A stretch of DNA of 64,000 nucleotides, taken from contig NZ_CP019646.1 of the NCBI RefSeq assembly GCF_001999965.1, forward strand, positions 3,162,001 through 3,226,000, written 5' to 3'. The position numbers and the translations under genes were made by a program. The stretch is from Limihaloglobus sulfuriphilus. GTDB lineage: Bacteria; Planctomycetota; Phycisphaerae; Sedimentisphaerales; Sedimentisphaeraceae. The notes under the pieces are model-generated. The model saw only the letters and a program-made list of their open reading frames with translations. It was not told the DNA's origin and did not search any database. This document shows, piece after piece, positions 1-64,000 of the stretch (position 1 is the first letter of the stretch; every line of letters begins with the position of its first letter).

Positions 1-889
1 AATCGCTGAAGCAGAGGCTCTTCTTTCAAGTTACAAACAGCAATGGAAAGGGCTTTCTTGGCGTGAGAAAGTGTTGTTACTAGTGGATTTAAATATACCC
101 ATATCAGACTTGGGGGTCTATTCTAATTATAGAGTAGCAAATCTTGCTGCAAGAGAGAGGCTTCGTTTATATTTCATAGAACATGTCGGGGAAATAATTC
201 ATAAAGAGGAACTTCGTGTTGTAAGTGGTATATCAGAGTTTGGGCGTAGGGTTCGCGAATTGAGGGTTGAGGATGGCTATAAGATTATTACCGGTGTCGG
301 TGATAGTGGAGAGTTTTTGGGACTAACCCCGGAAGAATATAAACTCTTAGACAAGGAGCCGGACCTGAATGCTGCGCACAGATGGCACATCGCAAATAGG
401 ATTAAAAGAGAAACAAAAGGAGGCAGTCAAGCAAAAATTCTTTGTTTTCTGAAAGAATTTGTTGGGAAAGTGGTGACTAATGATGAGTTGTATAATGTCT
501 CAGGTGCGAAGGAATTTGGCAGAAGAGTCAGGGAGCTAAGAACGGAAGAAGGCTATGCAATATCAACCAAATTTACAGGTCGCCCTGATTTAAGGGTTGG
601 GGAATATGTCTTAGAATCTCTAAATCGAGTAGCAGATCCCCATGATCGGAAAATACCTTACGAGGTACAAAAACAAGTCTACGAAAGGGATAATAATACA
701 TGTAGGCTGTGCGGCTGGAATCATCATAAATGGACAAAGCAGGATCCGAGAATTCTCGAATTACACCACATTCGGGAACATGCAAAGGGAGGTCAAAACT
801 CATTAGACAATGTTATTTTGCTTTGCAGTAAATGTCACGACAAGGTTCATGCAAAAAAACTTTCAGTACCAGATAATATTTTAGATTAA
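1..889 (+). CDS. HNH endonuclease, 5'-truncated by window edge
   Basis: The frame stays open and protein-like from base 2 up to the first usable start (GTG at 71), so the real start lies outside the window. Counting from 71, residues about 30-74 and 118-163 are two copies of one module; each contains EFGRRVRELR followed by a Glu-x-Gly-Tyr turn, and each is probably a small DNA-binding fold (inference). A C-terminal HNH nuclease follows, with zinc Cys pairs CRLC and CSKC, the LHHI catalytic motif, an Asn and a last His (about 211-262). The gap to vsr is 4 bases, so the two are probably cotranscribed. Base composition is AT-rich compared with core genes such as gyrB. Likely role: nuclease of a restriction system (inference from domain and neighbours). 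Confidence 0.85.
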   Translation, partial: IAEAEALLSSYKQQWKGLSWREKVLLLVDLNIPISDLGVYSNYRVANLAARERLRLYFIEHVGEIIHKEELRVVSGISEFGRRVRELRVEDGYKIITGVGDSGEFLGLTPEEYKLLDKEPDLNAAHRWHIANRIKRETKGGSQAKILCFLKEFVGKVVTNDELYNVSGAKEFGRRVRELRTEEGYAISTKFTGRPDLRVGEYVLESLNRVADPHDRKIPYEVQKQVYERDNNTCRLCGWNHHKWTKQDPRILELHHIREHAKGGQNSLDNVILLCSKCHDKVHAKKLSVPDNILD

Positions 890-893
890 AAAT

Positions 894-1304
894 ATGGCTG
901 ACACATTATCACAACAAGATAGATCCAAGTGTATGTCGGCTAATAAAAACAGTAATACAAAACCTGAAATGCTTGTTAGGCGGTTGGTGTTTTCTCTGGG
1001 TTACAGGTACCGTTTACATAACCGGAAGTTGCCGGGGTGTCCGGATCTGGTTTTTGCCGGACACAAAAAAGTCATCTTTGTGAATGGTTGTTACTGGCAT
1101 AGGCACAATTGCAAAAAAGGTAAATCAACACCCCAAACACGCCAAGAGTTTTGGGAAACTAAATTTAAACGAACGGCTGAACGGGATAAAGAAAATATAA
1201 AGCTTTTGGAAAAAAAAGGGTGGAAAGTTTTGGTTATTTGGGAATGCCAGATAAAGAAAGATATTAAAAAGGTGCAAGAAAAAATCGTTAAATTTTTGGG
1301 TTAG
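894..1304 (+). CDS. vsr: Very short patch repair endonuclease Vsr
   Basis: Vsr nicks 5' of the T in T:G mismatches produced by deamination of 5-methylcytosine. The 136 residues match the usual size. Visible landmarks are the N-terminal RSKCMSANK region, PGCPDLVF with the catalytic Asp, VNGCYWHRHNC with the active-site and zinc His/Cys residues, and the VLVIWEC strand near the end. Vsr genes normally travel with a Dcm-like cytosine-C5 methyltransferase; none is in the window, so it should lie to the left. The gene sits 4 bases after the upstream HNH gene and 4 bases before the next one, forming a compact three-gene operon. Confidence 0.93.
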   Translation: MADTLSQQDRSKCMSANKNSNTKPEMLVRRLVFSLGYRYRLHNRKLPGCPDLVFAGHKKVIFVNGCYWHRHNCKKGKSTPQTRQEFWETKFKRTAERDKENIKLLEKKGWKVLVIWECQIKKDIKKVQEKIVKFLG

Positions 1305-1308
1305 CGCC

Positions 1309-2163
1309 ATGCGGGACAAATATATAGCATACGCTTACGGGACGAACCGAGCAGGTAGCAATAAAGCGAATTCCTATGTGAACGCCTTAGACTATCTCCG
1401 TGATATTTTTGCTTCCTCGAATTGTGAGTTTCGCGGTTTGAATGTTTGGCAAGTCACAGATGCCGGTAAACTAACAGATTTGTATCATTTTATCTTAGAG
1501 CAGCAAAGGCTTGGCACTGACGGAATATTCAGAGAGGGCAAACGGTCGAGTTACTGGAAAAATCGGTTTTACTCGGCAGCAATAAAAAATTATGTTGAGT
1601 TTTTGGTAGAGTACCGGTTTGAGGAAAAATTAGATAGTGTTTGCCGCAGTCACTCTGACGGCAGGGCCTTATCAAACGAGCTTATAAAACAAAGAGTAGA
1701 GAACATTGACGCTTTGATACGGTGCGACATTGAAAAGGAAGGCAAGGACGTTGAGGCGACTGTAAAGACAAGGCTCAATCAGAATTACTTTAGGAAAATG
1801 GTTCTGGGCAATTATAGCCATCGCTGCTGTGTTACCGGATTGCCGATACCGGCGATTCTACGTGCTAGTCATATTGCATCTTGGGCCGAGGATAAGAGCA
1901 ACAGGTTAAACCCGTCAAACGGATTGTGTTTGTCCGCGACTTATGACGCGGCGTTCGATAAACATCTGATTAGTTTTGACAAGAATTATCGTTTGCTTTT
2001 GAGTCCGGCGATAGAGACTTATGCCGGTAAGGCCTATGAAAGCTATTTCAAAAACCTTGCGGGGAATTCGATGTCATTGCCAAAACATTTCCTACCAGAT
2101 GTAGAGCTTTTGCGTAAACATCGAGAGATCACCATGGAACAGAAACATCCCTGTGATCCGTGA
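1309..2163 (+). CDS. HNH_2 restriction endonuclease
   Basis: A 284-residue protein with a C-terminal HNH_2-type nuclease. Its motif runs from NYSHRCCVTGLP through the SHIASW histidine to NPSNGLCLSATYDAAFD at about residues 168-225. The N-terminal ~150 residues match nothing I can name and include a helical KNYVEFL stretch; they may bind DNA. Proteins of this architecture are common restriction endonucleases next to C5 methyltransferases, and the vsr gene 4 bases upstream fits that. The gene converges on moxR with 17 bases between the stops. It probably cuts unmethylated sites recognised by a methyltransferase encoded outside the window (inference). Confidence 0.85.
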   Translation: MRDKYIAYAYGTNRAGSNKANSYVNALDYLRDIFASSNCEFRGLNVWQVTDAGKLTDLYHFILEQQRLGTDGIFREGKRSSYWKNRFYSAAIKNYVEFLVEYRFEEKLDSVCRSHSDGRALSNELIKQRVENIDALIRCDIEKEGKDVEATVKTRLNQNYFRKMVLGNYSHRCCVTGLPIPAILRASHIASWAEDKSNRLNPSNGLCLSATYDAAFDKHLISFDKNYRLLLSPAIETYAGKAYESYFKNLAGNSMSLPKHFLPDVELLRKHREITMEQKHPCDP

Positions 2164-2180
2164 GTGCGGGTTTGTGTTAA

Positions 2181-3173
2181 TTACGGGACATCGACGTTGT
2201 CGAAGATTGTCTGTATAATATCTTCGCTGGTTTTTTCCTGTGCTTCTGCTTCGTAGCTGGGGATCACTCTGTGGCGCAGTACGTCCATACCGATACTCTT
2301 TATATCCTGGGGCGTTACATATCCGCGGCCTCGTATAAAGGCGTGTGCCCGCGCGGCGATAGTCAGTGCGATAGTGGCACGCGGCGATGCGCCGAAGTTA
2401 ATCATCGCGGCTAACTCGTCTATACCGTAGGCCTTCGGGTCGCGTGTGGCGAAGACCACATCTACGATATAGTCCTTTATCTTCTCGTCCACGTATATCG
2501 AATCGACCACCTCGCGTGCGGCGATGATGTCGTCTGGGCTGATGACCGGATTGACACTGATATCTACGGACGTGGCCGACATGAGATCGAGTATCCTGCG
2601 TTCTTCGTCTTTGCTGGGGTATTCGATTTTTATCTTGAGCATAAACCGGTCAAGCTGCGCCTCGGGCAGCGGGTATGTGCCCTCCTGCTCGATAGGGTTC
2701 TGTGTGGCGAGCACGAGAAACGGCCGCGGCAGGGGGTAGGTCTGCTCGCCGATAGTAACCTGCTTTTCCTGCATGGCCTCGAGAAGTGCGCTCTGTACCT
2801 TGGCCGGTGCGCGGTTGATCTCGTCGGCGAGTATAATATTGGCGAAAATCGGCCCCATGCGGGTTATGAACTCGCCGTCCTGGACACGGTAAATCTGTGT
2901 GCCGGTAAGGTCAGCGGGCAAAAGGTCGGGGGTGAACTGAATCCGCTGGAACTTCGAGCTTAGAGCGCCGGCCAGTGCGGTAACCGCGGTGGTTTTTGCC
3001 AGCCCGGGCACGCCCTCGAGCAGAATGTGCCCGTTAGAGAGCAGGGCGATCAGCATCCGCTCAAGCATGTACTGCTGGCCGACGATAACCTTGTCAAGCT
3101 CGGCCATCAAAATCTTTACAAAACTGCTCTTTTGCTCTACAAGTCTCGTTATCTCGCTTATGTCAAGTGCCAT
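2181..3173 (-). CDS. MoxR-family AAA+ ATPase
   Basis: MoxR proteins are AAA+ chaperone-like ATPases that usually work with VWA-domain partners. The 330 residues carry Walker A GVPGLAKTT (54-62), Walker B ILADEINRAP, the sensor segment LATQNPIEQEGTYPLPEAQL with the Arg finger after it, and a C-terminal lid. Length is standard. The DUF58 and VWA genes that normally follow are absent, because the gene is followed directly by the convergent HNH gene. Two VWA genes exist 50 kb away (51995-55687), but nothing in the sequence ties them to this protein. The upstream gap is filled with repeats. Confidence 0.92.
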   Translation of the reverse strand: MALDISEITRLVEQKSSFVKILMAELDKVIVGQQYMLERMLIALLSNGHILLEGVPGLAKTTAVTALAGALSSKFQRIQFTPDLLPADLTGTQIYRVQDGEFITRMGPIFANIILADEINRAPAKVQSALLEAMQEKQVTIGEQTYPLPRPFLVLATQNPIEQEGTYPLPEAQLDRFMLKIKIEYPSKDEERRILDLMSATSVDISVNPVISPDDIIAAREVVDSIYVDEKIKDYIVDVVFATRDPKAYGIDELAAMINFGASPRATIALTIAARAHAFIRGRGYVTPQDIKSIGMDVLRHRVIPSYEAEAQEKTSEDIIQTIFDNVDVP

Positions 3174-3291
3174 CTGTTGTCTCCAAAAACATTACCATGA
3201 AGTTATCCAGAATAATCAAGTCTATATTAGTAAGCAATATTTTTAAATAAGAAAATCCGCAGATTACGCAGATTTTCGCTGATTATTTTTC

Positions 3292-3449
3292 GCAGGTCGG
3301 GCTTCCAGCCCGACACAAATCCAATCCCCCCTTCTTTAGAGGGGTGCCCGAAAGACGGGGTGTTTTGCACGCTGAAGCGTGTACTCTTACTAAGTAGGTC
3401 AACCGTCCCCGGTTGACATTGAAACGGCAAGCGGGGACGCTTGCCCTGC
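3292..3449. repeat. REP-like hairpin cluster
   Basis: Within the moxR/typA gap. Hairpin 1: GTCGGGCT (3296-3303), loop TCC, AGCCCGAC (3307-3314), with foot GCAG. Next comes a GCACGCT/GCGTG-type palindrome (3367-3382). Then a paired unit: foot GTAG (3394-3397), stem GTCAACCG/CGGTTGAC with a 4-base loop, the 8-base linker ATTGAAAC, stem GGCAAGCG/CGCTTGCC, and foot CTGC (3446-3449). The same paired unit recurs at 55947-56002 (opposite orientation) and 58355-58410. Confidence 0.85.
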
Positions 3450-3466
3450 TTAGCTTCTAATTATCA

Positions 3467-3717
3467 GACAGGATTAATTTTTTATTAACCATGAAGCTAT
3501 TGAAGAAATTGAAGTTTTTATTATATCTTTTCTTCATGTCCTTTATGCTCTTCATGGTAAATTTAAATCATGTAAATCATGTCTAATTTATTTATCTCAA
3601 ATCTCAAACTGAGCAAATTCGTGAATTTGCTCTACGCTGCGGCATTTGCCTATACTAACCGCTCCATAATTCTTCACTTGTTTAGCAATATTATCAGAAT
3701 GAGAAACAAGTGAAGAA
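3467..3717. repeat. Long dispersed repeat (R2), AT-stem hairpin and inverted repeat
   Basis: Bases 3467-3610 are a copy of a ~140-base repeat containing the words ATTAACCATGAAGCTATTGA and CTTCATGTCC. Other copies are at 53245-53377, 58434-58606 and, inverted, at 56082-56140. It is followed by hairpin GAGCAAATTC-GT-GAATTTGCTC (3611-3632) with foot CTAC (3632-3635). A 14-bp perfect inverted repeat, TTCTTCACTTGTTT at 3670-3683 with its complement at 3704-3717, closes the cluster. I see no coding potential in the gap. Confidence 0.8.
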
Positions 3718-3757
3718 CGGCTCTGACTGCCTTCTGCCTAATGCCTAATGCCTGTCT

Positions 3758-5617
3758 TTACTTCCTCGTTTTGCGTTCGGCTCTGCGGCGGTCTGTCTCT
3801 TTGAGCAGACGTTTTCGCATTCTGATATTGTGCGGCGTAATCTCCACCAGCTCATCGTCCTGGATATATTCGAGTGCCGCCTCGAGGCTCATAATCCGCG
3901 GCGGGCGCATCCTTGCGGATTCGTCCTTGCCCGAGGCACGCATATTGGTAAGCTGTTTGGCGCGTGCGGCGTTGACCTCGATATCGTTATCCTTGCAGTG
4001 CTCGCCGACAATCTGGCCCTCATAGACCGCGTCGCCGCTTTTGACGAAAAATATGCCGCGGTCAAACAGCGAGTCAAGAGCATATGCCGTCACCTGTCCC
4101 TGCTCGAGTGCGACCATAACACCCGCCTGCCGCTGGGGTATGCTGCCTCGCATAGGCTCGTAACGGTCGAAGGTATGGTGCATTATCGCCCTGCCCTGTG
4201 TGGCGTTGAGCATACGGGCGTGCAGGCCGAAGAGCCCGCGGGAGGGGATTCGGAACTCCATCCGCACAAAATCGTCCTCGCCGCCCTTTATCTCCATGCT
4301 TACCATCTCGCTGCGGCGGTCGCCCAGCAGGCTCATCACAGAATTCTGGCAGTCTGTCGGGCATTCCACCACAAGATTTTCTATCGGCTCCTGTCGTATT
4401 CCGTCGATCTTGCGTATAATGACCTCGGGCTTGCCCACGCATACCTCATAGCCCTCGCGTCGCATGTTTTCCAGCAGAATTCCCAGGTGCAGCAGCCCGC
4501 GGCCGGAGACCTTGTATTCCTCGCCGGTGTTTCCCGGCTCAACACGCAGGGCGACGTTGGTCACAAGCTCCTTGTCGAGGCGGTCTTTTATATTGCGGCT
4601 GGTAACGTATTTGCCTTCTCTGCCGGCAAACGGCCCGTCGTTTACACGGAAGGTCATCGTCATTGTCGGCTCATCGACCGATATCACCGGCAGGGCGCTG
4701 GGTTTATCCGGACAGGCGATCGTGTTTCCGATATCCACCGGATCCAGCCCCGCGATCGCGCATATATCGCCGGCCTGTACAATATCAACCTCCGCCTTGC
4801 CCAGCCCGCTGAACTGGTAGAGCTTGACCACTTTCTGGAGTGTGTGTTTACCCTCGTTGTCGATGACGGTAACCGCCTGCGCCTCGCCTATCCGGCCGGC
4901 AAATACACGGCCGATAGCGATTTTTCCAACGTAATCCGAGTAATCAAGTGTGGTTACAAGCATCTGAAGCGGCTCTTCGGGGTTGTCTTTGGGTGTCGGC
5001 ACACTGTGTATAATCGCGTCATAGACCGGCTTCATGTTGTCGTTGCCGTCGTTCATGTCTCTTCTGGCCCAGCCGTCTCTGGCAGAGCTGAACACAACCG
5101 GAAAATCCAGGGCGTCATCGTCGGCGTCGAGCTGAACAAGCAGGTCGAACACCTCTGTTACGACATCGTCCGGCCGCGAATCAGTTCGGTCGGCCTTGTT
5201 GACAACCAGCACCGGCTTTAGATGATTTTCCAGCGCCTTGGACAGAACAAACCGTGTCTGGGGCATCGGCCCTTCAAATGCGTCAACCACCAGCAGAACG
5301 CCGTCGGCCATCTTCATGACACGCTCGACCTCGCCGCCGAAATCCGCGTGGCCGGGGGTGTCGATAACGTTTATCTTGTATTCGCTGCCGTCCTGGTCGG
5401 TGTAGTCGATCGCGCAGTTTTTGCTCAGGATCGTTATCCCCCGCTCACGCTCAATCGGGTTTGAGTCCATTATAAGATTATGCTGGCCGCCGGCGAGCTT
5501 GTCCAGCTCGGCATCACGAAACATGCCGCTCTGGTAAAGGAGCTGGTCGAGAAGCGACGTCTTGCCGTGGTCAACGTGCGCTATTATCGCGACATTGCGA
5601 ATATACTTTGTGTTCAT
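3758..5617 (-). CDS. typA: Ribosome-associated GTPase TypA/BipA
   Basis: TypA (BipA) is a translational GTPase that binds 70S/50S ribosomes and helps large-subunit assembly under stress. The 619 residues begin with the G domain: G1 AHVDHGKT (13-20), G2 RERGITI, G3 DTPGHADF and G4 NKAD. An EF-Tu domain 2, EF-G-like domains III and V, and the family-specific basic C-terminal domain follow, ending in a [11 protein letters not shown] tail. Length and order are typical. The start is the ATG opening the G domain directly. It is monocistronic, with repeats downstream and a small toxin-antitoxin remnant upstream. Confidence 0.96.
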
Positions 5618-5819
5618 TGGTTTCCTGTTAAAAATTAGTCTAAAGATAAAAAGAGCCGGTATTATGCAGAATTATAAGCGTTTGTACAGCTTGAGACCAT
5701 TATTTAGTAAAGATAAATTCACCCAGCGGGAAATTTTCCAAATCCATTTAAATTGCAAAACATGTAAAAAATTGCACTATGTATTGTTCTGAACAGCTAA
5801 AAACATTATTCAGCTCAAG

Positions 5820-5897
5820 TTATCTAACATTTGCAATATTTTCAATTTTTTCTATAGCTTCTGCTATATGATAAAGATACAATTTGTCGCCTGTCAT
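5820..5897 (-). pseudogene. Truncated HEPN (HepT-type) toxin remnant
   Basis: The ATG overlaps the stop of the upstream nucleotidyltransferase gene (ATGA overlap), exactly as in MntA-HepT operons. Only 25 codons remain, reading MTGDKLYLYHIAEAIEKIEN and then five more residues to a TAA. This resembles the first helix of HEPN toxins, which normally have about 110 residues. No further HEPN-like sequence follows in any frame before typA. I read it as the stub of a deleted toxin gene. A real 25-residue peptide cannot be excluded. Confidence 0.6.
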
Positions 5898-6184
5898 AGT
5901 GGTACCGCTTCTTTAAGCACATTTTCTTTAATTAAACTGTATAATGCGTTCTCGTTGACAACATCAACCTCGACACCAAGAAGCTCCTTTACGTCATTCA
6001 TGAAACCAATCCTGTCAAGCAGGGAGCCGTCCGGCTGTAAAGTGACCAGTAAATCAATATCGCTGTCATCAGAAGCCTCATTTCTGGCATACGAGCCAAA
6101 AACGCGAATGTTATCTATCTTATGAACCTTGGCAGACTTGTATATCTGATCTCGTTTTTCTTTTATTTTTTCAAGCGATGCCAT
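5894..6184 (-). CDS. Minimal nucleotidyltransferase, MntA-type antitoxin
   Basis: A 96-residue MNT-domain protein. The signature GSYARNEASDDSDIDLLV lies at about residues 31-48 and holds the Gly-Ser and Asp-x-Asp metal-binding residues. In characterised MntA-HepT pairs this protein AMPylates and neutralises the HEPN RNase. Here the overlapping downstream partner is reduced to 25 codons (5820-5897), so the antitoxin is apparently orphaned. Upstream is a 476-base gap with REP-like hairpins. Confidence 0.85.
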   Translation of the reverse strand: MASLEKIKEKRDQIYKSAKVHKIDNIRVFGSYARNEASDDSDIDLLVTLQPDGSLLDRIGFMNDVKELLGVEVDVVNENALYSLIKENVLKEAVPL

Positions 6185-6336
6185 GATAACCTCAAGACAA
6201 AACCCAACGGGTGTTTAAAACTTAATTTTTTATTATCTTACCACAAAACCGCGGCTAAATCCAGTTTTTTGGATTAAATCTCGGCAGTAAACGCATTTCG
6301 AAGCCAAGTATTAAAGAGCCGAATGTTGGCCAATAC

Positions 6337-6493
6337 GTAGAGACGTATTGCATACGTCTCTCTCAACGCTCTAAAATTCTTTCCTGCAAATAGTTAGAAG
6401 GCATACGCAAGCCGTTTCGCCGAGGTTTTCCGTATGAATTGTTTACCCTATTCTGTTGTCACAGATCGAGAGACGCATGCAATGCGTCTCTAC
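6337..6493. repeat. Inverted pair of GTAG-foot REP-like hairpins
   Basis: Hairpin 1 has foot GTAG (6337-6340) with stem AGAGACGTAT, loop TGC and its exact complement to 6361. Hairpin 2 has stem AGAGACGCAT, loop GCA and complement 6469-6491, with foot CTAC at 6490-6493, so its GTAG lies on the minus strand. The stems differ by compensating changes (T-A versus C-G). Bases 6362-6400, read on the minus strand, match the linker ACTATTTGCAGGAAA... of the repeats at 8618 and 10288. The rest of the 6185-6660 gap shows only a small AATCCA/TGGATT hairpin near 6256. Confidence 0.85.
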
Positions 6494-6660
6494 GGGGGGC
6501 TTTACAATAATAAATGTTGCAGAACCGGCAGTATGTTTTCAGTATTTAGCCTGAATCTGTTTGTACTGCCGCAAATTCGGGTGATATTTGGCTTGAAAAA
6601 CGAATTATTTAGGGTAAATTATCGCATACGGATATTTGTTTAGATTTCGGAGATTCACTA

Positions 6661-7755
6661 ATGAGCAAAATCAAAGAAGCCCCTATATCGGAAAAAATCG
6701 TAGATTCAGCCAGGGGCGTTCATGATAAGATAATAAAATCCCAGAAGCCGACCATGAGTGCTCCCGTCCGGTCACTCTCGAATGTAAAGTACCACCAGGA
6801 AAAAGGTTACTTCGAGATGAAGGGCAAGAGCAAACTGCGTACCCTGACCGTGAGCACGGTTAAGAGTTTCGCCCAGACACTCAAAATGATGGCTCTTTCT
6901 AAGGAGCTGATCGACGAGAACAACATGGCGACCAAAAGGGAGGCGTACTATATATCGAAGAACTGGGGCAAGGCCGGCTTTGCCGAGCAGCCCGAATCCG
7001 ATACTATAATGGACGATATCGAGGCGATGTTCATGGTCAACCGTGAGCAGCTGCGTTTCGCGCCGGAAGAAAAAGGCGGAGCGGTTGCCGGCAGGCTGAT
7101 AGTTTTGGATAAAGACTTAGACGGCAGTGAGTTAAAGATTGACTGCACAAAATTCGGCTCGGGGGCGTATTCGATCCCCGTTGACGTTGAGGGTCTTGGC
7201 TTCAAGAGCAAAGCGAAGTTTATCCTGGCGATAGAAACCGCCGGCGCGTTTCAGCGTCTTCTAAAATGCGGATTCTGGGATACTTCAAACTGCATATTGA
7301 TCAGCATGGGCGGCGTGCCGACACGCGCCTGCAGGCGTTTCATACGAAGGCTTGCCGATGAGCTGAAAATCCCGGTTTACGCCTTTGTCGATGGCGATCC
7401 GTACGGGTATTTCAACATCTACAGAACGCTGAAAGTCGGCTCCGGCAACGCGGCGCATATCAACAGGTTCTTCTGTGTTCCGCAGGCGAGCTTTCTCGGT
7501 GTAACTCCACAGGATATAATAGATTATGAGCTTCCAACGCACCCGCTCAAAGAGGTTGACATAAAACGCGCCAAGGATGCTCTGAAAAACGATCCGTTCG
7601 TAAAATACCACAAACCCTGGCAGGCGGCAATAAACCAGATGCTCAAGATGGGTGTGCGTGTTGAGCAGCAGGCGTTCGCAAAACACAGCCTCAGCTTTGT
7701 GGCTAACACCTACCTGCCCGAAAAAATCAATAATTCCAAGAAATTCCTGCCCTGA
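6661..7755 (+). CDS. top6A: DNA topoisomerase VI subunit A
   Basis: Spo11/Top6A family, the DNA-cleaving subunit of type IIB topoisomerase. In 364 residues I see the winged-helix (CAP) domain with the catalytic motif REAYYISKNW (active Tyr probably Y97) and a TOPRIM domain. The TOPRIM domain has the Glu of LAIETAGAF and the metal-binding VDGDPYGYF segment. Length equals archaeal Top6A. The ATPase subunit Top6B, usually the adjacent gene, is not next to it: upstream is non-coding repeat DNA and downstream is a convergent gene. Either Top6B lies elsewhere or this subunit acts alone. Confidence 0.93.
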   Translation: MSKIKEAPISEKIVDSARGVHDKIIKSQKPTMSAPVRSLSNVKYHQEKGYFEMKGKSKLRTLTVSTVKSFAQTLKMMALSKELIDENNMATKREAYYISKNWGKAGFAEQPESDTIMDDIEAMFMVNREQLRFAPEEKGGAVAGRLIVLDKDLDGSELKIDCTKFGSGAYSIPVDVEGLGFKSKAKFILAIETAGAFQRLLKCGFWDTSNCILISMGGVPTRACRRFIRRLADELKIPVYAFVDGDPYGYFNIYRTLKVGSGNAAHINRFFCVPQASFLGVTPQDIIDYELPTHPLKEVDIKRAKDALKNDPFVKYHKPWQAAINQMLKMGVRVEQQAFAKHSLSFVANTYLPEKINNSKKFLP

Positions 7756-7790
7756 CCGGAATTTTTATTCACAAAACCAGGTGCATAAGA

Positions 7791-7827
7791 AACCGGTAGA
7801 GACGCGATGGGTGCGTTTCTACCGGTT
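7791..7827. repeat. Long GTAG-containing hairpin between convergent genes
   Basis: An extended member of the GAGACGC family. Bases 7791-7805 (AACCGGTAGAGACGC) pair with 7813-7827 with a single G-T wobble. GTAG is at 7796-7799 and is here inside the stem. It lies 35 bases after the top6A stop and 14 bases before the SGNH gene end, so it might also act as a bidirectional transcription stop, although no T tract follows. Confidence 0.7.
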
Positions 7828-7841
7828 AAACTTATATATTA

Positions 7842-8540
7842 TCAGTCTTTACATTCTTTGTCCGATGTGAGTTTTTCCAGCGTGGGCCGCAGGGTGTTTG
7901 TCCAGACGGTGTAGCCTTTTTCGTTAAGATGCAGGCGGTCGCCAAGAAACAGCTCATCATTAGGCTTGCCGGACTCATCAAGAAGACAGGTTGCAACATC
8001 TACATAATGGAAATTGTCAAACTTGCCGCAGTGAGCCTCTATAAGCGCGTTAGCGGCTTTCATCTGAGGCCAGACATTCCATCGTGAGCCGCTGGGCTTG
8101 ATTGAGAGGTAAACCACCTGTGCATCGGGGGTGTATTTTTCGCAAAGGGCCTTGAATTCCTTGAAATCCGCGAAAACCTTCTCCGGGCTGTTGCCGGCAG
8201 TAATGTCGTTATCGCCGACGTAGAGACATATCACCTTTGGGTTGTAAGGAGCCGCGATACGGTCGAAGAAATAGTTCACCGCGGGTGTCTGGCTGCCGCC
8301 GAAACCGCGGTTTATAACCTTGAATTCGGGGAAAAAGCGGGCTGTCTGCCAGCCGCGTGCTGATGAGCTGCCCAGAAAGAGGACTGCATCGTCCGGCACG
8401 GAATTTTTCGCATCCCAATCCATAAACGCTTTGATATCCTTACCCCAGCGTTTCTCTTCTGCTTCATTGACCTCCCGCTCGCTCAGACCGTTTGAGACAA
8501 AAGCGGCCAGGAGTATTAAAAGTACACATTTTTTGATCAT
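7842..8540 (-). CDS. Secreted SGNH/GDSL hydrolase
   Basis: An SGNH-fold esterase or acetylhydrolase of 232 residues, probably exported: residues 1-20 (MIKKCVLLILLAAFVSNGLS) are a signal peptide. Block I is FLGSSSARGW with the nucleophile near S59, block II is the Gly of INRGFGGS, block III is YVGDNDI, and block V is DRLHLN with the catalytic Asp and His. The substrate is unknown; the neighbour at 8751 is a CE15-type esterase, so deacylation of plant-like polysaccharide is plausible (inference). Confidence 0.88.
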   Translation of the reverse strand: MIKKCVLLILLAAFVSNGLSEREVNEAEEKRWGKDIKAFMDWDAKNSVPDDAVLFLGSSSARGWQTARFFPEFKVINRGFGGSQTPAVNYFFDRIAAPYNPKVICLYVGDNDITAGNSPEKVFADFKEFKALCEKYTPDAQVVYLSIKPSGSRWNVWPQMKAANALIEAHCGKFDNFHYVDVATCLLDESGKPNDELFLGDRLHLNEKGYTVWTNTLRPTLEKLTSDKECKD

Positions 8541-8617
8541 TTAATCACCTCGAAAAAAAGTTTATCAGATGTCAGCGGCGAAACCCCGGTTCTAAGCCGG
8601 TATTTACGCCTGTTTTA

Positions 8618-8725
8618 TGTATCAAAAAAAGGTGTCAGACACCTTTAAATTTTTATATACCTTTAACTATTTGCAGGAAAAGATTTTAGAACGCATATAG
8701 ATGTAAGCATTGCGTCTATACGGGG
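8618..8725. repeat. Composite repeat, copy A
   Basis: Palindrome AAAGGTGTCAGACACCTTT (8628-8646), then a ~45-base linker containing CTATTTGCAGGAAAAGATTT, then a degenerate member of the GAGACGC hairpin family ending at 8725. It is collinear with copy B at 10288-10394 in the same orientation. The two copies flank the CE15-type esterase gene. Confidence 0.8.
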
Positions 8726-8750
8726 TATTGGCGGCATATTTTGGCAGGCC

Positions 8751-10085
8751 CTATCGGAGATGTTTGTCCGCAAAATCCATATATCGCTGCCAGTCGTATT
8801 CTGTCAGGTCATGTTTGCCGTCTCTGATGTGGTAGCCGAGATGCCCGTTCTGGATCGGGGTATTGAGCGGCGGCATCTGTTCGGCTCCGAGCCCCTTTAG
8901 CCCCATAAGCTCCCATGCCGGCGAGGCGTATTTTGCCGATAGAAACTCACCCCGCGGGTCAGCCCATAAGTCCTGGTCGGCACTGGCAATATATGCCGGA
9001 CGTGGTGCGATTAGTGCTATAAGCATGTGCTGGTCAACCGGCAGCGAGCTTTCATTGCCGTTATATTGTTGGAAGTTTTCGCAAAACCAGTGCGGGAAAC
9101 GCGTGTTAATCCTTTTGAGTGCTTCTCCGTAGCACCTTCGGCTCAGTGCCGCCCCGCCGCAGCCGGAATTGTTGGAGATTACCATGGCGAATCTTTCGTC
9201 GGTCGCTCCGGCCCAGAGAGACGTTTTGCCGAGACGCGAGTGGCCGAGCACGGCGATTTTTGTGTGGTCGATGTCGCTGTCAGTTTCAAAATAGTCCATC
9301 GCACGGCTAAGTCCCCACGCCCAGGCGGCGATTGTGCCCCAGGAGTCCGGATCTCTTTTGCCGTCGGCGGGGTTGTCAAAGAGCGGATGAACGCCGTTTT
9401 TAAAGCCATCGTGATAATCAGGGTCGATATCGCCGCAGTAAATGGTCGCAAAGCCGTAGCCGCGGGCAATGATTGACTCAACCGGATACCGCTGCGAACG
9501 TTTCCCCCGTGAGGCCTCGTTTGCTTCTTCACCGTTTGGAATCCAGCTTTCTGTGAGCCTGACAGCCGGGTCATCGCAGACTGTGTGGTTGCCGCGGAAG
9601 TTCAGCAGCAAGAACAGCGGCACAGGTTTTTCGGCTTTAGCGGGCAGATAGATTAGAACATCCATCCCGGGCCCGTCATCGTTTTGTGTGAAACTTACGC
9701 GCACCTGTTTGCGCAGGGCGGTAGAATTCAGTGCGGTGCTGCTCTTTTCAAACACATTGAATTTCAAGGCGTGCGGGCGTTTGGGTGATTTGCCGAAGAC
9801 ATGGGTTTCAAAAAGCTCCAGTATCTCGCCGCGGCGTTTTGTCTTCCATATTTGGGCGGTCATTTTTTCTTTGCCCCGGGTATCGAACAGCTCGGGCAGT
9901 TCATAATCGGGCACATCGGATTCCCGGTATATTACGCCGTCCTTGCGGGCAAGCAGCTTTTGAACCAGTGTCGCATCTGCCTGCCAGGTGTTCGGGGGTG
10001 CGGGTTCGGCGTCATCTCCGCGGACAGTAAGTATTGATGCGGCAATTAGTAACAACAGAGAAAGTGTATTGAATGTTATCTTCAT
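8751..10085 (-). CDS. Secreted CE15-type (glucuronoyl) esterase
   Basis: An alpha/beta hydrolase of 444 residues with signal peptide 1-23. The nucleophile motif is GHSRLGKTSLWAGATDERFA (S283). Then come the SNNSGCGGAALSRR segment typical of bacterial CE15, LIAPRPAYIASADQDLWADP with the acid region, and the catalytic His in DGKHDLTEYDW (H425). CE15 enzymes cleave ester bonds between glucuronoxylan and lignin; related sequences are often labelled acetylxylan esterase. The gene stands alone between direct copies of a composite repeat (8618 and 10288), suggesting acquisition or mobilisation as a unit. Confidence 0.85.
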   Translation of the reverse strand: MKITFNTLSLLLLIAASILTVRGDDAEPAPPNTWQADATLVQKLLARKDGVIYRESDVPDYELPELFDTRGKEKMTAQIWKTKRRGEILELFETHVFGKSPKRPHALKFNVFEKSSTALNSTALRKQVRVSFTQNDDGPGMDVLIYLPAKAEKPVPLFLLLNFRGNHTVCDDPAVRLTESWIPNGEEANEASRGKRSQRYPVESIIARGYGFATIYCGDIDPDYHDGFKNGVHPLFDNPADGKRDPDSWGTIAAWAWGLSRAMDYFETDSDIDHTKIAVLGHSRLGKTSLWAGATDERFAMVISNNSGCGGAALSRRCYGEALKRINTRFPHWFCENFQQYNGNESSLPVDQHMLIALIAPRPAYIASADQDLWADPRGEFLSAKYASPAWELMGLKGLGAEQMPPLNTPIQNGHLGYHIRDGKHDLTEYDWQRYMDFADKHLR

Positions 10086-10193
10086 TTGTTCAATCCAGCC
10101 AGGTTTTTATTTGTTATATGGTTATCCGGCGAGTCAACATGCGGCCTGCCCTGCAAAATTTGCAATCCTATAGCCGCTAATATTATACGACAA

Positions 10194-10233
10194 ACAGGCT
10201 TCATGTCAATATAACAGGCTTCATGTCAATATA
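10194..10233. repeat. 20-bp perfect tandem duplication
   Basis: ACAGGCTTCATGTCAATATA occurs twice head to tail (10194-10213 and 10214-10233). This is a simple recent duplication in the gap between the CE15-type esterase and the PEP-CTERM gene. Confidence 0.9.
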
Positions 10234-10287
10234 ATCAGTTACAGGTTGAACGCATCGGGGTGTTTTGGTAAGAGTTCAAACTTTAGT

Positions 10288-10420
10288 TGTATCAAAAAAA
10301 GGGGTCAGACACCTTTGAATTAATATTCCTTTTAAATATCTGCGGGAAAAGATTTTATAACGATGAGAGACGTATGCAATACGTCTCTACCGGGTTGGAG
10401 CAAAATCTTGAATTTGCTCT
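10288..10420. repeat. Composite repeat, copy B, plus AT-stem hairpin
   Basis: Palindrome AAAGGGGTCAGACACCTTT (10298-10316), linker with TATCTGCGGGAAAAGATTT, then a perfect hairpin: AGAGACGTAT (10366-10375), loop GCA, complement to 10388, foot CTAC 10387-10390. Directly after it lies a degenerate GAGCAAAATC/GAATTTGCTC hairpin (10398-10417) with foot CTGC. It is the direct-orientation partner of copy A at 8618-8725. Confidence 0.8.
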
Positions 10421-10480
10421 GCCAAGGCTTCCATCAAAAATTTACACATAATATAATATTGTTTCTATTAAAAATTGCGC

Positions 10481-10509
10481 TTGACAATCCGGCGGGTGAG
10501 TATTATAAT
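10481..10509 (+). promoter_or_regulatory. Consensus sigma-70 promoter
   Basis: TTGACA (10481-10486), a 17-base spacer and TATAAT (10504-10509): both hexamers perfect. The expected start is near 10516, about 230 bases before the PEP-CTERM gene, which leaves a long untranslated leader. Confidence 0.85.
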
Positions 10510-10515
10510 TTCACA

Positions 10516-10744
10516 GGATCATTCGGGAAAAATGATCCGGAAAGTTTAACAGGGAAATAAACGGAAAAGACCATGGAAGCGGGCTTTTTTTATACACTGC
10601 TTTGAGTTGCGTTTTTGATTTGAATCACAAGCCGCTTTCGAGGGTCATTTTCAAAAGTAAAATTGGGAAATCTGCTCCGCCGCGGGATGAATATCCAGGG
10701 AAAACGCGCCGGCAGTTCTGCTAAAAACGCAGAAAGGGAAAAAA
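10516..10744 (+). promoter_or_regulatory. Structured 5' leader of PEP-CTERM gene
   Basis: The predicted transcript starts with hairpin GGATCATT (10516-10523) / AATGATCC (10531-10538), of the kind that protects 5' ends. A long interrupted stem follows: GACC, GGAAGCG and GCTT (10569-10586) pair with AAGC, CGCTTTC and GGTC (10629-10646). A last hairpin, TTCTGC (10716-10721) / GCAGAA (10729-10734), sits just before the AAAGGGA ribosome-binding site. I recognise no known riboswitch class. Function unknown. Confidence 0.5.
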
Positions 10745-11458
10745 ATGAGAGAAAAAAAGAGATTTTTTTACGCAGCTCTAATCGTAAGTCTTTTATTCAC
10801 AACATTTTCAAACGCACGTTTTGATAACGGGAGATTGTACCATCATGAAGGTACTGTTGAATATGGTGTGGTTCCATATGGTATTCCCGTTACAGGATTA
10901 GCAGTAGGTGCTACATACACAGGAACTGATTTGGCTAGCCTTGAGGACGATATTGGCTATATTAGAATTGCATTTTTAAGTAGGCCTAGTTCCTTACGGA
11001 TAATGTACTTTGAAAATGTTGACATAAACACTACCTACATACACGAATTTAAACAACAAGAGACAATATCGGATACCAGTACCATAAAGCTTAATACAGT
11101 TGGGGATGATTATACTAAGTGGACTGAGTTTGAATTATCAACCGAATTTGCTGTGAGCGAACAAGCCACTTCCATAACGATAATGTATGAATTGTATTTT
11201 GATGAGGGAGATTATTGGGTACAATGTATAGATACCGATATGACAATCACGCCAAGACCCGATAATAGAAACCCGGGTGGTGATGTGATGTATTATAATA
11301 CGGGGGGGATAATACCAGGATGGACGACTCTTTATGAAGCTACTTCTCCTAATGATACGCATTCAGCTAACTGGTGTATCGAGGTGGTAGCCGTTCCCGA
11401 GCCGGCGACGGCAGTTATTCTGGTTTTTGGCGGGCTGTATTGCCTGCGTAAACGGTAA
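10745..11458 (+). CDS. PEP-CTERM sorted surface protein
   Basis: A 237-residue exported protein. The signal peptide is about residues 1-24 and the C-terminal sorting signal begins VPEPATAVILVFGG and ends in the basic stop LRKR. PEP-CTERM proteins are processed by an exosortase (EpsH/XrtA family) and end up at the cell surface or in the matrix. The middle is a beta-rich domain I do not recognise, with several acidic and aromatic stretches. No exosortase gene is in the window. The ATG is preceded by AAAGGGA. The gene is more AT-rich than dnaN downstream. Confidence 0.85.
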   Translation: MREKKRFFYAALIVSLLFTTFSNARFDNGRLYHHEGTVEYGVVPYGIPVTGLAVGATYTGTDLASLEDDIGYIRIAFLSRPSSLRIMYFENVDINTTYIHEFKQQETISDTSTIKLNTVGDDYTKWTEFELSTEFAVSEQATSITIMYELYFDEGDYWVQCIDTDMTITPRPDNRNPGGDVMYYNTGGIIPGWTTLYEATSPNDTHSANWCIEVVAVPEPATAVILVFGGLYCLRKR

Positions 11459-11579
11459 GTTTCGGTTATAAAAAATTCTAATTTAATCTTTATAACACTT
11501 GTTGCTTTTTTTCTAATTTTGAGTACAATAAGCGCAATATATTGTATTTGTATCTAAATGTACCTAAACAGAGGTGTTT

Positions 11580-12692
11580 ATGAAGATTAAATTTAATCGT
11601 TCAGTACTCCAGGAAGCATTGGGGCTGATAGCGACAGTGGTGCCGCTGAAGACACCAAAACCGATTCTCCGCTGTTTTAAGATCACGGCGGAAAACGATG
11701 CGGTTTTAATAAGCGCGACCGACCTTGAGGTTGGTATAACCTGCAAGATAACCCATGCCCAGGTAGAGGAGCCCGGCAGCGCGGTTCTGCCCGCTGATAA
11801 GGCCAATTCCATTGTCCGTGAGAGCTCGGATGATGTACTGGTTTTCGAGGATTCCAGCGAGGATATGAGCATAAACATCGAAGGCCAGGACAGCCGCTAC
11901 ACTATCTACGGCCACGATATCGATCAGTTTCCTACCGTGCCCAATGACACCGGCGAGACGGCGTTTGATATGAAGCTGGGCGTTCTGCAGATAGCCATCG
12001 AGCAGACTGTGTTTGCCTCGGCCAAGCAGAGCACGCGGTATTCGCTCAACGGGATTCTCTGGGAGCTCGAGGATAAAGTGCTGACAATTGTCGGCTCTGA
12101 CGGAAGGCGTCTGGCAAGGTATCAGACCAGGCTGGATAACGTGTATGAAGCTGCGGGCGAGGAGCAGGTACGGGTTATTGTGCCTACGAAAACTATGGGG
12201 CTGATAGACCGGATCGGCGCTGCCCCGGACGAGGTTGTCTCGGTCGGTTTCAGGAACAACCAGATCGTTCTCAGCTGCGGCGGCGTGGTGATCAGCTCGA
12301 ACCTGGTCGAAGGGCGTTTCCCGCGTTACCAGGATATAATCCCCGACGACTGCGACAAGACGCTCACAGTTGATACAGATGTTCTTCTAAGTGCCGTACG
12401 CAGGGCGTCGCTGCTTGTAAGTGCCGATTCAAAAGGGATTAAGGTTACTTTAGACGATGGTATAATGATTATTTCCGGCCGCTCTCCCGAGACTGGAGAT
12501 GCCCAGATCAACCTGCCGGTAGATTATACAGATGACCAGCTGGTCATCGGCTTTAACCCGCAGTACCTTATCGATGTTCTTCGGGTAGCGGATCAGGACC
12601 AGGTAACCCTGGAGTTTAAAACCTCCGACAGGCCCGGTGTGGTCAAGCTCGGATCGAAGTATATTTATATCATTATGCCGACAGATATTTAA
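11580..12692 (+). CDS. dnaN: DNA polymerase III sliding clamp (beta)
   Basis: The beta clamp tethers DNA polymerase III to the template. About 370 residues form three clamp domains: N-terminal MKIKFNRSVLQEAL, the middle TRYSLNGILWEL segment (central-domain hallmark) and the C-terminal end IIMPTDI, equivalent to the MPMR(L)-type terminus. I chose ATG 11580 over GTG 11574 because GAGG at 11571-11574 gives a 5-base spacing and homologues start at MK. dnaA, normally just upstream, is missing; instead a PEP-CTERM gene precedes. The next genes are dciA-like and gyrB. Confidence 0.96.
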   Translation: MKIKFNRSVLQEALGLIATVVPLKTPKPILRCFKITAENDAVLISATDLEVGITCKITHAQVEEPGSAVLPADKANSIVRESSDDVLVFEDSSEDMSINIEGQDSRYTIYGHDIDQFPTVPNDTGETAFDMKLGVLQIAIEQTVFASAKQSTRYSLNGILWELEDKVLTIVGSDGRRLARYQTRLDNVYEAAGEEQVRVIVPTKTMGLIDRIGAAPDEVVSVGFRNNQIVLSCGGVVISSNLVEGRFPRYQDIIPDDCDKTLTVDTDVLLSAVRRASLLVSADSKGIKVTLDDGIMIISGRSPETGDAQINLPVDYTDDQLVIGFNPQYLIDVLRVADQDQVTLEFKTSDRPGVVKLGSKYIYIIMPTDI

Positions 12693-12733
12693 ACCCGCTG
12701 AGGTGTTGAGAGTCTCTGTTTAGGCGGCTTTTA

Positions 12734-13081
12734 ATGAGTGACGATTTTGAAAAAGCCCAGAATCAGCTTAAATGGCTCAGGCAGCAGCAGAAACGCAGGC
12801 CGCCAGCCAGGAAGCTGGATAATATCCTCTCGGGATACATGAAGGGCGTAATAAGGCCGAAAAAACGCAAGGCCGCCCCGATAGTCGAGGCATGGGACGC
12901 GATTGTACCCCCCGGTCTCGGGGGGGTTGCGGTTGAGAGGGTTGATAAAGGCATACTGGTTATCAGGCTTGATGACGCGTCAATGCTTTATCAGATGGAA
13001 ATGCTCAAGCATGAGCTGCTCGCGGAGCTGAGAGATCGCTGTAAGCGAATATACGTCAAAGACATACGGTTTATAATATAA
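12734..13081 (+). CDS. DUF721 / DciA-like helicase-loading protein
   Basis: A 115-residue DUF721 protein. DciA, the ancestral bacterial loader of the DnaB helicase, belongs to this family. The core reads IVEAWDAIVPP, then a strand-rich part (GILVIRLDDASMLYQMEM) and the end DRCKRIYVKDIRFII, preceded by a basic N-terminus (RRPPARK). It sits 41 bases after dnaN and 54 before gyrB, where recF stands in many bacteria, which supports a replication role. Function by family, not by a visible catalytic motif. Confidence 0.8.
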   Translation: MSDDFEKAQNQLKWLRQQQKRRPPARKLDNILSGYMKGVIRPKKRKAAPIVEAWDAIVPPGLGGVAVERVDKGILVIRLDDASMLYQMEMLKHELLAELRDRCKRIYVKDIRFII

Positions 13082-13120
13082 CAGCAGAAACGGCATAAAG
13101 CCATAATATAAATTATTTAA

Positions 13121-15604
<2,484 letters not shown>

Positions 15605-15674
15605 ATAGAATTTGCAGTAAGAAATGGATATATAAGATAATATTATCCTTTATGCCTTAAATAAGGAGAAAACT

Positions 15675-16355
15675 ATGCGTAAGACAATTATACTGACAGC
15701 CGTTTTGTTGATATTTGCGGTTTTAAGCGGGTGCCGCAGCCAGAGACCCTCAGATGTCAAAGAGCTCACCCGTGAAGAGCAGCTCCAGAAAGCGGTCGAA
15801 CGAAACTACCGCAAAGCCGAGCCGCATTATGAACTTGGCGTGTACTATATGCAGAGCGGGATGCTTGAGCGGGCGGAGTCCGAGTTCAACATCGCTCTCA
15901 ACTGTGATCCTGTTTATAAAGAAGCACAGGCGGCGATGGTTTCTGTGCAGGACAAACTTGGGAACCCCGAAAGGTCAAAATTGCTTGCTGATACATACAT
16001 TGACCAGGCACGCAACAACGCGGCGGAGTCATTCCTGCTGGGCAGGGCGTTTCAGCGGCATTTCTACGAGGACTACGCTGTAAAATGTTATCATAACGCC
16101 GAGCGGCTTGCTCCCGAATCGGCGGTTTTGAACAAATATCTCGGATACTACTACCTGCGTAAAGGTGATAAGGCCAAAGCCGAATCATACCTGACGCGCA
16201 GCTTCCACCTCGACCCGTATCAGCCCGATGTCAGCAGTGAGCTGGGCAAGCTCGGCGTCGTGGTTGAGATACCGCCGGAGAGCCAGAGAAACATTTTCCA
16301 GAGGGTTACCGACCCGCTCGCCGACCTGTTCAAACGGGAAGAGATAAAAGAATAA
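15675..16355 (+). CDS. TPR-repeat lipoprotein
   Basis: A 226-residue lipoprotein: signal MRKTIILTAVLLIFAVLSGC with lipobox LSGC, lipidation at C20. At least three to four TPR units follow (YELGVYYMQSGMLERAESEF; ESFLLGRAFQRHFYEDYAVKC; LNKYLGYYYLRKGDKAKAES). It resembles PilF-type pilotins in architecture. The secretin at 30790 would be a natural partner for a pilotin, but they are 14 kb apart, so this is only a suggestion. It starts 70 bases after gyrB behind AAGGAG. Confidence 0.85.
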   Translation: MRKTIILTAVLLIFAVLSGCRSQRPSDVKELTREEQLQKAVERNYRKAEPHYELGVYYMQSGMLERAESEFNIALNCDPVYKEAQAAMVSVQDKLGNPERSKLLADTYIDQARNNAAESFLLGRAFQRHFYEDYAVKCYHNAERLAPESAVLNKYLGYYYLRKGDKAKAESYLTRSFHLDPYQPDVSSELGKLGVVVEIPPESQRNIFQRVTDPLADLFKREEIKE

Positions 16356-16385
16356 CTTTCGCTTGCATCAGGTGGGTGAAATAAC

Positions 16386-16413
16386 TTGACTTGACCGGCA
16401 AAATGGGTAACAT
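16386..16413 (+). promoter_or_regulatory. Likely promoter of tRNA-Leu
   Basis: TTGACT (16386-16391), 16-base spacer, TAACAT (16408-16413). The expected start is about 7 bases before the tRNA 5' end, which fits a stable-RNA promoter. Confidence 0.6.
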
Positions 16414-16426
16414 TCCCCTACCACAA

Positions 16427-16511
16427 GCCGGAGTGGCGGAATTGGCAGACGCGAAGGATTCAAAATCCTTTGGCCGTAAAGGCCGTGTGGGTTCGAGTCC
16501 CACCTTCGGTA
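16427..16511 (+). tRNA. tRNA-Leu (anticodon CAA)
   Basis: An 85-base class II tRNA. Acceptor GCCGGAG pairs with CTTCGGT (with G1-U72 and G5-U68 wobbles). The D arm has GGAATTGGCAGACGC, the anticodon stem AAGGA/TCCTT encloses loop TTCAAAA (anticodon CAA, reads UUG), and the long variable arm is TGGCCGTAAAGGCCGT. The T arm is GTGGG-TTCGAGT-CCCAC and the discriminator is A. CCA is not encoded. Confidence 0.95.
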
Positions 16512-16558
16512 TTATTGCCGCGGCGATAATAAACCCGCGAAAAAATGTCGGCAAATCT

Positions 16559-16760
16559 GTAGAGACGCAATGCTTGCGTCTCTCTGCGTTATAATACTTT
16601 TACACCATAGATTTGAGAGAAGTGCGATATGTGTTTTTCCGTAAGATTTGTACCTCTTTCTGTTGCCATGGATTGAGAGCCGCATGCAATGCGGCTCTAC
16701 ATTGTTGTCGCGAACACCACCCAAACAGCTGCAAATTCGTAGAGACGCAAATGCTTTCGC
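16559..16760. repeat. Three REP-like hairpins downstream of tRNA-Leu
   Basis: Hairpin 1: foot GTAG (16559-16562), stem AGAGACGCAA, loop TGC, complement to 16583. Hairpin 2: stem AGAGCCGCAT (16676-16685), loop GCA, complement to 16698, foot CTAC 16697-16700. Hairpin 3: a decayed copy with GTAG at 16739-16742 and only a partial second arm. Hairpins 1 and 2 form an inverted pair, and their stems differ by a compensating A-T to C-G exchange. Confidence 0.85.
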
Positions 16761-16812
16761 TTTTCAAAAATAACATTTTTATTTTTGGCATAATTGGTAT
16801 ATACTTTCCGGT

Positions 16813-17745
16813 ATGTTCAGCAGGATGTTATCTTTCTATACTAAGTATTTCGCGCTTTGGGTAATTATATTCGGCATTGTCGCGTATTTTTTCCCCGCGC
16901 CGTTTGTCAGTCTCAAAGCGGGGATGGACTGGTTTTTCGCGCTGACTATGTTCGGCATAGGTGCGGTATTAAGCATAAAAGATTTTAAGCAAATCGCCCT
17001 GAATCCTTTGGTTGTATTGATTGGTTCCTGCGCCCAGTTCACTATCATGCCGATAGGCGCTTTCATTGTCGCAAAATCATTTGGCCTCTCCCCGGAAGTT
17101 ACGGTTGGGCTGATACTTACAGGCTCGGCTCCCGGGGCGATGGCGAGTAATGTGATGAGCTATATCGCCAAAGCCGACACCGCATACTCCGTATCGCTGA
17201 CAACCGTATCAACACTGCTTTGCCCCCTTCTCACGCCCGGACTGACTTTTCTGCTTGCCGGCACGAGCATCGACGTTGATTTTTTCGCGATGATGCTAAG
17301 TGTAATAAAGATGGTGATACTGCCGCTGGCACTGGGTTTTGGAGTTCGGTATGTGCTCAAAGACCGGATAAAGACGATCCTCGGTATATTTCCCGCAATA
17401 TCGGTTACGTTCATAATATTTATATGCAGCCTCGTGATCGCGCTGAACAGGGACTATATGCTGCTGCTTACGGTGCCGGTTTTCGCGGCGGCCGTGATAC
17501 TGAATATCTACGGCATGCTTTCGGGTTACGGTGCGGCAAAGCTGTTCAAGATGGACATACGGAAAAGAAGGACGCTTTCGATCGAAATCGGTATGCAGAA
17601 CGCCGGCCTGGGCACGGTGCTGGCACTCAAGCATTTCGGCGAAAAATCCGCAGTGCCGGCAGTGATCTTTGTGTTTGTCTGCATTATAACAGCCTCCGTG
17701 ACAGCTGAAATATGGCAAAGGAGAAACTTAACCGAAGCGGCGTAA
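16813..17745 (+). CDS. Bile acid:sodium symporter (BASS) family transporter
   Basis: A 310-residue integral membrane protein with about nine to ten hydrophobic segments, of the BASS/SBF family. Two sodium-site motifs are visible: GSAPGAMASNVMSYIAKAD (crossover helix 4) and SIEIGMQNAGLGTVLALKHF (crossover helix 9). It probably imports an organic acid with Na+. Bacterial members transport pantoate or other keto acids, and the true substrate cannot be read here. It is monocistronic, with REP-like hairpins upstream and a hairpin about 75 bases downstream. Confidence 0.9.
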   Translation: MFSRMLSFYTKYFALWVIIFGIVAYFFPAPFVSLKAGMDWFFALTMFGIGAVLSIKDFKQIALNPLVVLIGSCAQFTIMPIGAFIVAKSFGLSPEVTVGLILTGSAPGAMASNVMSYIAKADTAYSVSLTTVSTLLCPLLTPGLTFLLAGTSIDVDFFAMMLSVIKMVILPLALGFGVRYVLKDRIKTILGIFPAISVTFIIFICSLVIALNRDYMLLLTVPVFAAAVILNIYGMLSGYGAAKLFKMDIRKRRTLSIEIGMQNAGLGTVLALKHFGEKSAVPAVIFVFVCIITASVTAEIWQRRNLTEAA

Positions 17746-17819
17746 TTTCTTAGATTTCACGCCAGAGCCTGTTGTATCTCTTACCCTTTTAAATCTTCCC
17801 CCGATTAAACGTTCAAACG

Positions 17820-17892
17820 ATATATGTTTTCAAAAACATATATAAAGACTTATGAAACAAAAGTTTACCAATAAAGGCTGTCTGACACCTTT
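17820..17892. repeat. AT-rich hairpin and TGTC-type palindrome
   Basis: ATATATGTTTT (17820-17830) pairs with 17833-17843 over an 11-bp stem and could stop transcription from the transporter gene, though no T tract follows. Bases 17873-17892 are a variant of the AAAGGTGTC/GACACCTTT palindrome with one extra C, just before the end of the UroD-like gene. Confidence 0.6.
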
Positions 17893-17897
17893 ATCTT

Positions 17898-18959
17898 TTA
17901 TACTGTCAGTTCATGCCACATTTCCAGCATTTCATGGCATTGATCTTGAATTTCAGGAAAAACAGTAGGTCTCAGAACACATCTTGCACCTGTCTTTTTG
18001 ATTATTTTTGAAATCCTTATAATATAATCTTGCCAAATTTCGTTTTCTTGTGCTGCAAGTTTACCGTAGAACACTGTGTCAGTTTCTGCGCATTTCTGCA
18101 ACAGCCACTCGGTATTGTACATCTCAGGATTACCCAGATCAATTGCCCTGACAAAATCACAGTCAAGAATCTTTTCATACAAGTATTCATGTTTACCGCA
18201 GTAATGAACAAAAGCACCACCAAAAGGTTTACTTGCCTGCTCCATATAGGGTATAGCGAATTCATCAATCATAGCCGGTGATAAAAGCGTATCGGTATCT
18301 TCAGAAAGCCTTGTACCGGCTTGAGGAAAGAAAAGCCCCTGCTGCGTTCCATGCCCATGAATCATTTCATTAGCAGGTTCTCCAATTTTCGCCTTTAAGA
18401 CTTTAGTAACTTCAACATAAAGATCAGTTATAATCCCCAGCAATTCTTTTGTCTGGTCAACTTCGGTAATCATTTCATAAAACAACTCATCACCACGCAG
18501 TAGATGAAGGATATCATAAACACCCTGAGTGTCTGGATGATAGCACTCTATCTCTTTGGATTTTATGGATCTATGAATACTGTAGAACTCTAAAGCCAAT
18601 CTCATCATCTGGGCATTTTCAATGTCTATATTCTTGAGAGACCGTATCTGATCAACCGTAAAATGACTGCCCGGCCAGGGCATCTGCCCATCACGAATCA
18701 TATAATCCTGACCGGCTATTGCCGGTATAAAAATTGTACCTAGATTTGGACGAATAGTAGGTATGCCATCTGTAGGCCAATCAATAATCGCCGAGGCACG
18801 TTTAATTTCAGACTCATACATTTTAGCTGGATCGGAAAATCGAGACTCATAATCATCAACATCATACTGAATCAGGTCCGCGGACGGAATAAATATCAAA
18901 CTTGGGCCATTGCCGGACCAAAAGGTGAAATGTAATTGTTTTTTAGCATTCAATTCCAT
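17898..18959 (-). CDS. Uroporphyrinogen decarboxylase-like (URO-D) protein
   Basis: A 353-residue TIM-barrel protein of the URO-D superfamily. The second half shows the family pattern: MIHGHGTQQGLFFPQAGTRL, an FVHYCGKHEYLYEKIL segment with His and Cys at metal-ligand positions, an AIDLGNPE strand, and YGKLAAQENEI. Members of this type are usually not heme enzymes but corrinoid-dependent methyltransferases or MtaA/CmuA relatives; the substrate is unknown. It is AT-rich compared with the replication genes. No corrinoid protein gene is adjacent. Confidence 0.75.
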   Translation of the reverse strand: MELNAKKQLHFTFWSGNGPSLIFIPSADLIQYDVDDYESRFSDPAKMYESEIKRASAIIDWPTDGIPTIRPNLGTIFIPAIAGQDYMIRDGQMPWPGSHFTVDQIRSLKNIDIENAQMMRLALEFYSIHRSIKSKEIECYHPDTQGVYDILHLLRGDELFYEMITEVDQTKELLGIITDLYVEVTKVLKAKIGEPANEMIHGHGTQQGLFFPQAGTRLSEDTDTLLSPAMIDEFAIPYMEQASKPFGGAFVHYCGKHEYLYEKILDCDFVRAIDLGNPEMYNTEWLLQKCAETDTVFYGKLAAQENEIWQDYIIRISKIIKKTGARCVLRPTVFPEIQDQCHEMLEMWHELTV

Positions 18960-19024
18960 TCAGTATTGTCCTTCTATAGAAGATTTGCAATCTAAGGTTG
19001 TCCCCATGTTTGTACATTGAACCT

Positions 19025-20977
19025 TTAAAGATTTAATTTCTTAATATCTACAATTGGTTTGCCGTCAGATTGATTCAATGTTTGTATAAAACGGGTTTTA
19101 CGTTTATGTACCCTTCTCAACTCATCTATATAGCTTTCCCATTGGGTCTGCTTTTTCATACGTTTCATGAGGGATTCTGCCTTTTTGAGGTAAACCATTG
19201 ACTGTTCATAAGCTTGGGGTTTAGTTTCATTAATAAGCTGCTCAGCAATATTTTGCCAGATTGACACAGAACGCTCGGGAGCTATTGTTTGAATAGCTTT
19301 TGCTATCTTATCGTCCCAGGTATTGAACCGGGTTTTCCCTTTTCGGTGTTTTTCGTACCAATACAACACTTTTTCGGGATTTTTCTCAAATATGTATATG
19401 TCTATAATCTCGTTTATTTTAGGATAAGTATTCAGGTATGATGATTTAGGTTCAACTTTACTTGATTTATCAAGGGGCCAAACTTTTTGCTTCCACGGCA
19501 ACTGGCCTTTTTGAAGATATTCTATCAGATGAGCACGTACTTGCGTCCACGTTTTATTTTTAGTATTAGCCTTTTGGCATTCTATGTAGTTTTTAGTGGA
19601 TGGAGAACGAACAAATTCTTCTGCCTGCATCATTGCAATCGCTTTCCAGTCTTTCTGTTTTGCTTTTATGTCTTTGAGCATTGATCTCAATTGAGATTCG
19701 ATGCCGGCCCAGCTTCCGGCTAATCCTTGAATCCCTTTATGTATCCAGGCTTCTGCCTGTGAGTAACGTTTGGCTGAAAGAAGCCTTTCAACAAGACGCA
19801 CATAACTATTGGTTATTGGGGCTTCCTGTTCGCACAGTGGTATTATTTCATCTTTTCTATCACTCTGCTCAAGAGAATGTACAATCCAGTTTGTTACTCG
19901 ATCACGCATATATTTTGAATGAAAGTCATTTTTACTGTCTTGAGTTTTCATCGCAGCAAGACGTTTGAACATTCGATCTGCAAAGATGCTCCAATCAGCT
20001 TTTGTATGTTTCTTCGTAAGATATTCTTCAAAAACTCCAAAAGTACCGTATTCGTCCTTTAAAATAACTTCAACAGCCCATTCTAAACGTTCGATTCCTG
20101 ATAGTGGAGACCGATTCAGCGCCTTAACTATTGCCGGCATGCACTCTGCTATTTCAATTGAGGTCTCACCTTCGTCATTACTCTGGGCGATTTGTTCGTT
20201 TCCGAGTTCTATTAATTCCCGTCCGAGAGACAATACTTCATCTGGATAACCAGATGACAATAGAAATTCCAGTTTCCCGCAGACATCAGAGTAGTCCGGG
20301 GTGTACCCTTCGTCGTCCCAACGGTTCTGCCAACCCGGCTCGCTTGCTATATAGCGAATATCTTTTCTTACATTATTCACAAGTGATTTTATGTTACCTG
20401 ATGAGAGCAAATTTTGATCTTCAAGTTCCTTTGAAACATTTGAATATTTTTTTGCCAGATCAAGGATGAGTTCAATTATCTCCGATTTGGATTTCTTCTC
20501 CAAAAAAGATGAAATAGTCTCCTTGTTCTCACTTGGAGATATAGCTTTCCGGTCGGTAATATTACCGGACAAAATCAAAAGGCGTTTATCATCTTTGGAA
20601 ACCCGGGGGATTTGTCTTCCATTTTGTATCAGTCGCAGGTACTCCAGTAGAGTGGCCACGCCATGTTTACAATTTGCATGATATGGGCACGTACAGATTG
20701 AGCTTGGTAGATTTTGGGGGCCGATAGTGACTTTAGTGGCATACCTCTTACTCCCCTCAACCCACGAGAGCAAGTCTCCGTTTTCAAGAACAGATAAATC
20801 CGTAACCAGGCCCTGCTGCTGATAGCTCTGGCCGCGTCTTACAATACTGTTGCCCGCCCATCTTTTGAGATCATTCCAGCAAAGGCTTATGAATTTGTCA
20901 ATAATCTGCTTTTCTATAATTATTCCAATCGAAAGTGATGCCAATACAAATGTTAACCAAATACTAATAAGTGGCAA
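19025..20977 (-). CDS. SWIM zinc-finger protein
   Basis: A 650-residue protein whose N-terminal part holds a SWIM zinc finger (CTCPYHANCKH, about residues 93-103; pattern CxC...CxH). A long helical repeat-like region follows, with Trp-containing segments such as KRYSQAEAWIHKG and EKVLYWYEKHRKG. The family resemblance starts at WNDLKRWAG (about residue 34). No ATG or GTG precedes it in frame, only TTG codons after a TAA, so the true start is uncertain. SWIM proteins are linked to nucleic-acid binding and recombination; the role here is unknown. AT-rich, like the UroD-like neighbour. Confidence 0.75.
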   Translation of the reverse strand: MPLISIWLTFVLASLSIGIIIEKQIIDKFISLCWNDLKRWAGNSIVRRGQSYQQQGLVTDLSVLENGDLLSWVEGSKRYATKVTIGPQNLPSSICTCPYHANCKHGVATLLEYLRLIQNGRQIPRVSKDDKRLLILSGNITDRKAISPSENKETISSFLEKKSKSEIIELILDLAKKYSNVSKELEDQNLLSSGNIKSLVNNVRKDIRYIASEPGWQNRWDDEGYTPDYSDVCGKLEFLLSSGYPDEVLSLGRELIELGNEQIAQSNDEGETSIEIAECMPAIVKALNRSPLSGIERLEWAVEVILKDEYGTFGVFEEYLTKKHTKADWSIFADRMFKRLAAMKTQDSKNDFHSKYMRDRVTNWIVHSLEQSDRKDEIIPLCEQEAPITNSYVRLVERLLSAKRYSQAEAWIHKGIQGLAGSWAGIESQLRSMLKDIKAKQKDWKAIAMMQAEEFVRSPSTKNYIECQKANTKNKTWTQVRAHLIEYLQKGQLPWKQKVWPLDKSSKVEPKSSYLNTYPKINEIIDIYIFEKNPEKVLYWYEKHRKGKTRFNTWDDKIAKAIQTIAPERSVSIWQNIAEQLINETKPQAYEQSMVYLKKAESLMKRMKKQTQWESYIDELRRVHKRKTRFIQTLNQSDGKPIVDIKKLNL

Positions 20978-21008
20978 TAATTTATCAAGAAGTTAATTTT
21001 ATTAAATT

Positions 21009-21027
21009 AAGGGTGTCAGACACCTTT
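21009..21027. repeat. TGTCAGACA-centred palindrome
   Basis: AAGGGTGTCAGACACCTTT, one mismatch from the perfect copy at 8628-8646. With the variant at 17873-17892 it brackets the AT-rich UroD-like/SWIM block. Confidence 0.7.
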
Positions 21028-21127
21028 GATTGATATCGCAGCAGACGACGGTTATTTTGATATAGTAATCCGCTGCTCCATATAGGCTAACCGCTCGTTT
21101 ACACTCGCGGCTCTGAAGGTGCGGATT

Positions 21128-21592
21128 TTATTTTCCATGCCGGCTGCGGGCGATTTCGCAGAGCTCGTCGCAGCGGTTGTTGTGCGGGTTGTCGGCGTGG
21201 CCCTTTACCCAGTTCCAGGTGATTTCATGCTTTTGGGCCAGCTCGAGCAGCCTCTGCCAGAGGTCCTGGTTGAGCACGGGTTGTTTTCTGGCGGTTTTCC
21301 AGTTGTTCTTCTGCCACTTGTCGAGCCATTTATTGGCGAAGGCGTTTCTAAGGTACTGCGAATCGGTGTGCAGCTCTACAGTGCACGGCTGTTTGAGCGC
21401 TTCGAGAGCCTTGATCGCGGCTGTCAGCTCCATGCGGTTGTTGGTTGTATCTTCCTCTGAGCCGCACAGCTCTTTTGTATGGTTGTTGTGCCGGGGCGAT
21501 ATAAGTACCGCCCCCCAGCCGCCGAGGCCCGGGTTGGGAGCGGCGCCGCCGTCTGTGTATATTATGACTTTTTTCATCTTTTTCTCTGACAT
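21128..21592 (-). CDS. rnhA: Ribonuclease HI
   Basis: RNase HI removes RNA from RNA:DNA hybrids. About 154 residues with the acidic active site: YTDGG (first Asp), NRMELTAAI (Glu), HTDSQYL (Asp), and the C-terminal WVKGHADNPHNNRCDELC (His and last Asp). I prefer ATG 21592, which has AGGAG at 21599-21603 six bases before it, over the ATG at 21613. It lies just after the membrane-protein gene at 21617-21973, possibly in one transcript. Confidence 0.95.
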   Translation of the reverse strand: MSEKKMKKVIIYTDGGAAPNPGLGGWGAVLISPRHNNHTKELCGSEEDTTNNRMELTAAIKALEALKQPCTVELHTDSQYLRNAFANKWLDKWQKNNWKTARKQPVLNQDLWQRLLELAQKHEITWNWVKGHADNPHNNRCDELCEIARSRHGK

Positions 21593-21616
21593 ATCAACTC
21601 CTGCTTTGCTCATGTT

Positions 21617-21973
21617 CTATTTCTTCCACTGGAAAAGTGCCTGGACAATATCTATTACCCACAGTATAACGAATATCTGGAAGGTGGTTTTTACAAAAAA
21701 CTCCGCCATGCTCGCCTTATTGTAAAGCCTGTCCAGCTCTTTAATTCCGATTGGAAACGCCTTCCGCAGCTCGCGCCGGTTCATCATGCCGAAACGGATA
21801 CGTTCGACACTTTGCCCTCGCCGGCGTTTATCCGGCTCAAGCTGTTTGCACCAGCCGATGATTCTGTGCTCAGATTCAAAATGGTTGTAAATCTCCGTCC
21901 TGAATTTCTTTATACACCGCACGGCGTACAAAAAAACCAGAAAAATAACTATAATTCCAATGTTGAAAACCAC
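21617..21973 (-). CDS. Hypothetical membrane protein
   Basis: 118 residues, not recognised. Hydrophobic segments at about 3-18 and near the C-terminus (FFVKTTFQIFVILWVIDIVQ) flank a basic cytoplasmic-type middle rich in Arg (RRRGQSVERIRFGMMNRREL). It sits between the Bro-N gene (15 bases) and rnhA, in the same direction. Confidence 0.6.
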   Translation of the reverse strand: MVFNIGIIVIFLVFLYAVRCIKKFRTEIYNHFESEHRIIGWCKQLEPDKRRRGQSVERIRFGMMNRRELRKAFPIGIKELDRLYNKASMAEFFVKTTFQIFVILWVIDIVQALFQWKK

Positions 21974-21988
21974 TGTTTAACTCACTAA

Positions 21989-22846
21989 CTAATCGCCGGT
22001 TTCAATTTCCGGCCGTTTATGATGGCTAAGCATAAGATCTTCAGCGTTTTTAGGGCTTACGATATTTTCGCCGGTCTGGCTTTCTATCTGTTTTCTGGCT
22101 GTGCCGGCGACTCTGCCGCCCTTGCGCGCTACATTAACGTTTTTGTCAAAGGTGTCTGGCTTTTGTTTTTTGGAGATCTCCGTAGTTGAGGCCTCTGCGA
22201 GCATGTTGAGTACAAGCTCAAGCGTGGTCATGTTGTCTCGCAGGTTCTGTTTTTTGAGGCCTTTAAATCTTTTGTAATCTTTTACGCTCTTATCTGCCCA
22301 GGCCTTAGTAATCTCGTCGGTGAGGATAGCATATTCAAGCCCTTCCTTTACGCCGCGTTCGTCCCATTCGTCGGTAAGCTCCTTGCGGACTTCAATGCTT
22401 TTGAGACGCTGGTTGATCCATTCCTTTGAGTAGCCTTTTTTGAGGTATGTCTGCATGGCGCGGTCGAAGCTGATTTCGGGGTCTTCTGTTTCTTCAATCC
22501 GCTGATAGCCTACTTTTGCCAGCCAGAGCTTGAAGGGCTCGGCTTTGGGAGACGGGACAGACTGAATAAGCCGCAGAAGCTGTTCTGTGTCGGCCACATC
22601 AGTAAGCCGCATTTTGCCGTCTTTGGCGGGCATTTTCAAAGCGTGACAATTTGTCACGGTTTCATTTCCTTCATCTTTGAGGCGTTGTTTTAATTTCCTC
22701 CAGTATGCCTGAGGATTTGTGCTGTCCGCCAAAACGCCCACAACATCCACGACTGAAAAATACCATTTTTCCTGCTCATCATCCCAGTGCCGCCTGATCC
22801 GGCTCTGGTTGAACAGCACAATTGTGTTGTCTCGTTTTTCACTCAT
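21989..22846 (-). CDS. Bro-N domain protein, antirepressor-like
   Basis: 285 residues. The N-terminal ~100 residues form a Bro-N domain (IRRHWDDEQEKWYFSVVDVV, then LTDVADTEQLLRLIQSVPS and PFKLWLAKVG) as in phage antirepressors. The C-terminal half is DinD-like: LTDEWDERGVKEG, the LTDEITKAW region, and a basic NVARKGGRVAGTARK segment. Such stand-alone proteins are widespread in bacteria; a DNA-damage or phage-regulatory role is inferred, not shown. No phage structural genes are near. Confidence 0.75.
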   Translation of the reverse strand: MSEKRDNTIVLFNQSRIRRHWDDEQEKWYFSVVDVVGVLADSTNPQAYWRKLKQRLKDEGNETVTNCHALKMPAKDGKMRLTDVADTEQLLRLIQSVPSPKAEPFKLWLAKVGYQRIEETEDPEISFDRAMQTYLKKGYSKEWINQRLKSIEVRKELTDEWDERGVKEGLEYAILTDEITKAWADKSVKDYKRFKGLKKQNLRDNMTTLELVLNMLAEASTTEISKKQKPDTFDKNVNVARKGGRVAGTARKQIESQTGENIVSPKNAEDLMLSHHKRPEIETGD

Positions 22847-22890
22847 TTACAAACTCCATTGAACAATACATGCCATCTAAATCATATGCT

Positions 22891-22918
22891 ATTATACACT
22901 TGTAATGACAGATAACAA
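22891..22918 (-). promoter_or_regulatory. Promoter of the Bro-N gene
   Basis: On the minus strand: TTGTTA (22918-22913), 16-base spacer, TATAAT (22896-22891), about 45 bases before the ATG. Confidence 0.5.
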
Positions 22919-22948
22919 GAAGTTTTTGGTTTTTATTTGGCATTATGT

Positions 22949-24892
22949 TCATCCCATTTTCCATTCATAAGCCTGGTAGAGCAGGTCGAGTTCGGTTTTC
23001 TGTTCCGCAAGCTCTGCCTGGAGGGCGGCGAGTTTTTCGTGGTTTTTATAAACCGTTTCATCGCCGAATTTTGCCTGTATATCTACAATTCTCTGCTCGG
23101 TGTCCATTATAAACTCCTCGATCTGCTCCATGCGGTATTTGTTGAATCGCTTTATTTCGGGCGGTGCCTGGCGTTTTGGAGTATGGGCGGGTTTATCCGG
23201 GCCGTTTTGTTTTTTCGCCGGCGCATCCTTAGCCGCGGTTCGCTCCAGTATCAGCGTCTGCCAGCGTGTGTAGAGCTGTTTGTCCGCGTCGATCAGCTCA
23301 AGCCTGCCCATCTGCTTGCCGCCGAGCTCGCCGGTGCCCATCACCAGCAGCTCTGTGGCGATCTTGTCAATGAAATACCGGTCGTGACTGACGGCGATAA
23401 TCGTGCCGTCGTATTCGAGCAGAGCGTTTTCCAGTGCCTCCTTGCTGGAGATGTCGAGGTGGTTTGTCGGCTCATCGAGAATCAGCACATCGGGAGATGT
23501 AACTACAAGCCTGCAAAGCATTAAACGGCTTCGCTCACCTCCGGAGAGCTCGGAGACTTTTTTGAATACATCATCTCCGGAGAACAAAAAAGCCCCGAGT
23601 ATGTTCCTCGCGTCTGCGGGCAGAAACTCCGGTTTGATCCGCAGTATCTCATCGATGACCTGGTTATCCGCAACCAGCTCAGAGCCGTGCTGGTCCATGT
23701 ATCCGAAAGTCAGGCTCGCCCCCCTCTCGATTATTCCGGCGGTGGGCTTGAGTTTATCCAGTATCATCTTGAGCAGCGTGGTCTTGCCGGTTCCGTTGGG
23801 GCCGGTGATGGCAAGACGCTGTTCCTTTATAATCTCGAGCGAAAAGCCCTCGAAGAGGTTTATATTATCGAAACTTTTAGCTAAATCCTGTATGTTCAGA
23901 ATCTTATGACTGTGATGTTTTACCGGCGCAAAACGAAAATCCAGCTTTCGGTTGTCGGCGGGTGTGCCGCGGAACTGCTCGGCGTACTGGTCTTTGAGCT
24001 GTTCGAGACGGCCCGCCCTGCCGCGTGCGACCTTGCTCATGCCGACATCGTTTCGGTTTCGGTCAACAAAATCCTGTTCCGAGGCGATTTTTTCACGCAT
24101 CTTTTCTTCTTCACGTCGATTCTGAAGCTCAAAGACAGCCTTATTCTCGAGGTATTGGCTGTAGCTGCCCTTCCAGGTGCGAATCTGGCGGCGGTCAAGC
24201 TCGATAATCTTAACTACTGTCTTTTCAAGCAGATACCGGTCATGGCTGATGATGATTGCTGCCCCGGGATAGCTTCGCAGGTATTTCTCCAGCCACTCTA
24301 TCGCCAGCAGGTCGAGGTGGTTTGTCGGCTCATCGAGAAGCAGCATATCCGCTCCGCCTGCCAGTACCTGTGCCAGACCAAGACGTGAGAGCTGGCCGCC
24401 GGAGAGGCTCGTAACCGGTTCATCGTAGAGCTCTTCGCCGATACCAACGCCGGCAAGGATGCTGCGAATGCGGCTTTCAAAGCTGTAGCCGCCCAGCAGC
24501 TCGAAGCGGTGATTCAGCCGGTCGTATGTCTCCATCGCGCTCTCAAGTTTGGCACCTTCAAGGCCGGCCAGCGCTGCCGCCGCGGCCTCTACCTGCTCAC
24601 GCAGCTCGATTATATAGGCCACCGCCTCGTGCATGATCTCTATGACGGTTTTGTGCTTCTTAAATACCGGTTCCTGCGGCAGATAGCCAACACGGGCTCC
24701 CTTGCGAAGGTTGATCGTCCCCGAGTCCGGCGTTTCTTCACCGAGGATCATCTTAAAAAGCGTGGTCTTGCCCGAGCCGTTGGCGCCGATGAGGCCCACC
24801 TTCTCCCCGCGGAAGAAAGATACACCGGCATTCTCGAATAAATCCTTGTTCGGATACGATTTATCTAAATTTTCGATAGTTATCAATGGCAT
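22949..24892 (-). CDS. ABC-F family ATPase (Uup-like)
   Basis: ABC-F proteins bind the ribosomal E site or act on DNA and lack membrane domains. The 647 residues contain two ABC cassettes: Walker A GANGSGKTT with signature LSGGQLSR, and Walker A GPNGTGKTT with signature LSGGERSR. Both have LLLDEPTNHLD-type Walker B motifs. An interdomain linker lies between them, and a C-terminal coiled coil (about 570-647, QIEEFIMDTEQRIVDIQAKF) resembles the Uup DNA-binding tail. The exact subfamily cannot be fixed by eye. Confidence 0.92.
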   Translation of the reverse strand: MPLITIENLDKSYPNKDLFENAGVSFFRGEKVGLIGANGSGKTTLFKMILGEETPDSGTINLRKGARVGYLPQEPVFKKHKTVIEIMHEAVAYIIELREQVEAAAAALAGLEGAKLESAMETYDRLNHRFELLGGYSFESRIRSILAGVGIGEELYDEPVTSLSGGQLSRLGLAQVLAGGADMLLLDEPTNHLDLLAIEWLEKYLRSYPGAAIIISHDRYLLEKTVVKIIELDRRQIRTWKGSYSQYLENKAVFELQNRREEEKMREKIASEQDFVDRNRNDVGMSKVARGRAGRLEQLKDQYAEQFRGTPADNRKLDFRFAPVKHHSHKILNIQDLAKSFDNINLFEGFSLEIIKEQRLAITGPNGTGKTTLLKMILDKLKPTAGIIERGASLTFGYMDQHGSELVADNQVIDEILRIKPEFLPADARNILGAFLFSGDDVFKKVSELSGGERSRLMLCRLVVTSPDVLILDEPTNHLDISSKEALENALLEYDGTIIAVSHDRYFIDKIATELLVMGTGELGGKQMGRLELIDADKQLYTRWQTLILERTAAKDAPAKKQNGPDKPAHTPKRQAPPEIKRFNKYRMEQIEEFIMDTEQRIVDIQAKFGDETVYKNHEKLAALQAELAEQKTELDLLYQAYEWKMG

Positions 24893-24968
24893 GGCGGATA
24901 TTTTAGCAGAATATTGGCTAAGGTGAAACGAAAAGTGAAAAGATCGCCGCGGCTTTGCCTTTGTGTGC

Positions 24969-25334
24969 TTAGCTTTGTTCTTTGGATGGTGAGCGGCGTT
25001 TGCGGCGTTGTTTCTGCTTGCGGATTTTCCGGGTCCTCTTCTCTGCCGGTGTTAATTCTTGTGTCGTATCAGAGTTAAGCCGCTCTAACTGCTCACATAG
25101 CTGTCGGCGGGCGAAAAAGCGGTTCATGGCTTGTCGGCGGGTTCTTGAGCATTTGACTGTAACGCCGGTTGGTATGTGGCGAAGCTGCACGGCGGTGGCA
25201 GTCTTATTGACTTTCTGGCCGCCGGGACCGCCGCTGTGCGTAAAGCTCTCCTCAATGTCGGGCTCTTTGAGACCGCACTTCTGCATCCGTTCTTTAAGAG
25301 CTTCTGCGGTATCCTGTCTGACTGGAAACTTCAT
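24969..25334 (-). CDS. GGQ-motif release factor-like protein
   Basis: 121 residues. The RF-1 catalytic domain only: SGGPGGQKVNKT with GGQ at 38-40, then TGVTVKCSRTRRQAMNR. The very basic C-terminal tail (RKIRKQKQRRKRR) resembles the mRNA-channel tail of ArfB/YaeJ. No stop-codon-recognition domain is present. Likely a ribosome-rescue peptidyl-tRNA hydrolase (by family). It lies between parB and the ABC-F gene. Confidence 0.85.
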   Translation of the reverse strand: MKFPVRQDTAEALKERMQKCGLKEPDIEESFTHSGGPGGQKVNKTATAVQLRHIPTGVTVKCSRTRRQAMNRFFARRQLCEQLERLNSDTTQELTPAEKRTRKIRKQKQRRKRRSPSKEQS

Positions 25335-25479
25335 ACATTTTAATTAGAAATTGAGAGTTAAGAATATCGTTGGATTTCGTATTAAGGGAATCTGCCGTCT
25401 GTGTATGTGTCTGTCCGTGTTTGTCCATGTTTGTCCGTATTAAACAATAACGTCCGATAACATCATTGTTTTAAGGCTT

Positions 25480-26517
25480 CTATTGGTGAAAATGATGTAA
25501 TCCCAACTTTTCGGCGATCCTGTCAAACTCATCAAGCGAGTAGTAATCTATAAGTATTCTGCCCTTTTTGCCGGCACCAGTGGTCTTTATTTGAACCTTT
25601 GTCTGGAGCAGACTTGCCAGACGTTTTTCAAGGTCAAGTATTGCCGGCGCTTTGGCAGGTTTGGATTGTTTCTCAGTGTTGTCCTGTCCGCTGAGCATTT
25701 TTTTGACTACCCGCTCAACCTCTCTGACGGAGAGCCTGTCGGCAAACGCCCTGTTTGCCAGCCTGTTCCTAAGCTCGTTTCCGGGCAGTGCCAGTATTGC
25801 TCTTGCGTGCCCCATACTCAGCGAGCCGTCTGAAAGCATTTCTTTGACAGTTGATGGCAGCTCAAGCAGCCGGACGTGATTTGCCAGTGTAGCACGATTT
25901 TCGCCGAGTTTTTCCGCCGCTTCTGTCTGGGTCATGTGGAACTGGTCTATGTAGTCCTTATAGGCCTGCGCCCTTTCAATGCAGTTTAGATTGCTTCGGT
26001 GGATATTCTCTACCAGTGCGATCTCGTGCATCTGTTCTTCGGTAGCCTGGCGAATAATTGCCTTTATTTCGGTCATTTCAGCGATTTTAGCCGCCCTCCA
26101 GCGTCTTTCGCCGGCGATAAGCTGGTATTCAGTGTCTTTGCGGCGGACAATGATAGGCTGAAGAAGCCCGTTTACCTTTATAGATTCCACCAGCTCGGAG
26201 AGTTCTTCCTCGTTCCAAACCCTGCGGGGCTGATAGGGATTTGGCTGAATCTTATCTATTGGTACCATTGATATTGACTCTGCGGCCTCACTTTGCACGG
26301 ATTTTTCTACCGCAGGGGCAGGCTGCGACAGGGGTATCTGCTGTGTTTGAGCGGGGGCAGGCGCGTTTACTGTGCCTAAAAGCGATTGCAGGCCCCTGCC
26401 GAGATGTTTTTGCTTTGGACGCGGTTTCTTTGCCGGCGCGGGTTGTTTTGCCTTAGCGGCAGGTTTCTTCTTTGCAGCAGTCTTCTTTTTTACGGTGGTT
26501 TTCTTTTCTTTAGCCAT
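25480..26517 (-). CDS. parB: Chromosome partitioning protein ParB
   Basis: The ParB CTPase loads on parS and spreads to form the segregation complex. 345 residues: a Lys/Ala/Pro-rich N-terminal tail, LGRGLQSLLG (short ParA-contact motif), the N-terminal CTP-binding domain with IQPNPYQPR, ELVESIKVNGLLQPI and GERRWRAAK, and a helix-turn-helix with TEAAEKLGENRATLANHVRLLELP followed by LSMGHARAIL. A C-terminal dimer domain ends it. parA is not adjacent, unlike in most genomes. Two perfect parS sites lie 78-201 bases upstream of the start and may autoregulate it. Confidence 0.96.
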   Translation of the reverse strand: MAKEKKTTVKKKTAAKKKPAAKAKQPAPAKKPRPKQKHLGRGLQSLLGTVNAPAPAQTQQIPLSQPAPAVEKSVQSEAAESISMVPIDKIQPNPYQPRRVWNEEELSELVESIKVNGLLQPIIVRRKDTEYQLIAGERRWRAAKIAEMTEIKAIIRQATEEQMHEIALVENIHRSNLNCIERAQAYKDYIDQFHMTQTEAAEKLGENRATLANHVRLLELPSTVKEMLSDGSLSMGHARAILALPGNELRNRLANRAFADRLSVREVERVVKKMLSGQDNTEKQSKPAKAPAILDLEKRLASLLQTKVQIKTTGAGKKGRILIDYYSLDEFDRIAEKLGLHHFHQ

Positions 26518-26594
26518 AATTTAACCTCTCTGACATAATGTAACAGGATATAATCTGTTTCTAAATATAGCACAATTTATTTCAATGTCCAGTA

Positions 26595-26610
26595 TGTTCC
26601 ACGTGGAACA
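26595..26610. promoter_or_regulatory. parS site 1
   Basis: TGTTCCACGTGGAACA, a perfect 16-bp palindrome equal to a well-known chromosomal parS sequence, 78 bases upstream of parB. Confidence 0.95.
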
Positions 26611-26663
26611 TGAAAATTGTGAATTAAGAATTAACGGCGGGGCGGTTGGTGATATTGTTTTGG

Positions 26664-26822
26664 TGTGGATAAGGTGTGTGCCTGTGAGTGCTGGAACCCT
26701 GGTGTTCCACGTGGAACAAAGAGGTTATGCACATGTTATCAAGAAATTTAGGTTATATATGCACAATTATTGTAAATTATGAAGTATATTTTGTTGTTAT
26801 CCTGTGGGCAGGTGGTGGATAA
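26664..26822. promoter_or_regulatory. Cluster of DnaA-box-like sites
   Basis: TGTGGATAA at 26664-26672 (exact complement of TTATCCACA); TTATGCACA at 26725-26733 (fits TTATNCACA); ATATGCACA at 26757-26765 (one mismatch); GGTGGATAA at 26814-26822 (one mismatch). They surround an AT-rich stretch and are interleaved with parS site 2. Confidence 0.65.
26703..26718. promoter_or_regulatory. parS site 2
   Basis: TGTTCCACGTGGAACA again, 108 bases from site 1 and seven bases before a TTATGCACA DnaA-like box. Confidence 0.95.
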
Positions 26823-27072
26823 AATAAGGGAAAAGAAAAAAAGCAAAAGAGCAAAGGTGGTAAGTTTGTTCAGCTCATGGCATTGAATGTTTTTAGAAAT
26901 GATTGATGAACCCAATAGGCTGCGAGGTGCCAGATGAACAAGATTTTAATTCAATTATATTAAATCCTGTAAATCTTGTTAATCCTGTCTAATAATTCCT
27001 GATTCTTAAGTATAAACTTTACGTTTGGCAAATGCGGTTTGACTTTTGCGGCAGTGCGGTTATCATGTGCGA

Positions 27073-28242
27073 ATGAAATTATCAGATAAATCAAGAATAC
27101 TCGTGACCTGTCAGATGGGCCTTGGCTGCCTGCTCGAAGAAGAAATGAAAGAGCTGGGCTATACGCCTCTGAAAGTCCGGGATACGGGCGTGGAAATCGA
27201 GGGCAACTTTTTTGACGCGATGGATCTTAACCTGCGGCTGCGGTGCGGGTATGCGGTTTTGTACCTGCTCAAGGCATTTGAATGCAGAGACGCAGAGGAG
27301 CTTTATACCCAGGTTTATTCTCAGCCGTGGGAAAATATAATTCCTGCAAATGAGTATCTTTCTATTATTTCCAGGGTCGATAATCCCACGATTAACAATT
27401 CGATGTTCCCCAATCTGAAAGTAAAAGATGCTATTGCTGACCGGCTTACAAACAAACTCGGCAGCAGATGCGATTCGGGTTCCGGCAGGGAAAATATCGT
27501 TGTAAATCTATACTGGAAAGGTACTAACGCATGGCTGTACATTAACACCACGGGCCGCAAATTATCGGAAAGGGGCTACCGCAAGATGCCGCACCTGGCT
27601 CCTATGCAGGAAACACTCGTCGCGGCGTGCCTGCGTGCCGCGGATTATACGTCCGATAATCCTATCGTATGCCCCATGTGCGGCTCCGGCACTTTTGCCA
27701 TAGAGGCAGCCCTTATCGCACTCAACAGATGCCCGGGACTCTTGCGGAGCAACTTTGCTTTTATGCACCTGCAAAATTTCGAGTCGCAGCTCTGGCAGGA
27801 GATGCGGGCAGAGGCAAGAGACGAGGCGGACAACAATAAACGTCCGATAATAATCGCCTCCGATATAGACCCCAAAGCAATAGAAGCGGCAAAGAAAAAC
27901 GCCCTGACCGCCGGCGTGGAGCATTTAATAAAATTTGAAGTATGCGATTTTGCCGATACCACTATACCAGATGAGCCCGGAATGATTATCATGAACCCCG
28001 AATACGGCAAACGCCTCGGCGATACCCGAGAGCTCGAGGATATTTACGCTCGAATCGGCGATTTCTTTAAGCAGAAATGCACAGGCTGGACAGGGTATAT
28101 CTTCACCGGCAATATGGATTTAGCCAAAAAAGTGGGGTTGCGGACTTCGCGGCGGTTCCCTTTCTATAATGCAGACATAGAATGCCGCCTGCTCAAGTAT
28201 GAAATGTATCAGGGCTCACGCAAAAGCAAATATAATCAATAG
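27073..28242 (+). CDS. THUMP-domain class I RNA methyltransferase (RlmL-like)
   Basis: About 389 residues. The N-terminal THUMP-containing part (VTCQMGLGCLLEEEM opening) is followed by a Rossmann methyltransferase: motif I CPMCGSGTFAIEAAL, then ASDIDPKAIEAAKKNA, and a catalytic motif IV that reads NPEYGKRLGD instead of the usual NPPYG. RlmL relatives make m2G in 23S rRNA. I prefer ATG 27073 (MKLSDKSRILVTC) over TTG 27046, since homology starts there; no clear ribosome-binding site is seen. It is the first rightward gene after the candidate origin. Confidence 0.88.
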   Translation: MKLSDKSRILVTCQMGLGCLLEEEMKELGYTPLKVRDTGVEIEGNFFDAMDLNLRLRCGYAVLYLLKAFECRDAEELYTQVYSQPWENIIPANEYLSIISRVDNPTINNSMFPNLKVKDAIADRLTNKLGSRCDSGSGRENIVVNLYWKGTNAWLYINTTGRKLSERGYRKMPHLAPMQETLVAACLRAADYTSDNPIVCPMCGSGTFAIEAALIALNRCPGLLRSNFAFMHLQNFESQLWQEMRAEARDEADNNKRPIIIASDIDPKAIEAAKKNALTAGVEHLIKFEVCDFADTTIPDEPGMIIMNPEYGKRLGDTRELEDIYARIGDFFKQKCTGWTGYIFTGNMDLAKKVGLRTSRRFPFYNADIECRLLKYEMYQGSRKSKYNQ

Positions 28243-28298
28243 TTGACTTCATATGGTGCGGCTTATATAATTGGATAAAATTGGATCAATTATTGGAT
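28243..28298 (+). promoter_or_regulatory. Promoter and TTGGAT repeats before fic
   Basis: TTGACT (28243-28248), 17-base spacer, TATAAT (28266-28271). Three TTGGAT words follow at 28271-28276, 28281-28286 and 28293-28298, between the -10 box and the ATG. They are about one helical turn apart, so they could be an operator (inference). Confidence 0.65.
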
Positions 28299-28302
28299 AG
28301 CC

Positions 28303-29352
28303 ATGATTAATACAGAAACAGTTGTTATTACAGACGAAATACTTAAGTATATCTCTGAAATTGATGAATTTAAAGGCAAATGGTCGGCTCTGGGCAGGCT
28401 TTCGCCTCAGCGGATTAGTGCATTACTGCGTGTAGCAACTATTGAAAGTATCGCCTCTTCAACGAGAATTGAGGGATGCAGGCTTACAGACACACAGGTT
28501 GAAGCACTTTTGCAGAACCTTTCAGCGGGCTCGTTTCTAAGCCGCGATGAACAGGAAGTCGCTGGATACGCAACGGTTATGGAAACTGTTTTTGAATCCT
28601 ATCAATGCATCAACATTACTGAAAATGTTATAAAGCAGTTTCATCGTGATTTATTGCAGTATAGTGATAAAGATACCAGGCACAGGGGGGAGTATAAGAA
28701 AACTTCAAACAGTGTTGAGGCTTTCGACACCGAAGGTGAGAGTCTGGGCATTATTTTTAAAACTGCTGCTCCATTCGATACTCCCCGTTTGATGAAAGAG
28801 CTTTTAGACTGGTATAACGAGGAGCTGAAGTTAGCCAAAATGCATCCGTTGCTGATCACAGCCATTTTCGCGGTAGTATTTCTCGAAATACACCCGTTTC
28901 AGGATGGTAACGGCAGGCTTTCGCGCATTCTATCAACGCTCATGCTTCTCAAGTTTGGTTACAGCTACGTTCCATACAGCTCAATGGAGAGCATAATTGA
29001 GCAGAACAAAGACAACTATTATCTCGCACTAAGACGCAGTCAACAAACTATACGGACTGATACGCCGGACTGGCAGCCCTGGATATTATTTTTCTTACAA
29101 TCAGCGCATAGCCAGAAAAACCATCTTCAAATGAAGCTTGAACGTGAACGAATCTTTATAGCAGCTATGCCTGAGCTGTCTTTGCAAATCATAGAGATTA
29201 TCAAATCCCATGGCCGATGCAGCGTTAAGAACCTTTCTGAAGTTACCGGAAGAAGCCGCAATACCATCAAACATCACCTGTCTCGACTTGTCGAAACTGA
29301 ACAGATAGTAAAGCATGGTGCAGGCCGCGGGACATGGTATTCAATTGTATGA
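28303..29352 (+). CDS. Fic-domain AMPylase-type protein with N-terminal inhibitory motif
   Basis: Fic enzymes usually transfer AMP to target proteins. 349 residues: an N-terminal inhibitory helix S53-TRI-E57-G58 (pattern S/TxxxEG/N, so autoinhibited class II), the catalytic loop HPFQDGNGRLSR (H197), and a C-terminal winged helix (SVKNLSEVTGRSRNTIKHHL). That architecture, with a DNA-binding tail, suggests self-regulation. The promoter and TTGGAT repeats stand directly upstream. No adjacent toxin partner is seen. Confidence 0.9.
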   Translation: MINTETVVITDEILKYISEIDEFKGKWSALGRLSPQRISALLRVATIESIASSTRIEGCRLTDTQVEALLQNLSAGSFLSRDEQEVAGYATVMETVFESYQCINITENVIKQFHRDLLQYSDKDTRHRGEYKKTSNSVEAFDTEGESLGIIFKTAAPFDTPRLMKELLDWYNEELKLAKMHPLLITAIFAVVFLEIHPFQDGNGRLSRILSTLMLLKFGYSYVPYSSMESIIEQNKDNYYLALRRSQQTIRTDTPDWQPWILFFLQSAHSQKNHLQMKLERERIFIAAMPELSLQIIEIIKSHGRCSVKNLSEVTGRSRNTIKHHLSRLVETEQIVKHGAGRGTWYSIV

Positions 29353-29434
29353 ATTTCAAGCAACCCCCAATAACGGCCGAGCGGTTTTTTTCCAGGAAAA
29401 ATTAAAAATTACTCTGACTTTCAATGTTAACCGA

Positions 29435-29462
29435 TTGAATTCGAGCCCTTTTTGGATAAAAT
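29435..29462 (+). promoter_or_regulatory. Possible promoter of trxB
   Basis: TTGAAT (29435-29440), 16-base spacer, TAAAAT (29457-29462), 44 bases before the ATG. Confidence 0.5.
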
Positions 29463-29505
29463 AAAAACTTATTAACAAACGTAATTTATAATTAAGGGAA
29501 AATCA

Positions 29506-30504
29506 ATGAGTGACAATTTATATGATGTGATAATAGCCGGCGGCGGGCCGGCAGGTCTCGGGGCAGCTCTGTACGCATCCCGTGACAGACTCAAAACCCT
29601 TGTCATAGAAAAACTTATGCCCGGCGGCCAGATAAACAACACAGACCTTATCGAGAATTACCCCGGAATCAGACAGACCAGCGGCCTTGATCTGACACAG
29701 ACAATGACAAAACAGGTGCAGGAATTCGGCTGCGAGTTCAAAAACGGTACTGAAATCACCGGCTTTGAAAGATTAGATGACGGCACAATAAAGGTAATTA
29801 CCAAAAAGAACGAGTACAGAGCAAGGGCTGTAATTCTTTCTCCCGGCAGTAATTATCGCAAACTCGGAGTCCCCGGCGAGGATGAGTTCCGCAATGCAGG
29901 TGCCGGCGTTAGTTATTGCGGCACGTGCGATGCACCGTTTTTCCGCGGCAAAAGGGTGGTCGCTGTCGGCGGCGGCAATACAGCCCTTGAAGAGGCGATG
30001 CACCTGGCAAAATTCGCATCTGATGTAACGCTTGTTCACCGCCGCGAGGAGTTCCGCGCAACACAGGTACTCCAGGAAGAATTCAGCCGTCTCGCCGCAC
30101 AGCAAGACAGCAATCTGCGGTCACGGCTCGATACGGTTGTAGAGGCCATCGAGGGTAATGGCAAAGTCGAGCGGGCTATTCTGAAGAACGTAAAAACCGG
30201 TGAAAAAGAGGCTTATGAATGCGACGGAGTGTTTATATTCGTCGGCATGGTACCCAACACCGCTTTTGTAAAAGATTTTGTCGATCTGGATTCTGACGGT
30301 TTTATCAAATGTGATACGGCGTTTCTGCGGACCAAGGTGCCCGGCGTATTTGCCTCGGGCGATTGCCGTGTCGGAGCTGCAATGCAGCTTGTAACTGCTG
30401 TTGCGGACGGAGTTAACGCCGCGATAGCGATGAAACACTATTTCCGCGATGCTAACTGGTGGAACAAGCCGTTAAAAGATACCCATACCGTTGGCGGCTG
30501 GTAA
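29506..30504 (+). CDS. trxB: Thioredoxin reductase
   Basis: A flavoenzyme that reduces thioredoxin with NADPH. 332 residues: FAD motif GGGPAGLGAALYASR, redox pair CGTC (in SYCGTCDAPFFRGK), NADPH motif GGGNTALEEA with HRREEFRA (basic residues for the 2'-phosphate), and C-terminal FAD motif GVFASGDCR. All key residues are present and the length is normal. It appears monocistronic, with its own promoter and a 285-base gap before the secretin gene. Confidence 0.95.
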   Translation: MSDNLYDVIIAGGGPAGLGAALYASRDRLKTLVIEKLMPGGQINNTDLIENYPGIRQTSGLDLTQTMTKQVQEFGCEFKNGTEITGFERLDDGTIKVITKKNEYRARAVILSPGSNYRKLGVPGEDEFRNAGAGVSYCGTCDAPFFRGKRVVAVGGGNTALEEAMHLAKFASDVTLVHRREEFRATQVLQEEFSRLAAQQDSNLRSRLDTVVEAIEGNGKVERAILKNVKTGEKEAYECDGVFIFVGMVPNTAFVKDFVDLDSDGFIKCDTAFLRTKVPGVFASGDCRVGAAMQLVTAVADGVNAAIAMKHYFRDANWWNKPLKDTHTVGGW

Positions 30505-30789
30505 CGGAATTGCCTGCAGCCTTTGAGAGATTATTTAGTTATAACAGGATGCACATAAGAATCTAACATACATCAGTTTAGCATACATCAGAGAGCAGCT
30601 TATTCTGCCGTGATAAATTGTAATATTATCATCTGCTGAAAAAAGCGCTTATTTGTCTTGAAATAATTTGTTAAATGAATAAACTTACGGGTCTTAACGT
30701 GTACCCTATCATAAGATAGAAGAATAGTTTTTGGATGTTTTTTGAACAGTAATAATTACATAAATACCTATTATGCCGGAGGTTAACTA

Positions 30790-33700
30790 GTGGCTAGTTT
30801 ACGTTTTTCCAGCAGAATGCGCTTTAGCAGATTGACGCTTATTTCGCTTGCAATTATCGGTACAATTATTTGCGGAAATCCTGCCGACGCGTTTTCTCAA
30901 ACCAATGAAGCAACAAAAAAAGCACTTCAGGATCAGATTGCCGTTGCCCGGCTTGCCTGTGAAGAGGGCATGCTCGAATCTTCTCAAGGCGTACTTGACA
31001 AGATAAGAAAAGATTTCGGCCAGGATCTGACAGACCAGGACGAGGCGGCTATCAGCGGTATCGAGGATTGTCTGGCCGCCGGCCGCAAGCTCAGGGCAGA
31101 CGCCCAGGCTTCGCTCGGCACCGCCCGGCAACTATACGATAACGGAAATTACGTAGATGCGTACAAACTTTCCTCCCAGCTGGCTGAGAACAAGTTTCTC
31201 CCTGTCGATGACAAGATGGCGGCTGCGAAGATAAAGTCTGCCTCGTATAAGGGTTATACCGAGTATCAGCAGGAAATGAAAGACCTCTTCGACAAAAGCA
31301 TCGAAGACTACAAGGCCGGTAATTACGAAACAGCCTTAAAGGGTTTCGAGACTGTCGATGAGAGCGGCGTAGAAGTTAGCCACTGGTTCAAAGATGCCGG
31401 CGATTACGCAGAGATGACTCAGGCACAAATGACAAAGTCTCAGGCAGAAGCCCAGGCCGATGCAGCTAAGCAGGCTAAAGCTGAAAAAGCTGCCGAAGAA
31501 AAAAAGGCCGCCGCGGAGAAAGCCGCAGCAGAAAAACAGGAAAAAGCTGCCAAAACGCAGCAGCCTGAAGTTGCCGTTGCTGTCCAAAACAACACGGCAG
31601 ACGAATCAGCTCAGGTGCAGCCTGACCAGAACCCCGACCAGGTATCAAACGAATCGATGGAGTCAGCGGCACCCCCAGCCGGCGGCTCTTCTTATATAGA
31701 TCAGATACAGCGGACGAGAAATGTGAAGCGCCAGTACACACAGGTTGTTGTAAATGACGCTATCGCAAAAGCTAATGAATTCATGGCACAGGGCGACTAC
31801 GCCGCGGCACGTGAATCACTTACCGCTGCCTATTCAAATATCAACAAGACCAAGATGGTTCTCGGCGAGCAGCTTTATGAGCAGTACAACACTCAGCTCA
31901 ACTCTATGCGAGATGAGATCGCGGACAAGGCCGAGGCCGCCGCGGTAAAAGATGCCCAGATGCGCCGCGAGGAGCAAAGCGTTCTTCAAAGCGAGATGCG
32001 CCAGAAGATGGAGCGTGAACGTCGGGCCGCGGTAGAGGAATACAAGTCAAACGCCCTTGAATTCCATAAAAAACAGCGTTACGAAGAGGCTCTTGCCCAG
32101 GTCAACGCCCTGCTGGCAATCGATCCGCTCAACGATTTCGGCCTTGCGATGAAGATGTCTCTTGAAGATACAATTTCATGGCGTGAGCAGAGCATGGTAC
32201 AGAAAACCAAGTACGAGCAGGAGATAAAGACCCTCATAGAAGCCGACCGTTCATCAATCCCCTGGTCAGACGATGTGCATTACCCGTCAAACTGGCTGGA
32301 AATCTCTAAGAAACGCGACGCCTTATTTACAGACGGCGAAAATCCCGAAGATGCCGCGATCAATAAACAGCTTGAAACGGTGATTGATCTGATGGAAATC
32401 ACTCAGGACACATCTTTTGAGGACGCTATAGAAATTATAAAGACATCTGTCGAACCGAATTTCAACATCGTTGTACTCTGGCGTGACCTCGAAGATAACG
32501 CGTTCATTGACCGCGACACGCCGGTTAATGTAACATTCAGCTCGCCGGTAAGTGCCAGCATGGCATTGAAGCTGCTTTTGGAAAGTGTATCCGGCGGATT
32601 TGCTGAGCTTGATTACGTTGTTAAAAACGGAATTATCCAGGTCGCGACAGTAGAATCACTTCCGGACAGGCTTCAGGTTGTCCGTTATGAAGTAGCCGAC
32701 CTGCTCGGTGAGAGGGCACTGTTCCAGTTTGAGATGGACACCTCGGACCTGGGTAACCAGGGAGGAGGCCGTTCAAGCGGCGGCGGCGGCGGTGGCAGCA
32801 GCAGCCGAAGAAGCTCATCCTCCAGTCAGGACGACGAAGACATCGACAGGACCGAGATGATCGAACGCTCGGCACTGCGTGTGCAGGAGCTGATGGACCT
32901 GATTCAGCAGAGTATTGACCCTATGAGCTGGTATGATGCCGGCGGACAGGCGACAATCTCCACATTCAATGACAAGACACTGGTTATAAGCCAGACTATC
33001 AAAAACCACAGCGAAGTGAGAAGACTCCTTAACGACCTTCGCGCCTCGCTCGGCCAGCAGGTTGCTCTGGAGACCAGATTCCTTATAGTAAGCCAGAACT
33101 TCCTTGAGGAAATCGGTGTAGATGTTGATTTTATAGTCAATGCCGGCGGAAAATGGGGTGATATCATCGTTGACCAGAACCACGCTTCAACTACCGGCGG
33201 CGGCCAGTCCACCGGCGTTCCCGGCAACCTCGCGGACAACTCCGCGGCGGCAATGATCAGCGGCGGTTACGGCTCTATACTTGATGACCTTCAGGTTCAA
33301 TTCCTGATAAACGCCACCCAGTCCCACCGTGATACAAAGAGTCTCAACGCTCCGCGTGTTGCAGTGCTCAGCGGTGAGTCGGCGGCTATCAGGGTAACAA
33401 CCGATAAATCCTACGTGGCAGACTACGATTTTGAAGATGTAACCACTGCTAACAGCGATTTTAACCGTGTTATCGCCGACCCTGAGATCAGCACGATTCA
33501 GGACGGTGTGATACTTAACGTTACCCCGACGATATCCATGGACAAGAAGTATGTCCTTCTGCGTATCACAACTTCTTTCACAACAACGAGTTTCAGCCAG
33601 TTTGAAGTACCTTCCGGCGGCGAGACAAACGATTATTTCCCGATTCAGCTGCCCGAGTCTGAAATCGCAGAGGTTCGTACCCGTGTCAGCGTGCCTGATT

Positions 33701-33918
33701 CAGGTACACTGCTTATCGGCGGCCAGAAGCTCACCGGTGAAGTTGAGCTGCAGAGCGGCGTGCCGGTTCTGAGCAAGGTTCCCGGGCTGGGAAGGCTCTT
33801 TGAAAACAGGGCCAAGACCAAAGATACATACGTTCTGCTGATACTGGTCAAGCCGACAATTCTGCTTCAGGATGAACTTGAGGCGGAGGCTGTAGCAGGT
33901 ATGCAGACAAATTACTGA
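30790..33918 (+). CDS. Secretin (type II/IV pilus secretion outer-membrane channel)
   Basis: An outer-membrane channel protein, 1042 residues, GTG start behind GGAGG. Signal peptide to about residue 35. Then TPR-like helices, an Ala/Lys/Glu-rich segment (about 215-255), a second helical region, N-domain-like beta-alpha units (FNIVVLWRDLED...), a Gly/Ser-rich loop (about 655-680), and the secretin domain from about 753. That domain has VALETRFLIVSQNFLEEIGV, LNAPRVAVLSGESA and the hallmark VPVLSKVPGLGRLFENR. The long N-terminal TPR fusion is typical of planctomycetal secretins. No GspE/F or Pil genes are adjacent. The following gene encodes a huge exoprotein. Confidence 0.9.
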   Translation: MASLRFSSRMRFSRLTLISLAIIGTIICGNPADAFSQTNEATKKALQDQIAVARLACEEGMLESSQGVLDKIRKDFGQDLTDQDEAAISGIEDCLAAGRKLRADAQASLGTARQLYDNGNYVDAYKLSSQLAENKFLPVDDKMAAAKIKSASYKGYTEYQQEMKDLFDKSIEDYKAGNYETALKGFETVDESGVEVSHWFKDAGDYAEMTQAQMTKSQAEAQADAAKQAKAEKAAEEKKAAAEKAAAEKQEKAAKTQQPEVAVAVQNNTADESAQVQPDQNPDQVSNESMESAAPPAGGSSYIDQIQRTRNVKRQYTQVVVNDAIAKANEFMAQGDYAAARESLTAAYSNINKTKMVLGEQLYEQYNTQLNSMRDEIADKAEAAAVKDAQMRREEQSVLQSEMRQKMERERRAAVEEYKSNALEFHKKQRYEEALAQVNALLAIDPLNDFGLAMKMSLEDTISWREQSMVQKTKYEQEIKTLIEADRSSIPWSDDVHYPSNWLEISKKRDALFTDGENPEDAAINKQLETVIDLMEITQDTSFEDAIEIIKTSVEPNFNIVVLWRDLEDNAFIDRDTPVNVTFSSPVSASMALKLLLESVSGGFAELDYVVKNGIIQVATVESLPDRLQVVRYEVADLLGERALFQFEMDTSDLGNQGGGRSSGGGGGGSSSRRSSSSSQDDEDIDRTEMIERSALRVQELMDLIQQSIDPMSWYDAGGQATISTFNDKTLVISQTIKNHSEVRRLLNDLRASLGQQVALETRFLIVSQNFLEEIGVDVDFIVNAGGKWGDIIVDQNHASTTGGGQSTGVPGNLADNSAAAMISGGYGSILDDLQVQFLINATQSHRDTKSLNAPRVAVLSGESAAIRVTTDKSYVADYDFEDVTTANSDFNRVIADPEISTIQDGVILNVTPTISMDKKYVLLRITTSFTTTSFSQFEVPSGGETNDYFPIQLPESEIAEVRTRVSVPDSGTLLIGGQKLTGEVELQSGVPVLSKVPGLGRLFENRAKTKDTYVLLILVKPTILLQDELEAEAVAGMQTNY

Positions 33919-33949
33919 TCCAATTTTAAACAATTTAATATAACAACGG

Positions 33950-33979
33950 GTACAGGGCGTGAATTTTTTCGCCCTGTAC
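33950..33979. terminator. Hairpin downstream of the secretin gene
   Basis: GTACAGGGCG (33950-33959) pairs with CGCCCTGTAC (33970-33979) around a T-rich loop. There is no T tract after it, so it is a possible but not classical terminator. A TTGACA at 34018-34023 could serve the next gene, but no good -10 box is in place. Confidence 0.45.
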
Positions 33980-34179
33980 TCGTATAAACAGATTCAGGCG
34001 GGTGAGGCAGATGTTTATTGACAGAAAATAATAAACTTACATGCAAACCCGTGTCGCGGCGGCTTCGTATAAACAAAATTGCCGTCAAAGCTAAATAACA
34101 CAGGCTTAATAAGATATTGAAATTATCTAAATATATATTAGAAGATATTAAAGCAATTATTCCAGGAGAAATAACAGTT

Positions 34180-37100
34180 ATGCGTTTATTCAAGTATTTT
34201 TCTCTGCTACTGCTAACGGCGGCATGTCTCCAGGCAAAGGTTCTTCAGGTTCCAACAACTCTTTATCCCGATATCCCCGACGCGGTAGCCGCGGCGGCAC
34301 CCGGCGATACTATCCTGATATCACCCAAGGGCGACGGCTCGGATTACGGCCCTTATGCGATTTCTCTGGGCGATGTTAGCCTGCCTGATGTGGCAGCACG
34401 CGAGAATGCGCCCGTGGTTACTATGTATGATGGACTTTCCGGTATTCTTATTGACAAGAACCTTACGATAGAGGGCCTGGGTGAAGTTGTTATAGATTGC
34501 GGCGAAATGGGCCGCGCTTTCACCATCGACGGCTCGGCTGCAGGCGGAATAACTGTAAACATTACAAATATTAAGATTCAAAACACCAGCTATGCCCCGG
34601 TACATGAGTGGATTGATGAGGAGGGCGAAATCCTCGGCCAGAGCTTTATCGCACAGCCAATGTCTGATGGCACCCCTATATTTGTCGCCGGTCAGCTGAT
34701 AGAGGGAGTTGACCCCGACACCGGCGAAGGTACAGGTGAGTTTACCTATGAGCTTTATGAAGTAGATTCATTCCCGGTTCCAGACCCTGATACCGGTGAC
34801 GTTGATTTCGAGGCAGGCTGCGCCTACGGCGGTGCCATAGGTATAAACTCTGCGGAAGTGCACATCAGCGACTGTGAATTTGACAATTGTGAAGTTACCG
34901 GCGCCCGCGGTTCACAGGGTATTATGGGCAGTTATTATGACATGGAAAATGACAGGGTTGCACTTCGTGATGCCGACGGCAACGGATTTGACGGCGGCGA
35001 AGGCGGAAATGCTTTCGGCGACGGCTACGGCGGAGCTATCGGCTGTCAGAACGGCTCATGGCTGTTCGTTGACAATACCATCTTTTCAAACTGTGCCGCG
35101 GTTGGAGCCATCGGCGGCGACGGCGGCCCCGGCAGTAACGCCGCAGGCAACGCAGATGACGGCTGGAACGGCAACGCCAGCAACGGCGGTGACGCCGGCA
35201 ATCCCACAGGTGCAGGTAACGGCGGAGCTGTGTATCTTGACCCGACCAGTCAGTCAGAATTTACCTCAAGTGAGCTTTTCGCCAACGAATGCCAGTTAGG
35301 CCAACCCGGCACAGGCGGGGCAACCGGCGGCGGTGATGTCAGCGAGGATAATCCGGTTTTCCCCGGCTCCAGCGGCAGCGGATTTGTCTTTTATTACAGA
35401 TGCTACGGCGGAGCGTTCTTCGCGGACAGTGAAATTGATGAGGGCGGGATGCTGTTAAACGCCGCGTGGCCCAGCTTCGTTGATACGCAGTTCAAAGCCA
35501 ACGAATCTCCATATTACGGCGGTGCGATCTACGCGGGCCATTATGTAGAGCTTGTAATAAGCCAATCTGACCCTTCAATAGCGACATTTGACAATAATAC
35601 CGCCAGACAGGGCGGTGCGATCTTCCTGCACGGCGAAAACGTTCTGGATGTAAGTGACTGTTATTTCAGCTCTAACAATGCCAATAGCGGTTATGGCGGT
35701 GCTGTATATAGCGGTGATCCAAGCACTGGTGATGATAACATAACAGCGACATTCAACCGGACAACATTCTCCCGAAACGGCGCGTTGTTCGGCGGTGCTG
35801 TATTTACAAATATGGCAGCCTCAGTTGATTACACACAGTGTGTCTTCAGCTCGAACACGGCTCTTAGTGTATCAGCCGTTGACCCGACACAAACAACCTC
35901 CCACGGCGGTGCGCTGAATATCAAGGGTAATGTAAACATCAGCGATTGTGTGATGACAAACAACATCGCCGGCGGCGGTAACGGCGGTGCAATCCACGCC
36001 CTGCAATGGAGCGGAACACTGACCAACTGCCTTATAAAAGACAACCAGGCACTTTCCGGCGGCGGTATCTACTCTATGAACTCCGCGGGGCTGTATTTTA
36101 ATAATTGTGATTTCCATACCAACTTCGCTAACGCTGTCGCCGGGCAGGGCGGAGGTATGGCTATATTCGACAGCAGCGATGACGGCTCCGGAGGCGATAC
36201 GACAGTATCGATACGCCACAGTGAGTTTACAGCAAACACAGGTTCCGGCAACGGCTCCAAAGGCGGCGGCCTCTATATTTCCACCTGCGACAACGTTGAG
36301 ATTTTCAACACGCTTGTAAACAACAACACAGCCGGACTCCACGGCGGAGGAATAGGCCTGACCTATGTTACAGCGACTTTGGGCAATCTAACCATTGATG
36401 GAAACGAATTGAGCAAAATTTCACAGCTCCCCCTCAATGGCGGCGCCTCTACTTCGGCAAATGACGATGACGACAGCGGCAGCGGGCTCTACATAGAATA
36501 TCTCTGTGATGTTCAGCTGCAAAACAGTATTGTTTCAAATAATGCGGGCATAAGCGTTTACCTTTATGACGCGGACAGCTCGTTCTATTCAAATAATAAC
36601 ATGTATTACATGTATCCTGTCGGTGAATACGAAGGATATGTTTACGACGCCATCAGCCTGCTCAAGACTGACGACGAGATAGACTCTCTGCCCGGCAGCG
36701 GCGGCAACTTAACTGACAATCCCAGGTTTACTTCCGGGCCGCTGGGGTATTATTACCTCTCGTCAAACAGCAGGGCGATAGATGCAGGTAATGACACTTT
36801 CATAAATGTATTCGGTGCCGACGCTCCGACTTACGAAGGTGATGAGGAAATTGTTGATCTTGGATATCACTATCCGGCTGAGGGCTCTGTTCCTCAGTAC
36901 ACGCTGACTATCAATCAGGTTGAAAATGCGATCATTACTCCTGTGCCGAATAAACCCACTTATTTCTCCGGCGAGCTTGTAGAGTTAAATGTAACTCTCG
37001 AGACGGGCTGGCGCGTACGTAACTGGCTCGGTACAATCAACGATACTTCAAACCGCAAGACCAACTATGTCCTGATGAACACGGACAAAACGGTTTCTGT

Positions 37101-40100
37101 TGTTATTGAGAGACCGGTTATCAGGCACGTACCAGCGGAATACCCCGTTTTCAGGGCCGCACTAAAGGCATCTGATGACTATGATATTATCATGGTCGCA
37201 CAGGGTACCCATTATATCGAAGAACGGTATGTAATTGACAGAGAATTAGTTATAACATCTACCAATCCGGACAACCCGGAGGTGGTAGCCGGTACGGTTT
37301 TCGTTCCCAACCAGCCCCAAGGTACAACTCGCCGCGGTGCGTTTGATTTCTACAACGTAAGCCGGGACACTGTTTTCCAGGGCTTTACTGTTCGAAACTT
37401 CCAGTTTTACGGTACAACTCCTGACCACAGAACAAGTGATGTTGACGGTGAGGATGGCGGCGACGGCAGCGGCGCGGCAGGCGGAGCGTTTACCATGCAG
37501 TTGGCATCACCTCAGGTGAAAAATACAGTATTTGAAAATTGCGGCGTCACAGGCGGCGACGGCCAGAACGGCGAATCAGGTATTGAAGAACACCCAAACG
37601 GCGGTGAAGGCGGCTGGGCCGGCCCGGCATACGGCGGGGCGGTATTTATGTACGCTAACTGCTCGCCGCGTTTTGAGAACTGCTCTTTTGCAGACTGTTA
37701 TGTGCAAGGCGGCAACGGCGGCAACGGCGGAGCAGGCTGGGTCAGCAACGGCCGACGCGTCGGCGCAGGCGGACTTGGCGGCAGCTGGGGAGATTATGAC
37801 GATTACGGGTACCCTGACGATATGGACCACGACGTTGGCGCCAGATGGGAAAATCAGCCTTCCGGTATTTATTTTGCTCCCAACAGCTGGTACGAAAACC
37901 CTGAAATGTATAACTGGCGTGACCGTGCCGGCAAGGGCGGAGCTGTGTTTATCAGCAACGGCAGCAACCCTGAATTCGACAACTGTACTTTTGAAAATAA
38001 TAACGCAACAAGTGGTTTGACAGGAGTTACCGCACTGGGGCCTGGAGACAGCCAGGCACGCCCGACACAGGCTTACCGGATAGAGGCCTTTGGCGGAGCT
38101 GTTTACGCGGAAACCAACTCCAAACCGAGTTTCATTGAATGTCAGTTCGATAACAATACAACAAATAAAGATTTCCCCGAAGGCAACTACCATGAGTATG
38201 TCAGCCGCGGCGGCGCATTGTATTTCGAGGACGGCTGTGTTCCGCTGATGGACGGCTGTGTCCTCTCGGGCAATGATTCATGTCTCGGCGGCGGTGTTTA
38301 TACTGAGGACAGCGAGCTTGTGCTGATTGACAGCAGTTTCGTCAATAATACAGCATACATCGGCGGCGGCCTGGTGAACAGCCGCGGCGCGACAGATATA
38401 TTCTGGAGCTCTTTCGACAGCAATCACGCTATGTTTGATCCGCCCTCGGCCCAAACTGGAGATGACGACGAAGTGACAGAAGATTCCGACCTGTTCGCAG
38501 GCAACGGCGGCTCCGGCGGCGGCATCTACAACTGGGAAGCTGATATGGAGGTTATCGGCACGCAGCTTCTCGGTAATGAGGCCGGTGCTTCTGGAGGAGG
38601 CTTCTTCTCCGGCGGCGGCGGTTCACCAATACTGCAGAACGTCCTTGTTGCCAGAAACAATGCCGGCAGCAGCGGCGGCGGATTATCGCTTAATCATAAT
38701 ACAACAGCTCAGATGTTTAATCTGACCGTTGCGGACAACTCGGTAACTTCTACCGTTTACGAAGACTACTACGGCGGCGGTTTGTATCTGGGTTATGAAT
38801 CGACCGCTGATGTAAAGGATAGTATATTCTGGGGCAACCAGGCCTCTACGCAGTACGGACAGCAGATAGCTGTAGGGCTGAGCAATGAATTTATTGTCAG
38901 TCCGTCAATCCTGACTATCAGCAATTCGATAGTAGAAGCCGGTCAGGGCGGTGTTTATACGGACATCGGCGACCCTGTCAGCTCCGGGGATGATTCAATT
39001 CTCATCTGGGATGAGGCGACGATGCTGCCCTCGGCGGCGGTTCCAAACGCTCAGCCGCTGTTTACCTCCGGAGAGCTTGGAGACTATTACCTATCCCGCG
39101 ACGGTATGCAGTACGAGGATTATCCCGTACAGACCGGCACAAGCCCCGCGATCGATATCGGCAGCAGAGGCTTCTTTGATGCCGAACTGTACCGCTACTC
39201 AAACAGAACAGATCACCTGCTTGATACCAATGTTGTTGACGCAGGATTCTATTACACGATTGAAACCGATATTAAAGGTGATATCAACTACGACGGGCTT
39301 CTTAGTCTCTCGGATATTCTGGAATTATCACGCTTGTGGCTTGAAGAGGGCTGCGTTTCACCGCTGTGGTGTTATGACCGTGATGTAAACCAGGACGGCT
39401 ATGTCGATTACTTTGACTGGGTGACAGTCGCCGCTTCTATCGGCGGCAGTGACACAGAGGCGCCGATGCCCAACCCGATGGCGTGGATACAGCCTCCGTT
39501 CTCGCTTGGCGGCGATGCCGTCGAGATGGAATGTGTAGAAGCTCTTGATAACGCTACCGCGGTTGAGTACTACTTCGAGTGTGTAAACGCACCGGAGTTC
39601 AGCAGCGGCTGGGTAGAAGAAACTGTATATACAGTTACCGGCCTGCCGCTCGGTGAGATTATGAGTTTCCGTGTTCGCGCACGTGATTTCAACGGCAACG
39701 AGACGGCAAACTCGACAGTGGCATACCTGACAGTAGGTGCCGACCGGACACCGCCGACACCAAACCCGCTGACCTGGCTGCTTGAGCCGGTTTCCAGCTC
39801 CGCGACAAGCGTGATGATGACAACCGTCGAGGCTCGCGATTCCAGCGGTTATGTTGAATACCAGTTTGAATGTCTCGAAGAGCCTGATTTCAACAGCTCT
39901 TGGATACAGGTAAACAGCTACCAGTTCACAGAGCTGGAAGAAGGCCAGACTTATACATTCCGCGCCCGCGCACGCGATGCGTTCGGCAATGTTACAAACT
40001 ATACCAGCGAGGTAACGGTAATCGCCGGCGGCGATCCGGACAACGGCATACCGGCAGACGGAGCTCCTCCGATGCCCAACCCGCTGAACTGGCTATACGA

Positions 40101-42819
40101 TTCATTTATCAGCACGGATTCTTACGCGACTATCGTATCAGAGCTTGCATCTGATTTGAGCGGCTCGGTTGAATATTTCTTCGACTGCAAAGTTGATGAA
40201 GACGCTACTACCGGCTTAAGCCCGCATGACAGCGGCTGGATCGCCAGCAACGTCTTTACGCCGACAACTCTCGAAGAGGGCATGATATACAGCTACGTTG
40301 TACGTGCCCGTGACGCGTTCGGTAATGAGACACTGGATTCAGAGCTTGCCTACATATCGATAGGCGGCGACTCGGAAGCACCAACTCCTAACCCGCCGCT
40401 GTGGTCACTGGAGCCGGTTTCAGCTTCGGTATCATCAATTGTGATGAGCGCCGAAGAAGGCTACGACCCCAGCAACGTGCTCTACTTCTTTGAGTGCATG
40501 ACCGATTCAACGCTTGACAGCGGCTGGCAGCAAAACCGTTCCTATGCGGTCAACGGACTCGGACAGGGCCAGACCTACAGCTTCCGCTTCAAGATGCGAG
40601 ATGCATTCGGTAACGAGACAGAATACTCCAGCGAGAAATTCGCGACTGTCTCCGAAGACTTCGCGCCGCCTCTGCCCACACCGATGGAATGGCTCGAAGA
40701 GCCGTATCTGCTCGGCGAGAACAGGGCGGTTATGAGTGCGGTGTTTGCTACAGACAGCAGCAGTGCGGCACAGTACTACTTCGACTGTGTAGAAGATGAT
40801 GCCTTTGATTCGGGCTGGATATCTTCGAATATTTATTTTGTCAATATACAAAACGATGTTACGCTGACTTTCCGTGTCAAGGCACGCGATCTGAGTGAAA
40901 ACATGAACGAGACCGGCTTCTCAGAGGAAGCATCTGTTACCGGTTCGGCTGATTTCTATCCGCCGGCACCAGATCCTCTTCAGTGGGAGCAGGTTCCGGT
41001 CAGCGGCTCGCCGACATCTGTTCTGATGTCAACAGTCGAGGCGCGTGATTCCAGCGGCGAAGTTGAATACTATTTCGAGTGCGTAACAAACGAAGCTCTC
41101 GATTCGGGCTGGCAGAGCAGCAGGGTTTACTCGGTTGAGGATCTTGTAGAAGGCCAGACCTACGGTTTCCGTGCCCGCGCACGTGACAAGTACGGCAACA
41201 TGACCGCTTACACCAATATCGCTTTTGCTTCTCCGGGGCTTGACGAGCAGGCTCCGCTGCCCAATCCGCTTGGCTGGAGGTATGACCTGTTTGTTCGTAC
41301 CACCGCAAGTGCACTTATCGCGGCGGACTTCGCCTATGATGTCAACGGGCCGGTAGAGTACTACTTCGCATGTGTTGAGGATCCAAATCTCGATTCGGGC
41401 TGGACACTTGACAACCTCTACGAGGTTACAGATATTGATGTAGGCAGCATTTACCACTTTACAGTTGTCGCACGCGATGCACTGGGCAATACCGGCCAGG
41501 TATCAGAAGAGGCGATCGTTGTTATAGGTGATGATGTAACAGCCCCGACACCGGATCCGCTTGAATGGCTTGTTGAGCCGACATCAGCATCGAACAGCTC
41601 GATTGCGATGTCTGTATCAAAGGCAGATGACCCCAGCGGCGTTGAATACTTCTTCGAGTGTATCGATGATGAATCATACGACAGCGGCTGGATAGCAAAT
41701 CCGTTCTATGAAGTACGCGGTCTTGATTCGGGAGATACTCTCTCGTTCCGTGCCCGCGCACGCGACCTGTTCGGCAACATGACTGATTATACCCCGACAG
41801 TTGCCGCGACGGTAACCGGCGATCTGGCGGCACCGATGCCCAACCCGATGGAATGGTTCGAAGAACCGTATCTCCAGAATGACACCACGGTGAGCATGGC
41901 TGCCAAATACGCTCAGGACTCCAGCAGTCTGGTAGAGTACTACTTCGACTGCATCGAGGACGATGCGTTTGATTACGGCTGGATAGATGCTAACGTCTAT
42001 ACCGCTTACGATCTCATACTTGAGAGCAAATACACATTCCGTGTCAAGGCACGCGACGCTTTCGGCAACGAAACAGAGTGGTCTGACGAGGTCTCCGTAA
42101 TAGCAACTGATGATCTTGATCCGCCGCTGCCCGATCCGGCAGAGTGGTTCGAAGATCCAATTGTGGATATGGAAGGTCTGGTATCGATGGAGGCCGGCGA
42201 GGCAACCGACGATAACGGCCCGGTCGAATACCTCTTCGAGTGTGTAAACAATGAGCTCTTCAGCAGTGACTGGCAGAGCGAGACTCTCTATGAGATAGAA
42301 GGCGGGCTTACCGCCGGTATCCAGTATGAGTTCCGCTTCCGCGCCCGCGACAGGTACGGCAACATGACAGACTGGTCAGAGAGCCGTTTTGTAACCTATG
42401 TTATTGATAATGTCCCGCCGACTCCCGGGGAGATAATCTCCGCGGTAGATTCTGAGGGTATTGCTAATGAGTCCGGCAGGTATCATACGATTACCGCAAC
42501 GCTGGGCTCTGATAATAATACCCCGATCTATTACCAGCTGATCTGTGAAGATTTCGGCGGAGAGTATCCGGACGGCTTCAGCTCACCAATACTCCAGGAA
42601 GGCGAAAACTACTTCTACGATGACGGTTATGCTGATATGACGGTTACATTCACAGACGGCGGTGTAACCTTCCGGTTCAAGGTCCGCAGCACAGACCGAC
42701 CGATGCGGCTGTTCTATCACCTTGACACAATTGATGCCGGCGGCAACAGGGTTTCTTCCGAGACCGTTGCCACCCAGGAAGGCACAGTAGTGATTGAGGA
42801 AGGAACCGGCGAGGGCTGA
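34180..42819 (+). CDS. Giant beta-helix / dockerin / Fn3-like exoprotein
   Basis: 2879 residues. ATG 34180 is chosen: AGGAGA precedes it and it opens the signal peptide MRLFKYFSLLLLTAACLQA. Two right-handed beta-helix regions (about 80-900 and 1010-1700) show repeated GGAIY/GGGIY turns and FxxN-type strands, like pectate-lyase or Pmp folds. A dockerin-like pair of calcium loops (DINYDGLLSLSD, DVNQDGYVDYFD; DNA 39271-39430) sits in mid-protein. Ten Fn3-like repeats of ~98 residues and a divergent eleventh follow. There is no PEP-CTERM or LPXTG end. Probably a secreted adhesin or carbohydrate-binding scaffold; its position after the secretin suggests type II export (inference). Confidence 0.85.
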   Translation: MRLFKYFSLLLLTAACLQAKVLQVPTTLYPDIPDAVAAAAPGDTILISPKGDGSDYGPYAISLGDVSLPDVAARENAPVVTMYDGLSGILIDKNLTIEGLGEVVIDCGEMGRAFTIDGSAAGGITVNITNIKIQNTSYAPVHEWIDEEGEILGQSFIAQPMSDGTPIFVAGQLIEGVDPDTGEGTGEFTYELYEVDSFPVPDPDTGDVDFEAGCAYGGAIGINSAEVHISDCEFDNCEVTGARGSQGIMGSYYDMENDRVALRDADGNGFDGGEGGNAFGDGYGGAIGCQNGSWLFVDNTIFSNCAAVGAIGGDGGPGSNAAGNADDGWNGNASNGGDAGNPTGAGNGGAVYLDPTSQSEFTSSELFANECQLGQPGTGGATGGGDVSEDNPVFPGSSGSGFVFYYRCYGGAFFADSEIDEGGMLLNAAWPSFVDTQFKANESPYYGGAIYAGHYVELVISQSDPSIATFDNNTARQGGAIFLHGENVLDVSDCYFSSNNANSGYGGAVYSGDPSTGDDNITATFNRTTFSRNGALFGGAVFTNMAASVDYTQCVFSSNTALSVSAVDPTQTTSHGGALNIKGNVNISDCVMTNNIAGGGNGGAIHALQWSGTLTNCLIKDNQALSGGGIYSMNSAGLYFNNCDFHTNFANAVAGQGGGMAIFDSSDDGSGGDTTVSIRHSEFTANTGSGNGSKGGGLYISTCDNVEIFNTLVNNNTAGLHGGGIGLTYVTATLGNLTIDGNELSKISQLPLNGGASTSANDDDDSGSGLYIEYLCDVQLQNSIVSNNAGISVYLYDADSSFYSNNNMYYMYPVGEYEGYVYDAISLLKTDDEIDSLPGSGGNLTDNPRFTSGPLGYYYLSSNSRAIDAGNDTFINVFGADAPTYEGDEEIVDLGYHYPAEGSVPQYTLTINQVENAIITPVPNKPTYFSGELVELNVTLETGWRVRNWLGTINDTSNRKTNYVLMNTDKTVSVVIERPVIRHVPAEYPVFRAALKASDDYDIIMVAQGTHYIEERYVIDRELVITSTNPDNPEVVAGTVFVPNQPQGTTRRGAFDFYNVSRDTVFQGFTVRNFQFYGTTPDHRTSDVDGEDGGDGSGAAGGAFTMQLASPQVKNTVFENCGVTGGDGQNGESGIEEHPNGGEGGWAGPAYGGAVFMYANCSPRFENCSFADCYVQGGNGGNGGAGWVSNGRRVGAGGLGGSWGDYDDYGYPDDMDHDVGARWENQPSGIYFAPNSWYENPEMYNWRDRAGKGGAVFISNGSNPEFDNCTFENNNATSGLTGVTALGPGDSQARPTQAYRIEAFGGAVYAETNSKPSFIECQFDNNTTNKDFPEGNYHEYVSRGGALYFEDGCVPLMDGCVLSGNDSCLGGGVYTEDSELVLIDSSFVNNTAYIGGGLVNSRGATDIFWSSFDSNHAMFDPPSAQTGDDDEVTEDSDLFAGNGGSGGGIYNWEADMEVIGTQLLGNEAGASGGGFFSGGGGSPILQNVLVARNNAGSSGGGLSLNHNTTAQMFNLTVADNSVTSTVYEDYYGGGLYLGYESTADVKDSIFWGNQASTQYGQQIAVGLSNEFIVSPSILTISNSIVEAGQGGVYTDIGDPVSSGDDSILIWDEATMLPSAAVPNAQPLFTSGELGDYYLSRDGMQYEDYPVQTGTSPAIDIGSRGFFDAELYRYSNRTDHLLDTNVVDAGFYYTIETDIKGDINYDGLLSLSDILELSRLWLEEGCVSPLWCYDRDVNQDGYVDYFDWVTVAASIGGSDTEAPMPNPMAWIQPPFSLGGDAVEMECVEALDNATAVEYYFECVNAPEFSSGWVEETVYTVTGLPLGEIMSFRVRARDFNGNETANSTVAYLTVGADRTPPTPNPLTWLLEPVSSSATSVMMTTVEARDSSGYVEYQFECLEEPDFNSSWIQVNSYQFTELEEGQTYTFRARARDAFGNVTNYTSEVTVIAGGDPDNGIPADGAPPMPNPLNWLYDSFISTDSYATIVSELASDLSGSVEYFFDCKVDEDATTGLSPHDSGWIASNVFTPTTLEEGMIYSYVVRARDAFGNETLDSELAYISIGGDSEAPTPNPPLWSLEPVSASVSSIVMSAEEGYDPSNVLYFFECMTDSTLDSGWQQNRSYAVNGLGQGQTYSFRFKMRDAFGNETEYSSEKFATVSEDFAPPLPTPMEWLEEPYLLGENRAVMSAVFATDSSSAAQYYFDCVEDDAFDSGWISSNIYFVNIQNDVTLTFRVKARDLSENMNETGFSEEASVTGSADFYPPAPDPLQWEQVPVSGSPTSVLMSTVEARDSSGEVEYYFECVTNEALDSGWQSSRVYSVEDLVEGQTYGFRARARDKYGNMTAYTNIAFASPGLDEQAPLPNPLGWRYDLFVRTTASALIAADFAYDVNGPVEYYFACVEDPNLDSGWTLDNLYEVTDIDVGSIYHFTVVARDALGNTGQVSEEAIVVIGDDVTAPTPDPLEWLVEPTSASNSSIAMSVSKADDPSGVEYFFECIDDESYDSGWIANPFYEVRGLDSGDTLSFRARARDLFGNMTDYTPTVAATVTGDLAAPMPNPMEWFEEPYLQNDTTVSMAAKYAQDSSSLVEYYFDCIEDDAFDYGWIDANVYTAYDLILESKYTFRVKARDAFGNETEWSDEVSVIATDDLDPPLPDPAEWFEDPIVDMEGLVSMEAGEATDDNGPVEYLFECVNNELFSSDWQSETLYEIEGGLTAGIQYEFRFRARDRYGNMTDWSESRFVTYVIDNVPPTPGEIISAVDSEGIANESGRYHTITATLGSDNNTPIYYQLICEDFGGEYPDGFSSPILQEGENYFYDDGYADMTVTFTDGGVTFRFKVRSTDRPMRLFYHLDTIDAGGNRVSSETVATQEGTVVIEEGTGEG
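39451..42404 (+). repeat. Ten tandem ~295-base units encoding Fn3-like domains
   Basis: Each unit encodes the same pattern: an APxPNPxxW opening, a VEYYFECV strand, DSGW, and a RVRARDxFGNET ending. The average unit is 295 bases (98 residues). Words such as CGTGCCCGCGCACG recur nearly unchanged at DNA level, suggesting expansion by unequal exchange. Confidence 0.85.
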
Positions 42820-42851
42820 TCCCGATAACTACCAAACATAAGAACCATTAC

Positions 42852-42885
42852 AAGGGGAGCTTGCCATCTAAGCTCCCCTTTTTTC
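42852..42885 (+). terminator. Rho-independent terminator
   Basis: AAGGGGAGCTT (42852-42862), 7-base loop, AAGCTCCCCTT (42870-42880), then a T run. A strong classical terminator 33 bases after the giant gene. Confidence 0.95.
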
Positions 42886-42934
42886 TAATCTGTAAAGTTT
42901 TGAAATGCCCTATGAGTAACACAAAGAGGTTTTT

Positions 42935-43918
42935 ATGGATGACGGATTTAAATATATTCACAATCTAACCTGGGGCTACAGGGCCGCCAGAACATTGCAG
43001 ACCGCAGTGCGGCTTGGAGTGTTTACCAAAATCGCTGATACAAGCATGGACACTCAAGAGCTGGCAGAGAAATGCGGCGCCAATTATGAGATGCTTGAGC
43101 GGCTTCTGATCGGCTGCGCATCGCTGGGGTTTCTCGAGAGACGCGGCGGGCGGTATTCAAACACAGCCGTTTCCCGCAAGTATCTCGTCGAAGGGGGCCC
43201 GCTGTATCAGGGCGATATCATCTGCCACTCATCACGCGGCGCATGGGACGCCTGGGATGCACTGCCCGACGCGATTCTGGTCAGTCCCGCCCCCGAATCA
43301 CCGCAGAGGGCACACCGGGATTTTATTATGGGCATGGATAATATCACCCGCGGTGGACGCGGCGGGATATTCCTCGATAATATAGACCTTCGCGGCAGAG
43401 AGCTGATGTTTGATATCGGCGGCGGCCCGAGGACATATTCAATCCTTGCCTGCGGAAAATACACCAAACTGAAATCCGTTATATTCGACATACCCGAGAC
43501 GATAAAAATAGCCCGCCAGGTCGTGAAACGTGAGAACATGGACGAGCGGATTGCGTTCAGAGAGGGCAGCTGGGACAGCGACGACTTCGGCAGCGGGGCT
43601 GATACCGTGCTAATGTCAAATATTCTTCACGGCAAGGGCAGCAACGCGGCGATGAAGCTGGAAAAGGCGTATAAGTCCTTGAAAAAGGGCGGTTTACTGG
43701 TCATTCAGGAGTTTATACTTGATGATGCCAAGACCGGCCCGATTGTGCCGGCGCTGTTTAATATAATGGTAGGAGCGTATGCACTCTCGGAGCTGATCGA
43801 ACTCATTGAAAAAGCGGGATTTACAAATATCAATGTTCAGGCCCAGGACCGTGAGCTGGGAAGCTGCTGGCTCACCGCCGAAAAACCTGCCGACAAAAAT
43901 GCCCACATAATCTCGTAG
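42935..43918 (+). CDS. SAM-dependent O-methyltransferase (Methyltransf_2 type)
   Basis: 327 residues with a plant-type O-methyltransferase layout: an N-terminal winged-helix dimerisation domain (LAEKCGANYEMLERLL, LGFLERRGGRYSNT), then a Rossmann fold with motif I MFDIGGGPRTYSI, FDIPETIKIAR and the SNILHGKG segment holding the catalytic-base His. It is related to acetylserotonin and hydroxyneurosporene methyltransferases; the substrate is unknown. The stop codon TAG lies inside the GTAG foot of a REP-like hairpin (43915-43918). Confidence 0.85.
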   Translation: MDDGFKYIHNLTWGYRAARTLQTAVRLGVFTKIADTSMDTQELAEKCGANYEMLERLLIGCASLGFLERRGGRYSNTAVSRKYLVEGGPLYQGDIICHSSRGAWDAWDALPDAILVSPAPESPQRAHRDFIMGMDNITRGGRGGIFLDNIDLRGRELMFDIGGGPRTYSILACGKYTKLKSVIFDIPETIKIARQVVKRENMDERIAFREGSWDSDDFGSGADTVLMSNILHGKGSNAAMKLEKAYKSLKKGGLLVIQEFILDDAKTGPIVPALFNIMVGAYALSELIELIEKAGFTNINVQAQDRELGSCWLTAEKPADKNAHIIS

Positions 43919-44007
43919 AGACGCAATGCTTGCGTCTCTCAAATGTATATAGATAAGAGGTTTAGGCGCTCGATTCAGTTCAAGAGCCGCAATGCTTGCG
44001 GCTCTAC
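43915..44007. repeat. Inverted pair of REP-like hairpins
   Basis: Hairpin 1: foot GTAG (43915-43918), stem AGAGACGCAA, loop TGC, complement to 43939. Hairpin 2: stem AGAGCCGCAA (43983-43992), loop TGC, complement 43996-44005, foot CTAC 44004-44007. The pair shows an A-T/C-G compensating change and has outward-facing feet. Confidence 0.88.
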
Positions 44008-44111
44008 GTCGGAGGAATATATATTTATATAAAAGTCCGTTTTCCCTTTTTGCAATTATTCTGTTTTAATATAAACTGGAAAAAGCAAATATTTATAAAT
44101 GGAGAATTATA

Positions 44112-45425
44112 ATGCACGCACATATAAACTGCTTCTGCGGCGCTGCCGGCGATATGCTCAACGCCGCCCTTATTGACTGCGGACTCGAGGTAAAAGAGCT
44201 CGAAACCGCCCTTAAATCACTCAATCTGCCCGAATACCGCGGCATAAAGACCGAAAAAGTGATCCGATCAGGCATTTCAGCGGTAAAATTTACGCCGCTC
44301 TTCGACGAGCCGGACGAGACGCACCATGGACATCACCATAAACATGAGCATGACCATGAACACAAGCACAATCACGACCACCATGGACACGAACATCACG
44401 GCCATGACCACCATCATGAACATAACCACAGTCATGAAACGCACCATCATCACGCTCCGCACCGCAACCTGCCCGGCATCACGGCTATAATACAGGAATC
44501 TGAACTGCCCGAAAAGGTGAAAAAAGATGCCGTTGCAGTGTTTGAGCTGCTCGCCGCCGCCGAGGCAAAGGTGCACGGCAAGGGCATAAACGAGGTACAT
44601 TTCCATGAGGTCGGCGCGACAGACTCAATTCTTGACATTGTCGGCGTATGTTTCGCCATATATCGGCTGGGTATCCAAACCGTCTCGGCATATCCGATAA
44701 ACGTCGGCGGAGGCACCGTAAAATGCGCCCACGGCATCATGCCCGTACCTGCGCCGGCGACGCTGAACCTGCTCGAGGGTGTGCCGTTTGGTTCCGGGCC
44801 GGTTGAGAAGGAGCTGCTCACCCCAACCGCCGCGGCATTGCTCAGGCACTTTGTTACAGATTTTACACCCATGCCGGAGATAACCGCCAAAAAATCGGGC
44901 TACGGCGCGGGAACACTGGAATTTGACAATATCCCAAACACCACGCTGATTACCCTGGGCTCTGTCGGCGGGAAGTCACAAACGCCTACTGAAACAGTGT
45001 TTATGCTTGAGGCTGATATAGACGACGCGGCCGGAGAGATGATTGGCGATGCCGCGGAGAAACTGCGTGCCGCCGGAGCTCTCGATGTCCTTACAATACC
45101 GGTGTTTATGAAAGATTCACGCCCGGGAACCCGTCTTTCTGTGCTGGCAAAACCCCAAACAGCACAAAAGCTCGAGGCGATTATCTTTCAGTCAGGGATA
45201 ACTCTGGGTATCCGCCGGCAGAGTATAACCCGCTCAACCCTGCCGCGGGAAATCAAAACCGTTGAGACGCCCTATGGCAGTATAGATGTCAAAACAGCAG
45301 TTCATGGCGGTTTGCAAGTCTTTGCTAAACCAGAGTTTAAACAATGCGTTTCTGCCGCGGGCAAACACGGCGTTCCGGTCAAAATAGTCATCTCCGCCGC
45401 GATGGAGAATCTGCATAAAAAATGA
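44112..45425 (+). CDS. larC: Nickel-pincer cofactor nickel insertase LarC
   Basis: LarC inserts Ni into the pyridinium bisthiocarboxylate mononucleotide cofactor of lactate racemase and related LarA enzymes. 437 residues in one frame: it opens HAHINCFCGAAGDML, has a His-rich stretch at about 75-122 (around 30 His with Glu/Asp, presumably nickel storage), NEVHFHEVGATDSILD, and VHGGLQVFAKPEF near the end. In Lactiplantibacillus the gene needs a programmed frameshift; here none is needed. larB, larE and larA are not in the window. Confidence 0.93.
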   Translation: MHAHINCFCGAAGDMLNAALIDCGLEVKELETALKSLNLPEYRGIKTEKVIRSGISAVKFTPLFDEPDETHHGHHHKHEHDHEHKHNHDHHGHEHHGHDHHHEHNHSHETHHHHAPHRNLPGITAIIQESELPEKVKKDAVAVFELLAAAEAKVHGKGINEVHFHEVGATDSILDIVGVCFAIYRLGIQTVSAYPINVGGGTVKCAHGIMPVPAPATLNLLEGVPFGSGPVEKELLTPTAAALLRHFVTDFTPMPEITAKKSGYGAGTLEFDNIPNTTLITLGSVGGKSQTPTETVFMLEADIDDAAGEMIGDAAEKLRAAGALDVLTIPVFMKDSRPGTRLSVLAKPQTAQKLEAIIFQSGITLGIRRQSITRSTLPREIKTVETPYGSIDVKTAVHGGLQVFAKPEFKQCVSAAGKHGVPVKIVISAAMENLHKK

Positions 45426-45497
45426 TTTACATCGAAAATCGGGAGTAAATTTAAATTTATGATTGAAAATCGGGAGGCAGGCTCCTATAATTCAACC

Positions 45498-46670
45498 ATG
45501 ATCAGTAGAAGATTAGAAAATGCTATAAGAAAAAGCCTCGAATTTTCCCCTGCTGTGGGAATAGTCGGCCCCCGTCAGTCAGGCAAGACAACGCTTGCGC
45601 GAATGATAGCCCGCAACTATGGTAAGCCGGTTATTCATCTTGACCTGGAAAATCCTCAGGACGTGATTAAACTCGACCACCCTCAAATATATCTCCAGCA
45701 ATATATTGATCATATTGTTATACTTGACGAAGCACAGAGAAAACCCGAACTTTTCCCATTGCTTCGTTATATGATAGACCAGGACAGACGCCCGGGCAGA
45801 TTTCTGATACTCGGCTCGGCATCGCCCGCCCTTAAAAGACAGGCTTCGGAATCTCTGGCAGGCCGGATTATTTATCATGAGCTGTCTCCGTTTTCGCTTG
45901 ATGAAATGCAGCAGAACGGCTGGGATACAATAAAAAGGCTTTGGATGCGGGGCGGTTATCCTCAAAGCTATCTGGCCAAGACAGACGAGCAGGCCTCGGT
46001 TTGGATGAGAAATTTTATTCAGACTCATCTTGAAAAGGACATGCCGGCTCTTGGGGTAAGGGTGCCGGCTACAACTCTTTACCGTTTCTGGACAATGCTC
46101 GCTCACTGCCACGGTCAGCTCTGGAACAGCAGCAGGCTGGCAGAGAGCATGGGTGTGGATCCAAAATCGGCGAGGCGGTATCTTGATATACTCGAAGAAA
46201 CATTTATGATACGTCAGCTTCAGCCGTTTTTCAGTAATCTCAAGAAACGCCTCGTGAAATCACCAAAGGTATATATCCGTGACAGCGGCCTGCTGCACAG
46301 CCTGCTGAATATCAGCAGCTATGATGATCTCTGCACCAACCCTGTTCTCGGAGAGTCCTGGGAGGGTTTCTGCATTGAACAGGTATTGGCGATTAAACCG
46401 CCTGAATATAACGCGTATTTCTACCGGACTCGATCCGCTGTTGCCGCAGAGATAGACCTTGTACTTGCAAAGGGTGTAAATGTCGAAATCGCTTTGGAGA
46501 TCAAGTATTCATTGACTCCGAAACTCACTAAAAGTTCCATCAACGCCATAAACACTTTAAAACCCAAAAAGACCTGGGTCATATACCCCGGCGATGACAG
46601 CTATCCGATAAAGGAAAACATCTGGACACTGCCAATAGCTCAAATTGAAAAGATTTTCTCAAACAGTTGA
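45498..46670 (+). CDS. AAA_14 ATPase with DUF4143 domain
   Basis: About 390 residues. Walker A GPRQSGKTT, Walker B IVILDEAQRKPELF, sensor RFLILGSASPALKRQ, then the C-terminal DUF4143 domain with a PD-(D/E)XK-like core (AEIDLVL, then VEIALEIKYS). This is a widespread family of unknown function, often mobile and strain-specific. The start could be ATG 45459 or 45498; I prefer 45498 (MISRRLEN), where family similarity begins. A near-duplicate word GAAAATCGGGAG occurs just before each ATG. Confidence 0.85.
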   Translation: MISRRLENAIRKSLEFSPAVGIVGPRQSGKTTLARMIARNYGKPVIHLDLENPQDVIKLDHPQIYLQQYIDHIVILDEAQRKPELFPLLRYMIDQDRRPGRFLILGSASPALKRQASESLAGRIIYHELSPFSLDEMQQNGWDTIKRLWMRGGYPQSYLAKTDEQASVWMRNFIQTHLEKDMPALGVRVPATTLYRFWTMLAHCHGQLWNSSRLAESMGVDPKSARRYLDILEETFMIRQLQPFFSNLKKRLVKSPKVYIRDSGLLHSLLNISSYDDLCTNPVLGESWEGFCIEQVLAIKPPEYNAYFYRTRSAVAAEIDLVLAKGVNVEIALEIKYSLTPKLTKSSINAINTLKPKKTWVIYPGDDSYPIKENIWTLPIAQIEKIFSNS

Positions 46671-46680
46671 TAATCATAAA

Positions 46681-46706
46681 ATGCACCCGGAATTAAAAAA
46701 AATATT
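46681..46706 (+). pseudogene. 5' fragment of the IS-split nucleotidyltransferase gene
   Basis: ATG plus eight codons (MHPELKKI and a part of Phe) ending exactly at the IS boundary. Removing the element and one target duplicate joins this in frame to 48052 onward, giving MHPELKKIFNSSVERMKADG. So this was the original start of the gene now at 48071. Confidence 0.8.
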
Positions 46707-48043
46707 GGCTCCTCACACAAATTTGTGCATATTTTCAGGTTCAGGCAGCTTTCCAAGGCAGTGATATAAGGCTAACTGCAGCGTCGGGATTGTCCTGAAT
46801 CCATAACATCTTTTGACTATTGTTTTAACTTTATTGTTCATACCTTCGGTGACTCCATTGGTGACTCGGCATTTGAAATAATTTATGATACCTTGCTGAT
46901 GTTTTCTGAGCATCCAGGCAAAATCACGTAATGGTTCGAGCCTGCTGTGGGTGGCCCACCAGAACCACTTTGCAAGATATTTTTTGGCAGCTGCAGGGTA
47001 GCGGTAATCCCAAAAATCACGAAAGGATTCTTTCAATAAATAAGCCCTGTTGACTTTAAGATTCAGCTTCTCCAGATACCCCAGACGTGCACGCTGTTTG
47101 TCTGTAAGGTTTTCAGGATTCTTCAGCCAGATATATCGCGTTTTTTTAAGCAGTTCGGGGTTGTCTTTTTTGAGCGTGATAGCTTCCTGTTTGCGTACCT
47201 CATCGACAGCCTGATTCAAATGTTGTACGATATGAAATTTATCGAAAACCAGAACAACATCCTCGTCAACATGCTCTTTTACAACATCAATGTACGATTG
47301 CCACATATCACAGCAAACCGCCTTTAAACTGCCTTTTAGTGATTTTCCATGTTCTTTGAAAAACGCCTCCAGCGTCTCTTTTTTCCGGCCCTGGACGCTC
47401 CATAAAATGCGTTTTTCTTCCAGGTCGTACACCACCGTCATATACGTATGACCCTTGCGGCGGGATACTTCGTCAATGCCAATATAAATGACCTTTCCTG
47501 TATCCCTGTGTTTCATGCCGTAGTCAACTGCCTGCTTTACCGCAGACTGAACCGTATTCCAGCTGACATTAAACATCTGAGAAACCGTCTGCCAGGGCAG
47601 CAATTTCGCCATACTGCTCAAGGTCCAGACCAATCCGTTTGTCATACGTGATTTACCTGAGGTAAAGGGTATGTCCTCAACCCTCGGCCCACCGCATTTG
47701 GGACAGCTGACACGAACCGGACGGTAATGCAGCATCACTGGTATGCCCCATAACGGAACATGCTTAATCTGCCGTTGCGGAAGCCGGTCACGTTGCGGAG
47801 CGAGCGTCTGACAGGTGCCGCAAGGCAGCCGACGACGTTTGTGAACGTCTAAATAAAAGTTGAGCTGATTGTCACTATAATCGACTTTTACCACTTTATG
47901 TCTCTTGACTTTTAATGTCTTTTTTAGTATTCTTTTAAGCAGCATATGTTTTCCCTTGCTATAACATTGTTCTAAATCATCATTATAACAAGTGTTAACA
48001 TATGCTATATCAAATTTTTCTGCACAAATTTGTGTGAGGAGCC
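46707..48043 (-). mobile_element. Complete ISL3-family insertion sequence
   Basis: A 1337-bp element with perfect 23-bp terminal inverted repeats (46707-46729 starting GGCTCCTCACAC; 48021-48043 ending GTGAGGAGCC). The 8-bp target duplication AAAATATT is intact on both sides (46699-46706 and 48044-48051). One transposase gene fills it. Intact ends and duplication point to a recent insertion. Confidence 0.97.
46713..47945 (-). CDS. tnp: ISL3 family transposase
   Basis: DDE transposase of 410 residues. N-terminal zinc ribbon (CGTC, then CPKCGG), helix-turn-helix (QTVSQMFNVSWNTVQSAVKQ), and catalytic Asp in YIGIDEVSRRKGH, Asp in AVCCDMWQSY and Glu in VTNGVTEGMNNK. The last codons (MHKFV and stop) are encoded by the terminal inverted repeat itself. 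Intact and probably active. Confidence 0.95.
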   Translation of the reverse strand: MLLKRILKKTLKVKRHKVVKVDYSDNQLNFYLDVHKRRRLPCGTCQTLAPQRDRLPQRQIKHVPLWGIPVMLHYRPVRVSCPKCGGPRVEDIPFTSGKSRMTNGLVWTLSSMAKLLPWQTVSQMFNVSWNTVQSAVKQAVDYGMKHRDTGKVIYIGIDEVSRRKGHTYMTVVYDLEEKRILWSVQGRKKETLEAFFKEHGKSLKGSLKAVCCDMWQSYIDVVKEHVDEDVVLVFDKFHIVQHLNQAVDEVRKQEAITLKKDNPELLKKTRYIWLKNPENLTDKQRARLGYLEKLNLKVNRAYLLKESFRDFWDYRYPAAAKKYLAKWFWWATHSRLEPLRDFAWMLRKHQQGIINYFKCRVTNGVTEGMNNKVKTIVKRCYGFRTIPTLQLALYHCLGKLPEPENMHKFV

Positions 48044-48070
48044 AAAATATTTAATAGCTCTGTTGAGCGT

Positions 48071-48856
48071 ATGAAGGCAGACGGCCGCGTGCTGGCAGGT
48101 TTTGTCTCGGGTTCGGCGAATACTTCACATGAGGACGAGTACTCGGATGTTGACGCGGTGTTCGTTGTGCGTGATGATTCTTTCGAGGATATTACAGCCG
48201 CACTGGCCGACTTCTTCGCGGCGATGTGTGACGGCGTTGAGCTGGTGTGGGCGGAGCGGTTTAACAACGATATGCATCATAACTATGCCGTTCTCCTGCG
48301 CCGCGGCGATAATCTGCTCCAATACGATATCAGTATCGATAAACTGACTTTCCGCTCAGAGAGAAAGATTTTAGCCGAACAGATGCTGTTTGACAAGGCC
48401 GGTTGTCTGGAAATAACACAGGAAATGCCTCCCCGGCAGCTATTGCGTGAAACGCTGCGATGGCATATCGAGGCCTACTGGGTATGGGTTTATATCCACG
48501 CCAAATATTTGCGGCGGGGTGATTTTATCAAGCTGGTATATGTCCAGCAGGAGCTGTTTAACAATCATGCTGCCGTGCTCGGCAATCTCTACAAAGAAAC
48601 ACTGGCGTATTCGTGGTGGCCCCAGATGCTCAATGCCCTGCCCGACGTTGAAAAACGGGATTGGATGATGAACTACCTCTGCCATCCGGATATAAATTCA
48701 ATACGAGAAAAACTGCCAAATCAGATAGCGGTATTCTCTGGCGATGCAAGAAAGCTCTGTGAATTGTTTGACATCGAATATCCCTGCGGCGTTGAGTCCG
48801 CAGTGCTGGAACACCTGAACAAAGCAGAAAAATCTAATTTGTATCAGAAAGGTTAG
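48071..48856 (+). CDS. Nucleotidyltransferase, 5' end displaced by ISL3 element
   Basis: 261 residues from the first ATG after the element. The nucleotidyltransferase signature FVSGSANTSHEDEYSDVDAVFVV is nearly N-terminal; a helical C-terminal domain follows (WHIEAYWVWVYIHAKYLRRG). It resembles aminoglycoside-adenylyltransferase-like or streptomycin-type families; the substrate is unknown. The original start is at 46681, now separated by 1337 bp. The catalytic domain remains complete, so a shortened protein could still be made if transcribed. Confidence 0.8.
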   Translation: MKADGRVLAGFVSGSANTSHEDEYSDVDAVFVVRDDSFEDITAALADFFAAMCDGVELVWAERFNNDMHHNYAVLLRRGDNLLQYDISIDKLTFRSERKILAEQMLFDKAGCLEITQEMPPRQLLRETLRWHIEAYWVWVYIHAKYLRRGDFIKLVYVQQELFNNHAAVLGNLYKETLAYSWWPQMLNALPDVEKRDWMMNYLCHPDINSIREKLPNQIAVFSGDARKLCELFDIEYPCGVESAVLEHLNKAEKSNLYQKG

Positions 48857-48861
48857 ATCAA

Positions 48862-50517
48862 ATGTTCTTGAAAAATCAGTTTATAAAACGCTTCAATCTG
48901 GCTGCGATGGCGGTGATTATTGCCGCGGGCAGCGCCGCAGTGCAAGCAGGTAAAACAGGCACGCCAAAAGATGAGTCCGGCAAAACATCAGCCGATGTGA
49001 AATACAAATGCCTGTTCAACCACGAATCCGCAATCTTCTGCACCTTTACAAAGGACAAAAGCCCCCAGGAGAGCGGCCCCGAATATCTCGCATCGTTTAT
49101 CGAAAAGCTCGAGGGCACAGATGTTGACGCGGTGATGTTCTGCCCAACCGCATGGCGGGCGAACATCTTCCCTTCAGAAATCGACCCCTGGTGGAAAGAC
49201 TACCGTGAAGGACAGGTCACGGAGAAGTGGCGAGGGTATGACTATATCATGAAATACCTCCACGACGGCGGCGACCCCGTGGCAGAAACACTCGCCGCGT
49301 GCAGGAAAAACGAAATAGATTTTCTCATCTCATACCGCATGAACGATGCGCATTATATCGTAGATAAGGACTGGCCTACACATACCGATTTCTGGCGCGA
49401 CAACCCGCAGTACTGGCTGGGCGATTCCAATATATCCGCGACATTCAAAACCGAAGAAGACAACGTCCGCCTGCACAACTACATGCTCAAACCGGTGCGC
49501 GACTGGTACTTCTCGATTCTTGAGGAGCTTTGCACCAATTATGACATTGACGGCATTGAGCTGGATTTCCAGCGTGCGCCGCGATTCTTCTATAACAGAG
49601 AAACCGAAGCCGGCAAAAAAGTTATGACCGGTTTTGTAAAACGTATCAGAGATATGATTGACCGCATTGGCACCCAACGCGGCAAATCGCTCAAACTGTG
49701 CGTCCGCGTGCCGGAGACATTGGCCAAATGCGACAAGGCCGGCCTGGACGTTATCGAATGGGACAGGCTCAAACTTGTGGAGATGATAAACATCTCTCCA
49801 TACTATCTCCAGAGCCTTGAAGTAGATATAGAGGATTACAAAACGAACACCGCCCATGCAAAGATATATGCGGAGATGCCCCGCCATACCCAGGCAATCG
49901 TTGCACCAAAATACAGTGACGGGCTGCGGTACGCTAATATTCAGACATACCGCGGCACGGCTCTTAATTTTCTTGCTCGCGGAGCCGACGGGGTGAGCCT
50001 TTTCAATTATGATTACATTCCGCACGGTTCGCCCTCACTGGCAGAAAAACGCTCGCAGGAATCAAAACTGCTAAAGGACATCACAAACATTGAATTTTTA
50101 AGAACCGCTGAAAAGTTATACATTATCTCTCCGCTGCGGGATTCAAGGCTGATGGTAGAACGAAACAAGACGGTAAAAAACGAAACAACTGTTGATGCAG
50201 TGATTCCCGATGATACATCAAAGAAAAAATTCACCCGCTGCGTCCTGCGTGTTGAGACAAAAGACAACTGTCAGGATATAGATATCTCAGCACGGCTCAA
50301 CGCAGAGCTGCTGGAGGAATGTGAATTTGAAAAAACTGAATTCTTTGAACCGGTTGTCGAGACCGGCCACGGCTATCCGCCGGCGGAGAAGCTGAAGTTT
50401 TATGCCGTCCCGCTAAGCGATATAACAGCCGGTAAAAATACCTTTCGGATTTTAAATCTTGACAAGGAAACAGAATCCTGTGAGATAGTGTCTCTTGAGC
50501 TGGCTCTGTATCGATAA
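48862..50517 (+). CDS. Secreted TIM-barrel protein, glycoside hydrolase-like
   Basis: 551 residues, exported (hydrophobic signal to about residue 29, ending AAVQAG). The body looks like a (beta/alpha)8 barrel: VDAVMFCPTAW, a YDIDGIELDFQRAPRFF strand with acidic residues at the expected catalytic place, LKLCVRVPETLAKC, and GADGVSLFNYDY. This pattern is shared by GH10-like/GHL-type hydrolases of Planctomycetes and Verrucomicrobia, but I cannot name a CAZy family. It starts 5 bases after the nucleotidyltransferase stop and 31 before the sulfatase, so the two exported enzymes may act together on a sulfated glycan (inference). Confidence 0.65.
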   Translation: MFLKNQFIKRFNLAAMAVIIAAGSAAVQAGKTGTPKDESGKTSADVKYKCLFNHESAIFCTFTKDKSPQESGPEYLASFIEKLEGTDVDAVMFCPTAWRANIFPSEIDPWWKDYREGQVTEKWRGYDYIMKYLHDGGDPVAETLAACRKNEIDFLISYRMNDAHYIVDKDWPTHTDFWRDNPQYWLGDSNISATFKTEEDNVRLHNYMLKPVRDWYFSILEELCTNYDIDGIELDFQRAPRFFYNRETEAGKKVMTGFVKRIRDMIDRIGTQRGKSLKLCVRVPETLAKCDKAGLDVIEWDRLKLVEMINISPYYLQSLEVDIEDYKTNTAHAKIYAEMPRHTQAIVAPKYSDGLRYANIQTYRGTALNFLARGADGVSLFNYDYIPHGSPSLAEKRSQESKLLKDITNIEFLRTAEKLYIISPLRDSRLMVERNKTVKNETTVDAVIPDDTSKKKFTRCVLRVETKDNCQDIDISARLNAELLEECEFEKTEFFEPVVETGHGYPPAEKLKFYAVPLSDITAGKNTFRILNLDKETESCEIVSLELALYR

Positions 50518-50548
50518 AGAACAATATTAAGTATGAGGTTTTTTTGAA

Positions 50549-51934
50549 ATGAAAGAAAACAAAACACGCAGAGAATTCCTGGTGATGACCGCCGGCGCGA
50601 TGCTGGCTTCCAGGGCGGCGTTTGGAATGGGCGGCAGGCGTCCAGAAAAGACCCGCCCGAATATCGTTGTGCTGTTTATTGATGATTTGGGCTACGGCGA
50701 TGTGGGTATCTACGGGGCAAAAGACGTACCCACTCCCAACATCGACAAACTCGCCGCAGAGGGCACAAAGTTTACAAACGCATATACTATCTGCCCGGTT
50801 TGCAGCCCCAGCCGCACCGCGCTGATGCTCGGCATGTATCCGCAGAAGTTCGGCATGAACGGCAACAACCACCGCGGGCACCCAATACCCGAAGATCACC
50901 CTACACTGGCAGAAACATTGCGGGACGCCGGATACTTTACCGGCATGGTGGGCCGCTGGGATGTCGGCAGCATCGAACAGGGCCCGCTCGAACGCGGCTT
51001 CATGGAGGTTGCCCGCCGCTCAACCCTGAGCAGCGACGATCCCCGCCGCGCACTGCCCAACGGGCCGACATACATGCAGCAGGACGGCGCTTACTGGACC
51101 GAGCAGCAGGGCAAAGAGATGGCGGATTTTGTTACGCGGCATAAAGATGAGAAATTTTTCCTCTACTTCGCACCGCTGGCGATACATTACCCTGTAGAAG
51201 AAGTGCCGCAAAAATACATTGACCGTGTACCAGAAAGCGTAACAGATAAGCAGAGGCGGTACCTCTCCGCCGCGATGATTGCGGTTGATGATGCCGTCGG
51301 CGAAGTCATGCGGGCAATAAAGGAAAGCGGCATCGATGAAAATACGCTTGTGTTCTTCACCGGCGACAACGGCGGCAAGGAATCCGAAGGCTCAAAGAAC
51401 ACACCATACCGCGGTGGCAAGGTAACGCCGTGGGAAGGCGCTGTAAGAGAGCCGTTCATTGTCCGCTGGAAAGACACACTGCCGGCGGGCAGGGTGTATG
51501 ACGGTATGACCTCCACGCTCGATATATACGCAACATCCGCCGCTGTTGCGGCAACCGCCTTGCCCGTCAGATGTGACGGTGTAAACCTGATGCCGTATTT
51601 GAATGGCACTAAAACCGGACAGCCCCACGATACGCTGTACTGGCGATGGCTCGACGGCAAAAACATAGAAGCCGGCCATAACGTCCACGCCGTGCGGCAC
51701 GGCAAGTGGCGGCTGATGCGCCAGGAGACCGACACGAAATGGAGACTCTTCGACATAGAGGCCGACCCCGGTGAGACCACCAACCTGGCGGATAAATATC
51801 CCGATGTTGTAGAAAAACTTTCAAAGATGTATAAAGAATGGACGGGCCGGCTGCCCGAGCCGCTGCCGTACCTGAGAGGCCCCGGCGGGCGCTGCCCGGG
51901 CGGCAAGGGCTGGGCGACACCGAATAACCCGTAA
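50549..51934 (+). CDS. Secreted S1-type sulfatase
   Basis: Formylglycine sulfatase, 461 residues. A Tat-like signal (TRREFLVMTAGAMLASRAAFG) is followed by the metal-binding FIDDLGYGD (D45, D46), the modification motif C85-SPSR (Cys type, needs a sulfatase maturase) and FFTGDNGGKESEG. The C-terminal part is typical of the family. Probable substrate: a sulfated polysaccharide. A hairpin terminator separates it from the convergent VWA gene. Confidence 0.94.
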   Translation: MKENKTRREFLVMTAGAMLASRAAFGMGGRRPEKTRPNIVVLFIDDLGYGDVGIYGAKDVPTPNIDKLAAEGTKFTNAYTICPVCSPSRTALMLGMYPQKFGMNGNNHRGHPIPEDHPTLAETLRDAGYFTGMVGRWDVGSIEQGPLERGFMEVARRSTLSSDDPRRALPNGPTYMQQDGAYWTEQQGKEMADFVTRHKDEKFFLYFAPLAIHYPVEEVPQKYIDRVPESVTDKQRRYLSAAMIAVDDAVGEVMRAIKESGIDENTLVFFTGDNGGKESEGSKNTPYRGGKVTPWEGAVREPFIVRWKDTLPAGRVYDGMTSTLDIYATSAAVAATALPVRCDGVNLMPYLNGTKTGQPHDTLYWRWLDGKNIEAGHNVHAVRHGKWRLMRQETDTKWRLFDIEADPGETTNLADKYPDVVEKLSKMYKEWTGRLPEPLPYLRGPGGRCPGGKGWATPNNP

Positions 51935-51944
51935 AAACGAAAAC

Positions 51945-51969
51945 GGGGCGGCCGCGAAACAGCCGCCCC
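51945..51969 (-). terminator. Terminator between convergent genes
   Basis: GGGGCGGC (51945-51952) and GCCGCCCC (51962-51969) form an 8-bp GC stem. On the minus strand it is followed by a T-rich run (GTTTTCGTTTTTA), so it best serves the VWA gene. Confidence 0.75.
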
Positions 51970-51994
51970 AAAGTGGAAAAATATTTATACGGTT

Positions 51995-53215
51995 TTAATC
52001 CGCCTTTGGACTGATGGGGTTGTTTGTCTCTTCGGCTGAATGCGGCTGTTGGTTTTCGTCTGCGGCGGGTGCAGATTGAAAAGTGAAATTCTTTTCGCGT
52101 GCCTGACTGGTAACCGCCTCGATAATCGCGCTGCCCAGTGTGTTTGCGGCGGCGTTTTCCTTTTGCTGCTGCGCGATGTAATCCTTACGCATTTGGTTGA
52201 GCAGCTTTATCTTGTGCTGTAGCTCTTTGCGTTTTTCGGCATTTTCTTTGACGTATTGTTTCCGCTCTTCTATGTTCATGTTCTTCATCTCTTCGGGCAG
52301 TTTGTCTTTATCGATGTTTTCCAGCTGAACCTTCTCCGCCTCGACGGCATCGACCAGGTCCCATCTCGCGTTGTCATAATAAAGGCTGGATTTGCTGACC
52401 GCACGCTGCACCTTTGCCGCCGGCGCTGAACTGTTGAGCGAATCCTGAGCGGACTGCCGCTCCAGCATGGCAGAGCCGTCTGCGCCGTAGGCAAGGTATG
52501 TTGTGTTGAGCTCTGCTCCGAGGCGGGCGATCTCCTCGTCCTGCGGCGCGGGGATATGTGCAATCCGGCTGTTGTGGTCTATGTTGAGAAAACGCCCGTC
52601 GGCAAGCACGGCACCGTCTTTCCATTTGCCGCTGACTCCATCGCTCTCGCTGCCGCAGTGAATAGTGTTGACGATGATGCCTTTGGAGATGGAAAGCCTG
52701 CATGCATCCTTGTGACTTACCGGCCCCTGCGTGAACGGCTCGTTGCCGGCGACGAAAATCACCTTGAGGTCTTCGGGATTCTGCGACCACTGGAGCTGAT
52801 TCGCCGCATCCTGTATGACCCAGCCGCAGTACTCCTGGCCGCCGTTTGTCGCCAGTGCGAACAGCTCCTGTGATACCAGATCCAGGTCGTTCGTGAGCGG
52901 CACTATCATGCGCAGATACCCCTCGTCCGCCGCGAGCGAGCTCTTGCCGTACTCGTACAGTGCCAGCTCAAACTCGGGGCTTACTCCATCCTTCTGCGCG
53001 GTGATAAATTCGTTGACGATCGTCCAGACCTCGGTGCGGGCCTGATTGATCAGACCGGACATACTGCCGGAGGTGTCGAGCAGAATCGCCATCTGGATTC
53101 TGGGCTTTTGTTTTGATATATCTTGAGATGTTTCCGTCGGCGCGGTTTCTCGTGCTGAAATATTACCAACGCACAATGCCGCAATGAGTGTAAGGTAAAT
53201 TATGATTCGTTTCAT
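51995..53215 (-). CDS. Secreted VWA-domain protein
   Basis: 406 residues with signal peptide 1-21. The VWA domain has the MIDAS motif AILLDTSGSMSG, then further MIDAS residues including the Thr/Asp region around VIFVAGNEPFTQG. The C-terminal third is a Lys/Glu/Gln-rich coiled coil (MNIEERKQYVKENAEKRKEL) with a disordered end. Function unknown. It is the last gene of a minus-strand group with a VIT-VWA protein and a two-component system, from which it is separated by repeat DNA. Confidence 0.85.
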   Translation of the reverse strand: MKRIIIYLTLIAALCVGNISARETAPTETSQDISKQKPRIQMAILLDTSGSMSGLINQARTEVWTIVNEFITAQKDGVSPEFELALYEYGKSSLAADEGYLRMIVPLTNDLDLVSQELFALATNGGQEYCGWVIQDAANQLQWSQNPEDLKVIFVAGNEPFTQGPVSHKDACRLSISKGIIVNTIHCGSESDGVSGKWKDGAVLADGRFLNIDHNSRIAHIPAPQDEEIARLGAELNTTYLAYGADGSAMLERQSAQDSLNSSAPAAKVQRAVSKSSLYYDNARWDLVDAVEAEKVQLENIDKDKLPEEMKNMNIEERKQYVKENAEKRKELQHKIKLLNQMRKDYIAQQQKENAAANTLGSAIIEAVTSQAREKNFTFQSAPAADENQQPHSAEETNNPISPKAD

Positions 53216-53244
53216 TTTTGAGGTTCCTTTCAGTTTAATTTTTT

Positions 53245-53402
53245 TGACAGGATTACAGGATTTTTTCTACAATGAAGTGATTGAAGGTATTGAAGTTTTA
53301 TTGTATATTTTTTTCATGGTCTTCATGGTAAATTCAAATCTCGAATATTGTTCTGTCTTATTTACTTTTTCAAAATTGAGCAAATTCGTGAATTTGCTCT
53401 AC
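53245..53402. repeat. Dispersed repeat R2 with AT-stem hairpin
   Basis: 53245-53377 is a copy of the repeat at 3467 (words GAAGGTATTGAAGTTTTAT and CTTCATGGTAAATTCAAAT). It ends in hairpin GAGCAAATTC-GT-GAATTTGCTC (53378-53399) with foot CTAC at 53399-53402. Confidence 0.8.
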
Positions 53403-53416
53403 AATATTCCTAATTC

Positions 53417-55687
53417 CTAATTCTCAACCAACACTACCTCGTTATCAATGAGCACGACAATTTCGCCTTTGAGCGTGAGCAGTGACTGGCGGCTGCGGCG
53501 GGCGAGTTTTTCGGCAAGCTCGAAGTACGCATCAGAGCCGAACTGTATTATTCGTTCAGGCCGAATTGAATCGGTGTTGTTTACAAGCCGCGAATCTACC
53601 CATCGATTTGACTTTTGATAGAACGTCCGATCTCCGAGCTGGCGTATTGAATTGAAACGCACATGTTTCATCTTTGAATCGTAAAATTCATTGCTGTAGT
53701 TTAGAGTTGTCTGTGACTTTCGCCTGGCATAATTATAACTCTGGCTGACCGCGTCCATACCCGAGCGGCTGCTTATCGCTCTGCTGCGAAACATATCCGC
53801 CGCTTCTCTGCGTATCGCTTCCGGCTCGGCGAGGCTCATTCCCTCATTGGCGAGAAACGCGGTGTATTCTGTAAGTATGCCGAACTCCGTCGAGATGCGT
53901 ATGACCTCATCGACAAGCTCTTTTATCCTGGGATCGTTTGTGTTTGCATCTGCTCCCGCTTGTCTGATACTCTCTGTCAAGACGGCGATCTTCCTGCCCG
54001 CCCACAGCCGCGGCACAAAGCTGTAGCCCGGGTCGGCCTTATCGAAGCTGAACGCGAAATCAAAGCTGCGATGAGTGCCCCGGTAGTTTCCCGAGAGTCG
54101 AAACGTCAGCGGGCGGCTGCCGACATACTTGCCAAGAAGCACAATCTGCTCATCCTCGTAAACATCTGCTATTCTGCCGGGCAGTATATCAAGTGTCCTG
54201 CCGATGGCGGGTGTGCCGTCTGCCTCGAGTATCTCCAGCCGCACATCTGTGAATACCGGCCCGGTAAGCCTTTCAAAGACCCGTCCGATCTTAACCTCGA
54301 TATCCTCCGCTGGAAGTATAAACTCCGAGCGTCCGCCGGAGACTTCGGCAATGCGGTCAAGAAGCGGCGCGTTGAGGTCAACGCCGACACCGATTGTAAA
54401 CACGCGGCGGTTGTGTGGGTTTTGTTTTTCGGCAAGGGCGGCTATCTCTTTCTCGCCTGTCCGGTTGACTGTTGGCAGACCGTCTGTGAGAAACAGAACA
54501 ACCGGCAGCCTGCCGGCGTTTGGCGCCTGGGCAAGCGCGCCTTCGAGTGCTTCATAGATGTTTGTTCCGCCGGAAGCGGTTGTGCCGGCGAGATAGCTCT
54601 GGGCTGATTTGAATGTGTCATTGTTTTTCTCAACCGGCGAGACAGAAAACCACTCCACGCTGTTGCTGTAGATGGCGATATTGAATAATTCGCCGTCTTC
54701 AAGTCCCGCGATAATCTGCAGCGCGGACTCTTTTACCTGTTCGAGTTTCTCGCCGCGCATACTTCCCGAGCGGTCAATAACCAGCGTCAGTTCACGTTTT
54801 ATCGCCGGCGTTTCTTTGGGCTTTTTCTGCGTGCCCAATCCGGCAAGCAGCATGAAATAGCCGCCGTTAACTGAAGACTGCGGATATGCAAACAGCGACG
54901 CAGCCGGCCCGCCGGAGTTGACAATGAAAGAGAGATGAAACCGCCCCGGGTTTTTTCTTGAACCGGAAGAAACGTTTACGGTTAAATTGCCGGCTGATAT
55001 TCTATGGGTAACAATCTCATGGCTCGAGGAGTACACGGCTGATACGGGGTTTGAGTTTTTTATGTTGGCGGTTATCTGCCACGGTACATCGTACTCGAGC
55101 GATTCGCTTCGGCCGAGATAGTAATCAATCCGGTCATGCTCACGCCGGAGCAGATGTTCATAGGTAATAACCAGCTTCTGCCTGCCGCGGGGCTCAACGG
55201 GAAACACGCTTGAGCGGACCAGCTTATGCCCGGCAAGCTCAACGAGCGCCGGATCGATTATCCGGTTCACCAGATCGCGGTAAATCCGTCTCGCCTCGCC
55301 GCGTTCATGGATACGTGCGGATATCGCAGTGCCGGGGCCGTCATAGGCGAAGCCTTTTATCACCGCATCATCAGGCACCGGCAGAACCAGCTCTGCCTCC
55401 TGCCGGCGGTTTGTATTGTTTATGATGTGTATCTCGAGTGTAGTTGCCGCGGCGGTCTCGTTGATGTCGATAAGCGCGTTGACGTTTGTTATCTCAATAG
55501 CCCGGCCTCTGCCTGGGACAAAACCGAACCGCCCAATCTGGGGCACAATTGTATTGGAAACGGCCGACGTTGATTCGGCGGTTGAGTCTGCCGGCGATGT
55601 TGTAACATGCTCGAGTGCACAAACGCACGCGGCACAGATTAGAATTGCCGCCGGCGCAAATTTAAGATAGATATGTTTTACTCGCAT
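53417..55687 (-). CDS. VIT and VWA domain protein
   Basis: 756 residues with an N-terminal signal peptide (to about residue 25). A VIT (inter-alpha-trypsin inhibitor) domain comes first (ANTTLEI-like strand, AELVLPVPDDAVIKGFAYDG). A VWA domain with MIDAS LTLVIDRSGSMRGEKLEQVK and FLTDGLPTVNRTG follows. The C-terminal region has ITEYTAFLANEG-type strands typical of this protein family. Homologues in proteobacteria are sortase targets, but no LPXTG-like end is present here. Probably surface adhesion or envelope sensing (inference). It is downstream of the histidine kinase on the same strand. Confidence 0.88.
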   Translation of the reverse strand: MRVKHIYLKFAPAAILICAACVCALEHVTTSPADSTAESTSAVSNTIVPQIGRFGFVPGRGRAIEITNVNALIDINETAAATTLEIHIINNTNRRQEAELVLPVPDDAVIKGFAYDGPGTAISARIHERGEARRIYRDLVNRIIDPALVELAGHKLVRSSVFPVEPRGRQKLVITYEHLLRREHDRIDYYLGRSESLEYDVPWQITANIKNSNPVSAVYSSSHEIVTHRISAGNLTVNVSSGSRKNPGRFHLSFIVNSGGPAASLFAYPQSSVNGGYFMLLAGLGTQKKPKETPAIKRELTLVIDRSGSMRGEKLEQVKESALQIIAGLEDGELFNIAIYSNSVEWFSVSPVEKNNDTFKSAQSYLAGTTASGGTNIYEALEGALAQAPNAGRLPVVLFLTDGLPTVNRTGEKEIAALAEKQNPHNRRVFTIGVGVDLNAPLLDRIAEVSGGRSEFILPAEDIEVKIGRVFERLTGPVFTDVRLEILEADGTPAIGRTLDILPGRIADVYEDEQIVLLGKYVGSRPLTFRLSGNYRGTHRSFDFAFSFDKADPGYSFVPRLWAGRKIAVLTESIRQAGADANTNDPRIKELVDEVIRISTEFGILTEYTAFLANEGMSLAEPEAIRREAADMFRSRAISSRSGMDAVSQSYNYARRKSQTTLNYSNEFYDSKMKHVRFNSIRQLGDRTFYQKSNRWVDSRLVNNTDSIRPERIIQFGSDAYFELAEKLARRSRQSLLTLKGEIVVLIDNEVVLVEN

Positions 55688-55791
55688 TTTAATCTCCTTT
55701 GATTTTCGACTGTATGCTTCATATAATCAGTATAGCACACAAACCGAAATGGTTTTGTAAAAGGATTGTAAAAACATAAATAGGCAGTAGT

Positions 55792-56140
55792 GTAGAGAAA
55801 ATTCACGAATTTTCTCAATTTGAGATTTGAAATATGAGATAGTTGTTTTAGACAGGATTTACCCGTCACTTGTTTCACTTTTTTAATATGTTAGAAAAAT
55901 AAGTGACGGGTTAACCCTGTCCAATAATTAAAAAGTTAAGAGATAAGTAGGGCAAGCGTCCCCGCTTGCCGTTTCAATGTCAACCGAGGACGGTTGACCT
56001 ACTTAGTAAGAGTACACGCTTCAGCGTGCAAAACACCCCGTCTTTCGGTCACCCCTCTAAAAGAGGGGAATTGAGAAAGAGAAGTATAATAAAACTTCAA
56101 TCCCTTCAATAACTTCATGGTCGAAATACATTCCTGTCTA
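55792..56140. repeat. Repeat cluster in inverted order
   Basis: AT-stem hairpin with foot GTAG (55792-55816); 10-bp inverted repeat CCCGTCACTT/AAGTGACGGG (55862-55871, 55901-55910); paired unit GTAG-GGCAAGCG...CGGTTGAC-CTAC (55947-56002); palindrome GTACACGCTTCAGCGTGC (56012-56029); inverted R2 fragment (56082-56140). It is the reverse-complement layout of the clusters at 3292 and 58327. No gene is seen in the 488-base gap. Confidence 0.85.
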
Positions 56141-56175
56141 AAAAAAACCGTTGTTGTTGGCCTTTTCTTTTCCGT

Positions 56176-58266
56176 TTATTTCAGGCACACCCTGAACACT
56201 ACGCCCGTAGGTTTTATGTTCTGGAAATCAACGAAGCCGCCGTGCGCCTGGGCGAATTTCCGTACCAGCGCCAGGCCCAGGCCGCTGCCGGTTGTCTCAC
56301 GGGTTGACTCATCTTCGAGCCGGTAGAACTCTTCGAATATTTTTTTCCTTCGGCTGTGCGGAATTCCCGGGCCGCGGTCTTCTACCTCGATAAAGACCGA
56401 GCCGCCTTTTGGCAGGGTGCGGATGATTATCGTTTTATCATCAGCGTTGCGGGCATATTTAATCGCGTTGTCAATCAGGTTCACCAATATCTGCGTAACC
56501 GCGTCTGAATCGAATTTTGTTTCATCGATTTCGCCGGGCTCGAATCTAAGCTCAAAGCCGTTCTCAACCGCATACGGCCGGATCGTATTGACAGCGGCAC
56601 CGACACAGTCGTTTATATTTCCCGCGGCAAACGCGTATTCCTTGCGGCCTTTCTGGATTCGTGAAAAGTCCAGCACATTGTCCACAAGCCGGCTGAGCCG
56701 CTCGCTCTCGGTACGCATGTTGCGGTAATAATCTTTGGTTTTTTGCGGCGAGCTTACCCAGCCGTTTTCGAGCATCTCCGAGTACATCCGTATCGAAGTC
56801 AGCGGCGTGCGGAGCTCGTGCGATACCGCGGAGATAAAGTCGTCTTTTTTCTTTGCCAGCTGAAGCTGCGCGTGCATGTTTTTCCACACACTGAACATGG
56901 CATACCCAACCGCCAGCATGACAACGGCAATAATCCCGGCGTACCAGCGTTTCATCTGGGACACCTGCCGACCCAGCCGCAGCGGGTCAGTCTCAAAGAG
57001 ATTTATCACCATGCCGCCAAACTCAAAGTCCAGCACAGCGCTGAGTGTCGCTTCGCTGATGCGGGCGCTGTCAACCTCGAATCTCATTCCGCTGCGGATA
57101 AACCTCCGGGCGGAATTTCGCATCAGCTCAAGCAGCTCATTTTCATTGAGCCTGAAACCCTGCATGAAATGCTTATCCTCGATAGTAATGTGGCGGAGCA
57201 TAAACACGCTGCCGTTAAAGATGGATCCGCTGTCGGTTTTGTCCTCAATAAAAACAGGAACAAAAGGCTCAATGCGGATCTGAACGGTTTCCTCCCTGGC
57301 GGCGGCGGCCGCCGGCTGGGCAATATCCTTCACTGCTTCGGTGTCTTCTCCGGTCTCATCCTTTTCGTAGTAAAGCCTGCTTCGGGCAGCGGCTGTTTCG
57401 GGGGCTTTGGCAAGTGCGGAGCTTTTAATCTCTTCGCTTGAGGTTTCAGACTTTTTCTCGCTGTCTGTCCGGCTCTCTGCCGCCGCACTGAACATGTCCG
57501 CAGACCGTGCGGATGCAGTTTTCATCTTGGCCGCGGCAGGTCGGTCTGTGTCGGAAATTGAGTCAACCTGCGCCCGGTTAGAGGTTACCACCGACCGCTT
57601 TTGCGCAATCACCTTGGCCTGCTGTTTTTCCGGACTAAACACCTCGAGTGATAACTGCTGTGTCCTGTCCTCGCTTAAACTTTGCTGCCGATCGCTTTTT
57701 TGCCCGTCGGTTTCACCGCCGGAGGAATATACATCAAAGCGATAGCTAAATCGTGCGTGCGGGTCTTCAAGCTCAACGTCCGGGCGGCTGAAAAAAACAC
57801 CTTCATCAGAATTGAGCCGTCCCAGAAGATTGCTCTTAATTTTCTGAATATACGTGTAAATCTGGCTCTGTTTAGCCTGCGGTTTTTGCTGCTCGCCCGC
57901 CGGCAGGTACGGAGTAATAACCGTGCCGTCCGATTCGATCTGGAAGTAACCGCCGGCAAGCCCGTTGTTGAACTTATCCGCCAGCGGTGAGCGAAGCAGC
58001 GGCATTTCCTGCTGATCAGGCGCGAGATTCTCAGGCACATAGGCGTACTGATAATCGCTGTAGGGCCGCTGCTGTTCGGCGTCGATGAATTCACGAATCT
58101 TCTGCCGCACATCAAGGCGGATCTGCTCGGCGACGGCGGTGAACTCACCGTATCTGCTGCCGGCAAGCCCGTCCGCCCATTTGATTATGGCATGACGGCC
58201 AAGCAGTGCCAGCCCGCAGGCCGAGCCGAGTATTATTATCGCAAGTATTGTTAATCGTTTATACAT
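56176..58266 (-). CDS. Membrane sensor histidine kinase
   Basis: 696 residues. A transmembrane segment near residues 8-24, a large (~400-residue) extracytoplasmic part rich in Gln/Ser/Ala, and a second membrane segment at about 435-455 (WYAGIIAVVMLAVGYAMFSV). HisKA with SHELRTPLTS (H about 483), then HATPase: NLIDNAIKY (N box), DRGPGIP and GSGLGLAL. No HAMP is visible. The cognate regulator is the OmpR-type gene at 58647, but 380 bases of repeats separate them. The signal is unknown. Confidence 0.93.
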   Translation of the reverse strand: MYKRLTILAIIILGSACGLALLGRHAIIKWADGLAGSRYGEFTAVAEQIRLDVRQKIREFIDAEQQRPYSDYQYAYVPENLAPDQQEMPLLRSPLADKFNNGLAGGYFQIESDGTVITPYLPAGEQQKPQAKQSQIYTYIQKIKSNLLGRLNSDEGVFFSRPDVELEDPHARFSYRFDVYSSGGETDGQKSDRQQSLSEDRTQQLSLEVFSPEKQQAKVIAQKRSVVTSNRAQVDSISDTDRPAAAKMKTASARSADMFSAAAESRTDSEKKSETSSEEIKSSALAKAPETAAARSRLYYEKDETGEDTEAVKDIAQPAAAAAREETVQIRIEPFVPVFIEDKTDSGSIFNGSVFMLRHITIEDKHFMQGFRLNENELLELMRNSARRFIRSGMRFEVDSARISEATLSAVLDFEFGGMVINLFETDPLRLGRQVSQMKRWYAGIIAVVMLAVGYAMFSVWKNMHAQLQLAKKKDDFISAVSHELRTPLTSIRMYSEMLENGWVSSPQKTKDYYRNMRTESERLSRLVDNVLDFSRIQKGRKEYAFAAGNINDCVGAAVNTIRPYAVENGFELRFEPGEIDETKFDSDAVTQILVNLIDNAIKYARNADDKTIIIRTLPKGGSVFIEVEDRGPGIPHSRRKKIFEEFYRLEDESTRETTGSGLGLALVRKFAQAHGGFVDFQNIKPTGVVFRVCLK

Positions 58267-58326
58267 TTTAATCAGGAATTAAGGAAATCCGCAGATTATA
58301 TTTTTCTGTTATTTTTTTGGTTCTTC

Positions 58327-58631
58327 GTAGGTCGGGCTTTCAGCCCGACACTAAGTAGGTCAACCGTCCTCGGTTGACATTGAAACGGCAAGCGGGGACG
58401 CTTGCCCTACTTAAATCTTAACTTTTTAATTCTATTAGACAGGATTTACAAGATAGACAAGATTAATTTTTTATTAACCATGAAGCTATTGAAGAAATTG
58501 AAGTTTTTATTATATCTTTTCTTCATGTCCTTCATGTTCTTCATGGTAAATTCAAATCCTGTAAATCATGTCTATTTTATTTATCTCAAATCTGAAATCT
58601 CAAATTGAGAAAATTCGTGAATTTTCTCTAC
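58327..58631. repeat. REP-like hairpin cluster between regulator and kinase genes
   Basis: Hairpin GTCGGGCT-TTC-AGCCCGAC with foot GTAG (58327-58349); paired unit GTAG (58355-58358), GTCAACCG/CGGTTGAC, linker ATTGAAAC, GGCAAGCG/CGCTTGCC, CTAC (58407-58410); R2 copy (58434-58606); hairpin GAGAAAATTC-GT-GAATTTTCTC (58607-58628) with CTAC (58628-58631). Confidence 0.88.
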
Positions 58632-58646
58632 AATATTGTCTGATTC

Positions 58647-59339
58647 TCAATCAACATACATATATCCCGCGCCGCGAACTGTTACGATAATCTGCGGCGA
58701 GGCGGGGTCGGTTTCGATCTTACCGCGGAGTTTGGCTATATGCATATCGGTTGTCCGAGTTTCCACGCCGGTCATGTCGTCGTCCCAGACCTGACGGTAC
58801 AGCTCCTCGCGGCTGACAACCCGCCCGGGGTTGGCGGCGAAATACTGTATCATCGATGCCTCACGTGAGGTTATCGTCTGCCCGCGCCCATCCCTGCTGA
58901 TGCGCAGCGCTGCGGTATCGACATCCCAGCCGCCGAACGAAAACGCCCGCCCCACGGCACGTGCCGGATCGGTGCGGCGGAGAACCGCGTTAACCCTTGC
59001 CAGAAGCTCCTCGAGCGAAAACGGTTTGGTGATATAGTCATCGGCTCCGGAATTGAGCCCTGCGACCTTGTCTTTTTCCCGGCCTTTGGCGGTCAGCATG
59101 ATGATCGGGGTCTGGATATCCTGTTTTCGCCACATCGCGCATAGCTGCTCGCCGCTGACCTTTGGCAGCATCAGATCCAGCAGGATAACATCAAACCGCT
59201 CTGCTTCGACAGCCGCCCTCGCCTCGATACCGTCGGCAGCCGCGGCGACAGCGAAGCCCTTGAACTCGAGGAAATCACACAAAGCCTGCCTGATCTTCTC
59301 CTCGTCTTCTACTATTAACACATGTACCGTTCTATCCAT
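58647..59339 (-). CDS. OmpR-family response regulator
   Basis: 230 residues. A receiver domain with acidic pocket VEDEE, phospho-acceptor D55 in VILLDLMLPK, the Thr of MLTAKG and Lys of ITKPF. A C-terminal winged helix of OmpR/PhoB type follows (REELYRQVWDDD, ETRTTDMHIAKLRGKIE). It is upstream of the histidine kinase on the same strand and probably controls the downstream VIT-VWA/VWA genes (inference). Confidence 0.95.
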   Translation of the reverse strand: MDRTVHVLIVEDEEKIRQALCDFLEFKGFAVAAAADGIEARAAVEAERFDVILLDLMLPKVSGEQLCAMWRKQDIQTPIIMLTAKGREKDKVAGLNSGADDYITKPFSLEELLARVNAVLRRTDPARAVGRAFSFGGWDVDTAALRISRDGRGQTITSREASMIQYFAANPGRVVSREELYRQVWDDDMTGVETRTTDMHIAKLRGKIETDPASPQIIVTVRGAGYMYVD

Positions 59340-59606
59340 AATATATGTATTATATGCCCTAAAGCCGGATTCGTTTGTAAAAAATTTGTAAAACCTTTAT
59401 TTTCGGCCGTGTATCTGTTAAACCTATAATTTCAAATCTCATATTCAAAAGATTCACTTCCCGATACGCCGGGACTCAAACGGGCTCAGCAAAACCGATT
59501 TTACGGCTATAACGTTAATTTTTCTATGGATATACCGTTTTTTTCGTTTATAATGCGCACTTTGTAAGGTGATAAACGAAAATATTTTATTTTTGGAGAA
59601 CTGACT

Positions 59607-61193
59607 ATGTATAAAATTCTGATTTCAGACAAACTTGCCCAGGAAGGCGTTGATATACTCAATTCCATCGACGGTGTGGAACCGGTTGTAAACACAGGAC
59701 TTTCGGAAGATGAGCTTTGTGAAATAATCGGCGAATATGACGGGCTTATTATTCGCAGCGCCACCACCGTCAGCGAGAAAGTGCTTGCCGCGGCGACAAA
59801 ACTAAAGGCGGTAGCCCGTGCCGGCGTCGGTGTTGACAATATCAACATCCCCGAGGCGACGCGCAAGGGCGTAATCGTCATGAACACCCCCGGCGGAAAC
59901 ACGACAAGCGCCGCCGAGCACACAATGGCTTTGATGCTTTCGCTCTCGCGTAACGTTGTGCCTGCGTGCAACAGCCTCAAGGCAGGCGCGTGGGATCGCA
60001 AGAAATATACCGGTAACCAGCTTTGCGGCAAGACCTTAGGCGTTATAGGCATGGGGCGTATAGGAATGTCCGTCGTCAAGATGGCACTTGGTTTTGACAT
60101 GAAGATCATGGGCTATGACCCGTTTGCCGTGCCCGAAAAGGCAAAAGAAATGGGCGTGCAGGTAGTTACTGATCTAAACGAAATATACAAAACGGCAGAC
60201 TATATCAGTCTGCATATTCCCCGCAACGAGCAGACCACGAATATGATCGGTGCCGAGCAGTTCAAGATGATGAAACCCACCGCCCGCATAGTCAACTGTG
60301 CCCGCGGCGGCATCATCAATGAGCCAGACCTCTATGCCGCACTCGAAGCCGGAGAAATCGCAGGTGCCGCACTGGACGTATTCCCCAAAGAGCCCCCAAC
60401 AGAAACCGGCTTTACTAAACACGATAACTGCCTTGTAACGCCTCACTTAGGTGCCAGTACCGAAGAGGCGCAGATAGAGGTCGCCGTAGAGGCCGCCCAG
60501 ATCATCGCAGACGCGATCAAGGGCGGACCTATCCGCAACGCACTCAACGCACCGGCCGTCGGCGCTGCTACTCCAAAGGTAGTTACTGGTTACGCCGAGC
60601 TGGCACAGAAAATCGGCAGGCTGATGGCGGCTACGATTGTCGGCCCGGTCAAAAGCGTTCAGGTTGATTATCGCGGCTCTATCGCCGAAAAAGATATATC
60701 AGCCGTTACAACAGCCTTCTCTATCGGGCTGCTGCAGGCCAATCTCGATGTGCCGGTTAACATCGTAAACGTTGGGCTGCTGGCAAAAGAACGCGGCATA
60801 ACGATTGACGAGCTCAAGAATGCCGATTCGAAAGACATCGCATCGAGCTTCACCGCACAGGTCGCCACAGACAAGGGTACTCGCAGCATTACCGGCACGG
60901 TCTATTCCGAGGGCGTGGCCAGGATCGTCTCCATTGATGGTTATATGGTTGAATTCTCGCCCGAGGGCCCGGTTATGGTCATCTTTAACGACGACAAACC
61001 CGGCGTTATCGGCTCGGTTGGCACCGTCTGCGGACAGCACGGCGTAAACATCTGCACAATGGGTGTCGGCCAGAAAACAGACGGAACAGCAGTTCTTGCC
61101 GTAAGCCTCGACAAAAAACCCGGTGAAGAAGCAATCGCACAGATGAAAAAGCTCGACTTTGTTAACGAGCTCTACACCTGTGACCTCTGCTGA
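59607..61193 (+). CDS. serA: D-3-phosphoglycerate dehydrogenase
   Basis: First enzyme of serine synthesis. 528 residues, the long form: catalytic substrate domain (GVGVDNINIPEATRKG), NAD domain GVIGMGRIGMSV, CARGGIINEPDL with the substrate/NAD Arg, TPHLGAS with the catalytic His, then an intervening domain and a C-terminal ACT domain (VIFNDDKPGVIGSVG) for serine feedback. The ATG follows TTTGGAGAACTGACT. A TATAAT at 59549-59554 may be its -10 box. A strong terminator follows. Confidence 0.96.
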   Translation: MYKILISDKLAQEGVDILNSIDGVEPVVNTGLSEDELCEIIGEYDGLIIRSATTVSEKVLAAATKLKAVARAGVGVDNINIPEATRKGVIVMNTPGGNTTSAAEHTMALMLSLSRNVVPACNSLKAGAWDRKKYTGNQLCGKTLGVIGMGRIGMSVVKMALGFDMKIMGYDPFAVPEKAKEMGVQVVTDLNEIYKTADYISLHIPRNEQTTNMIGAEQFKMMKPTARIVNCARGGIINEPDLYAALEAGEIAGAALDVFPKEPPTETGFTKHDNCLVTPHLGASTEEAQIEVAVEAAQIIADAIKGGPIRNALNAPAVGAATPKVVTGYAELAQKIGRLMAATIVGPVKSVQVDYRGSIAEKDISAVTTAFSIGLLQANLDVPVNIVNVGLLAKERGITIDELKNADSKDIASSFTAQVATDKGTRSITGTVYSEGVARIVSIDGYMVEFSPEGPVMVIFNDDKPGVIGSVGTVCGQHGVNICTMGVGQKTDGTAVLAVSLDKKPGEEAIAQMKKLDFVNELYTCDLC

Positions 61194-61219
61194 TAAAGCC
61201 GAACTAACATTTAAAGCCC

Positions 61220-61257
61220 AACGGCCCGGCCGGCACAAACTGCCCCGGGCCGTTTTT
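61220..61257 (+). terminator. Rho-independent terminator of serA
   Basis: AACGGCCCGG (61220-61229) pairs with CCGGGCCGTT (61245-61254), followed by TTT. Lies 27 bases after the stop. Confidence 0.93.
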
Positions 61258-61267
61258 ACTGTGAGGT

Positions 61268-61993
61268 TTATACAAAAGCCGATGAAGTTATAAGAGGCAT
61301 TTCGTCGTAAACCTGCCCATTGAGCTTGCGACCAGTCTTCTTTTTGTTTACACCGCCCCATTGCTTGAAAAAGAAGGGCACAGCGGCTTCTGTACATTGC
61401 TGCTTGATATCATAGACCCATTCCTTCTCGATTGGTCTGGCCCCCGGGCCGGATTCTCCACCTACAATGACCCAGTTAATATTATCAAGATTCATATTTC
61501 CTACAGAGGAAAGAAGCGGTTCCATCGACAGAAAGCGAACCGCAGAAGGGACATTTCGCAAATCATCAATTCGGTATGCGCAATCAGCGTTTTCAACTGT
61601 AACCCCCATCCAAACATTATCAGGCCAGTTTAAAAGTGGTGCAAGCTCTGCCAGCCGTCGGGAACGTTTAGTGAGTACCTGGAATGTATGCCAGTTTGCA
61701 TGGTACATAACATTGAAAACTTCACGAATATAATCCAAAGGAATATCTTCATGGAAAAGATCACTCATTGAATTAACAAAAATTACCTGAGGCTTTTTCC
61801 ATTTCAATGGATTCTCTAAAACATGAGGGTGTAAAGTTACTTGAAAACCATTTACATAGTTAGCCTGTCCCATTGCCTGAAGTCGCCTGGCCATCCGTTC
61901 AGCATAACAGTTAGCACATCCGGCACTGATCTTAGTGCAGCCGGTAACCGGATTCCATGTCGATTCTGTCCATTCTATTTTTGTATTAGCCAT
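61268..61993 (-). CDS. DUF5131 (phage Gp37/Gp68-type) three-Cys-motif protein
   Basis: 241 residues. N-terminal WNPVTGCTKISAGCANCYAE holds three Cys in a CX6CX2C pattern resembling, but not equal to, radical-SAM cluster motifs. Then VFVNSMSDLFHED, TKRSRRL, WMGVTVEN, VIVGGESGPGARP and VPFFFKQWGG, all family signatures. Biochemical function is unknown. The ATG lies 8 bases inside the end of the TcmP gene, so the two are translationally coupled. AT-rich, as in transferred DNA. Confidence 0.9.
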   Translation of the reverse strand: MANTKIEWTESTWNPVTGCTKISAGCANCYAERMARRLQAMGQANYVNGFQVTLHPHVLENPLKWKKPQVIFVNSMSDLFHEDIPLDYIREVFNVMYHANWHTFQVLTKRSRRLAELAPLLNWPDNVWMGVTVENADCAYRIDDLRNVPSAVRFLSMEPLLSSVGNMNLDNINWVIVGGESGPGARPIEKEWVYDIKQQCTEAAVPFFFKQWGGVNKKKTGRKLNGQVYDEMPLITSSAFV

Positions 61994-62873
61994 TATCTTT
62001 ACCTATGATATCTTTTGCAATCTTTAATCCGGTTTGGTTGTTTGAAGCAAATGCAAAATGGAACAAAGGTACATTTTTTGAATTCCTTAAAACCAAAGGA
62101 GATTTAGTTACATATGTGAAAATTTCTTTAAGTCTTCTGATGTATAGATTTATGATTTTATTTATAGGTTTGTCAACTTTAGATGTTACTTCAATTTCAT
62201 CTTCAAAAAGAGTAGAGTGGCGGAATGTATGATAAAACTCCTCGCGAATTTCCTGTTCAGTCAAACCAAAGAAAGAGATCAGCTTCTCTAAATGAAGTAA
62301 TTTACCTTCCCTATCAAGCAATCGATTTACTATTACACCTGTAGGTACAAGTATCCAAAGGTCTGTTCTGGTATTCTTGAGTTTTTCTATAGATTTCCAG
62401 TTAATTTGCATCCCAAACGGGTCAAGAAGCACCAATGCAGCATATTTATTTGATGTTTTCATTATATCCGCTAATTCTAATAGAAATTTGTTACAATCTC
62501 CTGAACGAAATTGCAATCGCTTTGGTTCAATATTGTTTATTCCTGAAAGCCGGGACTGTAGTTGTTCGATAGCATTTTTGTTTAAGTCAATAAAATAATA
62601 CCAGTCAAATAACTGTTCTAAACTTAAAATTCTTTCTGCAGCACTTTGGTATAAATTTTCTTCTTCATTAGTAGCTGAAAAAAATAAGTCAGCCCTAAAT
62701 GTCTCGTCTTTTTGACCTCTTTCACCACTACCGGCAAATCCGTCAAAATATATAGTTTCCCAGTTATATTTGGTTTTATTATGGTTAAGTATTGTTAGAT
62801 AAGCATTAACATATTTTACGAAAGCCTCTAACTTTTGTTCTGTCCAATCTCCTCCCCATGAATTGTTAACCAT
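61986..62873 (-). CDS. tcmP: Three-Cys-motif partner protein TcmP
   Basis: About 295 residues, the regular partner of DUF5131 proteins. ATG 62873 is chosen because AAAGGG stands seven bases before it and the family opens near WGGDWTEQKLEAF; a GTG at 62906 is possible. Rossmann-like methyltransferase features: FDGFAGSG (motif-I-like), YYFIDLNKNAIEQL, and LVLLDPFGMQINW with the DPFG segment in place of motif IV. A nucleic-acid modification role is an inference. Confidence 0.85.
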   Translation of the reverse strand: MVNNSWGGDWTEQKLEAFVKYVNAYLTILNHNKTKYNWETIYFDGFAGSGERGQKDETFRADLFFSATNEEENLYQSAAERILSLEQLFDWYYFIDLNKNAIEQLQSRLSGINNIEPKRLQFRSGDCNKFLLELADIMKTSNKYAALVLLDPFGMQINWKSIEKLKNTRTDLWILVPTGVIVNRLLDREGKLLHLEKLISFFGLTEQEIREEFYHTFRHSTLFEDEIEVTSKVDKPINKIINLYIRRLKEIFTYVTKSPLVLRNSKNVPLFHFAFASNNQTGLKIAKDIIGKDNG

Positions 62874-63045
62874 GTTTGCGCCCTTTCGATAATGCAATAA
62901 CCACACTCTTAACCGCAGTGATCATCTTTAAAGACATCTTAGCTTATTGTAGATTTGACTTTATCATATGATATGCATAATGTCAATTGAAAATGCGCAA
63001 TATTGAATGACCCCGATGGACGGTTTGCTGTTATAATCTTATGTT

Positions 63046-63059
63046 CACACTTCAGTGTG
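63046..63059. repeat. Small CACACT/AGTGTG hairpin
   Basis: CACACTTCAGTGTG has the same layout as the CACGCTTCAGCGTG palindrome of the repeat clusters, with one compensated G-C to A-T change. Confidence 0.5.
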
Positions 63060-63115
63060 TTTGAAACAGTATAAGTCGTTTTTTGATCAGTCGATGCGCG
63101 AAATTCCCTGCCTGG

Positions 63116-63490
63116 CTACGAAATCCATTTTGCGCCGTTATAAACCTTCTCGACTTTCATCACAACGGCCGCCTCTTTGGGCAGCTTGTCCGAGACCCAT
63201 TTTTTTACTTCCTCGAACATTTCACCCTCTGTGAATCTCTGGGCCTTTCCTTTTATCTGGTAGGAACCCTTATCATCATCGTGGACAACAAACGATATAT
63301 TTCCGTTGCTCAATATATTTTTGCGGGTTTTGTCGAGGTAGTTGTCGGCAATAAGAATGGTTTCATCGTCCATGACCTTCAGGTAGGCGATGTAAACAAC
63401 ATTGGGCATGCAATCCTGGTCGCTGGTTGCAACCGGTATGACATCCTGTTTTTCAATAGCGGATTTTACTTCTTCTGGTAGTTTTGCCAT
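63116..63490 (-). CDS. Pyridoxamine 5'-phosphate oxidase-like protein
   Basis: 124 residues forming a small split-barrel FMN-binding domain: PVATSDQDCMPNVVYIAYL, ILIADNYLDKTRKNIL and GSYQIKGKAQRFTEG. It is one of many PNPOx-like proteins with unknown substrate; not the true PdxH, which is longer. Stands alone. Confidence 0.85.
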   Translation of the reverse strand: MAKLPEEVKSAIEKQDVIPVATSDQDCMPNVVYIAYLKVMDDETILIADNYLDKTRKNILSNGNISFVVHDDDKGSYQIKGKAQRFTEGEMFEEVKKWVSDKLPKEAAVVMKVEKVYNGAKWIS

Positions 63491-63841
63491 GATTTACCTT
63501 ACTAATAAACTAAAACTTTTGAATTAAAGATAACAAGGGCAGGCGTTTACGCTTCAGTGATTACGCCGCGCAACTCGGTGCGGGCATATCATCTGTGTAT
63601 GTCAAACACATTACCTATAAATATACTACAGATATATTATATATAAATCAACCTGAAACATATTTTTTCTCGCCACTGGCAATATCAATGAAGATATATA
63701 AGGTAATAGCAGCCAGACTATGGAATAAAACAGAAGAGTTATATAATCAGTTTTTTATCTCTATCAGTTCTTAAAGGACTTATTACAATTATTGCGGCAT
63801 ATAATCGCAGCTAAACCTCTCGGTTCTGCTGCCTTGCGGTT
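63491..63841. other. Gap without recognisable gene
   Basis: About 350 AT-rich bases. I see only a decayed hairpin-repeat trace (GGGCAGGCGTTTACGCTTCA at 63538-63557) and no convincing reading frame, RNA or promoter. Confidence 0.5.
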
Positions 63842-64000
63842 TTATTCTATCGGGCGGACGGGTCTTTTGTTTACAGTATCGTCAAGCCACTGGCCAAAGA
63901 CCGTCTGAAAAGTTGTTTCGTCTGTCTTTAATGGTTCGCCGTCAATCTCCGAAGGCATGTTTTTACTGCCGTCTTTGAAACTGATCCCGTCAAAATATGC
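63842..64000 (-). CDS. Unidentified protein, C-terminal end only
   Basis: An open minus-strand frame runs from the window edge to a TAA at 63842-63844, giving 52 residues that include YFDGISFKDGSKNMPSEIDG and end in KRPVRPIE. The composition is protein-like and the frame is open to the edge. I do not recognise the family; the start lies outside the window. Confidence 0.6.
   Translation of the reverse strand, partial: AYFDGISFKDGSKNMPSEIDGEPLKTDETTFQTVFGQWLDDTVNKRPVRPIE

What the first reader, a model, noticed from the sequence alone, without database searches (positions are those of the whole stretch)
26518..27072. Candidate oriC with parS sites interleaved with DnaA boxes
Two perfect parS palindromes (26595, 26703), four DnaA-box-like 9-mers (two matching TTATNCACA fully) within about 160 bases, an AT-rich stretch, divergent flanking genes, and a wide switch of gene direction at this point. 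dnaN-gyrB is 11-15 kb away and dnaA is absent, so an annotator looking for the origin beside dnaA/dnaN would miss it.
Basis: partly seen in the sequence, partly recalled or inferred. Interest (0 to 1): 0.78.

Follow-up and report, generated by a model that had tools for sequence, protein, structure and literature searches.

The report
parB centromere near, not at, oriC
The spot flagged as the chromosome's replication origin is really the centromere-like parS pair in front of the segregation gene parB; the likely origin, recognisable by a layout shared with most relatives, lies about 28.6 kb away, just outside the window.

Summary
The sequence observation holds: two perfect parS palindromes, two full TTATNCACA 9-mers plus two weaker ones, an AT-rich stretch, divergent genes. 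These are the chromosome's only parS sites.

As the exact oriC the site fails. A parS pair upstream of parB recurs in nearly all of 30 order members, but TTATNCACA boxes there occur only in this genome. Most relatives carry a conserved element upstream of dnaN: two inverted DnaA boxes about 124 bp apart, then a DnaA-trio-like run and an AT-rich tract. A profile built without this genome hits it once strongly, at contig 3,159,755-3,160,030 (E 2.6e-15), 2.0 kb left of the window and 28.6 kb from the finding; the finding's site is not listed up to E 10.

Best reading: an ordinary ori-proximal ParB-parS centromere, probably autoregulating parB, with lineage-specific DnaA-box-like sites of unknown use. 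The dnaN-linked oriC layout is the more interesting by-product. No experiment was run.

The parts
26595..26610 (.). parS site 1, perfect palindrome TGTTCCACGTGGAACA
   Evidence: parS pair upstream of parB recurs in relatives
26703..26718 (.). parS site 2, perfect palindrome TGTTCCACGTGGAACA
25480..26517 (-). parB, 345 aa, only ParB_N-domain protein found in the genome; ParB_N, HTH_ParB and ParB_C domains
26664..26672 (-). DnaA-box-like 9-mer TTATCCACA (full match), not shared by relatives at this place
26725..26733 (+). DnaA-box-like 9-mer TTATGCACA (full match), not shared by relatives at this place
26757..26765 (+). weak DnaA-box-like 9-mer ATATGCACA
26814..26822 (-). weak DnaA-box-like 9-mer TTATCCACC
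27046..28242 (+). THUMP/RlmL-type RNA methyltransferase gene, divergent neighbour of parB; ATG start probably 27073. The parB / parS / methyltransferase order is kept in G002 and G004
11574..12692 (+). dnaN; in most relatives the conserved oriC element lies directly upstream of this gene, here it does not (it lies 13.5 kb upstream, outside the window at contig 3,159,755-3,160,030)

Best explanation
26518-27072 is the parB promoter region carrying the chromosome's only parS sites: a centromere-like ParB-loading site close to, but distinct from, the replication origin. Inferred mechanism: ParB loads at the two parS sites, spreads on flanking DNA, and with ParA (and possibly SMC) moves the newly copied origin region; binding so close to its own start probably also represses parB. 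Replication most likely starts at contig 3,159,755-3,160,030 (minus strand; 28.6 kb away, 2.0 kb left of the window): DnaA binds an inverted pair of boxes 126 bp apart, assembles onto a DnaA-trio run (CTATTATTACTA) and opens the adjacent AT-rich tract. Shown here: parS sites, ParB domains, their conservation, the conserved oriC architecture and its unique strong match in this genome. Inferred: all binding, unwinding, segregation and regulation.
For: Only two parS in the genome; parB carries all chromosomal ParB domains and is the only ParB_N protein; a ParA/Soj-like ATPase exists at 3,050,144. Two or more parS-like sites upstream of parB in 28 of 30 order genomes (the other two show one), while exact TTATNCACA boxes there occur only in G000. 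Inverted DnaA boxes 121-126 bp apart upstream of dnaN in most relatives examined; in 350 kb of G000 the only strong pair of that spacing is 3,159,886/3,160,012; both genome-wide copies of GTGGAAAANCTGTT lie there. Profile R1, built from 18 relatives without G000, hits G000 at 3,159,755-3,160,030 with E 2.6e-15; apart from an overlapping reverse-strand match the next site has E 0.0085; the finding's site is absent up to E 10. R1 hits 39 of 40 genomes, 33 of the 39 best hits within 1 kb upstream of dnaN, and 53 of 80 named dnaN loci, best hits 136-472 bp upstream of dnaN. GC skew agrees with an origin in this region and not at the record-start dnaA.
Against: The G000 element is 13.5 kb from dnaN and reversed relative to it, so its context is not the ancestral one. 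Skew cannot separate 3.160 from 3.189 Mb; the local minimum is at 3,118,205 and a codon-position fit over 350 kb preferred a point near 3.32 Mb. In relative G025 the skew change point (424.6 kb) lies 83 kb from the profile hit (508.0 kb), unexplained. The finding's own DnaA-box cluster is denser than expected. No binding, copy-number or replication data.
Confidence: 0.87

Rival explanations
1. One reading: 26518-27072 is the active oriC, with parS sites interleaved, and the 3.160-Mb element is a relic.
For: DnaA-box-like cluster, AT-rich stretch, divergent genes, gene-direction minimum at parB; skew region compatible.
Against: Boxes not conserved where parS is; no conserved inverted pair or DnaA-trio run; not found by the order-wide oriC profile, which finds another site at E 2.6e-15. 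A relic would not be expected to keep boxes, spacing, trio and AT tract together.
Confidence: 0.06
2. The boxes at the parB-parS gap are functional DnaA sites for coupling segregation to initiation: DnaA regulates parB or is titrated there, as an add-on of this lineage.
For: Only close pair of exact TTATNCACA in 1.217 Mb, sitting within 130 bp of both parS sites.
Against: No equivalent boxes in 29 relatives; the pair could be chance (about 0.2 expected in 1.2 Mb). No expression or binding data. Compatible with the best explanation rather than exclusive of it.
Confidence: 0.2
3. oriC is at the record-start dnaA (contig 1), as the record's cut point implies.
For: Second-best DnaA-box cluster in the sampled genome lies upstream of that dnaA (3,868,032).
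Against: Skew stays positive or near zero on both sides of contig position 1; R1 gives only weak matches there (E 0.66 and 7.7). The cluster fits dnaA self-regulation.
Confidence: 0.04

Closest known systems
Chromosomal ParABS (Spo0J/Soj-type) with ori-proximal parS
   Same: Canonical 16-bp parS near the origin, ParB with ParB_N, HTH and dimerisation domains; several parS close to oriC is the usual state (review PMC7022226).
   Different: Both parS sites sit in the parB promoter; the parA-like gene is 137 kb from parB rather than adjacent.
Bacterial oriC with basal unwinding system (DnaA boxes, spacer, DnaA-trios), PMC8287927
   Same: The 3.160-Mb element and its relatives have DnaA boxes, a 3'-GAT-type trio run in the right polarity and an AT-rich tract.
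   Different: Strong boxes form an inverted pair about 124 bp apart with an extended TAACAGGTTATCCACA motif, and the last strong box is about 100 bp from the trios rather than about 13; a strict box-plus-spacer scan found no BUS in either G000 region.
oriC beside the dnaA-dnaN-recF-gyrB cluster
   Same: Element lies directly upstream of dnaN in 33 of 39 genomes.
   Different: In G000 dnaA is absent from the dnaN-gyrB cluster in the window and the two dnaA genes lie elsewhere; whether dnaA is absent beside dnaN in all relatives was not tested.

Membership tests
Bacterial chromosomal oriC (26518-27072) | Cluster of DnaA boxes | tested here: met
   Two full and two weak boxes within 160 bp
Bacterial chromosomal oriC (26518-27072) | DnaA-trio run beside a box | tested here: not met
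   No run of four or more triplets; no box-plus-trio match
Bacterial chromosomal oriC (26518-27072) | Conservation as an origin in relatives | tested here: not met
   No TTATNCACA at this place in 29 relatives; not found by profile R1
Bacterial chromosomal oriC (26518-27072) | Position at GC-skew minimum | tested here: inconclusive
   Within the switch zone; minimum 70 kb away, curve flat
Bacterial chromosomal oriC (26518-27072) | Replication initiates there | not testable with these tools
   Needs copy-number or unwinding assay
Chromosomal ParB-parS centromere (26518-27072) | Canonical 16-bp parS palindrome | tested here: met
   Two perfect sites, the only ones in the genome
Chromosomal ParB-parS centromere (26518-27072) | Chromosomal ParB encoded | tested here: met
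   All three ParB domains, window 25480-26517
Chromosomal ParB-parS centromere (26518-27072) | ParA partner | tested here: inconclusive
   Soj-sized AAA_31 protein at 3,050,144, not adjacent, not tested further
Chromosomal ParB-parS centromere (26518-27072) | ParB binds and spreads from the sites | not testable with these tools
   Needs ChIP
Order-wide dnaN-linked oriC (3,159,755-3,160,030) | Match to profile R1 built without this genome | tested here: met
   E 2.6e-15, unique strong site
Order-wide dnaN-linked oriC (3,159,755-3,160,030) | Inverted DnaA boxes about 124 bp apart, trio run, AT tract | tested here: met
   126 bp spacing, CTATTATTACTA and 10% GC minimum in 50 bp
Order-wide dnaN-linked oriC (3,159,755-3,160,030) | Within 1 kb upstream of dnaN | tested here: not met
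   13.5 kb away and reversed in G000

The most novel reading that the evidence does not exclude
In this lineage the parB-parS gap has gained working DnaA sites, so that DnaA acts directly at the centromere to tie ParB supply or origin segregation to initiation, possibly as a secondary opening site.
Probability: 0.12. Interest if true: 0.6.

Novelty: new member of a known kind. Interest (0 to 1): 0.36.

Why it matters
It corrects a plausible but wrong origin call and shows that parS plus a few DnaA-like boxes is not enough. The by-product, an origin architecture shared by most sampled members of one Planctomycetota order and more weakly by other families of the class, would let origins be placed in many genomes whose records are cut at dnaA. 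My searches of the held paper library turned up no description of it, which is not proof that none exists.

Tried and rejected
GC-skew minimum as judge: too flat here, and the codon-position fit over 350 kb gave an implausible point. Skew in closed relatives G002 and G004: no clear pattern. BLAST of the 3.160-Mb element against relatives gave only short weak matches, which is why a profile was built. The URO-D gene next to the element suggested a hemE-like context, but its relative in G002 is 37 kb from that genome's element.

Full report
Setting. The window is G000 contig 1, 3,162,001-3,226,000, of a closed 3,868,357-bp genome. The record begins at a dnaA gene; a second full-length dnaA lies at 966,513. 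From genome size and neighbours I take it to be a member of the planctomycete order Sedimentisphaerales; this naming is from memory and related record titles, not a test.

The observation. The two parS palindromes are the only ones in the chromosome. The DnaA-box cluster ranks third in 1.217 Mb of sampled sequence from this genome.

Where replication starts, coarse view. Forty 20-kb stretches spread over the genome, plus the window, show mostly negative GC skew before about 3.11 Mb and mostly positive after about 3.24 Mb, changing back near 1.0 Mb. So the origin region is in or near the window and not at contig position 1. Within the switch zone the curve is flat; its minimum, 3,118,205, is not a usable pointer.

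Comparative test of the finding. In 30 genomes of the order (G000 included) the DNA upstream of parB carries parS-like sites: two or more in 28, one seen in G014, whose upstream contig is short, and one in G022. Exact TTATNCACA occurs there only in G000. The parS pair is therefore an old feature and the boxes are not.

A better origin candidate. Scoring TTWTNCACA clusters put 3,159,872 first in 350 kb of G000 and, in G002 and G004, a site 1.3-1.6 kb 3' of parB. Looking upstream of dnaN in relatives showed an inverted box pair at nearly constant spacing, usually 123-124 bp, with extended motifs (TGTGGATAACCTGTTA and its mirror) and, about 100 bp on, a trio-like TACTACTA run and AT-rich tract. 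G000 has this set at 3,159,755-3,160,030, on the minus strand.

Profile test. R1 was built from 18 relatives, G000 excluded. In G000 it gives one strong place, E 2.6e-15; the second listed match (5.2e-9) is the same place on the other strand, and the next is 0.0085 far away. The finding's site is not listed. Because R1 was calibrated roughly, E-values are approximate, but the bit-score gap (57.6 against 16.9) is wide. R1 matches 39 of 40 genomes, 18 of them training genomes; 33 of 39 best hits are within 1 kb upstream of dnaN, the exceptions being G000, G001 (contig break), G002, G004, G014 and G018. Among 80 dnaN loci with public record titles, some probably overlapping the training genomes, 53 have a hit, best hits 136-472 bp upstream of dnaN. 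In a class-wide sample 29 of 61 genomes match, eight of them from the order itself; dnaN was not checked there.

What the finding is. parB with its promoter-proximal parS pair: an ori-proximal ParB-parS centromere. ParB loading, spreading and repression of parB are inferred from known systems (PMC7022226), not shown. The extra boxes may bind DnaA or may be chance.

Loose ends. The G000 element is displaced from dnaN and reversed, implying at least one rearrangement; a methyltransferase, Vsr and HNH genes lie between.

Noticed in passing
contig 280-756 and 966,513-966,995 (L005, L004): Two full-length dnaA genes in this genome, and likewise two in each of G002, G004 and G025; each of those records begins at the same, weaker-scoring type.
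   Followed up: partly
contig 3,868,032 (L099, about 19675-19900): DnaA-box cluster upstream of the record-start dnaA, second best in the sampled genome; suggests dnaA self-regulation.
   Followed up: partly
contig 3,050,144-3,050,674 (-): ParA/Soj-like ATPase gene about 137 kb from parB rather than beside it.
   Followed up: no
window 71-2163 and L084 10273-11983: Likely restriction-modification island between the oriC candidate and dnaN: HTH regulator, C5 cytosine methylase, HNH nucleases, Vsr.
   Followed up: partly
window 6661-7755: Topoisomerase VI subunit A / Spo11-like gene, uncommon in bacteria.
   Followed up: no
window 30790-42819: Secretin-domain protein gene followed by a 2900-aa ORF with beta-helix, fn3 and Ig-like domains.
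   Followed up: no
window 6338, 6485, 7797, 10382, 16560, 16740, 43916: Dispersed TAGAGACG-containing repeats, some forming palindromes such as GAGACGTATGCAATACGTCTC.
   Followed up: no
G025:C1 405,000-511,000: Sharp GC-skew change point at 424.6 kb, 83 kb from the oriC profile hit at 508.0 kb; unexplained.
   Followed up: partly

Follow-up and report, generated by a model that had tools for sequence, protein, structure and literature searches.

A solo secretin gene and a giant beta-helix exoprotein gene kept as neighbours in Limihaloglobus sulfuriphilus and its relatives

A very large beta-helix exoprotein and an outer-membrane channel are encoded side by side in two-partner secretion (TpsA/TpsB, type Vb). 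To our knowledge, no export route across the outer membrane has been established for the many giant proteins of planctomycetes. Planctomycete "giant genes", large genes that are mostly of surface type, are described as common in the phylum (PMC5177795), and the words secretin, dockerin and Phycisphaera do not occur in the main text of that description; Pmp-like motifs have already been published for a Phycisphaerae protein (PMC10715098). Here a stretch of 64,000 nucleotides (the window; positions 3162001-3226000 of the 3.87 Mb single-contig genome of Limihaloglobus sulfuriphilus) was analyzed, in which an earlier note, made from the sequence alone, had placed a secretin gene followed by the gene of a 2879-residue exoprotein. 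Both open reading frames were confirmed, the length of 2879 residues being that of the ATG reading of the second. In the literature searched on planctomycetes, Phycisphaerae or Sedimentisphaerales, no description of such a secretin-giant pairing was found. The features of the locus are as follows.

30790..33918, plus strand: solo secretin, 1042 aa, GTG start with an ATG at codon 10 (PF00263, profile matches, AlphaFold, fold matches)
33316..33864, plus strand: Pfam Secretin domain inside the secretin (PF00263, aa 843-1025)
33919..34179, plus strand: strongly structured intergenic region of 261 bases between the secretin stop and the ATG (folding z-score -5.1)
33946..33983, plus strand: hairpin just past the secretin stop, 14-bp stem and 10-base loop, read from the sequence, with pairing also predicted by folding
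34180..42819, plus strand: giant exoprotein, 2879 aa from ATG, in an ORF that opens at TTG 34117; N-terminal Sec-type signal peptide by eye
34246..36891, plus strand: beta-helix region 1 with Pmp-like GGAI/FxxN rungs (PF13229, motif counts; borders approximate, by eye)
36898..37098, plus strand: InlB-type B-repeat (Flg_new_2) between the helices (Pfam, aa 928-994), recurring in relatives
37129..39261, plus strand: beta-helix region 2 (PF13229 best stretch aa 1250-1422), main part shared with relatives; borders approximate, by eye
39274..39429, plus strand: dockerin type I module at the beta-helix/Fn3 junction, with two complete DxNxDGxxxxxD loops
39457..42408, plus strand: ten Fn3-like domains of about 97 aa each (pairwise identity 31-54%; AlphaFold and Foldseek for the first domains)
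42409..42816, plus strand: divergent C-terminal tail, Fn3-like by eye, with an acidic end and no recognized sorting motif
42852..42880, plus strand: intrinsic-terminator-like site past the exoprotein, 12-bp stem and T run (terminator scan)

The secretin contains a clear pore domain (83 bits against a Pfam cut-off of 27.5 for PF00263), ahead of which lie two long helical TPR-like arms (aa 34-246 and 302-488) and an N0/STN-like domain, so named by eye, at about aa 525-640, the pore part as a whole spanning about aa 690-1025. A profile search of solved structures returned PilQ, GspD and phage pIV, and a fold search with the pore part of the AlphaFold model (mean pLDDT 71 over the secretin) returned PilQ, GspD, InvG and pIV, the helical arms giving weak TPR-type matches. 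The NCBIfam scores lie under the curated cut-offs (116 bits against 250 for MshL, 76 against 284 for PilQ and 75 against 351 for GspD), and no ATPase, platform protein or pseudopilins were found adjoining the gene in a Pfam/NCBIfam scan of the neighbours, those of the secretin-giant pair in the window being rlmL-, fic-, trxB-, methyltransferase- and larC-like. Some relatives encode, just 5' of the secretin, a separate protein of about 360-390 aa that is kin to its N-terminal helical arm (e.g. L053:3042-4184). T2SS-like and pilus-like gene sets are present elsewhere in the L. sulfuriphilus genome, which has five other secretins, listed here with operon contents that were partly read by eye.

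L087: GspD, scoring over the family cut-off, in a T2SS-like operon
Own genome: PilQ-like secretin, with PilM alongside
Own genome: 1082-aa secretin, with GspE and pseudopilin-like genes
L090:8663-12570, minus strand: tandem pair of secretins of about 650 aa each; candidate lipoprotein signals were read by eye, and no apparatus genes were noticed alongside

The two beta-helix regions attributed earlier to the exoprotein are borne out by four PF13229 stretches (right-handed beta-helix, Pfam) and by the GGA[ILV] and FxxN motifs, which number 13 and 18 in the helix part against shuffled means of 0.5 and 5.7, with 0 of 1000 shuffles reaching either count; a sequence search of solved structures with the N-terminal 1440 aa found no match. 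Past the signal peptide the protein has no strongly hydrophobic stretch, and no anchor family was matched (Pfam/NCBIfam), in agreement with the suggestion that it lacks a wall or membrane anchor. The haemagglutination-activity/TPS domain is absent among its Pfam matches up to E 0.05, and a C-terminal autotransporter beta-barrel gave no Pfam match, the C-terminus being of Fn3 type.

The repeats proved to be ten in number, as had been counted, but far from near-identical and not alike at the DNA level: against a pairwise protein identity of 31-54%, their DNA identity is 43-63% (median 51%), and Tandem Repeats Finder called no array over the region. Near-identical repeats are thus ruled out, and the expansion must be old. 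Similarity is highest between domains lying four positions apart, at a mean of 48% compared with 37-42% for other spacings, a value attained in 0 of 5000 reorderings; an old duplication of a block of four domains is thereby indicated. Structure prediction, proposed earlier as a check, supports the Fn3 fold for the first domains, since an AlphaFold model that covers the junction and the first Fn3 domains has good confidence in the first two of these, which match Fn3 structures (Foldseek); for the dockerin part it places a helix after each loop at low confidence (pLDDT about 50-70).

The exoprotein has relatives at E<=1e-10 in 51 of the 59 genomes of its order, its own included, a count that takes any match, Fn3-only ones too. 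When its central 1084 aa were compared with 150 genomes of the class, 20 matched at E<=1e-30, all from its own order, and none of the 150 yielded a relative outside that order; judged by these searches, the giant family spans one planctomycete order, Sedimentisphaerales, the order being that suggested by the named relatives. For comparison, 53 giants, 41 of them complete, were collected as ORFs with at least four GG[AG][ILVFM] motifs from regions chosen around secretins or best matches, named loci recognized as genomes already included being left out. The complete giants range from 1112 to 10,557 aa. Length correlates with the number of GGA motifs at r 0.95 and with that of B-repeats at r 0.80; the large size variation thus comes from beta-helix/B-repeat cassettes, by which the giants have grown. 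The C-terminal Fn3 domains vary in number too: of the 41 complete giants, 20 have three, 10 have two, 7 have one and 3 have none, the window protein alone having ten. Their number, accordingly, is not fixed across distant relatives, and the expected variability in copy number is found between species (0-3 in the 40 others, 10 here), but slippage between strains is unlikely given how highly diverged the repeats are. Open frames of 10,565 and 9,915 codons occur among the relatives of the exoprotein (G018:C19 and G040:C135). An N-terminal subtilase-like domain, sometimes with two Fn3 domains after it, is present in 26 of the 53 giants and absent from the window protein; it was named by Pfam (PF00082) in one giant, scanned at L055:7039-9138.

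The pairing of secretin and giant is not due to chance. In a table of the window secretin and those of 80 further loci (81 in all), of which nine had too little downstream sequence to be classified, the giant lies directly downstream in 38 of the 72 classifiable loci, window included, and not in the other 34; adjacent here means the next ORF on the same strand, less than 500 bp away, that matches the giant or has at least four GG[AG][ILVFM] motifs, and one pair (L163) was entered on a weak match. Mapped onto a secretin tree of a quick kind, in which 15 rows fill under half of the columns, adjacency changes 2 times compared with a shuffled mean of 24, and 0 of 500 shuffles are as low. The named secretin relatives come from MAGs labelled Phycisphaerae, Sedimentisphaerales and similar, and the gap between the two genes in paired loci is usually <360 bp. 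The giant directly follows the secretin in 5 of 5 genomes of the window's own family, one of them split over two contigs, and in 12 of 13 genomes of family f7. These counts (families f1 and f7) combine the giant search, the secretin search and a reading of the neighbourhoods; in G052 the position of the secretin was taken from the secretin search, the neighbourhood display showing an overlapping antisense ORF, and in G001 the pair rests on a partial 637-aa ORF at a contig end. In four genomes of family f6 (G025, G036, G044, G051) the two genes are near each other and not adjacent, and in the f2 genomes read (G005, G011, G015, G019) they are on different contigs; in f2 and part of f6, with the giant on another contig, an aroC-like or other gene comes directly after the secretin. 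Several loci have the frame tsaB< secretin> giant> aroC<, which marks the place as inherited, and the same frame is seen elsewhere without the giant (TsaB and AroC were named from one example each, and elsewhere by length and place). The window, with trxB upstream and an O-methyltransferase and larC downstream, has lost this frame.

A relative of the secretin is found at E<=1e-5 in 59 of 59 genomes of the order, whether the giant is present or absent, and the secretin is more widespread, and probably older, than the giant. This breadth, with the 34 loci that have no adjacent giant, argues against a dedicated channel, so that of the dedicated secreted scaffold proposed earlier the link with the secretin is upheld by gene order and clustering on the tree, and its dedicated character is not; a scaffold of cellulosome type also fails, as discussed below. 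In view of the conserved pairing, the pore may assist in exporting or assembling the giant.

The 261-base gap between the genes folds far more stably than shuffled sequences and contains several further stems besides the 14-bp hairpin, for which terminator, attenuator and stability element are candidate roles; the terminator scan, with a loop limit of 8, did not call this hairpin, whose loop is 10. Secretin and giant may thus be under separate control. A riboswitch or other known RNA was rejected, since an Rfam search of the gap gave chance-level matches and no family above threshold. The gap sequence is unique in its own genome, and a 16-base piece of it, tried as a genome-wide motif, was discarded with 4 matches at <=2 mismatches compared with 10 for a reversed control. 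A AAAAGTGTAAC-like stretch, by eye perhaps a promoter element, recurs upstream of the giant in five loci (L120, L125, L148, L154, L158). Elsewhere in the window, an 18-base repeat is present twice within the LarC-like gene (44403-44438; a histidine-rich stretch by eye), an ISL3-family transposase gene (46713-47945, minus strand) lies about 4 kb downstream of the pair, and 10193-10234 is a perfect tandem repeat of 2.1 copies of a 20-base unit.

The module between beta-helix and Fn3 tail had been read as an internal dockerin. This reading holds in that both calcium loops are intact and a profile of the junction matches structurally solved cellulosomal dockerins (4fl4, 2y3n, 1daq) at E about 1e-5 to 1e-6, although the score in the Pfam scan is under the cut-off (PF00404, aa 1720-1771, 17.2 bits against 22.9); a second search gave 22.5 bits for the module alone and 30.6 together with its neighbours. 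Dockerins in this genome (26 matches in 25 ORFs) are usually terminal, as assumed earlier, to the extent that 16 of 26 end <=60 residues from the C-terminus and 2 more are the first of a near-end pair, but 8 are truly internal, that of the exoprotein among them. A profile built from 23 other dockerins of the same genome was applied to the complete giants: 38 of them have a C-terminal Fn3 tail, and in 36 of these a dockerin-like module stands immediately ahead of it. In the alignment of the junction module across relatives the loop residues are conserved, with cysteines in most relatives. The module is an old, fixed part of the giant; it looks mid-chain here because the Fn3 tail behind the usual junction has grown to ten domains (1-3 in others), so that its position is no oddity.

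Cohesins, in turn, are scarce. A single cohesin ORF was found in the genome, encoding a 2069-aa protein (L091:8223-14432, minus strand) with a subtilase domain, TIG, two cohesins and a dockerin. This ORF, with its internal dockerin between two cohesins, agrees with the account of L. sulfuriphilus in a survey that lists for the species one Coh2-Doc1-Coh1 protein and 13 dockerin fusions (PMC11557425), and in which conventional cellulosomes are deemed unlikely for it. Among the 59 genomes of the order, 3 have cohesins, own included, which makes a cellulosome-like scaffold unlikely; and since cohesin is rare and the junction module is kept, no cohesin of that family can be required for the conserved role of the module. 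For most species, the module is more probably a calcium-dependent cap or linker than a docking device, and in L. sulfuriphilus itself docking of the giant on the cohesin-dockerin-cohesin protein is possible. The module is also an example of a dockerin acting as a constant structural element within giant exported proteins, in an order where cohesins are hardly ever detected.

The reading preferred here, to which we assign a probability of about 0.5, is that the giant is an order-specific surface protein and that the solo secretin, inherited together with it, lets it out through the outer membrane or takes part in its assembly. The giant would be exported by Sec as an extracellular or surface protein, its rod formed by cassettes of Pmp-like beta-helix and InlB-type B-repeat and followed by the conserved calcium-binding dockerin-type module and an Fn3 tail, probably serving binding or adhesion at the cell surface. 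After crossing the periplasm it would leave through the secretin or be assembled on it, the long helical periplasmic arms of the secretin could hold the substrate, and the type II/type IV-pilus-like sets at other places in the genome would lend energy or a pseudopilus. Of this picture, the anatomy, the order-wide family, the conserved pairing and junction module and the growth by cassettes are results of the analysis, and surface location, adhesion, export through this secretin and the borrowed motor are inferences. A bolder version is considered unlikely: the pair would be a secretin-based counterpart of two-partner secretion, confined to one planctomycete order, in which a solo secretin with long helical arms is reserved as the exit for a single giant beta-helix protein, as long as about 10,500 residues, and possibly needs no motor or borrows one.

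That the two genes are neighbours without partnership is possible, if doubtful: the secretin would have a general, older job (e.g. in a pilus or another export line), the giant would exit via the main type II system, and gene order would be kept for co-regulation or by inheritance alone. The wider occurrence of the secretin (59 of 59 genomes against 51 of 59 for the giant), the lack of an adjacent giant at 34 of 72 loci, the presence of a GspD over its family cut-off in a T2SS-like operon (L087) and the structured gap all accord with this explanation, but the pairing has been retained though the secretins have diverged to about 30-45% identity, and the genes further out differ in several paired loci. 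It is quite improbable that the giant is instead a dockerin-borne component, docked on the cohesin-dockerin-cohesin protein in an extracellular complex. The intact dockerin loops, the partner with its two cohesins, dockerin and subtilase domain, and the 13 dockerin fusions reported beside it (PMC11557425) would suit such a complex; the restriction of cohesins to 3 of 59 genomes, set against a junction module retained by 36 of 38 complete tailed giants, does not, nor does the judgement of the same survey on conventional cellulosomes in this species. Hardly credible is a phase-variable repeat protein whose Fn3 number shifts between strains by slippage or recombination and so alters surface properties: the ten domains here against 0-3 elsewhere and the duplicated four-domain block are what such a process could leave, but at 43-63% DNA identity and with no tandem array the expansion is an old one.

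If the partnership of secretin and giant is real, exit through a secretin would count as a further route to the surface for very large beta-helix proteins, and the conserved pair of putative channel and substrate genes offers a direct genetic handle on giant export in an environmental order. Compared with described systems, the exoprotein gene resembles the planctomycete "giant genes", as characterized in the main text of PMC5177795, in being large and putatively of surface type. Like chlamydial Pmp proteins, the giant has GGA[ILV]/FxxN beta-helix rungs, and a fragment from one of its relatives matches PF02415 over the cut-off; unlike them, it has a dockerin module and an Fn3 tail in place of an autotransporter barrel, with a secretin as a separate gene. 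The secretin shares its pore domain and fold with the T2SS and T4P secretins GspD, PilQ and MshL, but differs from them in falling under their NCBIfam cut-offs, in its long helical N-terminal arms and in having no adjoining ATPase, platform or pseudopilin genes. The junction module has the two-loop build of cellulosomal dockerins, from which it is set apart by its internal position at the helix/Fn3 junction, by cysteines in most relatives and by the near absence of cohesins in the order. As in two-partner secretion, the gene of a candidate channel adjoins that of a giant beta-helix exoprotein; unlike in that system, the candidate is a secretin and not an Omp85/POTRA barrel (TpsB), and the giant, for which export is here a prediction, has no N-terminal haemagglutination-activity/TPS domain. 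Since Omp85 channel and TPS domain are both absent, the pair would work at most like two-partner secretion and not as a member of it, and two-partner secretion may be regarded as its closest analogy.
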